Of a DNA stretch of 64,000 nucleotides, positions 1-64,000 are shown piece by piece (position 1 is the stretch's first letter; every line of letters starts with the position of its first letter). Where the stretch lies: assembly GCF_003130795.1 (NCBI RefSeq), contig NZ_CP029352.1, forward strand, positions 101,001 to 165,000, given 5' to 3'. The translations under genes were made by a program, and so were the position numbers. The notes beneath the pieces are model-generated. The model saw only the letters and a program-made list of their open reading frames with translations, made no database searches and was not told where the DNA came from. The DNA comes from Azospirillum thermophilum. GTDB lineage: Bacteria > Pseudomonadota > Alphaproteobacteria > Azospirillales > Azospirillaceae.

Positions 1-108
1 CGTCCGGCCGGCCAGCGAGACCAGGGCGTCGATCGCCGGATGCCCCGCCAGCAGGCGGGCCAGCGCCGTCGCCTCCGTCGTGCCGCCCAGGACCAGTGCC
101 TTCACCAT
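1..108 (-). CDS. cobK: precorrin-6A reductase, N-terminal fragment (cut by window edge)
   Basis: The reverse strand encodes about 36 residues beginning MVKALVLGGTTEATALARLL, the N-terminal dinucleotide-binding segment typical of CobK/CbiJ (glycine-rich GGTTEA followed by a helix). The enzyme reduces precorrin-6A to precorrin-6B with NADPH in the corrin pathway. The rest lies outside the window. An in-frame ATG two codons upstream (position 114) is possible, but the purine-rich GGGGGAGGA suits the ATG at 108 better. It is divergent from cobL, with only about 40 bases between the starts, so the two probably share a promoter region. Identification rests on a short fragment plus a consistent neighbourhood. 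Confidence 0.75.
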   Translation of the reverse strand, partial: MVKALVLGGTTEATALARLLAGHPAIDALVSLAGRT

Positions 109-151
109 CGCCATTCCTCCCCCTTCGCCCCCTCCCCCTCCGGAGCGCGCC

Positions 152-1378
152 ATGGATAGCACATCGCCCGGCCGCTGGCTCTCCATCGTCGGCATCGGCG
201 AGGACGGGTGGGACGGGTTGTCGCCCGCCGCCCGGGCGCTCGTTACGCAGGCGGAGCGGCTGATCGGCGGCGCCCGCCACCTGTCGCTCGTGCCGGAGCG
301 GCCGGGGCAGCAGCGCGAGTCCTGGCCGTCGCCCCTGTCCGACGCCTTCCCCGCCCTGCTGGAGCGGCGCGGCCGGCCGGTCTGCGTGCTGGCGAGCGGC
401 GATCCCTCCTGGTACGGCATCGGCGCCACCCTGTCCCGGCTGGTCGCGGCGGAGGAGATGCGGGTGATCCCCGCCCCCTCGGCCTTCAGCCTCGCCGCCG
501 CGCGGCTGGGCTGGGCGCTGCAGGAAACGGTCTGCCTGACCGTGCATGGCCGGCCGCTGGATCTCGTCGTTCCGCATCTGCAACCGGGTGCGCGCCTGCT
601 GATCCTGTCGTGGGACGGAACGACCCCGTCCAGGCTGGCCACCCTGCTGTGCCGCCGCGGCTTCGCCGCGTCCCGCCTGACGGTGCTGGAGGCGATGGGC
701 GGCCCGCGGGAGCGGCGCAGCGACGGGACGGCCGCCGGCATGGCCGCCGCCGACCGGATGGCCGACCTCAACACCATCGCGCTGGAGTGCGTCGCCGAGC
801 CCGGCGCCCGCGTCCTGCCGCTCGCCCCCGGCCTGCCCGACGAGTGGTTCGAGCATGACGGCCAGATCACCAAGCGCGAGATGCGCGCCGTCACCCTCTC
901 CTTCCTGGCGCCGCGCCGGGGCGAGCTGCTGTGGGACGTCGGCGCCGGCTCCGGCTCCATCGGGATCGAATGGATGCTGTGCGATCCCGCCAACCGCGCC
1001 GTGGCGGTCGAGCATCACGAGGAACGCGCCGCCCGCATCCTGGCGAACGCGGCGGCCTTCGGCGTGCCGGGGCTGGAGCTGGCGCGCGGCAAGGCGCCCG
1101 ATGCGCTGGCGGGACTGCCGGCGCCCGATGCGGTCTTCATCGGCGGCGGCCTGACCGCGGCGGGCGTGCTCGACGCCTGCTGGGAGGCGCTGAAGCCCGG
1201 CGGTCGTCTCGTCGCCAACGCCGTGACGCTGGAGACCGAGGCGGTGCTGATCGAGGCGCACTGGCGGCTGGGCGGCACGCTGTCGCAGATCGCCGTCAGC
1301 CGGGTCGGCGCGGTCGGCGGTTTCCGCGGCTGGCGCCCGTTGATGCCGGTGACCCTGTGGCAGGTGGAAAAGCCATGA
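152..1378 (+). CDS. cobL: precorrin-6Y C5,15-methyltransferase (decarboxylating), CbiE-CbiT fusion
   Basis: This 408-residue bifunctional enzyme methylates precorrin-6B at C5 and C15 and decarboxylates the acetate side chain at C12. Residues from about 10 to 200 are the CbiE-type tetrapyrrole methylase, opening with the IVGIGEDG loop. From about 225 a CbiT domain follows, with the SAM-binding signature [14 protein letters not shown]. The ATG at 152 is chosen because GGAG precedes it and the fold begins a few residues later; the frame is open further upstream (from 80), but that part is proline-rich and not family-like. The stop overlaps the next start (ATGA), indicating translational coupling with the cobE-like gene and cobM. 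Confidence 0.93.
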
Positions 1379-1779
1379 TGGCCGCCGGGATCTTTGCCGG
1401 GATCGGCTGCCGGACCGGGTGCGGGGGCGAGGAGATCGCCGGGCTGCTGACCGCCTGCCTGGACGAGGCCGCGGTGCCCGCCGAGGCCCGTGCCGCCGTC
1501 CGCATGGCCGCACCGGACCGCAAGCGGACCGAGGCCGGCATCGCCGAGGCGGCCGGCCGCCTCGGCCTCGCCCTGGTCTTCGTTCCGCAGGCGGAGCTGG
1601 CGGCGGTGCAGGACCGGGTGGCGACCCGCTCCGCCGCCGTCCGGACTGCCGTCGGCCTCGACTCGGTGGCGGAGGCGGCGGCGCTGGCCGCGGCCGGGCC
1701 GGGCTCCCGCCTTCTTTTGCCGCGCCGCGCCACCGCGCGGGCGACCTGTGCGCTTGCCATTTCGGGGGACATGCCATGA
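1375..1779 (+). CDS. cobE: CobE/CbiG C-terminal-like cobalamin biosynthesis protein
   Basis: This 134-residue protein contains the [13 protein letters not shown] motif near its N-terminus and an alternating Ala-rich helical/strand pattern matching the CobE / CbiG C-terminal domain family. CobE is required for aerobic cobalamin synthesis in Pseudomonas, but its exact role is unclear; the CbiG domain of the anaerobic route acts in lactone opening. The start overlaps the cobL stop, and its own stop overlaps the cobM start (ATGA), so the three genes form one tight operon. Two adjacent ATGs (1375 and 1378) are possible starts; 1375 gives the usual 4-base overlap. Confidence 0.8.
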
Positions 1780-2537
1780 CCGTCCATTTCATCGGTGCCG
1801 GACCGGGCGCCCCGGACCTGCTGACGATCCGCGGGCGGGACCTGATCGCCGCCTGCCCGGTCTGCCTCTATGCCGGATCGCTGGTGCCGAAGGAGATCCT
1901 GTCCTATGCCCCGCCGGGCGCCCGGGTGGTCGACACCGCGCCCATGACGCTGGAGCAGATCGTCGCTGAATTCGAAACGGCGCACGCCGCGGGGCAGGAC
2001 GTGGCGCGCCTGCACTCCGGCGACCTGTCGGTCTACAGCGCGCTCGGCGAGCAGACCCGCGCCCTGCGCGAGCGCGGCATCCCCTACACCATCACCCCTG
2101 GCGTTCCGGCCTTCGCGGCGGCGGCGGCGGCGCTGGGGCGCGAGCTGACCCTGCCGGAGGTCAGCCAGACGCTGATCCTGACACGGACGGAGGGACGCGC
2201 CTCGGCCATGCCGGCCAACGAGACGCTGGAGGTGCTGGGCGCCTCGGGCGCCACGCTGGCGATCCACCTGTCGATCCACGCCATCGACCGGGTGGTGGAG
2301 CGGCTCACTCCGCTCTATGGTGCCGATTGCCCCGCCGCCGTGGTCTACCGCGCGAGCTGGCCGGACGAACGGGTGCTGACCGGCACGCTCGGCGGCATCG
2401 CGGCCCGGGTGGCGGCGTCGCCGATGGAGCGCACCGCGCTGATCCTGGTCGGCAGGACGCTGGAGCGGGAGGATTTCCGATGCAGCGCGCTCTACGACGG
2501 CTCGCACGTCCGGCGCTACCGGGGGCTGGGGGAGTGA
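1776..2537 (+). CDS. cobM: precorrin-4 C11-methyltransferase
   Basis: This 253-residue tetrapyrrole methylase uses SAM to methylate C11 of precorrin-4, giving precorrin-5. The N-terminus [18 protein letters not shown] is the SAM-binding P-loop of the family. [12 protein letters not shown] and the [15 protein letters not shown] region follow at the usual spacing, and the length is normal. It is translationally coupled to the preceding gene through an ATGA overlap. It converges with cbiD, whose stop lies 18 bases away, and no clear hairpin terminator is visible between them. Confidence 0.93.
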
Positions 2538-2554
2538 CCTCGGCCGGCGCGGCC

Positions 2555-3703
2555 TCACCAGCCGGGGGCCCGGCCGACGACGGCCCCCTGCCGGTCGGTC
2601 ACCAGCACCTCGACCGCCACCGGGGCATCCTCCAGCACCGCGAGCGCCGCTTCGCGGGCGAGCGCCGCGACGCGGTCGGCAAGCGGCAGGCCGGCGGCCC
2701 GCGCCATGTCCAGCACCTGGGCGGCGGTGTTGGCGGTGCGCGCCTCCGCCACCAGGGCGGGATCGGCGCCCAGCTCGGCCAGCCGCCCGGCCAGCCAGTC
2801 GAGATCGACGCTGTTGCGCTTGGAATGCAGGTCCATCAGGCCGCGCGCCAGCTTGCCGAACTTGGCGAAGCCGCCGCACAGGGTCAGCCGCGGCAGCGGG
2901 TGGCGGCGCAGGTACTTCAGCGTGCCGCCGACGAAATCGCCCATGTCGATCAGCGCATGGTCGGGCAGGCCGTAGCGCGCGACCACCGCCTTTTCCGACC
3001 GGTCGCCGGTGCAGGCCGCGACATGGCCGAGCCCGGCGGCGCGCGCCACGTCGATGCCCCGCTGGATGGAGGCGATCCAGGCGGCGCAGGAATAGGGAAC
3101 GACGATCCCCGTGGTGCCGAGGATCGACAGGCCGCCGACGATGCCCAGCCGGCCGTTCATCGTGCGGCGGGCCAGCGCCTCGCCATTGTCCACCGACACC
3201 TCGACCACCAGGTCGGCGGGCTGGCCGGCGGCGGCGGCGGCATCCTCCACCGCCTGGCGGATCATGCCGCGCGGGACCGGGTTGATCGCCGGCTCGCCGA
3301 CCGGCAGCGGCAGTCCGGGCCGCGTCACCGTGCCGACGCCGGGGCCGGCGCGGAACAGCACCCCCCGGCCGGGCGCGGCGCGCCACACCCGGCTGCGGAT
3401 CAGCGCGCCGTGGGTGACATCCGGATCGTCCCCGGCATCCTTCACCACGCCGGCCTCCGCCCAGGGGCCGTCGGCGCCCTGCCCCGTCCGCGTGACGGCC
3501 AGCGCGAAGGCCGGCTGCTGGCCGCCCGGCAGGGTCACCGTGACCGGATCGGGGAAACCGCCGGTGAACAGGGCCTCGGCCGCCGCCCGCGCGGCGGCGG
3601 CGGCACAGGCTCCGGTCGTCCAGCCCCGCCGCAGCGCCCGCCCGGACTCGTCCGTGCCCCGACCGCTCCCGCCTTCCGCTTCCGTCGTTGAGTCCCGTTC
3701 CAT
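2555..3703 (-). CDS. cbiD: cobalt-precorrin-5B (C1)-methyltransferase CbiD
   Basis: The 382-residue CbiD family protein carries the signature LRRGWTTGACAAAAARAA about 25 residues in. A glycine-rich core (STDNG-like SVDNGEAL, ILGTTGIV) and the late GGFAKFGKLARG segment follow. CbiD methylates C1 in the cobalt-early route but is also found in some alphaproteobacteria beside otherwise aerobic-type genes, where it probably replaces CobF. The ATG at 3703 overlaps by two bases the ATG of the divergent cobA on the other strand, so any promoter must lie inside cobA, or translation starts later. The first 25 residues are low complexity and not conserved, so an internal start is possible. Confidence 0.88.
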   Translation of the reverse strand: MERDSTTEAEGGSGRGTDESGRALRRGWTTGACAAAAARAAAEALFTGGFPDPVTVTLPGGQQPAFALAVTRTGQGADGPWAEAGVVKDAGDDPDVTHGALIRSRVWRAAPGRGVLFRAGPGVGTVTRPGLPLPVGEPAINPVPRGMIRQAVEDAAAAAGQPADLVVEVSVDNGEALARRTMNGRLGIVGGLSILGTTGIVVPYSCAAWIASIQRGIDVARAAGLGHVAACTGDRSEKAVVARYGLPDHALIDMGDFVGGTLKYLRRHPLPRLTLCGGFAKFGKLARGLMDLHSKRNSVDLDWLAGRLAELGADPALVAEARTANTAAQVLDMARAAGLPLADRVAALAREAALAVLEDAPVAVEVLVTDRQGAVVGRAPGW

Positions 3704-4497
3704 GCTGACCGAGCCGTTGCCCGACTCCCTCCTCGTCCCCTTCGCCCCCGGCAGCGTCTGGCTGGCGGGCGCCGGCCCCGGCGATCCGGGACTGCTCACG
3801 CTCCTGGCCCTGCAAGGTCTACGGCAAGCCGACGTCATCGTCCATGACGCGCTGGTCGGCGACCGGATCCTGGCACTCGCCGCGCCCGCGGCAAGGCTGG
3901 AGTTCGCCGGGAAGCGCGGCGGCCGCCCCTCCGCCCACCAGGACGACATCACCAGCCGCCTGATCGAGCTGGCCCGCGAAGGCCATCGCGTGCTGCGGCT
4001 GAAGGGCGGCGACCCCTTCGTCTTCGGCCGCGGCGGCGAGGAGGCGGAGGCGCTGGCCGAGGCCGGCATCCCCTTCCGCATCGTCCCCGGCATCACCTCC
4101 GGCCTCGCCGGGCCGGCCTATGCCGGAATCCCGGCGACCCACCGATCGACCAACCAGGCGGTCGTGCTGGCGACCGGCCATTCCAACAACGGCGGGCCGG
4201 ACTGGAAGGCGCTGGCCGCCACCGGCGTGCCGCTCATCCTCTATATGGCATGGAAGGCCCTGCCGGACATCGCCGCCGCCCTGCGGGAGGGCGGGCTTTC
4301 CCCCGACACCCCGGTCGCCGTGGTGACGGAGGCGACGACCGAGCGGCAGGACACCCTCGTCACCACGCTCGGCACCTGCGTCGCCGACCTGGAGGCGAGC
4401 GGGCTGGAGCCGCCGGCCATCATCGTGGTCGGCGAGATGGTGCGGCTGCGGCCGCAGCTCGACTGGCTGCAGGGCCAGCGCGCCGGGCAGGTGCCCC

Positions 4498-4505
<8 letters not shown>
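3702..4505 (+). CDS. cobA: uroporphyrinogen-III C-methyltransferase (SUMT)
   Basis: This 267-residue enzyme catalyses the two SAM-dependent methylations of uroporphyrinogen III to precorrin-2, the first committed step to cobalamin and siroheme. Visible family motifs are VWLAGAGPGDPGLLT (SAM loop), LRLKGGDPFVFGRGGEE and VPGITSGLAGPAYAGIP. It overlaps cobB by 8 bases (cobB ATG at 4498), so the two are coupled. Its start codon overlaps the divergent cbiD start. A second SUMT gene (49514-50431) sits with the nitrite reductase genes; this copy is presumably the cobalamin-dedicated one. Confidence 0.93.
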
Positions 4506-6484
<1,979 letters not shown>

Positions 6485-6515
6485 GCGAACCGGGTTCGCC
6501 AGGGCGAGGGGGGTG

Positions 6516-6546
6516 AAAAAAAAGGCCGCGCAACAGCGCGACCTTT
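6516..6546 (-). terminator. intrinsic terminator, best on the minus strand
   Basis: An 11-bp stem (AAAGGCCGCGC / GCGCGACCTTT, loop AACA) is flanked by a run of eight A at 6516-6523. Read on the minus strand this becomes a hairpin with one U-G wobble followed by eight U, a textbook intrinsic terminator. On the plus strand the same stem has one C-A mismatch and a weak tail (CAGTTT), so termination of bluB is possible but poorer. No annotated minus-strand gene ends here, which suggests a small minus-strand transcript. Confidence 0.6.
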
Positions 6547-6614
6547 CAGTTTAGGGAGGAAACGCCCCGAGAATGGGCAAGCCCAAGATATGCTGCGGCG
6601 CACCCAAACTGGTA

Positions 6615-6716
6615 TTACCAATCCTGAATGGGGGCTATGCGCCCAGCGCATAGGACAAATGTTACGCATGCAGCATACGCGTAACCGGAGCCTGCACTCT
6701 GTTTCAAAACTTTCAT
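6615..6716 (-). CDS. possible 33-residue small protein or sRNA unit
   Basis: On the minus strand an ATG at 6716 opens a 33-codon frame (starting MKVLKQSAGSG, ending IAPIQDW). GGAGAGTCGGAACT lies upstream, and the frame is followed about 70 bases later by the strong minus-strand terminator. The surrounding 6570-6750 is noticeably less GC-rich than the genes on either side. I do not recognise the peptide. The unit could be a small RNA with no translation. Evidence is only the frame, a possible ribosome site and the terminator. Confidence 0.2.
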   Translation of the reverse strand: MKVLKQSAGSGYAYAACVTFVLCAGRIAPIQDW

Positions 6717-6834
6717 AGTTCCGACTCTCCGATGTCACGTATGCCCGAATAAATGGGCTCTCTCCCGCAATCGTTCGGCTGCGGGTTGTGGAGCCTGCCC
6801 GGAAGCCCGGCGCCCGTGATGAAGGACCGATGCG

Positions 6835-8865
6835 ATGACACCCCGCGCCCTGCGCAGCCTGACGCTGAAGCAGACCCTCTGTGCGCTCGCGGCCGCCTTC
6901 GGAGTCGGATTCGCCATCACGGCGGCGGAAGTGTCCTGGACCGTCATGCGGGAGCGGACGGAGGCGCTGGAACGCGCGGCGGAGGTCGCGGCCCTGGCCC
7001 AGGCGCCGGCCGCCGTCGCCGCCTATTCGTCCGACGGGGAGCTGGGGCAGCGGGTGCTGGACGGCGTCATGGGCGCACGCATCGTGCGCTGGGCGACCAT
7101 CGACCTCGGCCGCGGCCGGACGCTGGTCGAACGCTCGCGCCCCCGCGAGCAGGAGACGCTGCCGGAACGGCTGGCCGCCTCCCTGCTGTTCGGCGGGCAG
7201 CCGGTGGTGGAGCGCCCGCTTCCTGTCCTCAGCGACCGGCGGGAGACGGCGGGGGTGCTGCGCATCGGCATCGACACCCGGACGGCGGCCGAAGACCTCC
7301 TCGGCTATGCGGCGACGGCGCTGCTGGCCGACCTGCTGCGCAACCTGCTGATCGGGCTGGCGGTGGCGCTGGCATTGCACCGTCTGCTGGCCCGCCCGCT
7401 GGCGCAGATCGGCCGGGACGTCGCGCGCATCGATCCGGCCCGGCCGGAGGATGCGGCGATCGCCGTGCCGGCCGGCCATGAGGACGACGAGATCGGGCTG
7501 ATGGTCGGCCAGTTCAACCGCAAGCTTTCCCAGCTCCACCGGGAGCAGGGGGAGCTGCAGCGGCTGGCGACCAGCGACCTGCTGACTGGTCTGGCCAATC
7601 GGACGCTGCTGATCGACCGGCTGACCCATGCGATCGAGCTGGCCTGCCGGTCGAAGCACCGGCTGGCCGTGCTGAGCGTCGGGCTCGACCGCTTCAAGCA
7701 GGTCAACGACAGCCTGGGCTACGGGGTCGGCGACGGGCTGCTGCGGCTCGCCGCCCAGCGCCTGAACGAGAGCGTGCGGCGCTGCGACAGCGTCGGCCGC
7801 TTCGGCGGCGACGAGTTCCTGGTGATCCTGGAGCGGGTGCAGGACGCGGCGGAGGCCGCGGCGGTGGCGGAACGGCTGCTGGCGGCCCTGTCGGCCCCGG
7901 CCCTGGTGGAGGGGCACCGCATCCATGTGGCGGCCAGCGTCGGCATCGCGCTGCACCCCGACGACGCGACGGACGGCCCCTCGCTGGTCCGGATGGCGGA
8001 GGCCGCCATGCATGCCGCCAAGGCCGACGGCGGCGGGCGCTTCGTCTTCTACACCGGCGACCTGACCGAGCGGGCGATGGCCCGGCTGCGGCTGGAGGCC
8101 AGCCTGCGCGAGGCGGTCGCGTCCGGCGCCTTCGAGCTGTTCTACCAGCCCAAGATCAGTGCGGCGACCGGTACGCTGACCGGCTTCGAGGCGCTGGTGC
8201 GCTGGCGCCACGAGGGGGCGCTGGTGCCGCCCTCCGACTTCATCCCGGTGGCCGAGGACACCGGGCTGATCCTGGAGATCGGCGCCTGGGTGATGGACGA
8301 GGCCTGCCGCACCGCCGCCCGCTGGGCGCGGGACCATGCGCCGGTTCCGGTCGCCGTCAACGTCTCGGCCCGCCAGCTCGCCGACGCCGGCTTCGCCGCG
8401 ATGGTGGAGGAGGCGCTGCGCCGCAACGGCACCCGGCCCGAGCTGCTGGAGGTGGAGATCACCGAGACGGTCATCATGAAGGACGTCCGCCACCACCTGC
8501 CGGTGCTGAGCCGGCTGCGGGCGCTGGGGGTGCGGATCGCCATCGACGATTTCGGCACCGGCTATTCCTCGCTGGCCTACCTGCGCCAGCTTCCCGTCGA
8601 CGTGCTGAAGATCGACCGCAGCTTCGTGTCGGACCTGCCGCACGCGCCGGACATCGCCTCCACCGTCATCGCGCTGGCCCAGCGGCTGTTCCTGTCGACG
8701 GTGGCCGAGGGGGTGGAGACCGAGGAGCAGCACCGCTGGCTGGCCGATGCGGGCTGCGACTGCGTCCAGGGCTTCCTGATCTCCCGCCCGGTCCCGGCGG
8801 ACGCGGCGGAGGCCATGGTGCTGGCATCCGCCGCCAGATCGGGCGAGCTTGCCCTGACGGCCTGA
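6835..8865 (+). CDS. membrane-anchored GGDEF-EAL protein, probable c-di-GMP phosphodiesterase
   Basis: This 676-residue protein has a transmembrane segment near residues 15-35, a periplasmic stretch, and a second membrane segment near 165-180 leading into a HAMP-like linker. A GGDEF domain follows (GGDEF at 324-328, with the inhibitory RxxD five residues before it), then an EAL domain (EAL at 452-454). In the GGDEF domain the first metal-binding Asp of the usual DxDxFK motif is Gly (SVGLDRFK), so cyclase activity may be lost or weak. The EAL domain keeps all recognisable catalytic positions: [37 protein letters not shown] and AEGVET. It is therefore most likely a phosphodiesterase with a regulatory GGDEF domain. 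The signal sensed is unknown. Confidence 0.88.
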
Positions 8866-8869
8866 GGCC

Positions 8870-9127
8870 TTACGCCTCGCCCGCCGGACGGTCGAGACGG
8901 AAGGGCAGGATCTCGCCGCCGACCCGGCTGGCGGCGGCGAACACCGCCTCGCACTGGCGGTTGAAGGCTTCGAGCTGGCGCTGGGCTGCCCGGTGCTGCT
9001 CCATCATGCGGGCCATCTCGCCGGCCGCCTCGTCCTCCTGCAGGAAGGGGAGGTCGGCGGCGTCGAGCGCGGCGCGGGTCGGGGTCCGCTTGGGGGAGGA
9101 GTGCGGGAAGGTCAGGATGACGGCCAT
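8870..9127 (-). CDS. hypothetical protein, 85 residues
   Basis: This is a short hydrophilic, Ala/Glu/Arg-rich protein with a probable helical middle (MARMMEQHRAAQRQLEAFNRQ). It has no membrane segment or recognisable motif. I choose the ATG at 9127 because GGTGGAGGACCCC precedes it; an in-frame ATG five codons upstream has no clear ribosome site. It converges with the GGDEF-EAL gene, leaving only four bases between the two stops, and lies upstream of nothing on its own strand that would assign a function. Not recognised. Confidence 0.6.
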   Translation of the reverse strand: MAVILTFPHSSPKRTPTRAALDAADLPFLQEDEAAGEMARMMEQHRAAQRQLEAFNRQCEAVFAAASRVGGEILPFRLDRPAGEA

Positions 9128-9254
9128 GGGGTCCTCCACCAATCGGTTCCTTCAATCGATGGGCCCATTGAAACCCATCCGGAGTACCAACGCTAGGGTT
9201 AATGAAGCGTTAACAGCCGTTCGGCCGTGACAATCCTGGGACGCGGGGCGGGCG

Positions 9255-12149
9255 TCAGTGCGCCTCGTCCCAGTTGTCGCCGATCCCGGCATCGGCCACC
9301 AGCGGCACGCCGAGGCTGGCCGCCCCCTCCATGACCCGGCGAACCAGGGCGGCGGCCTCCTCCGCCTGCCCCTCCGGCACCTCGAACAGCAGTTCGTCAT
9401 GCACCTGCAGCAGCATGCGGGCGCCCGATCCGGCCTCCTCCAGGGCCTTCGGCACGCGGGCCATGGCGCGCTTCATGATGTCGGCGGCGGTGCCCTGGAT
9501 CGGGGCATTGATCGCCTGACGCTCGGCGAAGCCGCGGCGGGCCGGGTTCTTGTCCTGGATCCCCGGCATGTAGCAGCGCCGGCCGAACAGGGTGGTGACG
9601 TAGCCGTGCTGGCGGGCGAAGGCCTTGGTCGCCTCCATCCAGGCCTTCAGCTCGTGGAAGCGCTCCAGATAGGCCTTGATGAAGGCGTTCGCCTCTCCCG
9701 GCGGAATGCCGAGCTGCCGGCCGAGCCCGAAGCCGCTGATGCCGTAGATGATCCCGAAATTGATCGCCTTGGCCTTGCGCCGGATGTCCGAGGTCATCTT
9801 GTCGAGCGGGATGCCGAAGACCTGGCTGGCGGTGGCGGCGTGAATGTCCAGCCCCTCGTGGAAGGCCTGCTTCAGGGCGGCGATGTTGGCCATCTCCGCC
9901 ACCAGCCGCAGCTCGATCTGCGAGTAGTCGACGCTCAGCAGCTTGTGGCCGGGGGCCGCGACGAAGGCGCGGCGGATCTTGCGCCCCTCCTCGGTGCGGA
10001 CCGGGATGTTCTGCAGGTTCGGGTCGGTCGAGGACAGGCGGCCGGTGTTGGTCGCCGCCAGCGCGAAGGCGGTGTGGACGCGGCCGGTCGCCGGGTCGAT
10101 CTTCTCCTGCAGCGCGTCGGTGTAGGTGCTCTTCAGCTTGGCGAGCTGCCGCCAGTCGAGCACGCGCTGCGCGATGGTGTGGCCCTGCTCCGCCAGCTCC
10201 TCCAGCACGCTGGAGTCGGTGGAATAGGCGCCGGTCTTGCTCTTCTTGCCGGCGCCGAGCTTCAGCACGTCGAACAGCACCTCGCCGAGCTGCTTGGGCG
10301 AGCCGATGTTGAAGCTCTGCCCGGCAAGGGCGTGGACGTCCTTCTCGATCTCGGCCAGCCGCACCGACAGATCCTGCGACAGCCGGGCGAGCGCCGCCTG
10401 ATCGACGCGCACGCCGCAGCGCTCCATGTCCGCCACCACCGGCACCAGCGGCCGGTCGAGCGTCTCGTAGATGGTCACCATCCGCTCGTCGACCAGCCGC
10501 GGCTTCAGCAGGGTCCACAGGCGCAGCGTGATGTCGGCGTCCTCCGCCGCATAGGCCAGCGCCTTGTCGAGCGGCACCCGGTCGAAGGTGATCTGCGACT
10601 TGCCGCTGCCGCAGACCTCCTTGAAGGGGATCGGCGTGTAGGCGAGGTGGAGTTCCGCCAGCTCGTCCATGCCGTGGCCGTGGCTGCCGCCCTCCAGCAC
10701 GTAGGAGATCAGCATGCTGTCGTCGAGCGGCGCCACCCGGACGCCGCGGGCGGAGAAGAGCTGGTGATCGAACTTGAAGTTGTGGCCGACCTTCAGGACC
10801 GCCGGGTCCTCCAGCACCTCCTTGAGGATGGCGAGCGCCTCGTCGGCCGGGATCTGCTTCGGCGCCTCGGCCGCGCTGAAGTCGAGCAGCCCGTCGGCCG
10901 CCGCCCCCTCCGCCCGGTGCGCCAGCGGCACGTAGCAGGCGAGCCCCGGCTCGGTCGCCAGCGAGATGCCGACCAGCGTCGCGGTGGCGGGGGTCAGCGA
11001 ATCGGTCTCGGTATCGACGGCCAGCACGCCGGTCTCGCGCGCCCGCTCCACCCAGCGCCGCAGGGCCTCGGCGTCCTGCACCAGCTCGTACCGCTTCTCG
11101 ACCGCATGGAGGCTGTGGCTGCGCACGCGCGGCGCGGCCTCCCCCGAAGCCTGCGGCGCGGCGGGGGCCGCGGCCGGGGCGCCGGCGGCCGGCGCGGCCG
11201 AGGGAGCCGCCGCGTCGGCGATGCTGCCGTCCTTCGCCATTTCCGCCTGGACCCGCGCCACGATGGTGCGGAAGCCCTGCGCCTTCAGGAAGTCGACCAG
11301 CTTCTGGTGGTCGGGCTCGCGCACCCGCAGCTCGTCCAGCGGCTTGGGCAGCGGCGCGTTGTCGTCCAGCAGGACCAGCCGGCGGGACACCCGCGCCTGC
11401 TCGGCGAAGTCGATCAGCTTCTGCCGGCGGGCCGGCTGCTTGATCTCGCCGGCGCGGGCGAGCAGCGATTCGAGGTCGCCGAATTCGGTGATGAGCTGGG
11501 CGGCGGTCTTGATGCCGATGCCCGGCACGCCCGGCACATTGTCGACGCTGTCGCCGGCCAGCGCCTGGACGTCCACCACCTTTTCCGGCGGGACGCCGAA
11601 CTTCTCCACCACCTCGTCCGGCCCGATCATCCTGTTCTTCATCGGGTCCATCATGCGCACGCCCGGCCGGACGAGCTGCATCAGGTCCTTGTCGGAGGAG
11701 ACGATGGTGACATCGCGCCCGGCCTCGCGGGCCAGGCGGGCGTAGGTGGCGATCAGGTCGTCGGCCTCATAGCCCTCCATCTCCAGGCAGGGCAGGCAGA
11801 AGGCCTCCGTCGCCTCGCGGATCAGGGAGAACTGGGGCTTCAGCTCCTCCGGCGGCTCCGGGCGGTGGGCCTTGTATTCGGGATAGAAGTCGTTGCGGAA
11901 GTTCAGCCGCTTGCTGTCGAACACCACGGCCACCGCCTCGGCCTTCAGGTCGGCCAGCAGCTTCAGCAGCATGTTCGAGAAGCCCAGCACCGCGTTCACC
12001 GGCGTGCCGTCCGGCCGGGTCAGCATCGGCAGGGCATGGAAGGCCCGGAAGATGAAGCCCGACCCGTCGACCAGATAGAGGCTGCTGCCATCCCCCGAGG
12101 GGGCGGCGGCCGGAGAGACGGGGGAGGCGGCGGTGCTGGTATCGGTCAT
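9255..12149 (-). CDS. polA: DNA polymerase I
   Basis: At 964 residues this is a full-length Pol I acting in Okazaki fragment processing and repair. The N-terminal 5'-3' exonuclease (about 20-310) has YLVDGSGFIFRAFHAL and the helix-hairpin GDSVDNVPGVPGIGIKTA. An Ala/Pro-rich linker lies near 315-345. The 3'-5' exonuclease is intact (VDTETDSL, GHNFKFD, YAAEDADI), so the enzyme should proofread. The polymerase domain shows SVDYSQIELR, KAINFGIIYG and QVHDELLFEVP. It stands alone on the minus strand with a 334-base upstream gap that carries two inverted repeats. A housekeeping polA on a replicon with a plasmid-type origin is notable. Confidence 0.96.
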   Translation of the reverse strand: MTDTSTAASPVSPAAAPSGDGSSLYLVDGSGFIFRAFHALPMLTRPDGTPVNAVLGFSNMLLKLLADLKAEAVAVVFDSKRLNFRNDFYPEYKAHRPEPPEELKPQFSLIREATEAFCLPCLEMEGYEADDLIATYARLAREAGRDVTIVSSDKDLMQLVRPGVRMMDPMKNRMIGPDEVVEKFGVPPEKVVDVQALAGDSVDNVPGVPGIGIKTAAQLITEFGDLESLLARAGEIKQPARRQKLIDFAEQARVSRRLVLLDDNAPLPKPLDELRVREPDHQKLVDFLKAQGFRTIVARVQAEMAKDGSIADAAAPSAAPAAGAPAAAPAAPQASGEAAPRVRSHSLHAVEKRYELVQDAEALRRWVERARETGVLAVDTETDSLTPATATLVGISLATEPGLACYVPLAHRAEGAAADGLLDFSAAEAPKQIPADEALAILKEVLEDPAVLKVGHNFKFDHQLFSARGVRVAPLDDSMLISYVLEGGSHGHGMDELAELHLAYTPIPFKEVCGSGKSQITFDRVPLDKALAYAAEDADITLRLWTLLKPRLVDERMVTIYETLDRPLVPVVADMERCGVRVDQAALARLSQDLSVRLAEIEKDVHALAGQSFNIGSPKQLGEVLFDVLKLGAGKKSKTGAYSTDSSVLEELAEQGHTIAQRVLDWRQLAKLKSTYTDALQEKIDPATGRVHTAFALAATNTGRLSSTDPNLQNIPVRTEEGRKIRRAFVAAPGHKLLSVDYSQIELRLVAEMANIAALKQAFHEGLDIHAATASQVFGIPLDKMTSDIRRKAKAINFGIIYGISGFGLGRQLGIPPGEANAFIKAYLERFHELKAWMEATKAFARQHGYVTTLFGRRCYMPGIQDKNPARRGFAERQAINAPIQGTAADIMKRAMARVPKALEEAGSGARMLLQVHDELLFEVPEGQAEEAAALVRRVMEGAASLGVPLVADAGIGDNWDEAH

Positions 12150-12257
12150 GGCGCGATCTCGTTCCCTCTTGGGCCGCTACCATGGCCGAAGGCGGCACGG
12201 GAGTCGAGGGGCGGCGGCAACCGGACCGCCCCGTGCCCCGGCGGGCCGGGCTGGGCG

Positions 12258-12287
12258 CATTGTGCAGCGACACGATTCCGCACAATG
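12258..12287. promoter_or_regulatory. inverted repeat upstream of polA
   Basis: CATTGTGC and GCACAATG form perfect 8-bp arms separated by 14 bases, 109-138 bases upstream of the polA start. The left arm continues TTGTGCAGCG, as does the second repeat at 12350. It may be an operator for polA; no regulator can be named. Confidence 0.35.
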
Positions 12288-12349
12288 GGTGCGGGCGGGT
12301 CTTTCGTATTTCAAATCAACCGGTTAAGCGGTTCCATACGTGTACGGCC

Positions 12350-12370
12350 GTTGTGCAGCGGCCGCACAAC
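12350..12370. promoter_or_regulatory. second inverted repeat of the same family upstream of polA
   Basis: GTTGTGC and GCACAAC are 7-bp arms around AGCGGCC. This repeat shares TTGTGCAGCG and GCACAA with the repeat at 12258-12287. The intervening sequence contains AACCGGTTAAGCGGTT and is locally AT-richer. The rest of the 12150-12483 gap shows no gene. Confidence 0.35.
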
Positions 12371-12483
12371 CGGTCCGGCAGGCGCAGGGCGCCGCCGGAG
12401 GCAGGGGCCGGGGATCGGGGCCGACTCGGGGTGGTGATGGAGGCAGGATACCGGGGAGAGGGACGGCCGGCAAGACACGGTTC

Positions 12484-13463
12484 CTACGGCCGCTTCCGGC
12501 CCTCCATCTCCTGCACCTCCCGCTCGACGAGGGCGCGGTCCAGGACATAGCCGTCGAAGCGGCCGTAGAGCGGCGCCAGAAGCTGGTGGACCAGTCCGGG
12601 CAGGTCCTCCGCGATCCGGGCCGGCGTGGCGCGGACGGCGAGGTGGGCTTCCGGCAGGCGGCTGCGGTGGACGCCGACGACCAGCCCGCGGTCCGCCGGC
12701 TTCGCCCAACTGACGAGGTCGCGGCCCTCCAGCCCGGTGTAGCGGAGGCGCAGGTTGATCCCGGCATCCTCGGCCGCCCCCATCGCGCGGGCGAACCCCG
12801 CGGCATGGGCGAGCAGCTCGCCGGCCCGCCAGATCGGCAGGATCACGTCGAAGACGCGGCCGGGCTGCAGCGTCCCCGACCCGTCCTCCTGATAGCCGGA
12901 CTGCAGATAGAGCCGCCCGTCCGTCGAGGCGCGCCAGTAGTCGCTCAGCCCGGCATCGGTGAAAAGCCGGTTGGCATCCGGGTTGCCGAGCCAGCAGGCC
13001 ACGCCATCCTCGTCGCACACCGGCGCAAGGGCCGGAGCGGTCGGAATCCGGAAGGGCGGCCAGCCGGTGTAGCGCACCACCGATCGTTCCAGGATATCGA
13101 GCAGCCGCCTCGGCGACGGCCGTCCGGTAATGCCGGTCACTTCGGTATCGACGCTGTAATGGCCGAGCGGGTGGCGCGACGGGTGGTCCGGCGGCAGCCT
13201 GGCCACCAGTGCCTCCCACCGCTGCCGGCAGGCGGCCAGGAAGGCGTCCTGGGCGAGTCGCCGCCCTCCGCGACCAGACCGACCACGCGCAGGATGGCCA
13301 GCGCGCGGCCGAGCGAGAGGGTGGTGTCGCCCTGGTCGAAGGCGATCAGCGTGGTCCGGCCGACGCCGGCAAGGGCGGCATGCTGCGCCTGGGTCAGCCC
13401 CTCCTCCTTGCGGCGGCGGATGGTTTCGGCGACCAGGGCCGGCCAGTCGAGCGGCTGGATCAT
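12484..13463 (-). pseudogene. XRE-family regulator with large C-terminal domain, split by a frameshift
   Basis: The N-terminal part (from ATG 13463) is a helix-turn-helix of the XRE/HipB type (EEGLTQAQHAALAGVGRTTLIAFDQGDTTLSLGRALAIL). After EGG the reading frame must change near 13253-13265. Adding one base continues into RLAQDAFLAACRQRWEAL and then an uncharacterised domain of about 240 residues containing VRYTGWPPF, LFLQSGYQEDG-like and FDVILPIWRAGELL. I infer one original gene of about 325 residues. The start overlaps the hipA stop (ATGA), so it is the second gene of a two-gene unit with hipA; the order is the reverse of E. coli hipBA. The single-base shift may be a sequence error. Confidence 0.7.
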
Positions 13464-14641
13464 TCCTCGAACAGTCGGCTGCATGCGTTTTCCACGATTT
13501 CGGCGTAACGATGGAGGAAGCCGTCCTCAGGCTCGGCGTCCGGCGGTTGGATGGCCGTGCTGCGCCGGATGCGGTCGCGAAGCTGCCGCAGGGCCAGACG
13601 GGCGGCGGCGGCGGGAAGGCCGATGGCCTCCGCGAAGGCGAGGATCCGCCTGCGGTCGATCCGGTCGGTCGGGATGCGGTCGCCGCCCAGGGCCAGCGCG
13701 AACTCGGTCTTGTAGGCGCCGCGGTAGACCAGCGTGTTCAGCAGGTCGTAGGCCGGCGACAGCCGCAGCCCGTCCGGCGTCTCCAGAAGCGAGAAGTTCT
13801 TCAGATGCGCGTCGGCATTGCCGATCAGCACGCAGAACACGACGCAGCGGAAGAACTGGTCGAGGTCGATCAGCGGTCGGGCCGAGTGCTGCCGGATGGC
13901 GGCGGCAATCTCCTCGTAGCTCCCGGCATATTTTCCGCCGAAATCGCGGCCCTGCGGACGGGCGAGGATCTGGGCGAAATCCTCCAGCCGGAGCTTCGCC
14001 CCCGTCGCCGTGCGGTCGAAGCGCGTCACGATCAGCGCCGGCTCGTCCAGGCCGGCGACGAAGCCCCTGTCGAAGGCGGTGACCTGCTTCGCCCCCAGCA
14101 CATCCCGCGCCAGCCGCAGCGACAGCAGCTCGTTGCGGACCAGCGTGGGCTCCGACTGGCCGTTGTATTTGGCGATGTGGGTGGCCGGGCCGTCGGCCTC
14201 CGCCGGGAGGTAGCGGTCGCCGTCGTGATAGGCCAGGAGCTTCTTCTGGACGCCGGACACGGTGCGCCCGCCCACCGTCGCCGCCCTGGTCTCTGCGTCA
14301 CCCCCCCAGCCGGACGGCGTGATCGGTTGCACCGGACGGATGCCGATGGCGCCGATGCAGTCCCGCCCGTAGCGCAGAAGAAGGCCGAAATCGTCCTCCT
14401 CCTCCACCCGGCCGGCCCGCGCCTGCTTCTCGCGAAGCCAACCCTCCGGCCCCAGATGCTGGAAGACCGGATGCAGGCCGGCCGGCCAGCCATGCTCGCG
14501 TGTCGCGACCGGCAGGGCGCAGGCAATCGTTTCCGTGACGTCCGGCCCGTAGACGAAGCGCGTTCCACCGTCCGGAGTCTCTAAGAGCACCCCGACCGGC
14601 CGGTCCTTGAACAGGATCTCCGCGCTGCGTTCCGCCGCCAT
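13460..14641 (-). CDS. hipA: HipA-family serine/threonine kinase toxin
   Basis: At 393 residues this is a type II toxin kinase; characterised members phosphorylate glutamyl-tRNA synthetase or related targets and induce growth arrest. The sequence shows the loop SGVQKKL (129-135), the ATP-binding Lys in HIAKYN (158), the catalytic GNADAHLKNFS (Asp 277) and the metal-binding SPAYD (Asp 299). All are intact, so the kinase should be active. The start at 14641 is chosen because the HipA N-terminal domain begins there; the frame is open further upstream but the extension is not family-like. It is coupled by ATGA to the downstream XRE gene. Palindromes with TATCC half-sites lie upstream. Confidence 0.85.
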   Translation of the reverse strand: MAAERSAEILFKDRPVGVLLETPDGGTRFVYGPDVTETIACALPVATREHGWPAGLHPVFQHLGPEGWLREKQARAGRVEEEDDFGLLLRYGRDCIGAIGIRPVQPITPSGWGGDAETRAATVGGRTVSGVQKKLLAYHDGDRYLPAEADGPATHIAKYNGQSEPTLVRNELLSLRLARDVLGAKQVTAFDRGFVAGLDEPALIVTRFDRTATGAKLRLEDFAQILARPQGRDFGGKYAGSYEEIAAAIRQHSARPLIDLDQFFRCVVFCVLIGNADAHLKNFSLLETPDGLRLSPAYDLLNTLVYRGAYKTEFALALGGDRIPTDRIDRRRILAFAEAIGLPAAAARLALRQLRDRIRRSTAIQPPDAEPEDGFLHRYAEIVENACSRLFEE

Positions 14642-14733
14642 GGTCGCCTTTACCGGACAAGACTGCCCCGCCAAGCAAGAAGGAGGGCCAGAAGTCCAAT
14701 ATAGCGACCACCGGCATTCGATAACAAGGGGAA

Positions 14734-14789
14734 GTCCGTTATCCCGGACATCCGGCCGGAACCGCCGGCCTTGCGCCGGGATAACGGAC
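14734..14789. promoter_or_regulatory. candidate HipB-type operator
   Basis: GTCCGTTATCCCGG (14734-14747) and CCGGGATAACGGAC (14776-14789) are perfect 14-bp inverted arms separated by 28 bases, about 95-150 bases upstream of hipA. They contain TATCC and GGATA, the half-sites bound by E. coli HipB. A further ACGGAC/GTCCGT pair lies at 14835-14854. Autoregulation by the adjacent XRE protein is an inference. Confidence 0.5.
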
Positions 14790-14853
14790 ATTCAGGCAGC
14801 GGACGGCGCCGGAAAGCCGGCCCCGTCCGCGATCACGGACAGACGGGCGTCCG

Positions 14854-15936
14854 TTACGCCTTGGCCAGCGAGCGGCCGGCCGAGCCGAGGTCGGCGAAGG
14901 CCTCGTCCAGGCGGCGGACGACGCCCGTCTCTCCCTCGCGCAGCCACTTGCGGGGGTCGTAGAGCTTCTTCTGCGGCTTGCCGGTCGCCGGGTCGATCTG
15001 GTGACGGAACGCCACCTCGTTGGCGAAGACGAAGCGGCCGACCGCCTCGGCGAAGGCGAACTGGGTGTCGGTGTCGATGTTCATCTTGAACACGCCGAAG
15101 TCCACCGCCTGGGCGATCTTCTCCTTCTCCGACCCCGACCCGCCGTGGAACACCAGGGCGAGCGGCTTCCTGCCGCCGCCATGGCGGCTCGCCACCAGCT
15201 CCTGCGAGGCGCCGAGGATTTCCGGCCGCAGCTTGACGTTGCCCGGCGCATAGACGCCGTGGACGTTGCCGAAGGAAGCGGCGACCGAGAAATGGCCGAT
15301 CGGCGACAGCAGCTCGTAGGCGCGCAGGACGTCTTCGGGCTGGGTGTAGAGGTGGGCGTTGTCGGCGCTCTCCAGATCCTCGGACCCGATGCCGTCCTCC
15401 TCGCCGCCGGTGACGCCCAGCTCGATCTCCAGGCTCATGCCCAGCGGGGCGAGGCGCCGCAGGATGCGGGCGCATTCCGCCAGATTCTCCTCCAGCGGCT
15501 CTTCCGACAGGTCGAGCATGTGCGAGCTGAACAGCGGACGGCCGGTGTCGCGCACCGCCTGCTCGCTGTGGCCGATCATGCCCTCGACCCAGGGGATCAG
15601 GCCCTTGTTGGCGTGGTCGGTGTGCAGGACGACGCAGACGCCATACTGCTCGGCCAGCAGATGGACGTGGCGGGCGGCCGACACGGCCCCCAGGATGCGG
15701 GCCTGCAGCGCGTCCTTCATGCCTTCGCCGGCAAAGAAGCGCGCACCGCCGTTCGAGAGCTGGATGATCACGTCCGAACGGTTCTTCGCCGCCGCTTCCA
15801 GCACCGCGTTGATCGTGTTGGTGCCGATGACGTTGACCGCCGGAAGGGCGTAGCCGCCCTCCTGGCAGGCGGCGACCAGGGTGCGGTATTCCTCGCCGGT
15901 GACGACGCCGGGCTTCAGTCCTGACAGGGTGGCCAT
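14854..15936 (-). CDS. fba: class II fructose-bisphosphate aldolase
   Basis: This 360-residue zinc-dependent aldolase interconverts fructose 1,6-bisphosphate with glyceraldehyde 3-phosphate and DHAP. Recognisable segments are AVNVIGTNTINAVLEAA, the zinc/catalytic region CVVLHTDHANKG, LEIELGVTGGEEDG, LVFHGGSGSEKEKI and FKMNIDTDTQ. The ATG at 15936 follows AAGGAGAGGCCCCG, a good ribosome site. The length and the GGEEDG insert match the long class II subgroup (yeast/E. coli FbaA type). It is a single gene downstream of the acyl-CoA ligase, with a 160-base gap that probably holds its promoter. Confidence 0.93.
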   Translation of the reverse strand: MATLSGLKPGVVTGEEYRTLVAACQEGGYALPAVNVIGTNTINAVLEAAAKNRSDVIIQLSNGGARFFAGEGMKDALQARILGAVSAARHVHLLAEQYGVCVVLHTDHANKGLIPWVEGMIGHSEQAVRDTGRPLFSSHMLDLSEEPLEENLAECARILRRLAPLGMSLEIELGVTGGEEDGIGSEDLESADNAHLYTQPEDVLRAYELLSPIGHFSVAASFGNVHGVYAPGNVKLRPEILGASQELVASRHGGGRKPLALVFHGGSGSEKEKIAQAVDFGVFKMNIDTDTQFAFAEAVGRFVFANEVAFRHQIDPATGKPQKKLYDPRKWLREGETGVVRRLDEAFADLGSAGRSLAKA

Positions 15937-16096
15937 CGGGGCCTCTCCTTCTTTGTAATCGCGTTCCTGATACTCGTGGCCGCCCGGCGTTGCGGGTCCG
16001 GGCGGCCGTGCAAGGATATGGGGCCACACTGCGCCTTTTGCCGGAAACATTGTCCGGAAAGGCGCGACATAGTGCTGCCCCCCGCGGCCGCGCGCG

Positions 16097-17803
16097 TCAA
16101 GCGGTGCGCTGCTCCTCCAGGCCGAGTTCGCGGATCATCGCCTGGCGCATCAGGAACTTCTGGATCTTGCCGGTGACCGTCATCGGGAACTCGTCCACGA
16201 AGCGGATGTATTTCGGCACCTTGTAGTGCGCGATCTGGCCCTTGCAGAAGGCCAGAACCCCGGCCTCGTCCAGCGACGCCCCGTCCTTCACGCGGATCCA
16301 GGCGCAGAGCTGTTCGCCGAACTGCTGGTCCGGCACGCCGAACACCTGGACGTCGGAGATGTCGGGGTGGGTGTAGAGGAACTCCTCGATCTCGCGGGGA
16401 TAGATGTTCTCGCCGCCGCGGATGACCATGTCCTTGATGCGGCCGACGATGTTGCAGTAGCCGTCCTCGTCGATGGTGGCGATGTCGCCGGTGTGCATCC
16501 AGCGCGCCTCGTCGATCGCCTCGCGCGTGCGCTGCTCGTCGCCCCAATAGCCGCGCATCACCGAATAGCCGCGGGTCAGCAGCTCGCCCGGCGTGCCCGG
16601 CGGGACGATGCGCCCCTCGGCGTCGACGATCTTGACCTCCAGATGCGGCTGGATGGTGCCGACGGTGGAGACGCGGCGCTCCAGCGGGGTGTCGGTGAAG
16701 GACTGGAAGCTGACCGGGCTGGTCTCCGTCATGCCGTAGGCGATGGTCACCTGGTCCATGTGCATGTCGCCGACGACGCGGCGCATCACCTCGATCGGGC
16801 AGGGGCTGCCGGCCATGATGCCGGTGCGCAGGCTCGACAGGTCGAAGGTGGCGAAGTCCGGGTGGTCGAGGATGGCGATGAACATCGTCGGCACGCCGTG
16901 CAGGCCGGTGCAGCGCTCCTCCTGCACCGCGGTCAGCACCGCCAGCGGGTCGAAGCCCTCGCCGGGGATGACCATGCAGGCCCGGTGCGTGACGCAGGCG
17001 AGGTTGCCCAGCACCATGCCGAAGCAATGGTAGAAGGGCACGGGGATGCACAGCCGGTCCTGCTCGGTCAGGGCCATCGCCTCGCCGATGAAGAAGCCGT
17101 TGTTCAGGATGTTGTGGTGGGTCAGCGTGGCGCCCTTGGGGCTGCCGGTGGTGCCGCTGGTGAACTGGATGTTGACCGGGTCGTCGAACTGCAGGGTGGA
17201 GGACAGCCGCCCCAGCTCCGCCACGTCGGCCGGACGGGCGAGGCCGGGGATGTCGTCGAAGTTCAGCATGCCCGGCGTCTTCTCCGCCCCCAGGCGGATG
17301 ACGGTCTTCAGCGACGGCAGCTTGTGGCTGGAGAGGTCGCCGGGGCGGCAGCGGTCGAGTTCCGGCGCCAGGGTGCGGACCATGCCGATATAGTCGCTGC
17401 TCTTGAAGGCGGGGGCGAGGATCAGCGCCGTGCAGCCCACCTTGTTGACGGCGTATTCCAGCTCGTGCAGGCGGTAGGCCGGGTTGATGTTGACCAGGAT
17501 CAGACCGGCCTTGGCGGTGGCGAACTGGGTCAGCACCCACTCGGAATTGTTCTGCGACCAGATGCCGATGCGGTCGCCCGGCTTCAGCCCCAGCGCCAGG
17601 AAGCCGGCGGCCAGCGCATCGACGCGGCGCTTGAACTCGGAATAGGTCCAGCGCACCCCCTGGTGACGGACGACCAGCGCCGGCCGGTCGGGGGCGGCGG
17701 CGGCGACGCGGTCGAGGTGCGCGCCGATGGTCTCGCCGATCAGCGGCTTGTCGCTCGCGCCGTGGACATAGCTCTGCGTCAGCTTGGTGCTCTGCATGGG
17801 CAT
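16097..17803 (-). CDS. acyl-CoA synthetase (AMP-binding, fatty-acid--CoA ligase)
   Basis: This 568-residue adenylate-forming enzyme activates a carboxylic acid to its acyl-CoA through an acyl-AMP. The P-loop [18 protein letters not shown], the A5 motif YGMTETSP, the A7/A8 region [13 protein letters not shown] and [18 protein letters not shown], and the catalytic Lys motif [10 protein letters not shown] are all present and ordered. It resembles the medium-chain / ACSF2-like group, but the substrate cannot be fixed from sequence. Two starts are possible (17803 and 17797), each with a purine-rich site. It lies downstream of the QHNDH operon but is separated from it by 216 bases containing palindromes, so it is probably a separate unit. 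Confidence 0.9.
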
Positions 17804-17900
17804 TTCCTACTCCGGTCGGTCTCGCGGGGACTTGCCCGCCCGCCGGCGGGAGCCGTCCCCTGCTTGTTGTGCGTCCTCCGGTCCGCTCCGGCCCCACCGC

Positions 17901-17940
17901 CGCAACCAGCTCCGCGGCGGGTTGCGATACGGAGCCGTAT
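17901..17940. promoter_or_regulatory. adjacent palindromes upstream of the acyl-CoA ligase
   Basis: CGCAACC (17901-17907) and GGTTGCG (17920-17926) are inverted arms. Directly next to them ATACGG-AG-CCGTAT (17927-17940) is a 14-bp palindrome. They lie about 100-140 bases before the ligase start and after the qhpE stop. They may be operators for the ligase; the regulator is unknown. Confidence 0.35.
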
Positions 17941-18019
17941 GGTCCGATGACCCCGGTTGTATCACGATTTCATTGCGGGTTCGGGACAAAACATGCGGCC
18001 CGACGGCGGTATGGCGGAG

Positions 18020-18712
18020 CTAGGCGGTCCGCCGCTCCGGCCCGTGGAACCGCGCGATGCGCCTGAGATGGTCCGCCGCCCGCCCGCGGTCCATGTCCGG
18101 GTTTCCGGCCGCCGCCAGGATGCCGGCGAGATGGGCGACGGCGAGGCTGGCGCCGCCCGCCCGCGGCCTCTCCCCGTCCGCCGCGTCGAGGGGGCGGGGG
18201 CAGGCGCCGAAGGCGGCCGGCAGGACGGAGACCTCGCCCGGCCGGCAGCGGGCGTCACCGGTGGCGGCGAGGACGCCGGGATAGGCGGCCGGCCAGACGG
18301 GACCGCCGCGCGCCGGCGAGGCCGCCACCAGCAGCACGCCGGCGGCCAGCGCCTCCTCCACCGCCGCGCGCAGGACCGGGCGGTCGGCGGGCAGGCCGAA
18401 GCTCAGGGTCGCCAGCCGCGCCCCCTGCCCGACCGCCCAGCGCAGGCCGGCGGCGACCGCGGCGGCGGAGGTGACGGGGGCGGCGCCGAAGACCTGGGCA
18501 TCGACCAGCTCCGCCGCCGGAGCGAGGGCGCGCAGGATGGCGGCGACGGCGCTGCCGTGACCGACCCGGTCAGGCCGGGCCGGCACCTGCGCCACCCCGT
18601 CGTCGGTCAGGACGAAGGCGGCAGCGGACCTGACGGTCGCCGCGCCGGAAGCCGTGACGGAACCGGGGGCGATGCCGGGGGCGATGCCGCTGTCGATCAC
18701 CGCGATCCGCAT
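18020..18712 (-). CDS. qhpE: subtilisin-like maturation protease of quinohemoprotein amine dehydrogenase
   Basis: This 230-residue S8-type serine protease has the catalytic triad visible as Asp in IAVIDSGI, His in VGHGSAVAAIL and Ser in GGASLAVAHLAGI. It has no signal peptide, so it acts in the cytoplasm. In characterised QHNDH systems QhpE removes the leader of the gamma subunit after QhpD has cross-linked it. The location as last gene of the qhp operon supports this. The start touches the qhpF stop; a GTG three bases upstream (18715) is an alternative. The residue after Gly-Gly is Ala where most subtilases have Thr (GTS), a variation seen in divergent S8 members. Confidence 0.85.
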   Translation of the reverse strand: MRIAVIDSGIAPGIAPGSVTASGAATVRSAAAFVLTDDGVAQVPARPDRVGHGSAVAAILRALAPAAELVDAQVFGAAPVTSAAAVAAGLRWAVGQGARLATLSFGLPADRPVLRAAVEEALAAGVLLVAASPARGGPVWPAAYPGVLAATGDARCRPGEVSVLPAAFGACPRPLDAADGERPRAGGASLAVAHLAGILAAAGNPDMDRGRAADHLRRIARFHGPERRTA

Positions 18713-20406
18713 CACGCCACCGCCTTCCGGCCGGCGGGCGCGGCTTGCGGGTGGGGCAGGAGCAGCCCGTCCTCGATCCGGTAGAGCGCATCGCAGCCGG
18801 CCAGCGCCTCCGCCCGGTGGCTGACGACGATGCGGGTGCGGCCGGCGAACAGCCGGTCGATCTCGGCCGACAGCCGCAGCGCCGCCGCCTCGTCCAGCGC
18901 CGAGACCGGCTCGTCGAGCACCAGGACCTCCGGCGACCGCAGCAGGCAGCGGGCGAGCGCGATGCGCTGGCGCTGGCCGCCCGACAGGGCGGAGGCCCAG
19001 GCGCCGACCGGCGTGTCGAGCCCGCGCGGCAGCGTCGCCAGCCAGCCGGACAGCTGGGCCGCCCCGACCGCCTCGCGCAGCGCCGCCTCCTCCGGCGCGG
19101 GCAGGCCGAAGCGCAGGTTGTCGGCGATGGTGCCGGGCAGCAGCGGCGTCTCCTGCCCCAGCACGCCGATGCGCCGGCGCAGCAGGGCGGGGTCGAGGTC
19201 GCGCAGGTCGACGCCGTCGAGCAGGATGCGCCCCGCCTCCGGGTCGTAATGGCGGTGGAGCAGGTCGACCAGCGTGGATTTTCCGGCGCCGGAGGGGCCG
19301 AGGATGCCGACCTTGGCCCCGGCGGGAACGGCGAGGCTCGCGCCGCGCAGCACCGGGCGGCCGGGCTCATGCGCGAAGGTGACGCCGTCGACAGCCAGGG
19401 CGCCGCCGCCGGGGGCGGGGGCGAGCGGCACGGCGGGCGGGCGGATGGCCGGCTGTTCGGCCAGCAGCTCCCGCACGCGGTCGAGCGAGACGCGGGCGCG
19501 CTGGGCGGAGACGACGAGGCCGAGCAGCCCCTGAACCGGCCCGCTGGCGCGGCCGAGATAGGAGGTGAAGGCGATCAGCGCGCCCAGCGTCAGGCTGCCG
19601 TCGATCACCTGCAGCCCGCCCCACAGGAAGACCGCCGCGGTGCTGGCCGAGGACATCAGCCCCGGCACGCCGCCCGCCGTGAAGGAGGCCATCTGCTGGC
19701 GCAGCAGGCTGCCGAGGAAGGCCTCGTCGAGCCCGGCCAGCCGCTCCGCCTCCTGCCGCTCGGCGCCGGCGGACTGGATCAGCTTCATCGCCGACAGCCG
19801 CTGCACGAGGAAGCCCGTCAGCGCGGCGGTGCCGTCGCGCACCGCGCGGGTGGTGCGCTCGACCCAGGGGCGGGTGCGGCGCAGGACGAGGATCTGCGCC
19901 GGCAGCAGGACGAAGGCGACCAGCGTCAGCGCCGGGTCGATCAGCAGCATCAGCGCCACCGCCCCGGCCAGCGTCAGCACGGCATTGACCGCCGACAGCG
20001 GCGCGTCGACGGCGAAGCGCTGCACCTCCGCCAGATCGCCGTCGAGCCGCCCCAGCACGTCCCCTGCCGACCAGCGGGCATAGAAGCGGGGCGGCAGCGA
20101 CTGGAGATGGCCGTAGAGCGTCTCGCGCATCGCGAAGAGGACGCGGGCCGAGCTGCGGACATAGAGCCAGCGGATCACTCCCGACAGCAGGGTGGAGACC
20201 AGCGCGACCCCCAGCATGGCGAGCGTCGCCGCCACCAGCAGCCGGACGTTCCCGGCCACCAGCCCGTCGTCGATGATGTGCTTGGTCAGCCAGGGCTGCG
20301 CCAGCCCGGCCACGACGCCGGCCAGCGACAGCCCGAAGCAGACCGCCAGTCCGCCGGCCTGGGGCCGGACGAAGGACCAGGCCCACCGCAGGGAGGATGA
20401 GGGCAT
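18712..20406 (-). CDS. qhpF: ABC transporter (permease-ATPase) for the QHNDH gamma subunit
   Basis: This 564-residue half-transporter has six predicted membrane helices in about the first 310 residues. The nucleotide-binding domain follows, with Walker A GPSGAGKSTL, signature LSGGQRQRIALARCLL, Walker B VLVLDEPVSALDE and the H-loop VVSHR. In the QHNDH system this exporter is thought to move the modified gamma subunit (or leader complex) to the periplasm. The ATG at 20406 is chosen; a TTG six bases upstream is also in frame. It is about 100 bases downstream of qhpB and overlaps the qhpE start. Confidence 0.87.
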   Translation of the reverse strand: MPSSSLRWAWSFVRPQAGGLAVCFGLSLAGVVAGLAQPWLTKHIIDDGLVAGNVRLLVAATLAMLGVALVSTLLSGVIRWLYVRSSARVLFAMRETLYGHLQSLPPRFYARWSAGDVLGRLDGDLAEVQRFAVDAPLSAVNAVLTLAGAVALMLLIDPALTLVAFVLLPAQILVLRRTRPWVERTTRAVRDGTAALTGFLVQRLSAMKLIQSAGAERQEAERLAGLDEAFLGSLLRQQMASFTAGGVPGLMSSASTAAVFLWGGLQVIDGSLTLGALIAFTSYLGRASGPVQGLLGLVVSAQRARVSLDRVRELLAEQPAIRPPAVPLAPAPGGGALAVDGVTFAHEPGRPVLRGASLAVPAGAKVGILGPSGAGKSTLVDLLHRHYDPEAGRILLDGVDLRDLDPALLRRRIGVLGQETPLLPGTIADNLRFGLPAPEEAALREAVGAAQLSGWLATLPRGLDTPVGAWASALSGGQRQRIALARCLLRSPEVLVLDEPVSALDEAAALRLSAEIDRLFAGRTRIVVSHRAEALAGCDALYRIEDGLLLPHPQAAPAGRKAVA

Positions 20407-20505
20407 GGGCAAGGCTCTTTCAGAGGGTGGCGGAGGGCGGTCGTTCCCCCGTCGCCGCGGCCGGGACGGACCCGGCCACGACGCCGCGGAGCGGGGACCC
20501 CGCCG

Positions 20506-21594
20506 CTACCAGCGCACCGTCCTCAGCGACGCCACGCCCTGGTCGGGGCAGCCTTCGATCTGGATGCCGCCCAGCTTCTCCAGCGTGTCGGTGCTGTAGA
20601 CGCCGACGTCGCAGGTGGTGCCGCCGACATAGACCTCCTTGCCGTCGCCGGAGATGTTGATGGCGTAGTAGGTGTGCGGCAGGTCGATCCGCTTCACCAG
20701 CTTGCCCGCCGTGGCGTCGATCTTGGACAGCTGGGTGTAGACCGAGAAGACCTCCCCCTTCTTCTGCGGGTTGACGACGGAGGAGAAGATCACGGCGCTG
20801 GTGTCCTCGAAGTCCTTCATCGCCACCTTGCCCGACGCCAGATCCAGCGTCAGCATGCCGGTCCTGGCGGCGCTGGGATCGGTCGGCGGCAGGTCCTTGC
20901 GCGAGGTGAAGTAGGGGGTGGAGAAGACCGCCGCCTGCTCGAACTGCGGCCAGACGTCGAGGATGTCCGGCGGGTTGTAGTTCTTGCGCGTCCAGTTCAG
21001 CACCTTGTGCGTCTGGCGGACGGCGCCTGTCTTGGGGTCCATGGCGTAGAGGTCCCAGCCCAGCGCCCACAGCGTGCCGCCGTCGCGGGAGAAGGCGAGC
21101 ACGGCGATGCGGCGCGGCGCCTTCATCGTGCGCACCGGCTTGGCGCCCACGCCGTCGGCGGTTCTGAAGACGGCGATGCGCGTGTCCTCCACCTTGTACT
21201 CGCCGGGCAGGATGCGCACCGGCGACTGGAAGACGAACAGCTCCTTGCCGTCGGGGCTGACGTCCATGGCGAACATCGCCTTCACCCGGTGGTCCGGGGT
21301 GGAGAAGTCGGCGCGGAACACCTGCTCCCCGGTCTGCAGGTCGATGCCGGAGACGCTGTTCAGGTGGTTGGTGACGACGTAGGCGACCTTGCCGTCCGGC
21401 GAGGGCACGATGGTGCCGGGGGCGATGCCGCCGCCGGGGATCTCGTGGATCTTCGTCACCTGCCGGGCGGCGGCGTCGATCACCACCAGCTTGTTCGGCT
21501 TGGCGCCGGTGACCAGATACTCCTTCGCGGAGACGGCGGGTGCCGCCGCAAGCAGCAGGGCGGCCAGCAGGGCGGCCAGAATGCGTGTGGTCAT
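20506..21594 (-). CDS. qhpB: quinohemoprotein amine dehydrogenase beta subunit (beta-propeller)
   Basis: This 362-residue periplasmic subunit starts with a clear Sec signal peptide (MTTRILAALLAALLLAAAPAV, cleavage after SA). The mature part, opening KEYLVTGAKPNKLVVID, consists of WD/YVTN-like repeats (for example GKVAYVVTNHLNSVSGID and GKEVYVGGTTCDVGVYST) that form the seven-bladed propeller seen in QHNDH and methylamine dehydrogenase-like enzymes. It holds part of the active site facing the CTQ cofactor of the gamma subunit. GGGAG precedes the ATG. It follows qhpC by 23 bases. Confidence 0.9.
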   Translation of the reverse strand: MTTRILAALLAALLLAAAPAVSAKEYLVTGAKPNKLVVIDAAARQVTKIHEIPGGGIAPGTIVPSPDGKVAYVVTNHLNSVSGIDLQTGEQVFRADFSTPDHRVKAMFAMDVSPDGKELFVFQSPVRILPGEYKVEDTRIAVFRTADGVGAKPVRTMKAPRRIAVLAFSRDGGTLWALGWDLYAMDPKTGAVRQTHKVLNWTRKNYNPPDILDVWPQFEQAAVFSTPYFTSRKDLPPTDPSAARTGMLTLDLASGKVAMKDFEDTSAVIFSSVVNPQKKGEVFSVYTQLSKIDATAGKLVKRIDLPHTYYAINISGDGKEVYVGGTTCDVGVYSTDTLEKLGGIQIEGCPDQGVASLRTVRW

Positions 21595-21617
21595 GGTATG
21601 GGCTCCCTTGTCCCCGC

Positions 21618-21938
21618 TCACTTCTTCGGGAAGACCGACTGCAGCTCCCGCCAGTCGTTCTGGGCGGAGGGCGCCTTGGCGTTCCAGTCCGGATAGGTGT
21701 TGATGGTGTCGGGCACCTGGGCCGGCCACCAGCAGGGGTCGGAGCAGCCGTAGAGGTCCGCCTCCATCGGCGCGCAGAGGGCGGCGACGCTGCCGAAGGG
21801 ATCGACCTCCCAGCCGGGGTCGAGGGTGGAGGCGCAGCCGACCACCACCTGCATCGCCACCACCTCTTCCATCCGGCCGTCCTCGACCGCCTGGTCGACC
21901 AGCGAGGCCTTCCTGTTCAAGGGCTTCAGATGCTTCAT
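21618..21938 (-). CDS. qhpC: quinohemoprotein amine dehydrogenase gamma subunit (CTQ-bearing)
   Basis: This 106-residue precursor matches the gamma subunit family, including the diagnostic [17 protein letters not shown]. Assuming the known 28-residue leader, the cross-link positions fall exactly as in Paracoccus: Cys35-Glu44, Cys55-Asp61 and Cys69-Asp77 thioethers, and Cys65-Trp71 for the cysteine tryptophylquinone cofactor. All partners are present, so a functional cofactor is expected. The N-terminal leader (KHLKPLNRK...) is removed by QhpE. The start overlaps the qhpD stop (ATGA), coupling the substrate with its modifying enzyme. Confidence 0.95.
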
Positions 21939-23365
21939 TTCTTCCCCCTCCGCGGTGCGACGTGCCGCTCGATGAAGGTCGGGTTGGCGACGGTGATCTC
22001 GGCGTAGGCGCGGATGCCGAAGTCGATCCAATCCCGCATCAGGTTGCAGTAGTGGTAGGTGGGATGCGCCGGGTCGGAATAGCGGGCGTAGGATTCGTGA
22101 TAGCAGCCGCCGGCGCACAGCTTGCGGATCCAGCAGGTCTCGCAGCCCGTCCCCGTCCGGTTCGCCATGCCCTCCAGGAAGGCGGCGAGGCTTTCCCGGG
22201 CGATGCCGTCGCCGACATTGCCGTAGGTCGGCTGGGTCGATCCGGTGAAGCGGTGGCAGAGATGCAGGTCGCCCTGGCGGTCCACCGCCAGCATGCCGAG
22301 CCCGGCGCCGCAGGGCAGCGACTTGGTGGTGCCCTCCGACAGGTCGGTCATGAGCTGGTGCATGTTGGAGAAGCCGATGTTCTCCCCGCGCTTCGCGGCC
22401 TCGACATACTCGCGGCCCAACGCCTTCATGTTGGCGAAGACCTCGGCCAGCTCGTCGCCCGACAGGTTGAAGGCGGTCATGCCGCCGGAGGTCACCGGCG
22501 AGAAGCCCACCTCGAAGAAGCCGATCTCGTCCTTCAGGTGATGATGGATCGCCTGCACGTCGGTCACCCCGGCGGTCAGCGTCACCCGCGCCCCGACCGG
22601 CCGCGACCGGTAGCGCGAGAGCAGCATCCGCGCCTTGGCCGACACGATGTCGTAGCTGCCCTTGCCGCCGACCGTCCGGCGGTTGCGGTCGTGCAGCGGC
22701 TTCGGCCCGTCCATGCTGACGGTGATGCCGAAGCGGTGGGCGTCGAGCCAGTCCACCACCTCCTCGGTCAGCAGCACGGCGTTGGTGGTCAGCGAGAAGT
22801 CGATGCGCTGGCCGGTCTCCCGCCCGCGGGCCCCGGCATACTCCACCACCCGGCGGATCAGCGGCAGGTTGGTCAGCGGCTCGCCGCCGAAGAAGACGAC
22901 GTTGACGCTGTCGCGGCCCTTCGCCTCCTGCAGCAGCAGGTCGACGCTGCGCGCCGCGGTGTCGAAGTCCATCCGTTCCCCCTTGGCGGGGGTGGTGAGA
23001 TCCTCCTTGTAGCAGTAGGTGCAGCTCAGGTTGCAGCCGGTGTTGACGTTGAGCACGACGGTGCTGAGCGGGAATTCCCGGATCTCGATGGGGGCCGCGG
23101 CCGGTCGGGCCATGCCGTCGTCGATGACGCGCAGCGTGATCAGCTCGCGCAGGGTCTCCACCACCTGGGCCGGCTCGGCGATGCCGTCGAAGCGGCGGCG
23201 GATGTCGTCCTCCCCCACCCGCTCCAGCTCGGCGAACAGGTCGTAGAGGTGGGTGCCGACCTCGTCCAGCTCGAACAGGCCGCTGGTCGGGACATGGAAC
23301 AGCAGGCGCCGGTCGCCGACCGTCATGGCGCGGACGTCGTTGCGCGCCAGTTGAAGGGTAGTCAT
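21935..23365 (-). CDS. qhpD: radical SAM/SPASM enzyme forming thioether cross-links in the gamma subunit
   Basis: At 476 residues this protein has an N-terminal peptide-recognition-like region and the radical SAM motif CNLSCTYC (Cys 111, 115, 118). FFGGEPLTN and [10 protein letters not shown] follow, and a Cys-rich SPASM tail ([14 protein letters not shown]) binds auxiliary iron-sulfur clusters. Characterised QhpD makes the intra-peptidyl Cys-to-Asp/Glu thioether bonds in QhpC before CTQ is built. The position between qhpA and qhpC matches Paracoccus and Pseudomonas. It acts in the cytoplasm and has no signal peptide. Confidence 0.94.
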
Positions 23366-23384
23366 GGGCTCGTCTCCCCTGGGG

Positions 23385-24989
23385 TCAGCGGATGGGCGGA
23401 TCGTTCCAGCGCTGCACGGTGCTGATCAGCCGGCCGGAGCCGCTGACGCCGTGCTCGCCGTCCCTGACCGTCGCCACCACCTTCAGGTCGCCGATGTTGT
23501 TGGTGCCGAAGACGCGCTGCGGGTTGGGGCCGGCGGCGGCGGGCTGGAACAGGCCGGACGGGCCGATACCGCCGGAGAACTTCACGTCCTCCATCTGCTT
23601 CGCGGCCTCGTTGTAGGGCTCCAGGCTCCAGTCGGCGGGCAGCGGGCCGACGCGCACGTCGTCCCTGGTGCCGGGCTTGCCGTCCTTGCCGTTGAGGTAG
23701 CCGACCGCCTCGAACTGGGCCGTCACCGGTGCCGTGGTGCCGCCGTTTCCGCCGACGCGGGCGATGGTGTAGGGCGGTTCGACCTGGACGCTGTCGATCT
23801 TCGCATAGACCGTGAAGCCGTCGCCCCTGGCCTTGCCGACCGTCACCTTGCGGGCGCCGGGGGCCGCGCCGGCGGCGGCGGTCGCCTCGACCACCACGGC
23901 GCCGGGCGCCTGGGAGACGACCTTCGCCGTCACGCCGGGGCCGAAGTCGGCCGTGCCGCCGTCGAGCCCGGTGCCCCAGACGGTGATGCGCGCGGTGGTG
24001 CCGGCCTTCAGGGATTCCTGGCTGTAGCCGAGGATGGCCGGGGCGCCGGCCTCCGCCTTCACGGCGGTGAAGCTGGCGCCGATCTCGTCATGGTCGGCGA
24101 GGAACCAGCGGCCGGTCATCCGGCGGCCGTCCTTGGAGGCGGCGAAGACCTCCCGCACCTCCTGGCCGCCGAGCGTCGTCGAGCCGCGCCACTCGTAACC
24201 GGTATAGACGACCGAGCGGCCCTTGCCCGACAGCGGCTTGCCGGCGGCGTCCGTCAGGTCGTAGGCGACGCTGTAGCCGTCGCCGTCCCGCGTGACGGTG
24301 GCGGTGCCGCCATAGCTGCCCAGGCCCGGCCGGTGGCCGCTGACCGTCCAGGTGCCGGCGAGCTCGGGCTTCGGCGCCTTCGCCCAGGCGGTCCATTCCT
24401 TGGTCTGGAAGGGGAACTTGCTGCCCAGCAGCGTCGGCGTCCGGGTGGAGACGATCTCCCACCATTTGCGGTCGCGGCCCAGCGCCTGATACTCCGCGGT
24501 CGGCCACTGGCCGAGGTGGAAGTGGGCGAGGCGGCGCCATTCGTCGGCGTCGCGCCGCTGCAGCCCGACGCGCGCGATGGAATGGCAGCGGCCGCAGGTG
24601 ACCGACAGGTCGCCTTCGGCGATCGGCGTCTCCACCACCGAAGGCTGGCGTTCCAGGATGTAGCGGAAGGGGGCGGCCTCCTCCGGCGCCAGCCCCTGGC
24701 GGTCGGACAGGTAGGCGACCAGCTTGCGGCTTTCCTCCGGCGTCAGGTTCGCCCCGTGGATCTGGTTCATCCGGAACAGCGTCATCGTCCAGCCTTCCGG
24801 CGTCTTGCGGACGTGGTCGATGCGGTTGAGCGTTCCGTCGGCCTGCCGTTCATGGCAGGTGGTGCAGCGCTCCTTGATGATCGCCTGGGCCGCCGCTGCC
24901 CCCGGCGGTTCGGCGGCGGCGGCCCCGCCCTGGACCGCCAGCACCGCGGCCAGCGTCAGGCCGCCGGCCAACCCTGTCTTCAGTCCCAT
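23385..24989 (-). CDS. qhpA: quinohemoprotein amine dehydrogenase alpha subunit (diheme cytochrome c)
   Basis: This 534-residue periplasmic subunit has a signal peptide (MGLKTGLAGGLTLAAVLAVQ). Two haem c motifs, CTTCH (42-46) and CGRCH (132-136), are followed by beta-rich Ig-like domains, as in the 60-kDa QHNDH alpha subunit. The haems take electrons from the CTQ of the gamma subunit and pass them to a periplasmic acceptor. Length and order of domains agree with the family. It lies 26 bases after qhpG and 19 before qhpD. The substrate is expected to be a primary amine such as n-butylamine or benzylamine in known enzymes; here that is untested. Confidence 0.93.
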   Translation of the reverse strand: MGLKTGLAGGLTLAAVLAVQGGAAAAEPPGAAAAQAIIKERCTTCHERQADGTLNRIDHVRKTPEGWTMTLFRMNQIHGANLTPEESRKLVAYLSDRQGLAPEEAAPFRYILERQPSVVETPIAEGDLSVTCGRCHSIARVGLQRRDADEWRRLAHFHLGQWPTAEYQALGRDRKWWEIVSTRTPTLLGSKFPFQTKEWTAWAKAPKPELAGTWTVSGHRPGLGSYGGTATVTRDGDGYSVAYDLTDAAGKPLSGKGRSVVYTGYEWRGSTTLGGQEVREVFAASKDGRRMTGRWFLADHDEIGASFTAVKAEAGAPAILGYSQESLKAGTTARITVWGTGLDGGTADFGPGVTAKVVSQAPGAVVVEATAAAGAAPGARKVTVGKARGDGFTVYAKIDSVQVEPPYTIARVGGNGGTTAPVTAQFEAVGYLNGKDGKPGTRDDVRVGPLPADWSLEPYNEAAKQMEDVKFSGGIGPSGLFQPAAAGPNPQRVFGTNNIGDLKVVATVRDGEHGVSGSGRLISTVQRWNDPPIR

Positions 24990-25015
24990 ATGGTTGTTCT
25001 CCCCGTTCTTGCCCC

Positions 25016-26365
25016 TCAGGGGAGCGGCATCCCTCCGCCGACTCCCAGAAAACCGTTCCGGCCGAGCCAGGCCAGAGCGGTCGCAACGCGCGGCGGCTCT
25101 TGGCCCAGCCGCCGCGCAAGCTCGATCGCCGACGCCGGCGCGGCGGATGCCCCCGCCGCCTGCCCGGCCAGCCGCATCAGCGGCGCCAGCTCCACCCCCT
25201 CGATGGTCAGCACGCCGCGCGGAAGCTGCGGGGTGACCAGGACCTCGCGCTCCTCGATGCGGTCGCCGATCACCACCGGGCAGTGCCGCACCCCGTGCCG
25301 GGCCGGCGGCGGCGGGGCCGGCGGCCAGGCGGCGCGGGCGCGCCAGAAGGGGCGGTCGGCCCAGCGCGTCTCCTGCCGGTAGAAGGCGTTGCCGACCGCT
25401 GCGCCATGGGCGAACAGCTCGGCGCAGCGTCCCTCGACGAAGCGGCGGACGAGCGGCAGCGCGCCGGGGTCGGCCAGCAGCGTGTTGACCGCCGCGGTGG
25501 CGGCGAAGGCGCCGGAAAGGGCGGCATGGACGCCGTGGCCGGAGAGCGGGTCGCCGGTGAAGGCGGCGTCGCCGATGCGCAGCCAGCCGGGGCCGATCAC
25601 CTCCGTCCGCAGCACCGCCGTGGCGTCGCGCGCCGCGGCGTCGTGGAGGGGCGCGCAGCCGGCGATCCAGGCCAGCGCCTCCGGCGAGGCGGCGACGCAC
25701 TGTTCCTGCAGCCCGGTCAGCCCGCCGCGCGCCGGCACCGCCGCGGCGTCCACCATGACCTGCACCATGCGGCGGCCGTCCGGCAGGCGGGCCATCCAGG
25801 CCCAGCCGTCGGGAAAGGCGGCGGCAGCGCTGGCCGCCGAGCCATCCGGGCCGTGGGGTCCCTGGTAGAGCCGGGCGACCGCCACGGTGCGCGGGCCGCG
25901 GTCGCGCAGGCCGCCCGACCGCGGGGCGCGGCGGCCGCGCGCCTCCACCAGGAAGCGGCCGGCGGCGAGCGGCCGGCCGGCGGCGTCCAGCGCCAGCCAG
26001 CCCTCCGGCCCCGGGCGCAGGTCGGCCACCGTGGCGGACAGCGGCGCCACCCCCGCCGCCGCCGCGTCGCGCAGCAGGGCGGCGTCGAAGGCCGGCCGTT
26101 CCACCAGATGCTCGCCGTTGAGGCCGGAGGCGAGGCCGTTCCAATGGGCGCTGCGGCGCACCGGCCCGCCCGCCGCGGCCACCGCCTCGCGGCAGCCGGC
26201 GCGGCGCAGCCCCTCCACCACGCGGGGCGACATCCCTTCCCAGGCGGGGGCGCGGGGGGCGGAGAGCAGGGCGACCGACCAGCCGAGCGCCGTCAGGCGG
26301 CAGGCCAGCGCGACCCCGGACGGACCGGCCCCCAGGATCAGCACGTCTGCCGTCTTTTTATGCAT
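25016..26365 (-). CDS. qhpG: FAD-dependent monooxygenase of CTQ biogenesis
   Basis: This 449-residue flavoprotein has the FAD-binding ADVLILGAGPSGVALACRL at the N-terminus and RIGDAAFTGDPLSGHGVHAAL, the second FAD motif, near residue 290. It resembles tryptophan halogenase-like/flavin monooxygenases. QhpG is known to dihydroxylate the gamma-subunit Trp during CTQ formation. Here it is the first gene of the minus-strand operon, divergent from qhpR. The ATG at 26365 (MHKKTADVL) is chosen because the Rossmann strand begins at once; an upstream in-frame start would add 16 unrelated residues. Confidence 0.88.
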   Translation of the reverse strand: MHKKTADVLILGAGPSGVALACRLTALGWSVALLSAPRAPAWEGMSPRVVEGLRRAGCREAVAAAGGPVRRSAHWNGLASGLNGEHLVERPAFDAALLRDAAAAGVAPLSATVADLRPGPEGWLALDAAGRPLAAGRFLVEARGRRAPRSGGLRDRGPRTVAVARLYQGPHGPDGSAASAAAAFPDGWAWMARLPDGRRMVQVMVDAAAVPARGGLTGLQEQCVAASPEALAWIAGCAPLHDAAARDATAVLRTEVIGPGWLRIGDAAFTGDPLSGHGVHAALSGAFAATAAVNTLLADPGALPLVRRFVEGRCAELFAHGAAVGNAFYRQETRWADRPFWRARAAWPPAPPPPARHGVRHCPVVIGDRIEEREVLVTPQLPRGVLTIEGVELAPLMRLAGQAAGASAAPASAIELARRLGQEPPRVATALAWLGRNGFLGVGGGMPLP

Positions 26366-26431
26366 TTGCCCCACTTTCAGACAGTCAGCCCCACCAACCG
26401 CTTGAGTCTGCACCAGCGGAAGCAGGGCGAT

Positions 26432-26450
26432 CTATCCGCTATGCGAAATG
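26432..26450. promoter_or_regulatory. direct repeat copy 1 in the qhpG-qhpR control region
   Basis: CTATCCGCTATGCGAAATG lies about 67 bases before the qhpG start. A 17/19 identical copy in the same orientation lies at 26761-26779. Such paired direct repeats fit AraC-family binding, so QhpR is the natural candidate. The control region 26366-26919 is markedly less GC-rich than its surroundings and holds no gene I can support. Confidence 0.5.
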
Positions 26451-26760
26451 GCGGGATTTATCTTCATCGGCTGCTGATCTTCCAGAGTCGCCGCCGGTTC
26501 TCATGTCTTTCAAAGACCGATGTACTTTAAACGGGCGCAGTCCCGGTCAAGCCGTCACGGCTCTTATGTCATACGGAAATTGGCCGATCCTTTGACCGGC
26601 CGCATTTCGACGGCATGACGGACTGATCTCTGCGAACTAGCCGGGAAGGCCATCCATCTCTTCATTGCACTGCCGCATGAACGGGCAGGTTGCACAAAGC
26701 GTGTCATGGCACTGCACAAAGATAATACGATCGTTATTTCGGCTGTCTTGACGGCTTACA

Positions 26761-26779
26761 CTATCCGCTTTGCGAAGTG
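26761..26779. promoter_or_regulatory. direct repeat copy 2 in the qhpG-qhpR control region
   Basis: CTATCCGCTTTGCGAAGTG differs from the copy at 26432-26450 at two positions. It lies about 140 bases before the chosen qhpR start and may serve autoregulation. An inverted pair CCGGTCAA (26543-26550) / TTGACCGG (26592-26599) lies between the two copies. Confidence 0.5.
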
Positions 26780-26919
26780 CCTGACACCCTCTGCGGAACA
26801 GTTTGACATCCGCCGCCGATATGGGAGCATTCGGACGGGCAACAGGGCATGGGGCTGCCCTGGAACAAGACGAAAAGTCACACCGCAAGGGCGGCCCGGC
26901 AACGACGGGAGCAACGGAG

Positions 26920-27897
26920 ATGGGCGATCCGGAATCCGTGGAGGTGATCACCGACCGCGCGGAGGATGTGTGCGACCAGGAGAAGGCGCTGCGCGGCTGG
27001 ACGCAGTGCTACAGCCAGCTTCAGCCCGGGCGCTTCGCGGGCGAGCTGCGGGAGGTGGTGATCCCCGGCGTCCGCCTGATCCGCGAGACGACCAACCTGC
27101 GCCTGCACCAGCACACGGCGCCGCCGCCGGACATGGTGGTGATCGGCCTGCCGTCGCTGCGCTCGGCCCCCGCCCGGTTCGAGGGCAAGGAGGTGGAGGA
27201 GAACGACATCATGGCCTTCAGCGGCGCCAAGGTGTGCGAGTTCATCTGCTCCGGCCCGATGTCGGTGCTGGCGATCGCCATCGACGCCAGGCGGCTGAAG
27301 GACTACCGCCTGACGCTGCCGGGGATGGACCGGCTGCGCAGCGGCTGTTTTCCCAGCAGCCATGCGACGAAGCTGCGCGCCGAGCTGGAGCGGCTGCTGA
27401 ACAGCGTTCCGGAGGCCGGCGCCGCGCCGCAGGAGGCCGCCGGGCCGGGCGGGCTGCTGCGCCATGCCGGCGTGCACATGCCGATCCTCGACCGCTGCCT
27501 GCAGGTGGTGGAGCAGATCACCTCCGACGCGCCGGAGCCGGAACGGTCGCTGGCGCCCTCGCAGCGCCACGTGCTGGTCGACCGGGTGGTGGAGTATGTC
27601 CGCGCCCATCCGGACGACACGCTGTCGGTGGCGCAGATCGCGCAGGCGGTCGGGGTGACCACCCGCATGCTGGAATACAGCTTCGCCAGCGTGCTGGGCA
27701 TCACGCCCAAGGCCTGGCTGCGGATGATCCGGCTGAACGCCGCCCGCCGGGCGCTGAAGGCCGCCGACCCGCGCAGCGCCACCGTGGCGGGCATCGCCAT
27801 GGACCACGGCTTCTGGCACCTCGGCCGCTTCTCGACCTACTATGCGGCGATGTACGGGGAGAAGCCGTCGGACACGCTGAAGGCGCGGGCGCAATAG
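26920..27897 (+). CDS. qhpR: AraC-family regulator of the qhp operon
   Basis: This 325-residue protein has a C-terminal AraC/XylS double helix-turn-helix (from about residue 225: VEYVRAHPDDTLSVAQIAQAVGVTTRMLEYSF, then ITPKAWLRMIRLNAAR and the second helix GFWHLGRFSTYYAAMYGEKPSDTL). An N-terminal cupin-like sensing region resembles AraC_binding_2 proteins. In Paracoccus QhpR activates qhp in response to n-butylamine; divergent placement here supports the same role. The ATG at 26920 is chosen for the GGGAG eight bases upstream; earlier in-frame starts would add non-conserved residues. Confidence 0.85.
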   Translation: MGDPESVEVITDRAEDVCDQEKALRGWTQCYSQLQPGRFAGELREVVIPGVRLIRETTNLRLHQHTAPPPDMVVIGLPSLRSAPARFEGKEVEENDIMAFSGAKVCEFICSGPMSVLAIAIDARRLKDYRLTLPGMDRLRSGCFPSSHATKLRAELERLLNSVPEAGAAPQEAAGPGGLLRHAGVHMPILDRCLQVVEQITSDAPEPERSLAPSQRHVLVDRVVEYVRAHPDDTLSVAQIAQAVGVTTRMLEYSFASVLGITPKAWLRMIRLNAARRALKAADPRSATVAGIAMDHGFWHLGRFSTYYAAMYGEKPSDTLKARAQ

Positions 27898-27910
27898 CGG
27901 CCCGCGCCTT
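27880..27910. terminator. hairpin between convergent qhpR and the symporter gene
   Basis: AAGGCGCGGGC (27880-27890) and GCCCGCGCCTT (27900-27910) are perfect 11-bp arms around a 9-base loop that contains the qhpR stop codon. The tail has no strong U run in either direction. It probably serves as a bidirectional terminator for the two convergent genes. Confidence 0.5.
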
Positions 27911-27934
27911 CAGCGCCGCCGTCTTCGGACGGGC

Positions 27935-29368
27935 TCAGCCGAGATTGTGCCAGAAGACCGCGGCCACCGCGACCGGGCTGACCCAGCGGATCAGGAAACG
28001 CCACAGCCGGAAGACGTGGCCGCGGCCCTCCGACAGCTCGCCCTCCAGGATGCGGGGGGACAGGACCCAGCCGGCGAACACCGCGGTGGCGAGGCCGACC
28101 AGCGGCAGCATCAGGTTGGCCGTCAGATAGTCCAGCAGGTCGAAGATGCCCTTGTCGGCGAAGGCCGCGAACATTCCCAGCGGCCGGACGTCGGCCCACA
28201 GGTTGAAGGACAGGGCCGACGCGATGCCGATCACCCAGGCCACGATCCCGGCGGCGGCGGCGGCGATCCCGCGGCGCACGCCGCGATGCTCCTCCAGCCA
28301 CTCGACCAGCGGCTCCAGCAGCGAGATGGAGGAGGTCCAGGCGGCGAAGACCAGCAGCACGAAGAAGGCCGCCCCGAACAGCCCGCCGAGCGGCATCTGC
28401 CCGAAGGCGAGCGGCAGCGTCTTGAACACCAGCCCCGGCCCGGCCGAGGGCTCCAGCCCGTTGGCGTAGACCAGCGGGAAGATGGCGAGCCCGGCCAGCA
28501 GCGCCACCGTGGTGTCCATCACCGAGACGGAGACGGCGGTGCGGGTGATCGACACGCCGCGCGGCAGGTAGGAGCCGTAGGCGATCATCACCCCCATGCC
28601 GAGGCTGAGCGTGAAGAAGGCGTGGCCCAGCGCCGCCAGCACGCCGCCGACCCCGATCTTCGAGAAGTCGGGGGAGAAGAGGAACCGCAGGCCCTGGGAG
28701 AAGTGGCCGCTCGCCAGCGCATAGCCGACCAGGACCAGCAGGATGACGAACAGGGCCGGCATCAGGATGGAGGTCGCGCGCTCCAGCCCGCCGCTGACGC
28801 CGCGCGCCACCACCGCGACGGTCAGGGCCATGAAGACGCCGTGCCAGAACAGCAGCTCGCCGGGGCTGGCCAGCAGGCCGGAGAACAGCGCGGCGATCCC
28901 GTCGGAGGAGGCGCCGGAGAAGGCCCCGCCGCCCGCCCGCACCACATAGGCGACCGCCCAGCCGCCGATCACGCTGTAGAAGGTCAGGATCAGGAAGGCC
29001 GCCGCGACGCCCAGCCAGCCGATCAGCGCCCAGTGGCGCGACCGCCCGTCCTCGCGCAGGATGCGGCGCATGGTGTTGATCGGGCTCTGCCCGCCGCGGC
29101 GCCCCAGCGCCACCTCCGCCATCATGATGGGGATGCCGATGACGGCGATGCAGGCGAGATAGACGAGGACGAAGGCGCCGCCGCCGTATTCGCCGGTGAT
29201 GTAGGGGAACTTCCAGATGTTGCCGAGCCCCACCGCCGAACCGGTGGCGGCCAGGATGAAGGCGAGGCGCGAGGACCACTGCGCGTGCCGGACCGGCGCC
29301 GCATCACTCGCGCTGCCGGAGGGGGCGGCGGCCCGGAGGCCGTCCGCGGTGCTGTCGATGTCGGTCAT
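27935..29368 (-). CDS. sodium-dependent transporter, SNF/NSS family
   Basis: This 477-residue membrane protein has about 11-12 hydrophobic segments. The first carries the NSS signature AATGSAVGLGNIWKFPYITGEYGGG, which holds the sodium and substrate sites of LeuT-fold symporters. Members import amino acids or related amines with Na+. The next gene upstream on the same strand (29398-30462) encodes a branched-chain-type amino-acid dehydrogenase 29 bases away, so uptake followed by oxidative deamination of an amino acid is a reasonable joint role. The substrate cannot be read from sequence. A soluble N-terminal tail of about 30 residues precedes the first helix. Confidence 0.88.
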   Translation of the reverse strand: MTDIDSTADGLRAAAPSGSASDAAPVRHAQWSSRLAFILAATGSAVGLGNIWKFPYITGEYGGGAFVLVYLACIAVIGIPIMMAEVALGRRGGQSPINTMRRILREDGRSRHWALIGWLGVAAAFLILTFYSVIGGWAVAYVVRAGGGAFSGASSDGIAALFSGLLASPGELLFWHGVFMALTVAVVARGVSGGLERATSILMPALFVILLVLVGYALASGHFSQGLRFLFSPDFSKIGVGGVLAALGHAFFTLSLGMGVMIAYGSYLPRGVSITRTAVSVSVMDTTVALLAGLAIFPLVYANGLEPSAGPGLVFKTLPLAFGQMPLGGLFGAAFFVLLVFAAWTSSISLLEPLVEWLEEHRGVRRGIAAAAAGIVAWVIGIASALSFNLWADVRPLGMFAAFADKGIFDLLDYLTANLMLPLVGLATAVFAGWVLSPRILEGELSEGRGHVFRLWRFLIRWVSPVAVAAVFWHNLG

Positions 29369-29397
29369 GGGCCGATCTCCGTCCTGTCGGGCGCCGG

Positions 29398-30462
29398 TCA
29401 ACGGGCGCGCGCGTTCTCGATCCGCTGCCGCGCGATGCGGTCGGCGACCGCCGCCGTCGGCAGGCGTTCCGCGTCGGACCGCTCGAAGATTTCGGCAAGG
29501 GTGCCGCCGATCGACTCGATGTGGCGCAGCACGCGCCCGTGGTCGTAGCCGGCCCGCTCGTAATGGACGTCGATCACGCCGCCGGCATTGATGACGTAGT
29601 CCGGGGCGTAGAGGATGCCGCGGTCGAACAGGGCGCGGCCGTGATGCGCCACGGCGAGCTGGTTGTTCGCCGCCCCGGCCACCACCGGCGCGTTGAGGCG
29701 CGCCACGGTGTCGTCGTTCAGGATGGCGCCCAGCGCGCAGGGGGCGAAGACGTCGACCTGCAGGTCGAAGATCTCGTCCACCCCGACCGGGACGGCGTCC
29801 AGCTCCTCGGCCACGCGGCGGACCTGCTCCCGGTCGATGTCGGCGATCCACAGGCGGGCGCCGGCCTCGCGCAGATGGCGGGCGAGATGGGCGCCGACGC
29901 TGCCCACGCCCTGGATGGCGACGGTCAGCCCGTCGAGGTCGCCGCGGTCGAGCCGGTGGCGCACCGCCGCCTTCAGCCCGACGAACACGCCGTAGGCGGT
30001 GGCCGGCGAGGGGTCGCCGTTGCGCGCGCCGCCGTCGGCCGTCGGCTTCTCGAAGATGCCGGAAACATGGGCGGTCTCGGTCGCCATCGCCTGGATGTCG
30101 GGCACGCCGGTGCCGGAATCCTCGGCGACGATGTAGCGGCCGTTCAGCCGCTCGACGTTGCGGCCCATGGCGCGCAGCAGCGCCTCGCTCTTGCCGGTGC
30201 GCGGGTTGCCGATGATCACCGACTTGCCGCCGCCCAGCGGCAGCCCGGCCATCGCCGACTTGTAGGTCATGCCGCGCGACAGGCGGAGCACGTCGCGCAG
30301 GGCCTCCTCGTCGCTGGCGTAGGGCCACATGCGGCAGCCGCCCAGCGCCGGCCCCAGCGTCGTGTCGTGGACGGCGATGATGGCGCGCAGGCCGGACTCG
30401 GAATCGGAGCAGAAGACCACCTGCTCATGATCGTCGAAGTCGGGATGGTCGAACACACGCAT
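29398..30462 (-). CDS. Glu/Leu/Phe/Val-type amino-acid dehydrogenase (probably leucine dehydrogenase)
   Basis: This 354-residue NAD-dependent dehydrogenase converts an L-amino acid to its 2-oxo acid and ammonium. The catalytic region [21 protein letters not shown] has both conserved Lys. It is followed by EDSGTGVPD, the NAD-binding [13 protein letters not shown] and GAANNQLA. Length and sequence fit leucine/phenylalanine dehydrogenases rather than hexameric GluDH of 450 residues. It is probably co-transcribed with the downstream sodium symporter. Specificity within the family is not determined here. Confidence 0.85.
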
Positions 30463-31170
30463 GGGGTAGCTTCCTTCCCTATCTTAAGTATTAGACGATC
30501 CCCGCGCCGCGGCGACACCCGTCGCTCGCGGTCCACCGGCCGGGGCCGCCGTCGTTTCGTTGATCAGTGGGCTATAGGCACAGCATCGGCGGTGCGCGCA
30601 GCGTAATGCCGCGCGCCGGATATCCTGCCGGCATGGAATTGTCTCCCTCCATTTGCTTCTTCTCTTCATGCTAGCCGAAGAAGCGAACGGCCTATTCTTT
30701 GGGCAGCAAGCTAACCACGACGTTGAATGTTGGCAAGACCGACATTCCCGACCCGGAGAAAAAGCAAGGACGTGAGCCGTCCGGCCGCCGCGGCATGGGG
30801 GAAGTGTCACGCCGAGCCGGCGAAAGATAATTTCCTATCCTGAATGGTGTGAAACCGCCCGGGGCATCGGGAGTAACGCCCCGCGCGGCGGGAGCGGCGG
30901 GAGAACGGGTCCGTTCCTTGCATGGCGGGATGCTCTGCCCCGTCACCCGCGCGGAAGGAGGCCCAGCCCTTGTCCCATCCCCCGCCACCGGACCCGGAGC
31001 CTGCCGCCGGGCGACGACGCCCTGCCGGCCTTCCAGCCATTTGTCCCGGCTTCGGGCAAGCGAAGCGGCTTGGCGCCTCCGCCCCGCTCCACCATATTCC
31101 GCTGCACCTCCGCGGCGGCCCGGTCGGGCGACCGCCGCCGCCGCACCGCCGCAACCGAAGACCCCGTGTG
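30463..31170. other. 708-base gap between divergent genes, no gene supported
   Basis: This stretch lies between the divergent dehydrogenase and phytochelatin-synthase-like genes. The part 30480-30850 is AT-richer than its surroundings and should hold both promoters. A GGTGCGCGC / GCGCGCC dyad near 30590-30620 is the only structure I note. The reading frames that cross the gap look like composition artefacts. No tRNA or IS element is visible. Confidence 0.4.
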
Positions 31171-31920
31171 ATGAAGCAACTGAAGACGCTGGCCGCCGTG
31201 ACGATCTGGACCGCCTGCATCGCGGTCTCGGCCCAGGGCCAGGAGGAGATCAGGCCGAAGTTCGGACCGGACGCGGTTCCGCTGACCCAGGACCGCGAGT
31301 ATCTGAAGCGGGCGGAGGCGCCGGACTATTGGGCGCTCAGCCCCTACTACATCGCCCAGTCGACGGGCAGCTCCTGCTCATCCACCAGCGTCGTGATGAT
31401 GCTGAACGCACTGCGCGGCCTGCCGAAGCAGGCGTCGCAGCGTCTGGTCACCCACAGCCAGCTTCTGAACGCGGTCAACGACGACCACTGGCGCGAGGCG
31501 GTGGCGGAGAACGGCGAGGGCATCTCCTTCACGGAGCTGGCCGACTATGTGCGCCGGAGCCTGGAGGCGTTCGACATCGACGCGGACGTGGAGGTCTTCC
31601 GCCCGCGCGACATGTCGCCGGAGACGCTGGCCGAGCTGCGCCGCATCCTGAACGAGAACGAGCAGAGCGCCGGCGACGTCATCCTGGCCGCCTTCGACCA
31701 GGGCACCCTGACCGGCGACCAGCCCTTCGGCCACATCTCGCCCATCGCCGCCTATGACGCGGTGCGGCGGCGGGTCCTGGTGATGGACGTGGACCGCGCC
31801 TGGTACGTCCCCTACTGGTCGAGCGACATCAAGCTGCTGGAGGCCATGCTGAAGCCCGACCGCGCCGACCCCGAGGGCAGCGGCCTGATCCGCGTCCGCC
31901 TGCGCCACGCCTCCGGCTGA
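31171..31920 (+). CDS. secreted phytochelatin-synthase-like cysteine peptidase
   Basis: This 249-residue protein has a signal peptide (MKQLKTLAAVTIWTACIAVS) and a papain-fold domain of the phytochelatin synthase family. Cys69 in QSTGSSCSSTSVVMMLNAL, His188 in FGHISPIAAYD and Asp206 in RVLVMDVDR form the expected triad. Bacterial half-molecule homologues such as that of Nostoc mainly cleave Gly from glutathione and make little phytochelatin. The export signal places this one in the periplasm, where glutathione or peptide degradation, or metal handling, is plausible. The Cys-x-x-Ser surroundings differ from the plant CGLA motif. It is monocistronic. Confidence 0.72.
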   Translation: MKQLKTLAAVTIWTACIAVSAQGQEEIRPKFGPDAVPLTQDREYLKRAEAPDYWALSPYYIAQSTGSSCSSTSVVMMLNALRGLPKQASQRLVTHSQLLNAVNDDHWREAVAENGEGISFTELADYVRRSLEAFDIDADVEVFRPRDMSPETLAELRRILNENEQSAGDVILAAFDQGTLTGDQPFGHISPIAAYDAVRRRVLVMDVDRAWYVPYWSSDIKLLEAMLKPDRADPEGSGLIRVRLRHASG

Positions 31921-31950
31921 TCGGGCAGGCTGATCGGAACGGCGCGAGGC

Positions 31951-32295
31951 TCACTTCACCTCCTGGCTGCTGAGGTCGGAGGGATCCCGGGAGCGCGACG
32001 GTTCGTCGGGCTGGTCCGGCTCGCTCGCCAGCCAGTTGGGGCGCGGCACCGGGTTGCCCTGGAGGTCGGGCGGCGCCCGCCGCACGGCGGCCAGCGCCTG
32101 CTGCAGGTCGGGGTGCTGCGTCGCGCCGCTGGTCGAGGCCTCGGGCGAGCGGGTGCCCTGGGGCGTGGGGTTCGGCTGCTGGCTGTCCTGGACGGCCTTG
32201 TCCCCCGACAGCGCATCCTTGGTCGCGGCGTCCTGCGCCAGGGCGGGAAAGCCGGCGAGCAGGACGGCGACGGCGAGCGGCAGGATGGTGCGCAT
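31951..32295 (-). CDS. small exported protein of unknown function
   Basis: This 114-residue protein begins with a signal peptide (MRTILPLAVAVLLAGFPALA, cleavage near AQD). The mature part is Gln/Pro/Ser-rich, probably disordered, and has one short helical stretch (QHPDLQQALAAVRRAP). No lipobox or cysteine is present. It converges with the phytochelatin-synthase-like gene. It is divergent from the DUF3305 gene of the formate dehydrogenase cluster, but nothing ties it to that function. Not recognised. Confidence 0.6.
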   Translation of the reverse strand: MRTILPLAVAVLLAGFPALAQDAATKDALSGDKAVQDSQQPNPTPQGTRSPEASTSGATQHPDLQQALAAVRRAPPDLQGNPVPRPNWLASEPDQPDEPSRSRDPSDLSSQEVK

Positions 32296-32434
32296 GGGTC
32301 CGGTTCCCTGAAAGATCGCGCCGGAAATCGCGACGCGGCGGCATCAGACGGGAACAGCGGCGGGCACCAAAGCTCCCTCCCGGCCGTTGTCTCTTTCGGA
32401 GAGAGCGCTGAAAGAGGCAGGAGCCGGACCCCGC

Positions 32435-32962
32435 ATGGATCGCAGCGAACGCAGAACGGTCGGCGTGCTGGTGGAGCGCCGCCGGCTGGACAGCCCCTGG
32501 GCGGACGCCTCCTGGCGGCCGGTCGCCATCGTACCGGAGCAGCCGCAGCTTGCCCCCTGGACGGTGCTGGAGGAGGCCGGCGGCGCCACCCTCTTCCACG
32601 CCGGCCCGGCGGAGGTCGCGCTGTTCCCCAGCGAGGCGGAGAACTACAGGCACAATCTCGACGGCGGCCGGCCGTCGATCTACGTCGTGCTGCGGCGCGG
32701 CGCCGGGGAGCCCGGCATGCGCCTGCTGCTGGCGACGGTCGATCCCGGCGAGGTGGACGCCCATTCCGACGCCGGCGACGACCTGATCGAGGCGCTGCCC
32801 CTGCCGGCGCCGCTCGTCCTGAGGATGGAGCGCTTCGTCGCCCGCCATTACGTCCCCCGCCCCTTCCACAAGCGCCGCCGCGACCGCGCCGACACCGAGG
32901 CGCTGGCCCGCCACCGCCCGGACGGCGCCGCCCCGCAGGAGACGCCGCATGGCCGATCGTGA
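32435..32962 (+). CDS. DUF3305 protein of the formate dehydrogenase cluster
   Basis: This 175-residue protein opens TVGVLVERRRLDSPWADASWRPVAIVP and contains LFHAGPAEVALFPSEAENYRHNL, the hallmark of DUF3305. Such proteins occur next to DUF3306 and membrane-bound formate dehydrogenase genes in many alpha- and betaproteobacteria; their function is unknown but presumably concerns assembly of the enzyme. It overlaps the DUF3306 start by 14 bases. The ATG at 32435 is preceded by AGGAG. It is first of the genes leading, across an antisense SDR gene, to torD-like, fdhX, fdhA, fdhB and fdhC. Confidence 0.82.
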   Translation: MDRSERRTVGVLVERRRLDSPWADASWRPVAIVPEQPQLAPWTVLEEAGGATLFHAGPAEVALFPSEAENYRHNLDGGRPSIYVVLRRGAGEPGMRLLLATVDPGEVDAHSDAGDDLIEALPLPAPLVLRMERFVARHYVPRPFHKRRRDRADTEALARHRPDGAAPQETPHGRS

Positions 32963-33521
32963 GAGCTTCCTCGACCGCTGGTCCCGCCTGAAGCGCGGGA
33001 CCGCGACGCCCGCCGCCGGGGGGCCGGCCCGCGAAGAGCCGGCCGGCGAAAGCGCAGCCCCGCCGCCGGAGGAGGAGGAGGAGGCCGCCTCCGTCCTGCC
33101 GCCGCTCGACAGCCTGGGCGCCGACAGCGACTACAGCGCCTTCCTGGGCGAGCGCGTCCCGGAGGAGCTGCGCCGCCTCGCCCTGCGCAAGGCCTGGAGC
33201 AGCGACCCGAAGATCGCGGAGTTCCGCGGCTTCGCCGAGTATGACTGGGACTTCAACGCGCCGGGCTACGGCAGTCTGCTGCCCACCGACGACATCGCCC
33301 GGCTGCTCGACCGCGTCTTCCCCGACCAGCCCGCGCAGGAGGTGGCGGAAGAGGAGGCGCCGGAGGAAGCGGACCAGACGGCCGGCGGGACGGCCGCGGA
33401 GCCCGCCGCCATCGAGGATCCGCCCGCCGCCCTGCCCTCTCCGGGACCGGACGGGGAGATCGTCACGGCATCAGCTGACCGCCATTCACCTCCACCACCT
33501 GACCCGTCACATAGCCGCTGA
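32949..33521 (+). CDS. DUF3306 protein of the formate dehydrogenase cluster
   Basis: This 190-residue acidic protein starts ESFLDRWSRLKRG, followed by a disordered Pro/Glu-rich linker. The conserved DUF3306 core is FLGERVPEELRRLALRKAWSSDPKIAEFRGFAEYDWDFNAPGYGSLLP. It pairs with DUF3305 in formate dehydrogenase loci; the role is unknown, perhaps in maturation. The 3' end overlaps the end of the antisense SDR gene by 59 bases. The last 50 residues are low complexity and unlikely to be essential. Confidence 0.82.
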   Translation: MADRESFLDRWSRLKRGTATPAAGGPAREEPAGESAAPPPEEEEEAASVLPPLDSLGADSDYSAFLGERVPEELRRLALRKAWSSDPKIAEFRGFAEYDWDFNAPGYGSLLPTDDIARLLDRVFPDQPAQEVAEEEAPEEADQTAGGTAAEPAAIEDPPAALPSPGPDGEIVTASADRHSPPPPDPSHSR

Positions 33522-34275
33522 GCCGCTCCGACATCAGGAACAGATAGGCGCCGACGCAGTCCTCCGCCGTGCCGATGCGGCCGAGCGGGATGCGCGCGGC
33601 GGTGGCCGCCAGCTTCTCGGGCGTCGAGTAGCGCTGGTGGAAATCGGTGTCGATGGTGCCCGGCGACACCGCGTTGACGCGGATGCGGTCGCCGGCCAGC
33701 TCCGTCGCCAGCGAGCGGGTGAAGGTCGCCACGAAGGCCTTCGACGCGCTGTAGAGGGAGGAGCCGGGGCTGCCGCCGCTCCGCGCTGAAATTGAAACGG
33801 TGTTGACGATCACCCCGCCGCCGGCCGCCTTCAGGGCCGGCAAGGCCCGCCGGCAGGCGACCACCACCGAGCGCAGGTTCAGGTCCACCACCTCGTCGAG
33901 GAAGCCGTCCTCCAGCGCCGCCAGCGGCATGCGCCCGACCATGGTGCCGGCGTTGTTGACCAGCACGTCGAGCCCGCCCAGCGTCTCCACCGCGGCGTCG
34001 ACCACCGCCTCCACGGCGTCCGGCCGGCGGAAGTCGCCGGTCACCGCCCGCACGTCGGCCCCCTGCTCCGCCAGCGCCGCGGCGAGCCGATGCGCCGCGG
34101 CGCTCGATCCCGAGCCGTGCAGCACCACCCGCGCGCCCAGCCCGGCCAGCGCCACGCCCAGCGCGGCGCCAATCCCGCGGCTGCTGCCGGTCACCAGCAC
34201 GCGCCGTCCGCGCAGGTCGTCGCCCAGCACCGTCGCCGGCCAATCGCCCATGGTCATCGGCTCCGTCATGGTCAT
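33463..34275 (-). CDS. short-chain dehydrogenase/reductase
   Basis: This 270-residue NAD(P)-dependent oxidoreductase has TGSSRGIGAALG (cofactor loop), NNAGTMV, the catalytic Ser in VSISARSG, YSASK (Tyr-x-x-x-Lys) and the C-terminal SGYVTGQVVEVNGG. It belongs to the classical SDR group; the substrate is unknown. It lies antisense inside the formate dehydrogenase cluster, with its end overlapping the DUF3306 gene, so it was probably inserted there. The ATG at 34275 has GGGAAGGGAACG upstream. The coding sequence contains an iteron-like 16-mer at 33784-33799. Confidence 0.88.
   Translation of the reverse strand: MTMTEPMTMGDWPATVLGDDLRGRRVLVTGSSRGIGAALGVALAGLGARVVLHGSGSSAAAHRLAAALAEQGADVRAVTGDFRRPDAVEAVVDAAVETLGGLDVLVNNAGTMVGRMPLAALEDGFLDEVVDLNLRSVVVACRRALPALKAAGGGVIVNTVSISARSGGSPGSSLYSASKAFVATFTRSLATELAGDRIRVNAVSPGTIDTDFHQRYSTPEKLAATAARIPLGRIGTAEDCVGAYLFLMSERLSGYVTGQVVEVNGGQLMP
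33784..33799 (-). repeat. iteron-like 16-mer inside the SDR gene
   Basis: CGCTGAAATTGAAACG is the inverse of CGTTTCAATTTCAGCG, differing by one position from the origin consensus CGTTTCAAATTCAGCG. It is about 26 kb from the origin and is the most distant copy I found. A single copy this far away may be chance. Confidence 0.4.
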
Positions 34276-34409
34276 CGTTCCCTTCCCCCTTCGTTCCGGT
34301 CTCCAGGCCGGGAGCGGCAGCATACCGGCAGCGCCGGCCGGCCGCGTGACTTTTTCCCCGCCGCCCTGTTGTCGCTTCAACCGGAGCTGTGGGCAGAAGG
34401 GGGGCATCC

Positions 34410-35027
34410 GTGCCGTTCGGGGGAGTGACAGCATCGACGATCGACGACACCGACCTGATGCGGGCGCATGCCTATGCCCTGCTGGCCCGCACGCTGGCCC
34501 GGCCCCCGTCGGAGCTGCTGCTGACGACGCTGGGCGGGCTCGAAGGCGACGGCACCCCGCTGGGCGAGGCCTTCTCGGCGCTGGCCGCGGCGGCCCGCGC
34601 GACGGACGAGGCGGCGGCCGGCGCCGAGTACCACGCCCTGTTCATCGGCGTGGTCCAGGGCGAGCTGGTGCCCTACGCCTCCTACTACCGCACGGGGCTG
34701 CTGCACGACCGGCCGCTGGCCGAGCTGCGCGCCGACCTGGAGGCGCTGGGCATCGAGCGCGCCCCCGACGTGGCGGAGCCCGAGGACCATATCGCGGCCC
34801 TGTGCGAGACGATGGCCGCCCTGGCGGACGGCACGCTGGGTCCGCCGGACCTCCGGCTGCAGCACATCCTGTTCCGGCGCCACCTCGCCCCCTGGGCCGG
34901 GCGCTTCTTCGCCGATCTGGAGACCGCCCGGTCGGCCAGCCTCTACCGGCCGGTCGGAACCATCGGCCGGCTTTTCCTGTCCATCGAGACGGACTGCTTC
35001 GCGATGCTGGAGGACAGCGGGTCATGA
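34410..35027 (+). CDS. TorD/DmsD-family chaperone for formate dehydrogenase
   Basis: This 205-residue all-helical protein contains the TorD family features: AHAYALLARTLARPPSE near the N-terminus, EYHALFIGVVQGELVPYASYY (the E-x-x-x-L-F-x-G and P-Y-x-S core) and HILFRRHLAPWAGRFF. Such chaperones bind Tat signal peptides and help insert molybdenum or tungsten cofactor before export; the neighbour fdhA has a Tat signal. I choose GTG at 34410 because AAGGGGGGCATCC precedes it. The stop overlaps the start of the next small gene (ATGA). Confidence 0.82.
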   Translation: MPFGGVTASTIDDTDLMRAHAYALLARTLARPPSELLLTTLGGLEGDGTPLGEAFSALAAAARATDEAAAGAEYHALFIGVVQGELVPYASYYRTGLLHDRPLAELRADLEALGIERAPDVAEPEDHIAALCETMAALADGTLGPPDLRLQHILFRRHLAPWAGRFFADLETARSASLYRPVGTIGRLFLSIETDCFAMLEDSGS

Positions 35028-35239
35028 GTGCCGACAAGACCAGGGATTCAGGAGCCGGCAAGCCCGGATTCGACCGCCGCGACCTGCTGAAGGCGCTGGG
35101 CCTCGGCACCGCCGGGGCGGCGGCGGCCGTGCTTCCGGCCGGCGGGGCGCAGGCGGATGAGTCGCCGCAGGACCAGGTGAAGTCCCGCTACCGCGAGACC
35201 GAGCACGTCAAGCGCTTCTACGCCCTGAATCGCCTGTAG
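35024..35239 (+). CDS. small twin-arginine-signal protein of formate dehydrogenase clusters (FdhX-like)
   Basis: This 71-residue protein has the Tat motif RRDLLKALGLG, a hydrophobic Ala-rich h-region and a short conserved tail ending ETEHVKRFYALNRL. Proteins of this type are regularly found immediately before the formate dehydrogenase alpha gene in proteobacteria; their role is not established. The start overlaps the torD-like stop. It is followed by a spacer with tandem 15-base repeats before fdhA. Confidence 0.8.
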   Translation: MSADKTRDSGAGKPGFDRRDLLKALGLGTAGAAAAVLPAGGAQADESPQDQVKSRYRETEHVKRFYALNRL

Positions 35240-35240
35240 C

Positions 35241-35316
35241 CGGACCGCCCACAACCGGACCGCCCATGACCCAATTGCCCGTGACCCAGTTGCCCGTGAC
35301 CCAATTGCCCGTGACC
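35241..35316. repeat. tandem 15-base repeats in the fdhX-fdhA spacer
   Basis: Two units begin CGGACCGCCCA (35241 and 35256). Three units of about TGACCCAATTGCCC[AG] follow at 35266, 35281 and 35296, with a partial unit at 35311. All keep a 15-base period, so spacing between the stop of the small Tat protein and the fdhA ribosome site can vary by unit number. Possibly just replication slippage. Confidence 0.7.
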
Positions 35317-35333
35317 GCCGAAGGGGACCCGCC

Positions 35334-38228
35334 ATGCTGAAGAAGACCGGCTCCGCAACCCCGCGCGGCTCGCTGTCGAGGGCGCTGGCCGGCGCGCTGG
35401 GGGACGGCGTCAGCCGCCGCGGCTTCCTGCGCCGTTCCGGCCTCGCCACCGGCGGTCTCGCGGCGGTCGGCGCGCTGCCCGCCACCATGATCCGCAAGGC
35501 GGACGCCGGGCCGATCCTGCCGAACGTCGAGCTGGTGACGCGCAAGAACGTCTGCACCCACTGCTCGGTCGGCTGCACGGTGATCGCGGAGGTGCAGAAC
35601 GGCGTCTGGGTCGGGCAGGAACCGGGCTGGGAAAGCCCGATCAACCAGGGCACCCACTGCGCCAAGGGCGCCTCGGTGCGCGAGCTGACCAAGGGCTCGC
35701 GCCGGGTCAAGTACCCGCTGAAGCTGGTGGACGGCCAGTGGCAGCGCATCTCCTGGGACCAGGCGATCGGGGAGATCGGCGACAGGCTGATGGAGATCCG
35801 CCGGCAGTCCGGGCCGGACGCCGTGTTCTGGCTGGGCTCGGCCAAGTTCTCCAACGAGGGGGCCTATCTCTACCGCAAGCTGGCGGCCTTCTGGGGAACC
35901 AACAACGTCGACCATCAGGCGCGCATCTGCCATTCCACGACCGTGGCCGGGGTGGCGAACACCTGGGGCTACGGCGCCATGACCAACAGCTACAACGACA
36001 TCCAGAACTCCAAGGCGCTGCTGATCGTCGGCGGCAACCCGGCGGAGGCGCACCCCGTCTCCATGCAGCACATGCTGCGCGGCAAGGAGCACAACCGCGC
36101 CCCCTTCATCGTCATCGACCCGCGCTTCACCCGGACGGCGGCGCACGCCACCGAATATGTCCGCATCCGTCCCGGCACCGACATCCCCGTCGCCTGGGGC
36201 CTGCTGTGGCACATCTTCGAGAACGGCTGGGAGGACAAGGAGTACATCCGCCAGCGCGTCTACGGCATGGACGAGGTCCGCGCCGAGGTGAGGAAGTGGA
36301 CGCCGGAGGAGGTCGAGCGGGTCACCGGCGTTCCCGGCACCCAGATGCGCCGGGTGGCGGAGGCGCTGGCGAAGAACAAGCCCAGCACGGTCATCTGGTG
36401 CATGGGCGTGACGCAGCACACGGTCGGCACCGCCAACGTGCGGGCACTGTCGATCCTGCAGCTCGCACTGGGCAACATCGGCGTGGCCGGCGGCGGCGCC
36501 AACATCTACCGCGGCCACTGCAACGTGCAGGGGGCGACGGATTTCGGCCTCGACGTCTCCACCCTGCCCGCCTACTACGGGCTGGCGGAAGGGGCGTGGA
36601 AGCACTTCTGCCGCGTCTGGGACGTCGATTACGACTATATGAAGTCCCGCTTCGCCTCGAAGGACCTGATGGAGGCGAAGGGCATCCCGACCACCCGCTG
36701 GTTCGACGCGGTGCTCGCCCAGCCGGGCCAGATCGAGCAGCCGAGCCCGCTGCGCGCCATGATGTGCTTCGGCCACGGCGGCAACACCGTCACCCGCATG
36801 CCGGAGATGGTGAAGGGGCTGGCGGCGCTCAGCCTGCTGGTCATCGCCGACCCGCACCCGACGACCTTCGCCGCGATCAGGGAGCGGCGCGACGGCACCT
36901 ATATCCTGCCGGCCTGCACCCAGTTCGAGACGGACGGCTCGCGCACCTGCTCCAACCGCTCGATGCAGTGGGGGGAGAAGGTGGTGGAGCCGATCTTCGA
37001 ATCGAAGGACGACTACACGATCATCTACCTGCTGGCGCGCAGGCTGGGCTTCGCCGAGGAGATGTTCAAGCACATCACGGTGGAGGGCACGCGGCCCGTG
37101 CCGGAGGACATCCTGCGCGAGATGAACCGCGGCTGCCTCGCCATCGGCGCCACCGGCCAGTCGCCGGAGCGGCTGAAGATGCACATGAAGCATCAGGCCG
37201 ACTTCGACAAGATCACCATGCGGGCGGCCGACGGCCCTTGCCGGGGCGACTATTACGGCCTGCCCTGGCCGAGCTGGGGCCATCCGGAGATCCGGCACCC
37301 CGGCAGCGCCGTGCTCTACGACACCTCCAGGCATGTGATGGACGGCGGCGGCGTCTTCCGCGCCCGCTTCGGGGTGGAGCGCAACGGCGTCAGCCTGCTG
37401 GCCGACGGCTCCTACTCGAAGGGGTCGGACATCCGGGACGGCTATCCGGAATTCACCATGGCCGTGCTGAGGAAGCTGGGCTGGGACAAGGAGCTGACGG
37501 CCGAGGAGAGGCGCGTCATCGAGGCCATCGGCGGCGACAAGATCGACGAGGTGAGCTGGCAGACCGACCTGTCCATGGGCATCATCCGGGTGGCGCTGAA
37601 GCACGGCTGCGTGCCGCACGGCAACGCCAAGGCCCGCGCCCTCGCCTGGAACCTGCCCGACCCGGTGCCGGTCCACCGCGAGCCGATCTACTCGCCGCGG
37701 CCGGAACTGGTGAAGGCCTATCCGGCCATCGAGGACCGGCGCGACTTCCGCCTGGTGCAGCTCGCCCGCTCGCTGCAGTTCAAGGTGGCGGACAGCGACC
37801 TGCGCGAGAAGTTCCCCATGGTGCTGACCTCCGGCCGGCTGGTCGAGTATGAGGGCGGCGGCGAGGAGACGCGCTCCAACCCCTGGCTCGCCGAGCTGCA
37901 GCAGAGCATGTTCGCCGAGATCAACGTGAAGGACGCCGAGCGGCTGGGCATCCGCGACGGCGCCTGGGTCTGGGTCCATGGGCCGGAGAACGCGGCGCGC
38001 GCCAAGGTGCGCGCGCTGGTCACCGAGCGGGTGGGCAGCGGCACCGTCTTCATGCCCTTCCATTTCTCCGGCTACTGGCAGGGCGAGAGCCTGCGGGGCA
38101 ACTACCCGCCGGACACCGACCCGATCGTGCTGGGCGAGCCGGTGAACGGGGTGACGACCTACGGCTACGACCCCGTCACCTTCATGCAGGAAACCAAGGT
38201 CACGCTGTGCCGCGTCGAACCGGCGTGA
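35334..38228 (+). CDS. fdhA: formate dehydrogenase alpha subunit (molybdopterin, cysteine type, Tat-exported)
   Basis: This 964-residue molybdo/tungsto-bis-MGD enzyme oxidises formate to CO2 in the periplasm. A Tat signal (SRRGFLRRSG, about residues 27-36) is followed by the 4Fe-4S motif CTHCSVGC...CAKG. The active-site segment HQARICHSTTVAG has Cys where E. coli FdnG/FdhF use selenocysteine, followed by the conserved His. Late segments VLTSGRLVEYEGGGEETRSNPWLAEL and NGVTTYGYDPVTFMQETK match the cofactor-binding C-terminal domain. It forms a complex with FdhB and FdhC encoded directly after it. Electrons go to quinone through the membrane cytochrome b. Confidence 0.92.
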   Translation: MLKKTGSATPRGSLSRALAGALGDGVSRRGFLRRSGLATGGLAAVGALPATMIRKADAGPILPNVELVTRKNVCTHCSVGCTVIAEVQNGVWVGQEPGWESPINQGTHCAKGASVRELTKGSRRVKYPLKLVDGQWQRISWDQAIGEIGDRLMEIRRQSGPDAVFWLGSAKFSNEGAYLYRKLAAFWGTNNVDHQARICHSTTVAGVANTWGYGAMTNSYNDIQNSKALLIVGGNPAEAHPVSMQHMLRGKEHNRAPFIVIDPRFTRTAAHATEYVRIRPGTDIPVAWGLLWHIFENGWEDKEYIRQRVYGMDEVRAEVRKWTPEEVERVTGVPGTQMRRVAEALAKNKPSTVIWCMGVTQHTVGTANVRALSILQLALGNIGVAGGGANIYRGHCNVQGATDFGLDVSTLPAYYGLAEGAWKHFCRVWDVDYDYMKSRFASKDLMEAKGIPTTRWFDAVLAQPGQIEQPSPLRAMMCFGHGGNTVTRMPEMVKGLAALSLLVIADPHPTTFAAIRERRDGTYILPACTQFETDGSRTCSNRSMQWGEKVVEPIFESKDDYTIIYLLARRLGFAEEMFKHITVEGTRPVPEDILREMNRGCLAIGATGQSPERLKMHMKHQADFDKITMRAADGPCRGDYYGLPWPSWGHPEIRHPGSAVLYDTSRHVMDGGGVFRARFGVERNGVSLLADGSYSKGSDIRDGYPEFTMAVLRKLGWDKELTAEERRVIEAIGGDKIDEVSWQTDLSMGIIRVALKHGCVPHGNAKARALAWNLPDPVPVHREPIYSPRPELVKAYPAIEDRRDFRLVQLARSLQFKVADSDLREKFPMVLTSGRLVEYEGGGEETRSNPWLAELQQSMFAEINVKDAERLGIRDGAWVWVHGPENAARAKVRALVTERVGSGTVFMPFHFSGYWQGESLRGNYPPDTDPIVLGEPVNGVTTYGYDPVTFMQETKVTLCRVEPA

Positions 38229-38245
38229 GGGGAGGACCGACGACG

Positions 38246-38881
38246 ATGGCCCGCATGAAGTTCCTGTGCGACTCCGAGCGCTGCATCGAGTGCAACGCCT
38301 GCGTCACCGCCTGCAAGAACGAGCACGAGGTGCCCTGGGGCATCAACCGCCGCCGGCTGGTCACGCTGAACGACGGCATGCCGGGCGAGCGGTCGGTCTC
38401 CATGGCCTGCATGCACTGCAACGACCCGCCCTGCGCCGCGGTCTGCCCGGTCGACTGCTTCCTGCAGACGGCCGACGGGGTGGTGCTGCATTCCAAGGAC
38501 CTGTGCATCGGCTGCGGCTACTGCTTCTACGCCTGCCCGTTCGGCGCGCCGCAGTTCCCGCGCTCCACCGACTTCGGCAGCCGCGGCAAGATGGACAAGT
38601 GCACCTTCTGCGCCGGCGGCCCCGAGGCCGACAACACGCCGGAGGAGTACCAGAAGTACGGCTCCAACCGGCTGGCCGAGGGCAAGCTGCCGCTGTGCGC
38701 CGAGATGTGCTCGACCCGCGCCCTGATGGCCGGCGACGGCGACGTGCTGGCCGACATCTATGCCGAGCGGGTGGTCCGCCGCGGCTACGGCAGCGGCGCC
38801 ACCGGCTGGACCACCGCCTATGGCCGGCGCGACGCCGGCAGCGCGCTGGCACCCGGCGGGGCGGCGACCGGCGGATCGTAA
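38246..38881 (+). CDS. fdhB: formate dehydrogenase beta subunit (four 4Fe-4S clusters)
   Basis: This 211-residue ferredoxin-like subunit has four Cys clusters: CIECNACVTACKNE, CMHCNDPPCAAVCPV, CIGCGYCFYACPFGAP and the split C-x2-C...C-x3-C set (CTFC...LCAEMC). It passes electrons from FdhA to the cytochrome b FdhC. It lacks its own signal and no transmembrane helix is apparent, consistent with export together with FdhA. GGAGGA precedes the ATG at 38246, 17 bases after the fdhA stop. The C-terminus is Gly/Ala-rich and probably flexible. Confidence 0.92.
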   Translation: MARMKFLCDSERCIECNACVTACKNEHEVPWGINRRRLVTLNDGMPGERSVSMACMHCNDPPCAAVCPVDCFLQTADGVVLHSKDLCIGCGYCFYACPFGAPQFPRSTDFGSRGKMDKCTFCAGGPEADNTPEEYQKYGSNRLAEGKLPLCAEMCSTRALMAGDGDVLADIYAERVVRRGYGSGATGWTTAYGRRDAGSALAPGGAATGGS

Positions 38882-38980
38882 GGGGCGGATCCCGGGCGCC
38901 ACCGCCCCGCCCCTTTCGTCCGCCCCTCCCTTCGTCCGCCCTTTCATCCGCCGCGCCGGGATCATTCGGAGACGACCGCC

Positions 38981-40003
38981 ATGCCCCTGCTCCGCCTCTT
39001 TCCGACCCTGGGCCTCTTTCCGTCTCTGGGCCGCCTTCTGGTCCTGGCCGCGATGCTGCTGGCCGCCCCGGCGGTCCAGGCGCAGCTCTACCAGACGCCC
39101 GGCCCGGCCACGCCCGCCACGAAGGACCAGGTGCAGCTCTATGTGCCGGAGGACAAGGAGATCGGGCGGATCAGCCTGCCCGACGAGAAGCTGTCGGTGC
39201 TAATCCAGCCGCAGGGGCGGGAGTGGCGGGAGTTCCGGTCGCACACGCTGCGGCTGCTGGTCGGCGGGCTGGTGCTGGCGATGCTGGCGGCGCTCGGCCT
39301 GTTCTACCTGTTCCGCGGCACCATCCGCATCCATGCCGGCCGCTCCGGCCGCATGGTCCCGCGCTTCGGCGGGCTCGACCGCTTCGCCCACTGGACGACG
39401 GCGGTCAGCTTCCTGGTGATGGCGGCGACCGGGCTGGTGCTGACCTTCGGCCGGCCGCTGCTGATCCCGCTGATCGGCCACCCGGCCTTCACCGGCCTCG
39501 CCGTCTGGTCGAAGTCGGTGCACAACTTCGTCAGCGTCCCCTTCGTCTTCGGCCTGCTCCTGATCCTCGTGCTGTGGGTGCGCGACAACATCCCGGAGAA
39601 GGCCGACTGGATCTGGCTGCGCACGCTGGGCGGCCTGCTCGACAAGGGCGGCGAGCATCCCGAGGCCGGCCGCTTCAACGCCGGGCAGAAGGGCGTCTTC
39701 TGGTCGGTGGTGTTCGGCGGGGCGGCGATGGCGTTGACCGGCTATCTGCTGATGGTGCCCTTCACGGTGACGGGGATCGGCGGGATGCAGATCCTGCACG
39801 TCATCCACGCCGTGCTGGCCGGGCTGATGATCGCCGCCATCATCGGCCACATCTACATCGGCACCATCGGCATGGAAGGCGCCTTCGACGCCATGGGCCG
39901 CGGCGAGGTGGACGAGAACTGGGCCATCGAGCACCATCACCGCTGGTACGAGGAGCAGCGCCGCAAGGGTCTTGCCCCCCCGCCGCCGCAGGCGGCGGAA
40001 TAA
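38981..40003 (+). CDS. fdhC: formate dehydrogenase gamma subunit (cytochrome b556)
   Basis: This 340-residue integral membrane protein has a signal-like N-terminus ending VQAQ, a periplasmic stretch of about 60 residues, then membrane helices with candidate haem-b His (RFAHWTTAVSFL, SVHNFVSVPFVF, LHVIHAVLAGL, IIGHIYIGTIGMEGAF). The final segment IEHHHRWYEEQRRKG is typical of the FdoI/FdhC family. It oxidises FdhB and reduces quinone. The 99-base gap before it contains three near-copies of CTTTCGTCCGCC. The stop codon lies in a duplicated 19-mer. Confidence 0.9.
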   Translation: MPLLRLFPTLGLFPSLGRLLVLAAMLLAAPAVQAQLYQTPGPATPATKDQVQLYVPEDKEIGRISLPDEKLSVLIQPQGREWREFRSHTLRLLVGGLVLAMLAALGLFYLFRGTIRIHAGRSGRMVPRFGGLDRFAHWTTAVSFLVMAATGLVLTFGRPLLIPLIGHPAFTGLAVWSKSVHNFVSVPFVFGLLLILVLWVRDNIPEKADWIWLRTLGGLLDKGGEHPEAGRFNAGQKGVFWSVVFGGAAMALTGYLLMVPFTVTGIGGMQILHVIHAVLAGLMIAAIIGHIYIGTIGMEGAFDAMGRGEVDENWAIEHHHRWYEEQRRKGLAPPPPQAAE

Positions 40004-40030
40004 AAGGGGGCGCCGCAGGCGGCGGAATAA
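39985..40030. repeat. 19-base duplication spanning the fdhC stop codon
   Basis: GCCGCAGGCGGCGGAATAA occurs at 39985-40003, where TAA is the fdhC stop, and again at 40012-40030. A related GCCGGCGGCGGAGCAGG follows. It looks like a short local duplication of the gene end, with no clear function. Confidence 0.6.
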
Positions 40031-40093
40031 GACAAGGCGCCCGCCGGCGGCGGAGCAGGAGAGGCCACCGCCCCGGCCGCGGAGCGGGAAGCG

Positions 40094-40270
40094 TTACCGC
40101 CGCGGCTGGCCGCTGAAGTTGCGGTGCCCGATCGAGGCGTCGTCGCCCACCCGCGTGGAGGAGGTGGCGAAGCTCTCGTCCGACGAGCGCGCCAGCAGGT
40201 CCGGCAGCAGGATGCCGGCGCCGACCGCCAGCACCACCACGGCGATCACGGCGCTCAAGAAGGCTTTCAT
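40094..40270 (-). CDS. small single-pass membrane protein, 58 residues
   Basis: The frame begins MKAFLSAVIAVVVLAVGAG, one hydrophobic helix that could be a membrane anchor or signal. A polar tail with SSDESFATSSTRVGDD follows. GGGAGAGAG lies 5 bases upstream of the ATG at 40270. Similar short proteins occur in related alphaproteobacteria beside unrelated genes, as I recall, but no function is known. It is divergent from nadA, across the nad operator region. Confidence 0.6.
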   Translation of the reverse strand: MKAFLSAVIAVVVLAVGAGILLPDLLARSSDESFATSSTRVGDDASIGHRNFSGQPRR

Positions 40271-40361
40271 CGCGGCTCTCTCCCAGGTTCGACCCGACAT
40301 TCGTCCTCCCCCACAACAGCCCGGCCCCGGCTGCGGTTTCGCCACCCTCTTTTCGCGCTTG

Positions 40362-40382
40362 ATATGCTCGATAAGAGCATAT
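40362..40382. promoter_or_regulatory. palindromic operator 1 upstream of nadA (probable NadQ site)
   Basis: ATATGCTC-GATAA-GAGCATAT is a perfect 8-bp-arm palindrome, 38 bases before the nadA start. It shares TGCTC-n5-GAGCA with the second site at 40390-40404. NadQ, the alphaproteobacterial NAD regulator, is predicted to control nadABC, and a nadQ-type gene lies at the other end of this cluster. Confidence 0.65.
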
Positions 40383-40389
40383 AGCTTTT

Positions 40390-40404
40390 TGCTCGCAACG
40401 AGCA
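40390..40404. promoter_or_regulatory. palindromic operator 2 upstream of nadA
   Basis: TGCTC-GCAAC-GAGCA is a perfect 15-bp palindrome centred 25 bases downstream of operator 1, immediately before the nadA ribosome site (AAGGGAG). Binding here would cover the transcription start or ribosome site, so it is most likely a repressor site. Confidence 0.65.
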
Positions 40405-40419
40405 TTAAGGGAGCGACCC

Positions 40420-41463
40420 ATGCCCGACACCGCCTTCCCGAAGCCGCCGCAGGCCCCGGAGGTCGGCGACCTCGCCTATACGCCCGAGATCGCGGAGGCG
40501 ACCCGGCCGGCCTATGAGCGGATGAAGCGCGTCATGCCGGCGGTGGAGTGGCCGTTCCACGCCCCGCTCGTCCATGCCATCACCGAGTTGAAGCGCGAGC
40601 GCAACGCGGTGGTGCTGGCGCACAATTACCAGACGCCGGAGATCTTCCACGGCGTGGCCGACATCGTCGGCGACAGCCTGGCGCTGGCCGCCCGCGCGAC
40701 CGAGACCGACGCCGACGTGATCGTGCTGGCCGGCGTGCACTTCATGGCCGAGACGGCGAAGCTGCTGAACCCGGCGAAGATCGTGCTGTGCCCCGACCTG
40801 TCGGCCGGCTGCTCGCTCGCCGAGTCGATCACGCCGGAGGACGTGCGGCTGCTGCGCCAGCGCTATCCCGGCGTGCCGGTGGTCGCCTACGTCAACACCT
40901 CGGCCGCCGTGAAGGCGGAGGTGGACATCTGCTGCACCTCCGGCAACGCGGTGGAGGTCGTGGAGTCGCTGGGGGCGGAGCGGGTGATCTTCCTGCCCGA
41001 CGAGTATCTCGCCAAGCATGTCGCCAGCCAGACCAGGGTCGAGATCATCGCCTGGAAGGGCCATTGCGAGGTGCACGAGCGCTTCACCGGGGCGGAGATC
41101 GCCGACTTCCGCAGCCGCTTCGACGATCTGGTGGTCATCGCCCATCCGGAATGCCCGCCCGACGTGCTGGCCGCCGCCGACTTCGTCGGCTCCACCGCCC
41201 GCATGATCGACTATGTCGGCAAGGAGCGGCCGCCGCGGGTGCTGATGGTCACCGAATGCTCGATGAGCGACAACGTCGCCGCCTCCGCCCCGGAGACCGA
41301 GTTCGTGCGGCCCTGCAACCTGTGCCCGCACATGAAGCGGATCACGCTGGCGAACATCCTGGCCTCGCTGCGCACGCTGGAACCGCGGGTCGAGATCGCC
41401 CCGGATCTGGCCGCCCGCGCCCGGCTGGCGGTGGAGCGCATGCTGGCGGTCAAGCCGCGGTAG
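40420..41463 (+). CDS. nadA: quinolinate synthase
   Basis: This 347-residue 4Fe-4S enzyme condenses iminoaspartate with DHAP to quinolinate in de novo NAD synthesis. Family segments include [31 protein letters not shown] and the cluster ligands in [15 protein letters not shown] and [17 protein letters not shown] precedes the ATG. It leads the nadA-nadB-nadC operon (gaps of 37 and -16 bases) behind tandem palindromic operators. Confidence 0.95.
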
Positions 41464-41500
41464 CGCCCCCTCCCCCTCCCCCCTCACCACGAGGTGCGTC

Positions 41501-43158
41501 ATGACTGCACCGGTTCCCCATCTCGTCCCCTATCTCGTCCGGGACGCCGAGGTGATCGTCGTCGGCTCCGGCCTCGCGGGCATGACGGCGGCGCTGCGGC
41601 TGGCGCCGCGGGCGGTGACGCTGCTGACCAAGACGCCGGATCTGCCCGGCGGCTCCAGCGCCCATGCCCAGGGCGGCATCGCCGCCGCCATCGGGCCGCA
41701 GGACAGCCCGGCCGCCCATGCCGCCGACACGGTCGCCGCCGGGGCCGGGCTGGTCGACGCCGCCATGGCCGCCCTGCTGGCCGAGGAGGGGGCGGAGCAG
41801 GTCCGCGCCCTGCTGGCCGCCGGCCTGCCCTTCGACCGCGGGCCGGACGGCGCGCCGCTGCTCGGCCGCGAGGCCGCCCACGGCGCCGCCCGCATCGTCC
41901 ATGCCGGCGGCGACGCCACCGGCCGCACGCTGGTCACGGCGCTGGCCGCCATCCTGCGCGCCACCCCCTCCGTCCGCGTCGAGACCGATGCCTTCGCGGT
42001 GGATCTGGTGGTGCGCGCCGGGCGGGTCTGCGGCCTGCTCGCCTTCCATCCCGAAGGCTGGGTGTTCCACCGCGCCCCGCGGATCGTGCTGGCGACCGGC
42101 GGCATCGGCGCCGCCTTCGCCCGCACCACCAACCCGCCGGAGGCGACCGGCGACGGTCTGGCCCTGGCGGCGCGGGCCGGCGCCCGGCTGGCCGATCTGG
42201 AGTTCGTCCAGTTCCACCCCACCGCCCTGGCGGTCGACGCCGATCCCGCCCCCTGCTGACCGAGGCGCTGCGCGGGGCCGGCGCCCTGCTGCTCGACCGG
42301 CAGGGCCGGCGCTTCATGCCCGACGAGCATCCGCTGGCCGAGCTGGCGCCGCGCGACGTGGTGGCGCGCGCCATCGGCCGGCGCGTGGCGGCGGGCGAGC
42401 CTGTCTTCCTCGACATGGCGCCGGCACTGGCCGCCCGGCCCGACGGCTTCCCGACCGTGCTGGCGCTGTGCGCCCGGCATGGGCTCGACCCGCGGCGGGA
42501 GCCGGTGCCGGTCGCGCCGGCCGCACATTACCACATGGGCGGGGTGCTGACCGACGCCGACGGGCGGACCAGCCTGGACGGGCTGTGGGCCTGCGGCGAG
42601 GTCGCCTGCACCGGCGTCCACGGCGCCAACCGGCTGGCCAGCAACTCGCTGCTGGAGGCGCTGGTGTTCGGCGCCCGCGTCGCCCGCGACATCGCCGCCC
42701 GCGAGCTGCCGCCGCTGCCGCCCGTCGCCCTGCCCGACCCGCCGGTGGCGCCGGCCGGGGTCGGCGGTTCCCTGCTCGACGCCATCTCGGACGAGGCGCG
42801 CAGCGTTCTCTACGAAGGAGCCGGGCTGGTGCGCAGCGAGCTGGGCCTGCGCGGCGCCCGGCGGCGGCTCGACCGGCTGGCGGCGGCGCTGGACCTGCTG
42901 CGGGACGAGGCCGGGACGGGGTCCGATCCGGAGGCCGTCCGCCGCTGGGGCGAGGCGCGCAACCGGCTGCTGGTCGGCCGGCTGGTCGTCTCGGCGGCGC
43001 TGGCCCGGCGGGAAAGCCGCGGCGCCCATTGCCGCACCGACCATCCCGACGCCGCCCCGGCCGCCGAACGTTCCATCCACACCCTGACCGACCTGTTCAC
43101 CCTTGGCGCCGGCGCCGCCGGCCCGCTGCCCGGAGACGCCGCATGCCGCATCCTCTGA
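41501..43158 (+). pseudogene. nadB: L-aspartate oxidase, interrupted by one frameshift
   Basis: NadB oxidises L-aspartate to iminoaspartate with FAD. The first frame (41501 to about 42250) has [32 protein letters not shown] and [23 protein letters not shown]. After DADPAP the frame must shift: five C at 42249-42253 need one more base to continue into [23 protein letters not shown] and the FAD motif [24 protein letters not shown]. Everything before and after is family-like and NAD synthesis would otherwise be incomplete, so a homopolymer sequencing error is likely. The end overlaps nadC by 16 bases. Confidence 0.88.
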
Positions 43159-44018
43159 GCCCCGGCCCGTACCCGACCGGCTTCTCCATGGCCGAGCCCA
43201 TCGTCCGCACCGCCCTGGCGGAGGATCTGGGGCGGGCCGGCGACATCACCACCGACAGCATCATCCCCGCCGACGCCACCGCGACCGCCCGCATCAACGC
43301 CCGCAAGGACGGCCGCGTCGCCGGGCTGGAGGCTGCGCTGCTGGCCTTCCGCCTGCTCGACCCCGAAGCCTCCTTCGCCATCGAGCGGCCCGACGGCACC
43401 GACGTGGCGCCCGGCGGCACCATCGCCACCGTCTACGGCAAGGCCCGCGCCCTGCTGACGGCGGAACGCACGGCGCTGAACCTCATGGGCCGGCTGTCGG
43501 GCATCGCCACCGCCACCCGCACCCTGGTCCGCGAGGTGGAGGGCACCCGCGCCCGCATCGTCTGCACCCGCAAGACCACCCCCGGCCTGCGCGTGCTGGA
43601 GAAGCAGGCGGTGCGGCTCGGCGGCGGCTTCAACCATCGCTTCGGCCTCGACGACGCGGTGCTGATCAAGGACAACCACCTCGCCGTCGCCGGCGGCATA
43701 CGCCCGGCGGTGGAACGGGTGCGCGCCGCCATCGGCCATATGGTGAAGGTGGAGGTGGAGGTCGACACGCTCGCCCAGCTCGAAGAGCTGCTGGACCTGC
43801 CGGCGGCCCTGAGGGTGGACGTCGTGCTGCTCGACAACATGGATCCGGCGACGCTGCGCCGCGCGGTCGCCCTGGTCGACGGCCGCCTGCTGACCGAGGC
43901 GTCGGGCAACGTCACCCTCGCCACCGTCCGCGCCATCGCCGAGGCAGGCGTCGACATGATCTCCTGCGGCTGGCTGACCCACAGCGCCCCGAACCTCGAC
44001 ATCGGGCTGGACATGTAG
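43143..44018 (+). CDS. nadC: nicotinate-nucleotide pyrophosphorylase (carboxylating)
   Basis: This 291-residue quinolinate phosphoribosyltransferase makes nicotinate mononucleotide from quinolinate and PRPP. Recognisable are [70 protein letters not shown] and [13 protein letters not shown], with the C-terminal [21 protein letters not shown]. Length is normal. The ATG at 43143 lies inside the nadB end, so the two are coupled. It is the last gene of the nad operon and converges with nadQ 34 bases later. Confidence 0.95.
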
Positions 44019-44052
44019 GGGGCCTGGGTACACAGGGGGCGGAGCCGCCTCC

Positions 44053-45083
44053 TCACTCCCCCGCCGAGGGGATGGCGCCGGCACTGGTGCGTTCGTGGAT
44101 GGCCTGGCGGCGGAAGCGGTAAAGCTCCGCCGGCCGGCCGCCGGTCTGGCTTTCGAAGCTGCCGGTCGGTTCGACGAAGCCGCCGGAGATCATCAGGCGG
44201 CGGAAATTCTGCTTGTGCAGCCGCTCGCCCGACAGCGCCTCCACCACGCGCTGGAGCTGGTGGAGCGTGAAGGTGCCGGGCAGCAGTTCGAAGACGATGG
44301 GGCGGTACTTCAGCTTGCCGCGCAGCCGCTCCAGCGCCGCCGCCAGGATGCGCCGGCCGTCGCGCGCCATCGGCCGGCCGAGCGCGCGCGGCATGATGCC
44401 CCCGGCGGCCGGTCGAGCCGGCCGGCCCGGTGGGCGAGGTCCCGGTCGCGGAACGCCTCCACCACCAGCCCGGCTTCGTAGAGCAGCTCGTAGCGCTCCA
44501 GCACGCGTTCCATGTCCCAGCCGCTGCCGTCGCCGTCGATGGCGAAGGCGAGCTGGGCGCGCTCGCGCCGCCGCGCCCGCAGATCCGTCTCGCGGGTCGC
44601 GGCGATCCAGTCGCGCAGCGCCGGCAGGATCACCCCGTCGAGCAGGGCCGGCCGGCTGTCCCGCCAGTCCTCCCACGGGAAGAAGTCGTAGAGGTCGCGC
44701 CACTCCGCCCCGGCCTCGCCCCCGCTCCCGCCCAGCGGAGCCTCGCGGACGAGTGCCAGATAGCCGACGACGACGGAGCGCGGGCCGCCGAACAACTCGT
44801 GCGGGTCGCGGAAGCGGTCGCCGAAGGTGTAGAGCTGCTCGACATAGCGCAGCGACAGGCCGGACAGCCCCTCCGCCACCGCGCGCACGCCGTCCTGCAG
44901 GGTGCGGAAGCGGCCGGGTTCGAAGGCGGCGCCGGGAAGCGCGTCGCGGTGGGGAAGCGGCTCGTCGCCGCGGCGATGGCTGGCCGGAACCTCGAAGCCG
45001 CTGCGCACGGCCACCACCCGGGGACGGCCGTCCTCCACCGCCACGATGGCCGCCGCCAGCCCCACCTGCACCCCGTCCGTCAC
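44053..45083 (-). pseudogene. nadQ: NadQ-type NAD regulator (Nudix plus winged helix), interrupted by one frameshift
   Basis: From the GTG at 45083 the frame encodes a Nudix-like domain (VGLAAAIVAVEDGRPRVVAVRSGF, LRTLQDGVRAVAEGL-type helix, SLRYVEQLYTFGDRFRD). Near 44399-44403, a run of five C, one base is missing. The restored frame continues GGIMPRALGRPMARDGRRI into a winged-helix C-terminus (LKYRPIVFELLPGTFTLHQLQRVVEAL, KQNFRRLMISGGFVEPTG). This is the COG4111 architecture predicted to regulate NAD genes in alphaproteobacteria, and it lies next to nadABC with its palindromic operators. Total length after repair is about 343 residues. Confidence 0.75.
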
Positions 45084-45216
45084 CCGCGCCGCCTTTTCGG
45101 TTCTTGTCGCTTGCGCCCTGCGCCCGAGCGTCCCCGTCCGGGACGATCCTCCCCGCTCCCGCCATGATGGCCGGGGCAGGCCCGGCCATCTGACGGGATG
45201 TCCCCCTCGCGGGCCG

Positions 45217-46548
<1,332 letters not shown>

Positions 46549-46670
46549 GGCCTTCTCGGTCTCCTCATTCCCGGCTGGTCCGGCCGGCGTGGCGACGGCC
46601 CGGCATGATGTCCGGCGAAACATCCGACGCTTCCGGTCGTTTATCGACAGGACAGTAACACGAGGACGCC

Positions 46671-46883
46671 ATGACCGACACGCCCCGAAACGACAATTCC
46701 GGCTCAGGGGAAACCCCGCGGCCGGACGATGTGGCGCAGGACCGGCCGAAGGACCGGCAGGAGCCCGGCCGCACCCCCGGCGACGGCACCCTGCAGGACG
46801 CCACCCCCGCCGGCCTGTCCTCCGACGAGCTGCGCGACCGCGCCGAGGACACCGAAGGCTCGGTCCAGCCGGGGACGGGGTGA
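46671..46883 (+). CDS. small hydrophilic protein, 70 residues, unknown
   Basis: The protein is rich in Asp, Glu, Pro, Gly, Arg and Thr (for example [20 protein letters not shown]) and probably disordered, with one short helix ([15 protein letters not shown]). It has no cysteine or membrane segment. GAGGAC lies upstream of the ATG. It is divergent from gltA. Composition bias toward high GC could also produce such a frame by chance, so confidence is moderate. Confidence 0.5.
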
Positions 46884-47027
46884 CCCAGGGGACGGCTCCT
46901 CCGCCCGCCCCTCCGGCCCGTCCCTGGGCCGGGGCCGGGGCCGGGCGGAGGGACGTTCCGGCGTGGCGAGCCGCGGGGCCATCCGCTAGAATGGCGCGGG
47001 CCCGACGACCTGCAAAGACTGGCGGAC

Positions 47028-48137
47028 ATGTTCCAAAGCGTTGAAATCAAAGGCTATCGCGGCCTCGACCGCCTGACCATGAGCGGCCTGGGCAGGATCA
47101 ACCTGCTGGTCGGCACGAACAACAGCGGCAAGACCTCGGTTCTCGAGGCGCTCTATCTCCTGGCATCCGATGGTGATCTGGGAGCGATCTGGGAAATCCA
47201 GACGAGCCGCGGGGAAAGGTTCGGCGATCTGAGAGGGGAAGGCGATCCGCCGGAGATCGAGGTCTGCCATCTTTTCCATGGGCATGACTTGAACAATTTC
47301 GCTCAATTTACTGTGTCAGGCGCAGAACAGGATGTGCGCCGCAGGCTTCATGTTTATGTTGATGCCGTTCTAGAAAGAAACGAAGCGCAAGTTAAATTCT
47401 CTTTTCTTGAGGATGAGAGAGAGGAAGGGGTTTACTTAGTTGTTCGCATGGATGACGAGGTCCTTGACCCGCCCCATTTCCCTTTGACAGAGCGTGGAGG
47501 CATTTCACTCCGCACTTTCCAAACAGGCCGACATAGATCCCGCCGAAACCAGTCTGGGTCGAGCGCACGTTACATCTCGACGGGATCACTTTCCCCTCTC
47601 CAACTCCACGAATTGTGGAACGGCATAGTCCTGACCGAGGGGGAGGATCAGATCCTCGATGCTCTGCGTGCCGTGGAGCCGAAGATCGAACGGATCGCGC
47701 CGCTGACGGCGGCCCCCTCCTCACTTGCCGCCTCCCGGCGCGGCGGGTTCGTCGTGAAGATTGCCGGAAACGATGTTCCGGTGCCGATCGGCAGCCTGGG
47801 GGACGGTATCTGGCGCATGCTGTCCATGGCGCTCGCGCTGGTGCGGGCCAAGGACGGCGTCCTGCTGGTCGATGAAATCGATACGGGCCTGCACTATACG
47901 GTCATGGACAAGATGTGGACGCTGATCGCGAAGACGGCGGAGGCGCTGAACGTGCAGGTCTTCGCCACGACGCACAGCCAGGATTGCGTCCACAGCCTCG
48001 CCTCCATCTGCCGCAGGGACGTCGAGGCCGGCAGCCGGGTGACCATCCAGCGCATCGAACCGGGGCAGCAGGCCGCGGTCCCCTACAGCGAGGCGGAGAT
48101 CACCGTCGCCGCCGAACGCCGGATCGAGGTTCGCTGA
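47028..48137 (+). CDS. AAA ATPase of the OLD/AAA_15-AAA_21 type, candidate defence component
   Basis: This 369-residue ABC-type ATPase starts [12 protein letters not shown] and has Walker A GTNNSGKT (29-36). A variable middle region is followed by a signature-like [12 protein letters not shown] (254-264), Walker [11 protein letters not shown] (278-287) and the H-loop FATTHSQD (His 316). This layout matches OLD nuclease ATPases and AriA of PARIS. It has no TOPRIM domain of its own; the next gene, 3 bases downstream, encodes a TOPRIM-like DUF3226 protein. The part 47280-47600 is clearly less GC-rich than the flanking genes, suggesting acquisition from elsewhere. Confidence 0.85.
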
Positions 48138-48140
48138 CCC

Positions 48141-48788
48141 ATGGGCACCGCCAACCGGAAGCATCTGCTGGTCGAAGGCCATGACGACCTGTACGCGATC
48201 GTCCAACTGATGGCCGCCCATGTCCCCTGGGGAAACACCAAGGAAGAGCGGCCGGTGGTAATCGAGCAATGCGGCGGCGTCGAGAATATCCTGGCCACCG
48301 GCTTCATCTCCACGAAACTGAAGTCGCGTGAAGTGGAAACGCTGGGCATCGTCGTCGATGCGGATGCGGATTTCACCACCCGCTGGGCCCGCCTGCGCTC
48401 GTTATGCCTCGGCCAGTTCCCGGAAATCCCGGAAACCGTCGCCCCCGGCGGGCTGGTGATCGACAACGCGCAGGGCAAGCGGCTGGGCATCTGGATCATG
48501 CCCGACAACAGCTCCCGCGGCATGATGGAGACCTTCCTGGGCTTCCTCGTCCCCGATGGTGAGGAACCGGTCTGGCGAAAGGCGCAGGCGGCCGTCCGCG
48601 AGGCCCTGGAACTGGGGGCGAAGTGCCGGGACGCCCATCTCGACAAATCCAACATCCACACGTGGCTGGCGTGGCAGGACCCGCCGGGGCAGAGCTTCGG
48701 AACGGCTCTCCTCCAGAAGATTCTGGACCCGAAGTCTTCGCATGCCGGCCCCTTCGTGACCTGGTTCCGCACCCTTTACCGGCTCTGA
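48141..48788 (+). CDS. DUF3226 TOPRIM-like protein, partner of the AAA ATPase
   Basis: This 215-residue protein has the TOPRIM-type acidic motifs: LVEGHDD (Glu 12, Asp 15/16), GGVENI, GIVVDADAD (Asp 73, 75, 77) and the DUF3226 hallmark GIWIMPDNSSRGMMETFL (116-133). In OLD and PARIS systems a TOPRIM domain cuts or otherwise acts on nucleic acid under control of the ATPase. The intact acidic residues suggest metal-dependent catalysis. It is translated from 3 bases after the ATPase gene and probably works with it. Function as antiphage effector is an inference. Confidence 0.8.
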   Translation: MGTANRKHLLVEGHDDLYAIVQLMAAHVPWGNTKEERPVVIEQCGGVENILATGFISTKLKSREVETLGIVVDADADFTTRWARLRSLCLGQFPEIPETVAPGGLVIDNAQGKRLGIWIMPDNSSRGMMETFLGFLVPDGEEPVWRKAQAAVREALELGAKCRDAHLDKSNIHTWLAWQDPPGQSFGTALLQKILDPKSSHAGPFVTWFRTLYRL

Positions 48789-48811
48789 CCGGCCCGCAGA
48801 GAGAGTTTCCG

Positions 48812-49570
48812 ATGACGATCCGCCAACTGACCGCCCCGCAAGCCCTGATTCTGGAGGAGCCGCGGGCCGGCGTGTCCCAGGTCAGCGAAATGCTGTTCGG
48901 CGAGACCTTCGCCGTGCTCGACGAGGCGGGCGGCTGGCTGAAGGTGGAAAGCCGCTTCAACGGCGAGACCGGCTGGCTCGCCCCCGGCACGCCGGCGGCG
49001 GAGCCGGTCGCCCCCACCCACCGCATCCGCGGCCTGCGCGCCGACCTGCACCCCGCCCCCACCCACCGGGCCCCGCCGGTCGGCACGCTGAGCTTCGGGT
49101 CGGGGGTGACGCTCGACGGGCGGGCGGAGAATGGCTGGGTCGGGCTGAGCAACGGGCTGTGGCTGTTCGGCGGGATGGTGGAACCGGTGGACGCCCCGCC
49201 CGCCCGCGATCCCGTGGCGACCGCCCTGCGCTTCCTGGAGACGCCCTATGTCTGGGGCGGGCGCAGCGCCTTCGGCATCGACTGCTCCGGCCTCGTCCTC
49301 ACCGCCATGGCGGCGGCCGGGCTGGTCCTGCCGCACAGCAGCGGCCGGCAGCGCGCCGACGAGCGGCTGGGCGCCTGGCTGACCGACGACGGCGTCGGCA
49401 CCGAGTGGCGGCGCGGCGACATCGTCTTCTTCCCCGGCCATGTCGGGATCATGCTGACCGGGACGGAGCTGCTGCACGCCACCGTCTTCACCATGACGGT
49501 GGTGGTCGAGCCGCTAGCCGAGGTCGCCGGCCGCGCACCGATCAACGGCGGCCGGCGCCCCGCCCTGTAG
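48812..49570 (+). CDS. NlpC/P60 peptidase with SH3-like domains
   Basis: The 252-residue protein has two bacterial SH3-type segments (about 5-50 and 65-115) and a C-terminal NlpC/P60 domain from about 130. Its catalytic Cys lies in YVWGGRSAFGIDCSGLVL, its His in FFPGHVGIML, and the third polar residue in LLHAT. Such enzymes usually cleave gamma-D-Glu-diaminopimelate peptides in murein. No signal peptide is visible, which is common in this alphaproteobacterial group. It follows the DUF3226 gene by 23 bases, but the relation may be only positional. The 3' end overlaps the SUMT gene on the other strand by 57 bases. Confidence 0.82.
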   Translation: MTIRQLTAPQALILEEPRAGVSQVSEMLFGETFAVLDEAGGWLKVESRFNGETGWLAPGTPAAEPVAPTHRIRGLRADLHPAPTHRAPPVGTLSFGSGVTLDGRAENGWVGLSNGLWLFGGMVEPVDAPPARDPVATALRFLETPYVWGGRSAFGIDCSGLVLTAMAAAGLVLPHSSGRQRADERLGAWLTDDGVGTEWRRGDIVFFPGHVGIMLTGTELLHATVFTMTVVVEPLAEVAGRAPINGGRRPAL

Positions 49571-50431
49571 CCCGTCCCGCTGGGCCCCATCCCGCTGGGC
49601 CAGGGCCCCGCCGATCAGCAGCAGCGTCGGGCCCTTGCCGGCGGCGATCCCCTGCCCGGCCATCGCGCCGAGCGTCGTGCGCCAGCGCCGTTCGTCCGGG
49701 CGGCAGCCGTTCTCCACCGCCAGCACGGGCGTCGAGGCCGGAAGGCCGGCACCGGTCAGTCCCTGCCCGACGGCGCGGGCCTGGTCCCGCCCCATGTAGA
49801 TCGCCAGGGTCCCCTGCGGGTCGGCCAGGCGCGCCCAGTCCGGCTCGAACCGCTCGCCGTCGCGGCCGTGGGCGGTGACGAAGGTGACGGCGCGGGACAC
49901 GCCGCGGCGGGTCAGCGACAGGCCGGCACCCGCCGCGCAGCCGAGCGCCGCGGTGATGCCGGGGATGACCGTCACCGGGATGCCATGGGCGTCGAGCGCG
50001 TCGATCTCCTCCCCCGCCCGGCCGAAGATCATCGGGTCGCCGCCCTTCAGCCGCACCACCCGCCGGCCGGCCAGCGCGCGGGCGACGATCAGGGCGCTGA
50101 TCTCCTCCTGCGGCAAGGAGTGGCGGCCGGAGCGCTTGCCGACGCAGATCCGCTCGGCCGTCGCCGGGACCAGATCCAGGATGCCCTCGCCGACCAGATG
50201 GTCGTAGAGCACCACCTCCGCCGCCGCCAGCGCCTTGACCGCCGCCACCGTCAGCAGGTCGGGATCGCCGGGGCCGGCGCCGACCAGCGCCACGCTGCCC
50301 GGCGGAGGGCGCCGCGTCGAGCGGGCGCCGGAGGCGGAGCGGCGCAGCGTCACCACCGCCCGCAGCCCCTCCCCCACCCGCAGCAGGAGGCCGAGCAGGC
50401 CGGGGTCAGGCAACTTCACGCTGGCGTGCAT
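49514..50431 (-). CDS. uroporphyrinogen-III C-methyltransferase for siroheme (second SUMT)
   Basis: This 305-residue SUMT has an N-terminal extension of about 45 residues followed by VALVGAGPGDPDLLTVAAVKAL, VVRLKGGDPMIFGRAGEE and VIPGITAALGCAAGAGLSLT. It makes precorrin-2, the siroheme precursor required by NirB. The ATG at 50431 has a near-perfect AAGGAGGTG 7 bases upstream and overlaps the nasA end by 26 bases, so it is the last gene of nirB-nirD-nasA-SUMT. It is distinct from cobA at 3702-4505, which lacks the extension. Confidence 0.9.
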   Translation of the reverse strand: MHASVKLPDPGLLGLLLRVGEGLRAVVTLRRSASGARSTRRPPPGSVALVGAGPGDPDLLTVAAVKALAAAEVVLYDHLVGEGILDLVPATAERICVGKRSGRHSLPQEEISALIVARALAGRRVVRLKGGDPMIFGRAGEEIDALDAHGIPVTVIPGITAALGCAAGAGLSLTRRGVSRAVTFVTAHGRDGERFEPDWARLADPQGTLAIYMGRDQARAVGQGLTGAGLPASTPVLAVENGCRPDERRWRTTLGAMAGQGIAAGKGPTLLLIGGALAQRDGAQRDGLQGGAPAAVDRCAAGDLG

Positions 50432-53093
50432 GCTGAAGCACCTCCTTCAATTCGGGAACGCATGACCCGCAGTTGGTCCCCGCCTTCAGCGCGCGGCCGA
50501 TCTCCGGGACCGAGGTCAGACCCTGATCGCGGATCGCGGCGATCAGGCGGGTGAGGCCGACGCCGAAGCAGGAACAGACGATCCGGCCCTGGTCCGCCGT
50601 CCCGGCCGCGGCACCGGGCGCCCGCCCGGCCAGCACGGCCGCGCGGTCCCCGGCGTCGAGCCCGTCCGCCGCCAGCAGCCCGGCGAGCCAGGAGCGCGGC
50701 GGCAAGGCGTCGCCGGCCGCCAGGAACAGGCAGCCCTCCAGCCTGTCCTGGCACAGCCAGGCGCGGCGCCGCACGCCGCGGGCGTCGTCGCTGTACTCCA
50801 CCACCGCGCCGTCGGGGGCGAAGCCGGGCAGCCAGGCCAGCTCCTCCAACGCCGGCAGCCGGCCGGTGCCCGCCAACTCCACCAGATGACCACCGGTCAC
50901 CACGCGACGCGCCCAATAGCCGTCATGGGCCGGCTCCACCGGCCGGCGCGCCAGCAGGAAGCCGGTCCAGGTGGGCCGGTAGGGCTCCACCGCCGCCGGC
51001 ATCCGCTTGAGGTCCGGCTGGCCGGAGTGGGGGTCGACCGCCTCGTCGTCGATCAGCCGCCCGATCACCGCGCGGGCGGCGAAGCGGTCGGTCCAGTGCA
51101 TCGGCAGGAAGAGGGTGCCTTCGGCCACCGCCTCCGTCACGCGGACACGGACCAGCGCTTCCCCGGCCGCCGTGGTGACGCGGGCGAGGCCGCCGTCCGC
51201 CACGCCGCGCGCCGCGGCGTCGGCCGGATGGATGTCCAGGCAGGGCTCCGGCGCATGGGCGGACAGGCGGGGTGACAGGCCGGTGCGCGTCATGGTGTGC
51301 CACTGGTCGCGCAGCCGTCCGCTGTTCAGCAGCAGAGTTCCGGCCGGCAGCGGGCGGGGCAGCGGCGCCGTCCGCACCGGGACGAGCCGCGCCCGGCCGC
51401 TGCCGGTGAAGAACCGCCCGTCGCCGAAAAGCCGCCGCTGCGGACCCTGCCCTGCCCGCCGCGGCCAGGCTGCCGGGGCGAGCGTTTCAAATTCAGCGTC
51501 GCTCAGATCCGCCAGCGCGCCGATGTCGAAGGCGCGGCGGCCGTCATTCTCGAAGGCCGACAGGGCGGCATGCTCGCGAAAGACCGCCGCGGCGGTCTCA
51601 TAGGGGAAGGCGTCGGCGAAGCCCATGGCGCGCGCCACCTGCGTGACGATCCACCAGTCGGGCCGCGCCTCGCCGGACGGCGGCAGGAAGGCGCGCTGGC
51701 GGGAGATGGTGCGGTCGGAGTTGGTGACGGTGCCGTCCTTCTCGCTCCATCCCACCGCCGGCAGGCGGATATGGGCGAGGCGGGCGGTATCGGTGTCGGC
51801 GATGCAGTCGGAGACGATCACCGTCCCGCAGGCGGCCAGCGCCCGGCGGACGCGGCCGGCGTCGGGCATGCTGACGGCCGGATTGGTGCCCATGATCCAG
51901 ACCGCCCTGATCTCCCCCCGCTCCACCGCGCGGAACAGGTCGACCGCCTTCAGCCCCGGCCGGGCCGCCATGCGCCGGGCCCGCCAGAAACGGCCGACGC
52001 GCTCCACCTCCTCCGCGCCGAAGCCCATATGGGCGGCAAGCTGGTTGGCGAGGCCGCCGACCTCGCGCCCGCCCATCGCGTTGGGCTGGCCGGTGACGGA
52101 GAAGGGCCCCATGCCCGGCCGGCCGATCCGCCCGGTCAGGAAATGGACGTTCAGGATGGCGTTGACGGTGTCGGTGCCCTGGCTCGACTGGTTGACGCCC
52201 TGGGAATAGACGGTGACGACGCGCTCGGCCGTTGCAAATTCAGCGTAGAATCCGCTGACGTCGTCCACGCTGATTTTGCAACGCTCCGCCACCGCCGCCG
52301 GGTCGGGCGCCTCGGCACGGGCGGCGGCCAGCGCCTCCCCCTCTCCCTCCGCATGCTTGCCGACGAAGACGCCGTCGGTGAGGCCTGCATCATGCAGATG
52401 GGTCAGCAGCCCGTTGAACAGCAGGGCGTCGGTACCGGCGCGAATGGCGAGATGGCGGTCGGCCCCGTCCGCCGTCGCCGTGCGCCGCGGATCGACCACG
52501 ACGATGCGGGTGCCGCGCGCCGCCTTGGCCGCCAGCAGCCGCTGGTACAGCACGGGATGGCACCAGGCGAGGTTGGAGCCGACCAGCACCACGAGGTCGG
52601 CCAACTCCAGATCCTCGTAGGTCACCGGCACGGTGTCGGCGCCGAAGCCGCGCTTGTGCCCGGCGACGGAGGAGGCCATGCAGAGCCGCGAGTTGGTATC
52701 GACGTTGGCCGAGCCGATGAAGCCCTTCATCAGCTTGTTGGCGACGTAGTAATCCTCGGTCAGGAGCTGGCCGGACAGGTAGAAGGTGACCGATTCCGGC
52801 CCGTGCTGCGCCACCGTCCGGGAGAGCCGCGTTGCGACTTCAGCGATGGCGGTGTCCCAGCCGACCCGGCGCCCCCCGATCTCGGGGTGGAGCAGGCGGC
52901 CGCCGCCCCGCTCGTTCGGCACCAGCGTTTCCGCCAGCGCCGACCCCTTGGAGCAGAGCCGCCCGGAATTGGCGGGATGGTCGGGATCGCCGCGCACGGC
53001 GACCGTGCCGTCCGCCGCCACGCTGGCGACGACGCCGCAGCCGACCCCGCAATAGGGGCAGGTGGTCCGGATGTCCCTCCCGGCATCAGCCAT
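50406..53093 (-). CDS. nasA: assimilatory nitrate reductase catalytic subunit
   Basis: This 895-residue cytoplasmic molybdoenzyme reduces nitrate to nitrite. The N-terminal CPYCGVGC...LCSKGSAL binds a 4Fe-4S cluster, followed by MGD-binding segments (NVDTNSRLCMASSVAGH, WIMGTNPAVSMPDA, TNSDRTISRQRAFL). A C-terminal BFD-like [2Fe-2S] domain (VCSCFGVGLTRL...GTNCGSC) is fused, as in NasA of Klebsiella. No separate NADH-reductase subunit is nearby. The ATG at 53093 is chosen; a GTG at 53102 is in frame. The gene overlaps nirD and contains four iteron-like 16-mers. Confidence 0.93.
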   Translation of the reverse strand: MADAGRDIRTTCPYCGVGCGVVASVAADGTVAVRGDPDHPANSGRLCSKGSALAETLVPNERGGGRLLHPEIGGRRVGWDTAIAEVATRLSRTVAQHGPESVTFYLSGQLLTEDYYVANKLMKGFIGSANVDTNSRLCMASSVAGHKRGFGADTVPVTYEDLELADLVVLVGSNLAWCHPVLYQRLLAAKAARGTRIVVVDPRRTATADGADRHLAIRAGTDALLFNGLLTHLHDAGLTDGVFVGKHAEGEGEALAAARAEAPDPAAVAERCKISVDDVSGFYAEFATAERVVTVYSQGVNQSSQGTDTVNAILNVHFLTGRIGRPGMGPFSVTGQPNAMGGREVGGLANQLAAHMGFGAEEVERVGRFWRARRMAARPGLKAVDLFRAVERGEIRAVWIMGTNPAVSMPDAGRVRRALAACGTVIVSDCIADTDTARLAHIRLPAVGWSEKDGTVTNSDRTISRQRAFLPPSGEARPDWWIVTQVARAMGFADAFPYETAAAVFREHAALSAFENDGRRAFDIGALADLSDAEFETLAPAAWPRRAGQGPQRRLFGDGRFFTGSGRARLVPVRTAPLPRPLPAGTLLLNSGRLRDQWHTMTRTGLSPRLSAHAPEPCLDIHPADAAARGVADGGLARVTTAAGEALVRVRVTEAVAEGTLFLPMHWTDRFAARAVIGRLIDDEAVDPHSGQPDLKRMPAAVEPYRPTWTGFLLARRPVEPAHDGYWARRVVTGGHLVELAGTGRLPALEELAWLPGFAPDGAVVEYSDDARGVRRRAWLCQDRLEGCLFLAAGDALPPRSWLAGLLAADGLDAGDRAAVLAGRAPGAAAGTADQGRIVCSCFGVGLTRLIAAIRDQGLTSVPEIGRALKAGTNCGSCVPELKEVLQHARQREVA
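51483..51498 (+). repeat. iteron-like 16-mer inside nasA
   Basis: CGTTTCAAATTCAGCG matches the origin consensus exactly. On the nasA strand it reads as codons GCT GAA TTT GAA ACG, using AT-ending codons that are rare in this GC-rich gene. Confidence 0.7.
52230..52283. repeat. pair of iteron-like 16-mers in inverted orientation inside nasA
   Basis: CGTTGCAAATTCAGCG at 52230-52245 and CGCTGATTTTGCAACG at 52268-52283 face each other across 22 bases. Both match the origin repeat family and break the local GC-rich codon pattern. Confidence 0.7.
52830..52845 (+). repeat. iteron-like 16-mer inside nasA
   Basis: CGTTGCGACTTCAGCG is identical to the origin copy at 59870-59885. Confidence 0.7.
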
Positions 53094-53439
53094 GGCAGCC
53101 ACCCCGGCCGGGGGTGCGGGCGGCGAGAGCCAGCGAGATCACCCCGCCCTCGATCCGCACCGGGACATGGCCGGCACAGCCCTCGTCGGGGGCCACCGCC
53201 TCGCCGGTGGCGAGTTCGATCACCCAGTTGTGCAGCGGGCAGGTGACGCGGCGGCCGTGCACGATCCCCTGCGACAGCGGCCCGCCCTTGTGCGGGCAGC
53301 GGTCCTCCAGGGCGAAGACCTCGTCGGTCGCCGTGCGGAACAGCGCGACGTCGCCGAAGGCCGTCTTCACGACACGGGAGCCCTGGCGGGGAATGTCCGC
53401 CACGCTGCCGACTTCGGTCCAGGCAATCATCTGATCCAT
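53086..53439 (-). CDS. nirD: nitrite reductase small subunit, Rieske type
   Basis: This 117-residue partner of NirB has a complete Rieske motif, CPHKGGPLSQG and CPLHNW, so it should carry a [2Fe-2S] cluster. Many enterobacterial NirD proteins keep the fold but lack the ligands. It transfers electrons within the NADH-dependent nitrite reductase. It lies 5 bases after nirB and its end overlaps the nasA start, so the three are one transcription unit. Confidence 0.92.
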   Translation of the reverse strand: MDQMIAWTEVGSVADIPRQGSRVVKTAFGDVALFRTATDEVFALEDRCPHKGGPLSQGIVHGRRVTCPLHNWVIELATGEAVAPDEGCAGHVPVRIEGGVISLALAARTPGRGGCHG

Positions 53440-53444
53440 GGTCG

Positions 53445-55910
53445 TTACCCCACCAGTTCGGCAAGCGGTGCGAATTCGTGACGATCGACGCCCCTGGCGG
53501 CGCGCTCCGCCCACGGGTCCTCCTGCGAGAAGCTCTGGGAGAAGAGGAAGCGGGCGTGCAGCGCCCTGCGCCCCCCGGCATCCCCGACCAGCCGCCTGCG
53601 GATGTGGTCGAGGCCGACGCGCTCGACCCAGGGCGCGGTCCGCTCCAGGTAGCGGGCCTCCTCGCGGTAGAGCTGCAGGAAGGCGCCGGTGTATTCCAGC
53701 ACCTCCTCCTCCGTCGCGACCTTGGCCAGCAGGTCGCAGGCGCGGACATGCATGCCGCCGTTGCCGCCGACATGCAGCTCGTAGCCGCTGTCGACGCAGA
53801 CGACGCCGAGGTCCTTGATCGTCGCCTCGGCACAGTTGCGCGGGCAGCCGGAGACGGCCAGCTTCACCTTGTGCGGCGTCCAGGTGCCCCAGGTCATCTT
53901 CTCCAGCTTCACGCCGAGGCCGGTGGAATCCTGCGTGCCGAAGCGGCACCATTCGGAGCCGACGCAGGTCTTCACCGTGCGAAGCCCCTTGGCATAGGCA
54001 TGGCCGGAGACCATGCCGGCGGCGTTGAGGTCGGCCCAGACCGCCGGCAGATCCTCCTTCTTCACGCCGAACAGGTCGATGCGCTGCCCGCCGGTGACCT
54101 TGACGGTGGGAATGGCGAACTTCTCGACGACATCGGCGATCGCGCGCAGTTCGCTCGCCGACGTCAGCCCGCCCCACATGCGCGGGACGACGGAATAGGT
54201 GCCGTCCTTCTGGATGTTGGCGTGGGCGCGTTCGTTGATGAAGCGCGACTGGTAGTCGTCCCGGTACTCGCCCGGCCAGGCGCACAGCAGATAGTAGTTC
54301 AGCGCCGGCCGACAGGAGGCGCAGCCGTCCGGCGTGGACCACTCCAGCGCCTGGAAGACGTCGGACATCGTCTTCAGCCCGTGTGCGACGATGGCCGCCC
54401 GCACCGCGTCATGGCCGTGCGTGGTGCATTTGCACATCGGCTTGACCGCCGGGGCCGCGGCATAGCCGTCGCCCAGCGTCGCCGCCAGCAGCGTCTCCAC
54501 CATGCCGGTGCAGCTTCCGCAGGAGGCGGAGGCCTTGGTGTGGGCGCGCACCTCGTCCAGGCTGGTCAGGCCCTTGTCCCTGATGGCCGCGGTGATGGTG
54601 CCCTTGCACACGCCGTTGCAACCGCAGATCTCCGCACTGTCCGGCAGGGCGGCGACGGCGGCGGCAGGGCTCGCTGCCTCTCCTCCTCCGAACCCCTGGC
54701 CGAAGATCAGCGTATCGCGCTCGGCGGAGACGTCGGCACCGTCCTTCAGCAGCGAGAAGTACCAGGGGCCGTCCCTGGTATCGCCGTAGAGCACGGCGCC
54801 GAGCAGCCGGTTGTCCTTGAGGACGAGGCGCTTGTAGACGCCGCGGGCGGCGTCGCGGAAGACGATGTCCTCCGTCCCCTCGCCGCCCGAGAAGTCGCCG
54901 GCGGAGAAGACGTCGACGCCCGTCACCTTCAGCTTGGTCGAGGTGACGGAGCCCGCATAGGCCGCCTCCGTCCCGCCGGCCAGCCGCTCGGCCAGCACCT
55001 TCGCCATCTCGAACAGCGGCGCCACGAGGCCCCAGGTGACACCGCGATGCTCGACGCACTCGCCGACCGCATGGATCGCCGGGTCGGAGGTCCGCATGGC
55101 GTCGTCGACCTTGATGCCGCGCCCGCAGTCCAGGCCGGCCGCCTTGCCGAGCGCGATGTTCGGCCGGATGCCGACCGCCATGACGACGAGGTCGGCCGGC
55201 AGCTCCCGCCCATCCTTCAGCCGCACGGCGGTGACACGCTCGCTGCCGCCGATCCCGCCACCGATGATCTCCGCGGTGTCGGCACCGGTCAGCACGGTGA
55301 TGCCGCGCGCCTCCAGCTCCCGCTGCAGCAGCGTGCCGGCGGAGGGATCGAGCTGGCGTTCCATCAGCGTCGGCATCAGGTGCACGACGGTGACGTCCAT
55401 GCCCTTCAGCGCCAGCCCGTTCGCCGCCTCCAGCCCCAGGAGTCCGCCGCCGATCACCACGGCCCGGCCGCCCTTCGCCGCCGCCTCCAGCATCGTTTCA
55501 ACATCAGCGAGGTCGCGGAAGCCGATCACCCCCGGCAGGGTCGCCCCCGGCACCGGAATGATGAAGGGCATCGATCCGGTCGCCAGCAGCAGCCGGTCAT
55601 AGCCCAGCGTCCGGCCGGACAGCGAGGTGACGGTGCGGGCGGCGCGGTCGATCGCCTCCACCGGCTCGCCGGTCAGCAGCGTGATGCCGTTCGCCTCGTA
55701 CCAGGCGCGGTCGTTCAGGATGATCTGCTCGAAGCTCTTTTCCCCGGCCAGCACGGGGGAGAGCATGATGCGGTTGTAGTTCGGGTGCGGCTCGGCCCCG
55801 AACACGGTGATGTCGTAGCGGTCCGGCGCCCGCGCCAGCAGCTCCTCCACCGTGCGGATGCCGGCCATGCCGTTGCCGACGACGATCAGGCGTTCCTTCT
55901 GGGCGGTCAT
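53445..55910 (-). CDS. nirB: NAD(P)H nitrite reductase large subunit
   Basis: This 821-residue assimilatory nitrite reductase reduces nitrite to ammonium with six electrons from NAD(P)H. The N-terminal FAD/NAD module has VVGNGMAGIRTVEEL and AVVIGGGLLGLEAANGL. Two BFD-like Cys clusters follow (CGCNGVCKG...CGSC and CKCTTHG...CASC). The siroheme/4Fe-4S ligands are in CVGSEWCRFG and SGCPRNCAE. The ATG at 55910 opens MTAQKERLIVVGNG. A leader of about 120-190 bases upstream contains a terminator-like hairpin. One iteron-like 16-mer lies in the gene (55494-55509). Confidence 0.95.
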   Translation of the reverse strand: MTAQKERLIVVGNGMAGIRTVEELLARAPDRYDITVFGAEPHPNYNRIMLSPVLAGEKSFEQIILNDRAWYEANGITLLTGEPVEAIDRAARTVTSLSGRTLGYDRLLLATGSMPFIIPVPGATLPGVIGFRDLADVETMLEAAAKGGRAVVIGGGLLGLEAANGLALKGMDVTVVHLMPTLMERQLDPSAGTLLQRELEARGITVLTGADTAEIIGGGIGGSERVTAVRLKDGRELPADLVVMAVGIRPNIALGKAAGLDCGRGIKVDDAMRTSDPAIHAVGECVEHRGVTWGLVAPLFEMAKVLAERLAGGTEAAYAGSVTSTKLKVTGVDVFSAGDFSGGEGTEDIVFRDAARGVYKRLVLKDNRLLGAVLYGDTRDGPWYFSLLKDGADVSAERDTLIFGQGFGGGEAASPAAAVAALPDSAEICGCNGVCKGTITAAIRDKGLTSLDEVRAHTKASASCGSCTGMVETLLAATLGDGYAAAPAVKPMCKCTTHGHDAVRAAIVAHGLKTMSDVFQALEWSTPDGCASCRPALNYYLLCAWPGEYRDDYQSRFINERAHANIQKDGTYSVVPRMWGGLTSASELRAIADVVEKFAIPTVKVTGGQRIDLFGVKKEDLPAVWADLNAAGMVSGHAYAKGLRTVKTCVGSEWCRFGTQDSTGLGVKLEKMTWGTWTPHKVKLAVSGCPRNCAEATIKDLGVVCVDSGYELHVGGNGGMHVRACDLLAKVATEEEVLEYTGAFLQLYREEARYLERTAPWVERVGLDHIRRRLVGDAGGRRALHARFLFSQSFSQEDPWAERAARGVDRHEFAPLAELVG
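55494..55509 (+). repeat. iteron-like 16-mer inside nirB
   Basis: CGTTTCAACATCAGCG differs from the consensus CGTTTCAAATTCAGCG at two middle positions. On the nirB strand it encodes AlaAspValGluThr within DLADVETMLEAA. Confidence 0.6.
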
Positions 55911-56033
55911 GCGCGGTGCTCCCGGCTGGAGGGGAGACCGGGGGTTAGGGCCGGAAACGGGTGGTGCATGCTCATGGCGTCTGCCTCGTCTTCGGTCCGG
56001 TCCGCCGCGATCGCGCGGGGGGAGCCGGTGCGG

Positions 56034-56100
56034 AAAAAAGAAATGGCGCCCGAACCGGCCGGCTTCCCCGGTGGGGAAGCCTGCCAATTCGGACGCCATT
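56034..56100 (-). terminator. attenuator-like terminator in the nirB leader
   Basis: On the minus strand, AATGGCGTCCGAA (from 56100) pairs with TTCGGGCGCCATT (ending 56042) with one U-G wobble. A perfect inner hairpin GGCTTCCCC-ACC-GGGGAAGCC is enclosed, and the structure is followed by CTTTTTT (A run at 56034-56039). It lies about 125 bases before the nirB start and is read toward nirB. Such leader terminators precede nitrate/nitrite assimilation operons controlled by ANTAR antiterminators (NasR, NasT). No ANTAR gene is in the window. Confidence 0.6.
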
Positions 56101-56108
56101 GCCCGGAC

Positions 56109-56124
56109 GGTTCGTCGTCGAACC
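56109..56124 (-). promoter_or_regulatory. small hairpin preceding the nirB leader terminator
   Basis: GGTTCG-ACGA-CGAACC (minus strand) is a perfect 6-bp stem just upstream of the terminator. Two successive hairpins, the second overlapping a terminator, is the arrangement bound by ANTAR proteins, but the loop does not clearly match the published hexaloop consensus. Confidence 0.35.
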
Positions 56125-56432
56125 CTTATTGTTCGGCCCCGGCGTCGCTGCGTCGCGCCGCCCGGGCCTCAATTCGCGGGTACCGACGACGTTGCCGGTC
56201 TCCCGTGAAGCCTCGCATCCGGTATCGCAAGCCGCGTGCCAGAGCCCCGGGTCCGGTGGGGCAGGGACGGGAAAGCGAGGGAGTCCGCGGGTCGGGGCGG
56301 TCGGAAGGGCCGCGGCGGACCGGGCAGGGGCTGCTGCGGTGCGGCACCGGCTTTGACCAGAGTATGGGCAGAGGCTGCCTTTCTGGCGAAAAATTGATCA
56401 GGCTTCTGCACGGGAATCAGCCGGGATGGCAA

Positions 56433-56448
56433 CGCTGAATTTGAAACG
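56433..56448 (-). repeat. iteron-like 16-mer in the nirB-mug gap
   Basis: CGCTGAATTTGAAACG is the exact reverse complement of CGTTTCAAATTCAGCG. The gap 55911-56726 otherwise holds the nirB leader and no supported gene. Confidence 0.7.
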
Positions 56449-56646
56449 GGCAGGGCGATGGACACAGGTTGCTTGTCCGGTCCGCCCGTCCATGGCACAC
56501 TCCGGCCATCCTGAAAAGCTGCGAACACCGCCCCGGATCGCCGGCCACAGCCGATACCGGCGCCTCTCGAGTCGCGGAAGCGATTCTCAGGTTTGGTAGC
56601 ATTCGGAGCCGGAAAGCCTTGAAAAGCCTGGGTTGCCGGAGGCCGG

Positions 56647-56726
56647 CGTTACGACTTCAGCGTTGCCGCAATGGCCGCCGGCGATTCCCTGTTGCATCTG
56701 TCATCGGCCAACGCTGAAGTCGCAAC

Positions 56727-56727
<1 letters not shown>
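56647..56727. repeat. two iteron-like 16-mers immediately upstream of mug
   Basis: CGTTACGACTTCAGCG lies at 56647-56662 and CGCTGAAGTCGCAACA at 56712-56727, inverted relative to each other. The second ends on the first base of the mug ATG, so protein bound there would affect mug expression. Confidence 0.65.
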
Positions 56728-57292
<565 letters not shown>

Positions 57293-57308
<16 letters not shown>

Positions 57309-58162
57309 TCCAGCAGGGCGTGCAGCCGCCGCAGCTCTTCCCACTGGCTGTCGGTCAGTTCCTTGCGGTGGTCGCGCAGATCCCGCACATCGACGGCGGC
57401 GAAGTCGCGGGCGATGCGCTGCGCCGCCTCGACCAGACGGAAGACCGGCGGGGGAGCCGGCTTGCGCTCCGCCCGGGCGGCGTCGCCGCCGGCGCGCTTG
57501 GCCTCGCGCAGAGCCTTGACGGTGCCGCCGTCCTTGATGGTGTCCCACAGGCGGCGCTGCAGCGCCGGGTCGTCCACCGCGGCGATCTCCGTCAGGATGC
57601 TCTTGGGCACGCTGCGGTACCGGCCCTCATACTCGTCCAGAATGTCATCGGGCAGGCGGAGCAGAGACAGGGTGCGGGTAACCTCGGCCTGGCTGCGGCC
57701 GATCACCTGCCCCAGCTCCTCATGGGTGTAGTCGTGCCGCTCGATCAGCCGGGCGAAGGCGCGGGCAAGCTCCAGGGCGTCGAGGTCGACACGCTGGATG
57801 TTCTCGATCAGCGCCAGCTCGTCGGGGTCGCCGTCGGTGACGATGGCGAAGATGGTCTTGCGGCCGGCCAGCGCACAGGCGCGCAGGCGCCGCTCCCCCG
57901 CCACCAGACGATAGGTGCCGTCGTCCGCCTCCTGCACCAGCACCGGCTGCTTCAGCCCGTGCCGCTCGATGGAGTCGGCCAGCTCGCGCAACTGCTCCTC
58001 GTCGAAGTGCCGGCGCGGCTGGTCGGGGTTGCGGTACACCTTATCTATGTCGACTTCGATCAGCCGGGGGAAGTCGGCCGACAGTCCGAACAGCGCATCG
58101 CCGCCGCGCTGGGCCGCCTTGTCGAGGATACGGCTGCTGGTGCGTTCGAGCTTACGGGGCAT
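57293..58162 (-). CDS. parB: ParB-family partition protein
   Basis: This 289-residue ParB has the N-terminal CTP-binding/ParB domain with [43 protein letters not shown] and [15 protein letters not shown]. The helix-turn-helix follows ([27 protein letters not shown]). The C-terminal part is Ala/Arg-rich and ends in a probable dimerisation helix. It binds centromere sites and works with ParA. Its start overlaps the parA end by 11 bases. The exact binding site is not known; no canonical TGTTTCACGTGAAACA was seen. Confidence 0.92.
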
Positions 58163-59186
58163 GGGCGCTCTCCGCCGGGCTGGTCGTGTTCGTCAGATGC
58201 GCGATGACGGCCCGCGCCAGCTCCGCATAGGCCTGCACGCTGGTCGAGTTGGGATCGGCCTCGATCGCCGGGCGGCCGGCGCCCGACGCCTGGGCGAACA
58301 GCGTGGCGCGGGGAACCGGCGGCAACACGCGGGTGCGGCCGACATAGTGGGTCTGGATTTCCTTCAGGCTCGCCTGATCCTGGGTGAGGCGCGCGGAGTA
58401 CATGGTCGGCAGGATGCCGAAGATGTTGAGCGACGGGTTGGAGCGCCGGCGGATCTTGGCGATCGTCTCCATCAGCAGCGGCACGCCGAGTCCGGCGAAC
58501 ACCTCGGTCTGCACCGGGATCAGCACGAGGTCGGACGCCGCCAGCGCATTGATGGTGAGCAGGCCGAGGTTGGGCGGACAGTCGATCACCATCACGTCGT
58601 AGCGGCCGCGCAGCTCCGCCAGCTTCTCCTTCAGCACCAGGGAATTGTCGGGCTCCGCCACCAGCTCCGTCTCGGCGGCGGCGAGGCCGATGCTGGAGGG
58701 GGCCAGCGTGAAGGCGCCGTCGCAAACCGGCCGCAGGATGGTGTCGAAGGAGGCGCCGCCCCGCAGCACGCCGTAGAGCCCCTTGCGCGCGGTCTCGATC
58801 TCCCCCGGATCGAGACCGACATGCACCGTGGCGTTGGCCTGCGGGTCGCTGTCGATCAGCAGGACCCGTAGCCCCTGGCTGGCCAGCGCATAGGAGAGGT
58901 TGACCGCCGTCGTCGTCTTGCCGACCCCGCCCTTCTGGTTGGCGACCGCGATCACCGCCCGGCGGACGAGTCGCGGCTTTCCGTCATCGGGCTGGTCGGC
59001 CTCGGCGACTGCCTGCGACTGCAGGAAGGCGGCGACCTGCTGGGGAATGCGCTCGGCCCCGCTCTCCCACCGGCTGACGCGGGAGCGGTCATAGCGGCGG
59101 TTGAGGTGGCCGTTCAGCCATCCGGCGAATCCCTGCTGGTCTTCGCCGCGCCGTTCGCGGATGGCGCGCAGTTCTTCGCCCGTCAT
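58152..59186 (-). CDS. parA: ParA-family partition ATPase with N-terminal helix-turn-helix
   Basis: This 344-residue type Ia ParA. Residues 1-60 form an XRE-like HTH ([34 protein letters not shown]), as in plasmid ParA proteins that repress their own promoter. From about 75 the deviant Walker A KGGVGKTT (85-92), the [13 protein letters not shown] segment and [11 protein letters not shown] define the ATPase. It moves ParB-bound DNA during segregation. Palindromes at 59225-59331 upstream are natural operator candidates. It forms an operon with parB. Confidence 0.94.
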
Positions 59187-59224
59187 GGGACCTCCGGGAA
59201 TTTCTCGCGGCCGACTTTACGGAT

Positions 59225-59265
59225 GTGACGCAAGCGGTCAAGCCCGGGCGTGCGGCTTGCGTCAC
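59225..59265. promoter_or_regulatory. 11-bp inverted repeat upstream of parA
   Basis: GTGACGCAAGC (59225-59235) and GCTTGCGTCAC (59255-59265) are perfect arms around 19 bases, 40-80 bases before parA. Candidate parA operator or centromere element. Confidence 0.45.
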
Positions 59266-59285
59266 CGAACCGGCGGATCCTCGTT

Positions 59286-59331
59286 TCATACGACGTCGTA
59301 TGAGACAGCGATCCTATACGACGTCGTATGA
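59286..59331. promoter_or_regulatory. tandem palindromes upstream of parA
   Basis: TCATACGACGTCGTATGA (59286-59303) and a second ATACGACGTCGTAT core (59316-59329) are centred 28 bases apart. Perfect, duplicated dyads about 100-145 bases before parA fit binding by the ParA HTH (autorepression) or a ParB site. Confidence 0.6.
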
Positions 59332-59416
59332 GGAGGCTTCTTGTGCAGTGCCGCGACTCGCCGAGTCGTTCCGCCGTCGCATCGATCGCAGGCAAATCGG
59401 CCACGGCGTGCCGGAG

Positions 59417-60145
59417 CGTTACAAATTCAGCGTCGATTCCGCTCCACTATAGCGAGTCGGTCATTGAAGAGTCACGATTCCCATGTTTCAAATTCAGCGT
59501 CCGGTCCACGACTGATCCAGGGGACTCCCCGTTACAAATTCAGCGTCGACTCGCCGATTCGCTGGAAGCCCTGGAAAGCCTCGCTTTTGTCGCTCCGCGT
59601 TACAAGATCAGCGTGCCCAAAATCCTGTCCCGCCGAGCCTTCGCCATGAGCCGGACGTTTCAAATTCTGCGACGCTCAGCCCTGGAAAGCCCCGACTCGC
59701 TCCGCCACAGGTCCGTGCCGTTGCGTTTTCAGCGAAGATCGAGGTTCCGGGGAGGGCAGGGTGCCCGCCTGTCCGCCGGCAAGCCCGCGCGCACCGGTCT
59801 ACAGGGACTCTGAATCGGGAGTCTCATATAGGACATGGTTGCGAATTCAGCGTGGAAAACCGCCCTTTTCGTTGCGACTTCAGCGCAAACAAGTGCCCCG
59901 GCGTTGCGACTTCGGCGAGACTGCCGTTGCGTCTTCAGCGCGGCGGATCCGCTGCCGTCCCGCCTGCTGTTGCGGACTCAGCGAGGACAACGGCCCGTCC
60001 CCTGTGGAAAAGCCGCTGCAGTCCTGCAGCCGCGTCGCTGAGTTTGTAACGCCCCGTCCCGGAAGCCGGCCGCCGCACCGGGGCTGCCGCCCGTCCTATC
60101 GCTGAAGTCGCAACGGAATCTGCACGGAGCGTTGCAAACTCAGCG
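59417..60145. other. replication origin with 14 iterons
   Basis: Fourteen copies of a 16-mer of consensus CGTTRCRAMTTCAGCG occur. Forward copies start at 59417, 59484, 59530, 59598, 59656, 59719, 59837, 59870, 59902, 59925, 59968 and 60130. Reverse copies lie at 60036 and 60100. The two subtypes are GTTACAAATTCAGCG-like in the left half and GTTGCGACTTCAGCG-like in the right. A DnaA-box-like TTTTCCACA (reverse strand) lies at 60003-60011, and 16 GANTC sites lie between 59355 and 60149. The region carries no supported gene, is AT-richer, and sits between parA and repA, so it is the replicon origin. Confidence 0.8.
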
Positions 60146-60174
60146 AATCGTGGTATCGACACCGCTTCACAGCC

Positions 60175-60189
60175 ACCACATTTTGTGGT
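60175..60189. promoter_or_regulatory. inverted repeat in the repA promoter region
   Basis: ACCACA-TTT-TGTGGT lies 53-67 bases before the repA start, just after the last iteron. Likely operator or core promoter element for repA. Confidence 0.4.
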
Positions 60190-60241
60190 TTGTGAGAGAC
60201 GGTGATGTCGCGGCGGTAACGAAAGTCGGTTGAGGGTGTCC

Positions 60242-61219
60242 ATGGCCAAGATCCACGAGCAGCTGACCCTGGAGGGGTTCGAAGCGGTCCTTGCCCGCAC
60301 CGAGGACCCCAAGGAGCGGCGGCGCGTGATCATGGCGCACGAGGCGCTGTCCAACGAGATGGACGCCATCGGCTACCTCCATGCCGGCTTCTGCCAGGCC
60401 TCGCTGCCGCACCGCAAGCCGAAGGACGAGACCGCCCCCTGGGTGCGCAACAACGGCCGCTACCAACTCGTCGTCCGTCCCGGCATCCTGCCGCTGCGCG
60501 ACGGCACCGTGCTGGACGTCGGCGTCCCCTACGGCGCCAAGGCGCGCCTGATCATGATCTACCTGCAGACCGAGGCCCGCAAGACGCGCAGCCCGCACGT
60601 CGACCTCGGCCCAAGCATGAGCGCCTGGCTGCGCCGCCTCGGCCTCGCCCCGACGGGCGGCGAGCGCGGCAACTACAAGCCGGTGCGCGAGCAGGTGCTG
60701 CGCATCGCCCGCTGCGAGTTCACCCTGCGCACCACCACCGGCAACAGCAGCGCGGAAATCTCCGATCAGCGCCTGATCGACGGCATCAAGCTGTGGCGCG
60801 ACGACGAGGACACCCCCGACCTGTTCCGCACCGGCGGGGAGTGGGTGCGCTTCGTCCGCCTGACCCAGAGCTTCTTCGAGCATCTGATGGAGCATGCCGT
60901 CCCGCTCGACGAGCATGCCATCGCCAAGCTGAAGAACTCCGCCCTGGCGCTCGACGCTTATGTCTGGCTGGTCCACCGCCTGCACCGGCTGGACAAGCAG
61001 ACCTTGGTGCCCTGGCACGCGCTGTCCCAGCATTTCGGCTCGGTCAGCGAGCACCGCGTGCTGGCCTTCCGCCTGAAGGAGGCGCTGAAGGACGTCATGG
61101 CCGTCTATCCCGACGCCAACATCGAGCCGACGTCGAAGGGCCTCGTCCTGCGACCGTCGCCGCCGGCCGTTCCCTCCAACAAGCACCTGATCCTGCGCCC
61201 CGCCGCGATCCGCGGCTGA
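60242..61219 (+). CDS. repA: replication initiator protein, RepA_C family
   Basis: This 325-residue protein resembles the plasmid-encoded RepA proteins (RepA_C) found on large replicons of Azospirillum and relatives. Features are the central GVPYGAKARLIMIYLQTEARKTRSPHVDLGPSMSAWLRRLGL, GERGNYKPVREQVLRIARCEF and a C-terminal half with winged-helix-like SALALDAYVWLVHRLHRL and LVPWHALSQHFG. It presumably binds the iterons next to it and opens the origin. GAGGG six bases upstream supports the ATG at 60242 over an in-frame TTG at 60230. The promoter region overlaps the last iteron, so autoregulation is expected. Confidence 0.88.
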   Translation: MAKIHEQLTLEGFEAVLARTEDPKERRRVIMAHEALSNEMDAIGYLHAGFCQASLPHRKPKDETAPWVRNNGRYQLVVRPGILPLRDGTVLDVGVPYGAKARLIMIYLQTEARKTRSPHVDLGPSMSAWLRRLGLAPTGGERGNYKPVREQVLRIARCEFTLRTTTGNSSAEISDQRLIDGIKLWRDDEDTPDLFRTGGEWVRFVRLTQSFFEHLMEHAVPLDEHAIAKLKNSALALDAYVWLVHRLHRLDKQTLVPWHALSQHFGSVSEHRVLAFRLKEALKDVMAVYPDANIEPTSKGLVLRPSPPAVPSNKHLILRPAAIRG

Positions 61220-62048
61220 GGCCGGGAGCGATCCGAACGGAACGGTGCCGGGGATCAGCCCAGCGCCATCATCTCCTCCTGAACCAGCGGGGTGCCGGAC
61301 GCCCCGCGCACCCGCACGACGCTGCGGCCGCCGCCCAGCGGCTCCACCCGGATCTGCACGCCGATCCGGTCGACCATCGCCGGCACATGGCTGATGACGC
61401 CGACCTGTCGGCCGCTCGCCTGCAGGGCCTCCAGGCAGGAGAGCGCGACGTCGAGGCTGTCGGATCGAGCGTCCCGAATCCCTCGTCGATGAACAGGGTG
61501 CCGATCCCGCCGGCCGTCCCCGCCGCCATCGCCGACAGGCCTAGCGCCAAGGCCAGCGACACCAGGAACAGCTCGCCGCCCGACAGGCTGTGCACCCCGC
61601 GCCGCTCGTCGGCCATCTCGCGGTCCACCACCTGGATTTCCAGGTCCGCCCCGGCGACCCGTTCCAGCCGATAGCGGCGCGCCAGATCCTCCAGATAGCG
61701 GTTGGCCTGGACCAGCAGCGCATCCAGGCTGAGGCTCTGGGCGAAGTTGCGCATCTTCTGCCCGTTGGCCGAACCGATCAGCTCGTTCAGCGAGGCCCAT
61801 AGCCGGTAGCGTTCCCGCTGCGCCTCGACCGCCCCCATGATCGAGGCGAGCCGATCCCGGTTCTGCCGGTCGGCGTTCAGCCGCCCGCGCAGCTCGGCCA
61901 GCCGGTCGCGCAGCGCCCGCAGCCGCTCGCCCGCTTCCGCCAGGGCGGCCTGCGCCTCCTCGGCGGTCAGGGCGGGGACGCCGGCCGCATGATGCTCCCG
62001 CCGCTGCCGCTCGCGCTCCGCCAGCAGCAGGGAGGCGTCGCGCCGTGC

Positions 62049-62064
62049 CGTTTCAAAATCAGCG
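62049..62064 (+). repeat. iteron-like 16-mer inside sbcC
   Basis: CGTTTCAAAATCAGCG differs from CGTTTCAAATTCAGCG at one position, about 1.9 kb beyond the origin iterons. On the coding strand it gives LeuAlaAspPheGluThr with AT-ending codons unusual for this gene. Confidence 0.65.
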
Positions 62065-62523
62065 AGGGCGGCTTCCTCCCGCTCCAGCCAGCCCTCGTCA
62101 TGGGAGAGGTGGCGCCGCGCCTCCTCCACGCCGACCGCGCAGGCCTTCGCCCCGTCCTCCAGCCGCTCCGCCGCCTCGGCGGCCTTGCCGGCGCAGGCGT
62201 GGGCCGCTTCGCGCCGCGTCGCGACCTCCTGTTCGGCGGCGGACAGGCGGGCGGCGGCATCCTGCCGGGCGATGGTGGCGTGATCGACCAGCGCATGGGC
62301 GCGGGTCCGGCGGGCGTCCAGCCCGGCCCGCACCTCCGCCACCGGCCGGCCGTCGAGCAGTCCCGCCCGCTCCCGCCGGGCATCGCCGACCAGCCCGGCC
62401 AGACCGTCCACCCGCTCCCCGGCCGCCGTCGCCGCCGTCTGCGCCGACTCATGGGCGGCGGCGCGGGCGGCCAGCGCGGTCTCCGCCTCGGCCGTCCGGC
62501 CTGCCGCCTGGGCCAGCGCGGCT

Positions 62524-62539
62524 CGCTGAGTTTGAAACG
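62524..62539 (-). repeat. iteron-like 16-mer inside sbcC
   Basis: CGCTGAGTTTGAAACG is the reverse complement of CGTTTCAAACTCAGCG, one position from consensus, in the opposite orientation to the copy at 62049. Confidence 0.65.
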
Positions 62540-64000
62540 CCGTGACCTTCCCGGCGAGCGTCGTGGAGAAAACCTGCGGATCGCGGGCCAGCTCCGCCCG
62601 CCAGCCCTCCAGGGCGGCGAAGGGCAGGGCGAGCTCCTCCAGCGCCTCCGTCCGGTCCTGGTCGGCGCGGTCGCGCCGGGCGCCGGCGATCTCCCCGGCA
62701 TGGCGGGCGTCGGCCAGCTTGCGGTCCAGCGCGTCCATCGCCGCCGCGGCCTCGGCACGCGCCGCCTCGCACCGCCGCCGCTGCCCCTGAGCCGCGTCCA
62801 GCCGGCCGCGGTGGTCGATCGCCAGCGCCTCCGCCGCCGCGACCTCGGTCAGGTCCGCCTCCACCGCCGCCAGCGCCGTGCGCACCGCGGTTCCGTCCGG
62901 TTCGGCCGGAAGCGCAAGACCGGAATGGGCTGCGGTCCACACCGCCAGCCGGTCCGCCTGCTCCCGTGCGCAGTCGGCACGCCGACCGGCGGCCTTCGCC
63001 GCGCCCTCCCGCGCGGCCCGGCCGGCCGCCTCGTGCGCGCCATGGGCGCGGGAGTGGCGGGCGAGATCGGCCTTCAGCGCGGCGACGCGGTCCTCCTGCT
63101 CGTGGGCCAGCCGGGCCAGCGGGCTGTCGCCGCCCGCTGCCCAGGGATGTTCGGCCGCCCCGCAGACCGGGCAGGGCTCCCCCTCCACGAGCTGGGCGCG
63201 CAGGCTGCCGACATCCTCCCGCCTCGCCAGCCGCAGCCGGTGAAGCGTCGCCTCCGCCTCGGCAAGCGCCGCCTCGCAGAGCCGCTGGGCCTCTCCCGCC
63301 GCGCGGGCCAGCCCGTCCTGCGCCTCCGCCTCCTCCAGACAGCGGGCCTGCTCCGCCTCCGCCTCCGCGCGTTCGCGCGCCAGCCGGTCCAGCGTATCGG
63401 CGAGGACGGCAAGCGTGGTCAGCCGGTCGCGCCGCTGCGCAAGGGATTTCCGGCGCTGACCGGTGTCCTCGAGCGGCGGCACGGATTCGGCCTGCAGGGC
63501 GGCAAGTGCCGCCTCCGCCGCAGCGAGCGCCTCCGTCGCCCTGGCGTGGTGTCCGGCCAGGGACTCGCGCTCGCCCATGAGGGTCGCGCTGGTTTCAGCC
63601 TGGCGCCGCACCTCGCGCTGCGCCTCGGCCAGGGTGCGCGACGCCGCGGCATGGCGCGACATCGCCGCCTCCCAGCGCGACCATTGCTCGACCACCGGGG
63701 CGAGGGGACCACGGGCGGCAAGCCACGCCTCCCGCTCCGCGACCTCGGCGCGGGCCTCGTCGAGCGTGCGCTTCGCCTGCTCCAGCGCCGCTGCGGCCTC
63801 GGCCAGCCGCCGCCTGGCACTGCTGCGCTCCGCCTCGGCCGCCCGCTGCTGGTCCTCCAGCGCGGCGATCTTGCCGTCGAGATCGGCGGCGCGGACGAGC
63901 TGCGGTTCCGCCTCCTGCTGGGCGAGGCAGGCTGCCTCATAGTCCCGCCGCGTGCCGGCATGATGGGCCGTCGCCGTCTCCACCGCCTTGCGCGCATCGG

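Follow-up and report, generated by a model that had tools for sequence, protein, structure and literature searches.

The window (the whole 64,000-nucleotide stretch of Azospirillum thermophilum DNA analysed here) sits within a 1.35-Mb contig (C1) of an Azospirillum chromid with a RepA_C initiator, and brings together a repeat array, the genes repA and parAB, and copies of the same repeat, hereafter called sites, in and between other genes:

1964..1979, minus strand: exact outlying site within a tetrapyrrole-methylase ORF (1419-2537)
33784..33799, minus strand: exact outlying site within an SDR-family ORF (33463-34434)
50406..53102, minus strand: nasA-type gene for a molybdopterin oxidoreductase, with four sites
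51483..51498, plus strand: exact site within nasA
52230..52245, plus strand: exact site within nasA
52268..52283, minus strand: site within nasA, exact in 6/24 RepA-positive and 0/17 RepA-negative genomes
52830..52845, plus strand: site within nasA, exact in the same six genomes as 52268 and in 0/17 RepA-negative genomes
53445..56099, minus strand: nirB-type gene, carrying one site
55494..55509, plus strand: site within nirB, exact in this genome only among 40 aligned nirB genes
56433..56448, minus strand: exact site in the nirB-mug gap
56647..56662, plus strand: exact site upstream of mug
56712..56727, minus strand: site whose first base is T and which shares one base with the start codon of mug
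57293..58162, minus strand: parB, without a site in the window
58152..59186, minus strand: parA, with a weak N-terminal HTH match below the curated cut-off
59288..59329, unstranded: palindrome ATACGACGTCGTAT, two copies between parA and the iterons, distinct from the latter
59417..60145, 12 copies on the plus and 2 on the minus strand: origin iteron array of 14 YGTTDCRAMTTCAGCGW-like 16-17-mers
60242..61219, plus strand: repA, 325-aa initiator, Pfam RepA_C (PF04796)
61269..63983, minus strand: sbcC-like gene (SbcC_Walker_B), carrying two sites
62049..62064, plus strand: exact site within sbcC
62524..62539, minus strand: exact site within sbcC

The match to PF04796 (E value 5.5e-32, 111.9 bits against a cut-off of 26, for the longer frame from 60230) places a RepA_C-domain gene next to the repeats, as in iteron-type origins. 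RepA is predicted to fold as a double winged-helix (pLDDT 79.8), and the fold matches of this model in the PDB are RepE and RctB, which initiates replication of Vibrio cholerae chromosome 2, domains 2-3 of RctB being the nearest. The resemblance to RctB is one of modelled fold only; a phmmer search of RepA against PDB sequences returned no RctB chain at E <= 1. The repeats upstream of repA, which are short, non-palindromic and for the most part direct, are kept as an array in 18 relatives and in Tistrella.

A pattern scan of the window recovered all 14 origin copies reported by the initial annotation (nine of them exact CGTTNCNNNNTCAGCG, five with one mismatch) and its 11 outlying copies, of which 10 are exact and the one at 56712 has one mismatch, and added the exact copy at 1964, which had been overlooked. 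The consensus YGTTDCRAMTTCAGCGW was derived from 224 distinct origin sites. GC skew across the window does not mark an origin. With zero mismatches, the pattern matches 28 times in the 6.78-Mb genome, 23 times on C1 and 20 times within C1:102964-163539, and a reversed control pattern gives 0 matches. Allowing two mismatches yields 50 matches in the window for a shuffle mean of 31.9, and 50 was reached by 1 of 100 shuffles. Since this total exceeds the shuffles just modestly, loose matches carry little meaning and were dropped from further use. Genome-wide scans were run with the exact pattern only.

That selection acts on the DNA site itself, as originally suggested, is supported by synonymous shuffles, by orthologues from genomes without this RepA and by the distribution of the motif over replicons. 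When synonymous codons were shuffled in nasA (four sites), nirB (one) and sbcC (two), the observed number of sites was reached in 0 of 3000 shuffles for each gene. The in-gene sites had been said to use AT-ending codons that are otherwise rare; indeed, 24 of their 40 third codon positions end in A or T (13/23 in nasA, 4/6 in nirB and 7/11 in sbcC), in genes whose GC3 is 0.89-0.91. Sites in nasA, in a TPR/GT41 gene and in an RNase E/G gene lie at homologous codons across related chromids, and none was found in any orthologue of the three fetched from genomes without this RepA, in which other codons and often other residues occupy the site positions, the amino acids altering together with the site. 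Conservation of the same codons in homologues not close to such an origin, announced beforehand as a result that would speak against the initial reading, is not what nasA, GT41 and RNase E/G display. The homologue of the 51483 site is exact in 19 of 24 RepA-positive genomes, with three more at one mismatch, and that of the 52230 site in 22 of 24, the count being 0/17 for both among RepA-negative genomes. Third-position conservation is moderately discriminating among 22 site-bearing nasA genes (site windows ranking 103 and 52 of 2453), while the GT41 gene gives a mixed picture (ranks 1 and 989 of 2089); stronger evidence comes from comparing RepA-negative orthologues. Conserved residues are indeed encoded by some sites, such as LADV in nirB, and the in-gene copies could on that account be a coincidence of protein conservation and codon choice. 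However, we give this explanation next to no credence in view of the shuffles, of the different codons and residues of RepA-negative orthologues, and of a density that equals chance in the rest of the genome and is 15-fold higher on the chromid.

As far as sequence comparison goes, the motif is specific to one replicon, co-occurs with RepA and is conserved as DNA, not as protein. When 45 genomes of the genus were split by the presence of this RepA (at least 90%), the 25 with it were found to hold 15-28 motif copies each, and 19 of the 20 without it 0-6 copies each, approximately as expected by chance. The exception, G021, has 32 matches, mostly of one 16-mer on its contigs C1-C7; two copies examined share an identical context, and this unrelated dispersed repeat is reported apart from the other RepA-negative genomes. 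The chromids of seven near-closed genomes together carry 64 copies more than 20 kb from repA (5.0/Mb), whereas the remaining replicons together have 13 (0.33/Mb, as expected at random); the density is thus unequal, an equal one having been named by the initial annotation as counting against its reading. Each of these 1.7-2.0 Mb chromids carries 17-22 exact-pattern sites, origin included, and the distal ones are spread over both arms. An array reaching 8 kb upstream and 2.4 kb downstream had been described: its tie to the initiator is supported, and its extent was put too small. The nasA sites lie ~13-28 kb from repA in related species, and further conserved sites hundreds of kb away.

External sites are obligatory in no single gene, as the nirB site (1/40 genes) illustrates. 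Of 18 parB genes aligned, 11 have a site within the coding sequence (brasilense/soli group), the position homologous to 62049 is also filled in L006, L007, L020 and L021 (5/17 loci, window included), and that of 62524 in L010 (2/17 loci, window included). The stretches examined of L007 and L008 hold only one extra-origin site, and G010 has the GT41 and RNase genes on its chromid contig without exact sites. Two RepA-positive genomes, G017 and G040, lack both main nasA sites and have nasA and repA on different contigs; such separation in drafts explains nothing alone, because G001, G007 and G028 also split the two genes yet keep the sites. A 16-mer without A8, of which every one of the seven near-closed genomes has a single copy on another replicon, was considered as a crtS-like chromosomal site and rejected: it encodes MKRFALS at a gene start in the four contexts examined, and its recurrence was judged coincidental. 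Searched with the 16-mer pattern, these seven genomes yielded no convincing crtS-like site of the kind found in Vibrio cholerae.

The initial annotation had also proposed that the sites are the ParB centromere of the chromid, i.e., a parS array. Indeed, parAB adjoins the array, the sites are clustered around the origin, their GTTTCA half was described in the initial annotation as similar to canonical parS, and direct repeats upstream of parAB on Deinococcus secondary replicons have been studied both for origin function and for parS-like function (PMC7671480). This role is nevertheless disfavoured, and we regard it as very unlikely, because the motif is not palindromic (the consensus has no dyad), does not travel with ParB in A. 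halopraeferens and is accompanied by a separate conserved palindrome next to parA. In A. halopraeferens, the ParAB orthologues (75-76%) and repA are on different contigs; the 16 kb examined around the former contain 0 sites, whereas the 18-kb repA stretch keeps the array, with 12 sites, and has a different ParAB (41-49%) on the same contig; in Tistrella, ParB is just 44% identical and the motif is unchanged. The palindrome, as AT[AG]CGACGTCG[CT]AT, is present in one or two copies in 17/17 parAB-bearing loci, in two Azospirillum plasmid records and in the window, and it is a better candidate than the 16-mer for parS or a par operator.

We consider it probable, on these comparisons, that the 16-17-mers are RepA sites, that their outlying copies are kept by selection on the DNA, and that they serve to control replication by titration or handcuffing. 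The 14 origin copies would be the replication iterons of RepA, and the copies in nasA, nirB, the mug gap, parB and sbcC, with the sparser distal ones, would be additional RepA sites retained by DNA selection within whatever gene they landed in. RepA bound at external sites could pair the flank clusters with the origin through RepA-RepA contacts (handcuffing), and a passing fork would double the sites and drain free RepA, so that the origin would be delayed in firing again during the same cell cycle. Among the uses first proposed, titration or handcuffing of the initiator is the best supported; we infer the function itself, namely binding of RepA to the outlying copies and inhibition of initiation by this binding.

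Handcuffing is physically a bridging of DNA, as established for iteron plasmids, and the outlying RepA sites may instead fold or tether the chromid, with the origin looping to nasA or distal loci in a replicon-specific nucleoid order and replication control being secondary. Sites on both arms, several of them conserved in position within genes, would suit such a function, but the densest clusters are near the origin and the distal density is low (~5 per Mb), which leaves it unlikely. It is highly improbable that the outlying copies serve RepA or another factor as operators for regulating the carrier genes: although nasA, nirB and mug form one neighbourhood and the start codon of mug is overlapped by the 56712 site, those distal sites that were examined fall within ORFs coding for unrelated products, in many cases on the antisense strand, and the sites vary from gene to gene and from species to species while the array persists.

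Returning to titration, it explains neither the distal nor the flank polarity of the sites, as it needs no orientation, and the sites are not independent. Among the 64 distal sites, 49 point with the presumed fork (split by hand, A8 45:9, others 4:6), and 35/35 flank sites (within 20 kb, same seven genomes, split by hand) point against it. This polarity is taken as no more than suggestive, because many sites are orthologous, polarity survives symmetric inversions, and the positions of origin and terminus are assumptions. As a tentative extension, to which we give less than even chances, the whole chromid might form a RepA-titration landscape in which boxes are gained or lost with the residence of a gene on the chromid, conserved distal boxes are oriented with the fork, and fork progress is read as drainage; RepA boxes in coding sequence over the full 1.7-2.0 Mb would then be a plasmid-type counterpart of chromosomal DnaA boxes.

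RepA_C replicons do not in general need spread sites, because another origin type stays local and the whole Tistrella plasmid has one far match of the motif. This other RepA_C origin type, with the iteron TTGAACYTTGGTGACGC, belongs to a clade given the working label lipoferum-like. Within ~4 kb around repA, TTGAACYTTGGTGACGC occurs in 14 copies in 4/5 genomes and in 11 in G044, without spread along its own replicon in the five genomes; other contigs hold 3-6 copies per genome, and the eight examined overlap long ORFs. Up to two mismatches, TTGAACYTTGGTGACGC was found in none of 17 RepA-negative nasA stretches.

An origin signal kept across species in near and far genes, despite its codon and amino-acid cost, points to replicon-wide control of copying. 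The taming of plasmid-derived replicons into chromosomes that fire once per cycle has been worked out mainly in V. cholerae, and to this question the Azospirillum chromid adds an independent comparative-genomic case from another bacterial class, with a different initiator and with natural controls, the same gene having sites on the chromid and none in genomes without this RepA. Should the sites work in the proposed way, control of the initiator would extend to the amino-acid sequences of unrelated enzymes; each site can be tested individually by synonymous recoding. For Azospirillum, a search of the open-licence literature found no paper dealing with iterons or with initiator sites outside the origin.

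Plasmids have external control iterons near the origin, such as incA of P1 and incC of F; the Azospirillum sites are likewise extra iterons outside a minimal origin, but they reach hundreds of kb. The initial statement that ordinary iterons stay within the origin is only partly right, plasmids and V. cholerae chromosome 2 being exceptions with known external iterons in the available text of PMC3937223 (Baek and Chattoraj, 2014). As with the datA-like external sites of RctB described there, origin-type sites are found outside the origin on the same secondary replicon in Azospirillum, whose RepA has a predicted fold nearest to RctB domains 2-3. On the other hand, the Azospirillum initiator belongs to another sequence family (PF04796) in another bacterial class, and its sites span the chromid, fall within coding sequence, where codons and amino acids change with them, and were traced through 25 genomes. 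The E. coli chromosome has >300 near-consensus DnaA boxes according to the same text (PMC3937223), and these boxes and datA are, like the Azospirillum sites with their predicted binding, replicon-spread initiator sites that could titrate the initiator; Azospirillum differs in its plasmid-type initiator and its far fewer sites per chromid. Finally, a review of secondary chromosomes (PMC6090056) assigns chromids of the iteron type to beta- and gammaproteobacteria and those of the repABC type to alphaproteobacteria; the plasmid-type initiator is common to these and to Azospirillum, which has an iteron-type origin on an alphaproteobacterial chromid.

The window occupies positions 101001-165000 of a 1,351,902-base contig in a genome of 6.78 Mb and 9 contigs, and its origin is laid out as follows:

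60242-61219: repA, coding for a RepA_C protein
Upstream of repA, on the opposite strand to it: parA and parB
59417-60145: iteron array, filling the space between parA and repA
59288-59329: two copies of a palindrome (ATACGACGTCGTAT, or differing from it by one base), in the stretch separating parA from the iterons

Among the 18 loci closest by RepA, 17 are labelled Azospirillum and the remaining one Roseomonas genomospecies 6. The palindrome or its variant recurs, as one or two copies, in every parAB-bearing Azospirillum locus read (L006-L021, L023, L025, and L026) and is a candidate parS or ParA operator. An inverted pair, TGACGCAA...TTGCGTCA, seen by eye upstream of parA in the window (~59215-59265) and in the relatives read, is a possible ParA operator. 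In A. halopraeferens (G017; this label, like brasilense group and lipoferum-like, is provisional), the parAB orthologues and repA lie on different contigs, and the repA contig carries a distinct parAB 52 kb away, whose parB contains one iteron-like site (L116 5034-5921, L164).

All 25 iteron-like sites listed in the initial annotation were found, with an additional one at 1964. An exact-pattern scan of the own genome with CGTTNCNNNNTCAGCG gave 28 matches, 23 of them on the window's contig, and the reversed control pattern gave none. Of 45 genomes of the genus, 25 (the own one among them) encode this RepA at 90% identity or more, and each of these has 15-28 matches to YGTTDCRNNNTCAGCG; the 20 genomes without it hold 0-6 each, G021 (32) excepted, all counts being lower bounds since exact-match scans miss degenerate sites. 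Most matches in G021 are one 16-mer, CGTTTCGGCATCAGCG, of an IS-like dispersed repeat found on all its contigs (C1-C7); both copies read (L130, L131) share an identical context. Several genomes are draft contigs with provisional replicon assignment, and densities refer to seven near-closed genomes (6-10 contigs each; four of the chromid contigs have the length of a complete plasmid record). There, density is unequal, contrary to the refuting outcome named in the initial annotation: 64 sites lie more than 20 kb from repA (distal sites) on 12.76 Mb of chromid, 15 times the density of the 13 sites on the 38.9 Mb that make up the other replicons (conditional binomial p, genome by genome, 0.0024 to 8e-7). 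The off-chromid density equals the 0.34 per Mb expected from base composition (rounded genome sizes), and the independent background is even lower because 7 of the 13 sites are a single recurring 16-mer. In L117-L120 this 16-mer sits at the start of a gene encoding MKRFALS, probably by coincidence.

Outlying sites and origin iterons are of one kind. Between 101 distinct outlying 28-mers (orthologous copies included, hence not an independent sample) and 224 distinct origin 28-mers, preferences outside the search pattern are common to both sets: A at position 8 (0.93 and 0.76, respectively), T at position 10 (0.69 and 0.68), and A/T at position 17 (0.92 and 0.86). In the near-closed genomes, A8 occurs in 54/64 distal chromid sites vs. 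0/13 elsewhere. On the seven chromids, 49/64 distal sites (45/54 with A8) are oriented with the presumed fork, and all 35 flank sites within 20 kb of repA against it, toward repA.

Within nasA, 41 genomes were aligned, 24 of the 25 RepA-positive and 17 of the 20 RepA-negative (outside the alignment are G005, with no match, G030, with a partial one, and the unfetched G023 and G032). Site 52230 is exact in 22/24 RepA-positive genomes and site 51483 in 19/24 (three more with one mismatch), both in 0/17 RepA-negative ones; sites 52268 and 52830 are exact in 6/24 and two further places in 5/24 RepA-positive genomes. These sites lie 7-9 kb from repA in the window and about 13-28 kb in other genomes, with largely constant inner spacings (747 bp in several genomes, 759 in G002; 38 and 600 bp in five-site genomes), and residues alter with the site (YEDFEC or YEDLE to YADFET). 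G017 and G040, where nasA and repA are on different contigs, lack both main sites; G001, G007, and G028 share the contig split and keep sites, so contig separation in the drafts does not by itself account for the absence.

Two further genes were compared in the same way. For the TPR/GT41 gene (30 orthologues aligned, from 39 genomes having one), 12 of 13 brasilense-group genomes carry two sites 736 bp apart and the 13th one exact site; G028 has one, G010 and 15 others none. In six near-closed genomes of the brasilense group the gene maps to the chromid, at a distance of 217-344 kb from repA. Among these 15, the gene sits on a different replicon-scale contig in G011 and on a different contig of a draft in G002, G012, G016, and G042; the other 10 lack this RepA. 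Residues again alter (LLLAL to LMLQR). The RNase E/G site (30 of 45 aligned) is exact in 10/13 brasilense-group genomes, with one mismatch in the other 3, and in 0/17 outside, 10 of which lack this RepA and one of which, G010, carries the gene on its chromid contig. For two genes near the origin, compared among RepA-positive loci only, the codons of sbcC sites 62049 and 62524 are occupied in four and one other loci of 17, respectively, and parB has an exact site in 11/18 loci, the window's parB having none. Synonymous shuffling never reproduced the observed in-gene counts. The nasA, GT41, and RNase E/G sites are exact in none of the aligned orthologues from genomes lacking this RepA; we infer from these alignments that selection acts on DNA, not protein, as the initial annotation suggested from codon usage, the three genes being three natural experiments, within each of which orthologous sites are not independent.

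Lipoferum-like Azospirillum replicons (L097-L102) encode another RepA, at 39% identity, and their iteron, TTGAACYTTGGTGACGC, is present in 11-14 copies around repA, some of these lying just downstream. Because this other RepA_C origin type shows no spread of TTGAACYTTGGTGACGC along its own replicon, the spread sites belong, as far as seen, to the present RepA lineage in Azospirillum. Further TTGAACYTTGGTGACGC copies, 3-6 per genome against a naive estimate of ~0.2, lie on other contigs (L124-L129, L132, and L133 among them), some recurring within the same gene across genomes; they may be coincidence or cross-replicon sites. On C2 (2.54 Mb) of the own genome, a RepA_C gene is accompanied by a further iteron family, approximately TTGGCRATCGCCGACC (L005, G000:C2:23991-27428).

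Outlying sites probably serve titration and handcuffing of the initiator (both reviewed in PMC6090056), chromid folding being a less likely, competing use. Near-origin clusters would both titrate and handcuff, and distal sites would add titration as forks pass, by analogy with a precedent, the RctB sites outside ori2, which bind and titrate RctB and are inhibitory to replication of chromosome 2 (PMC3937223).
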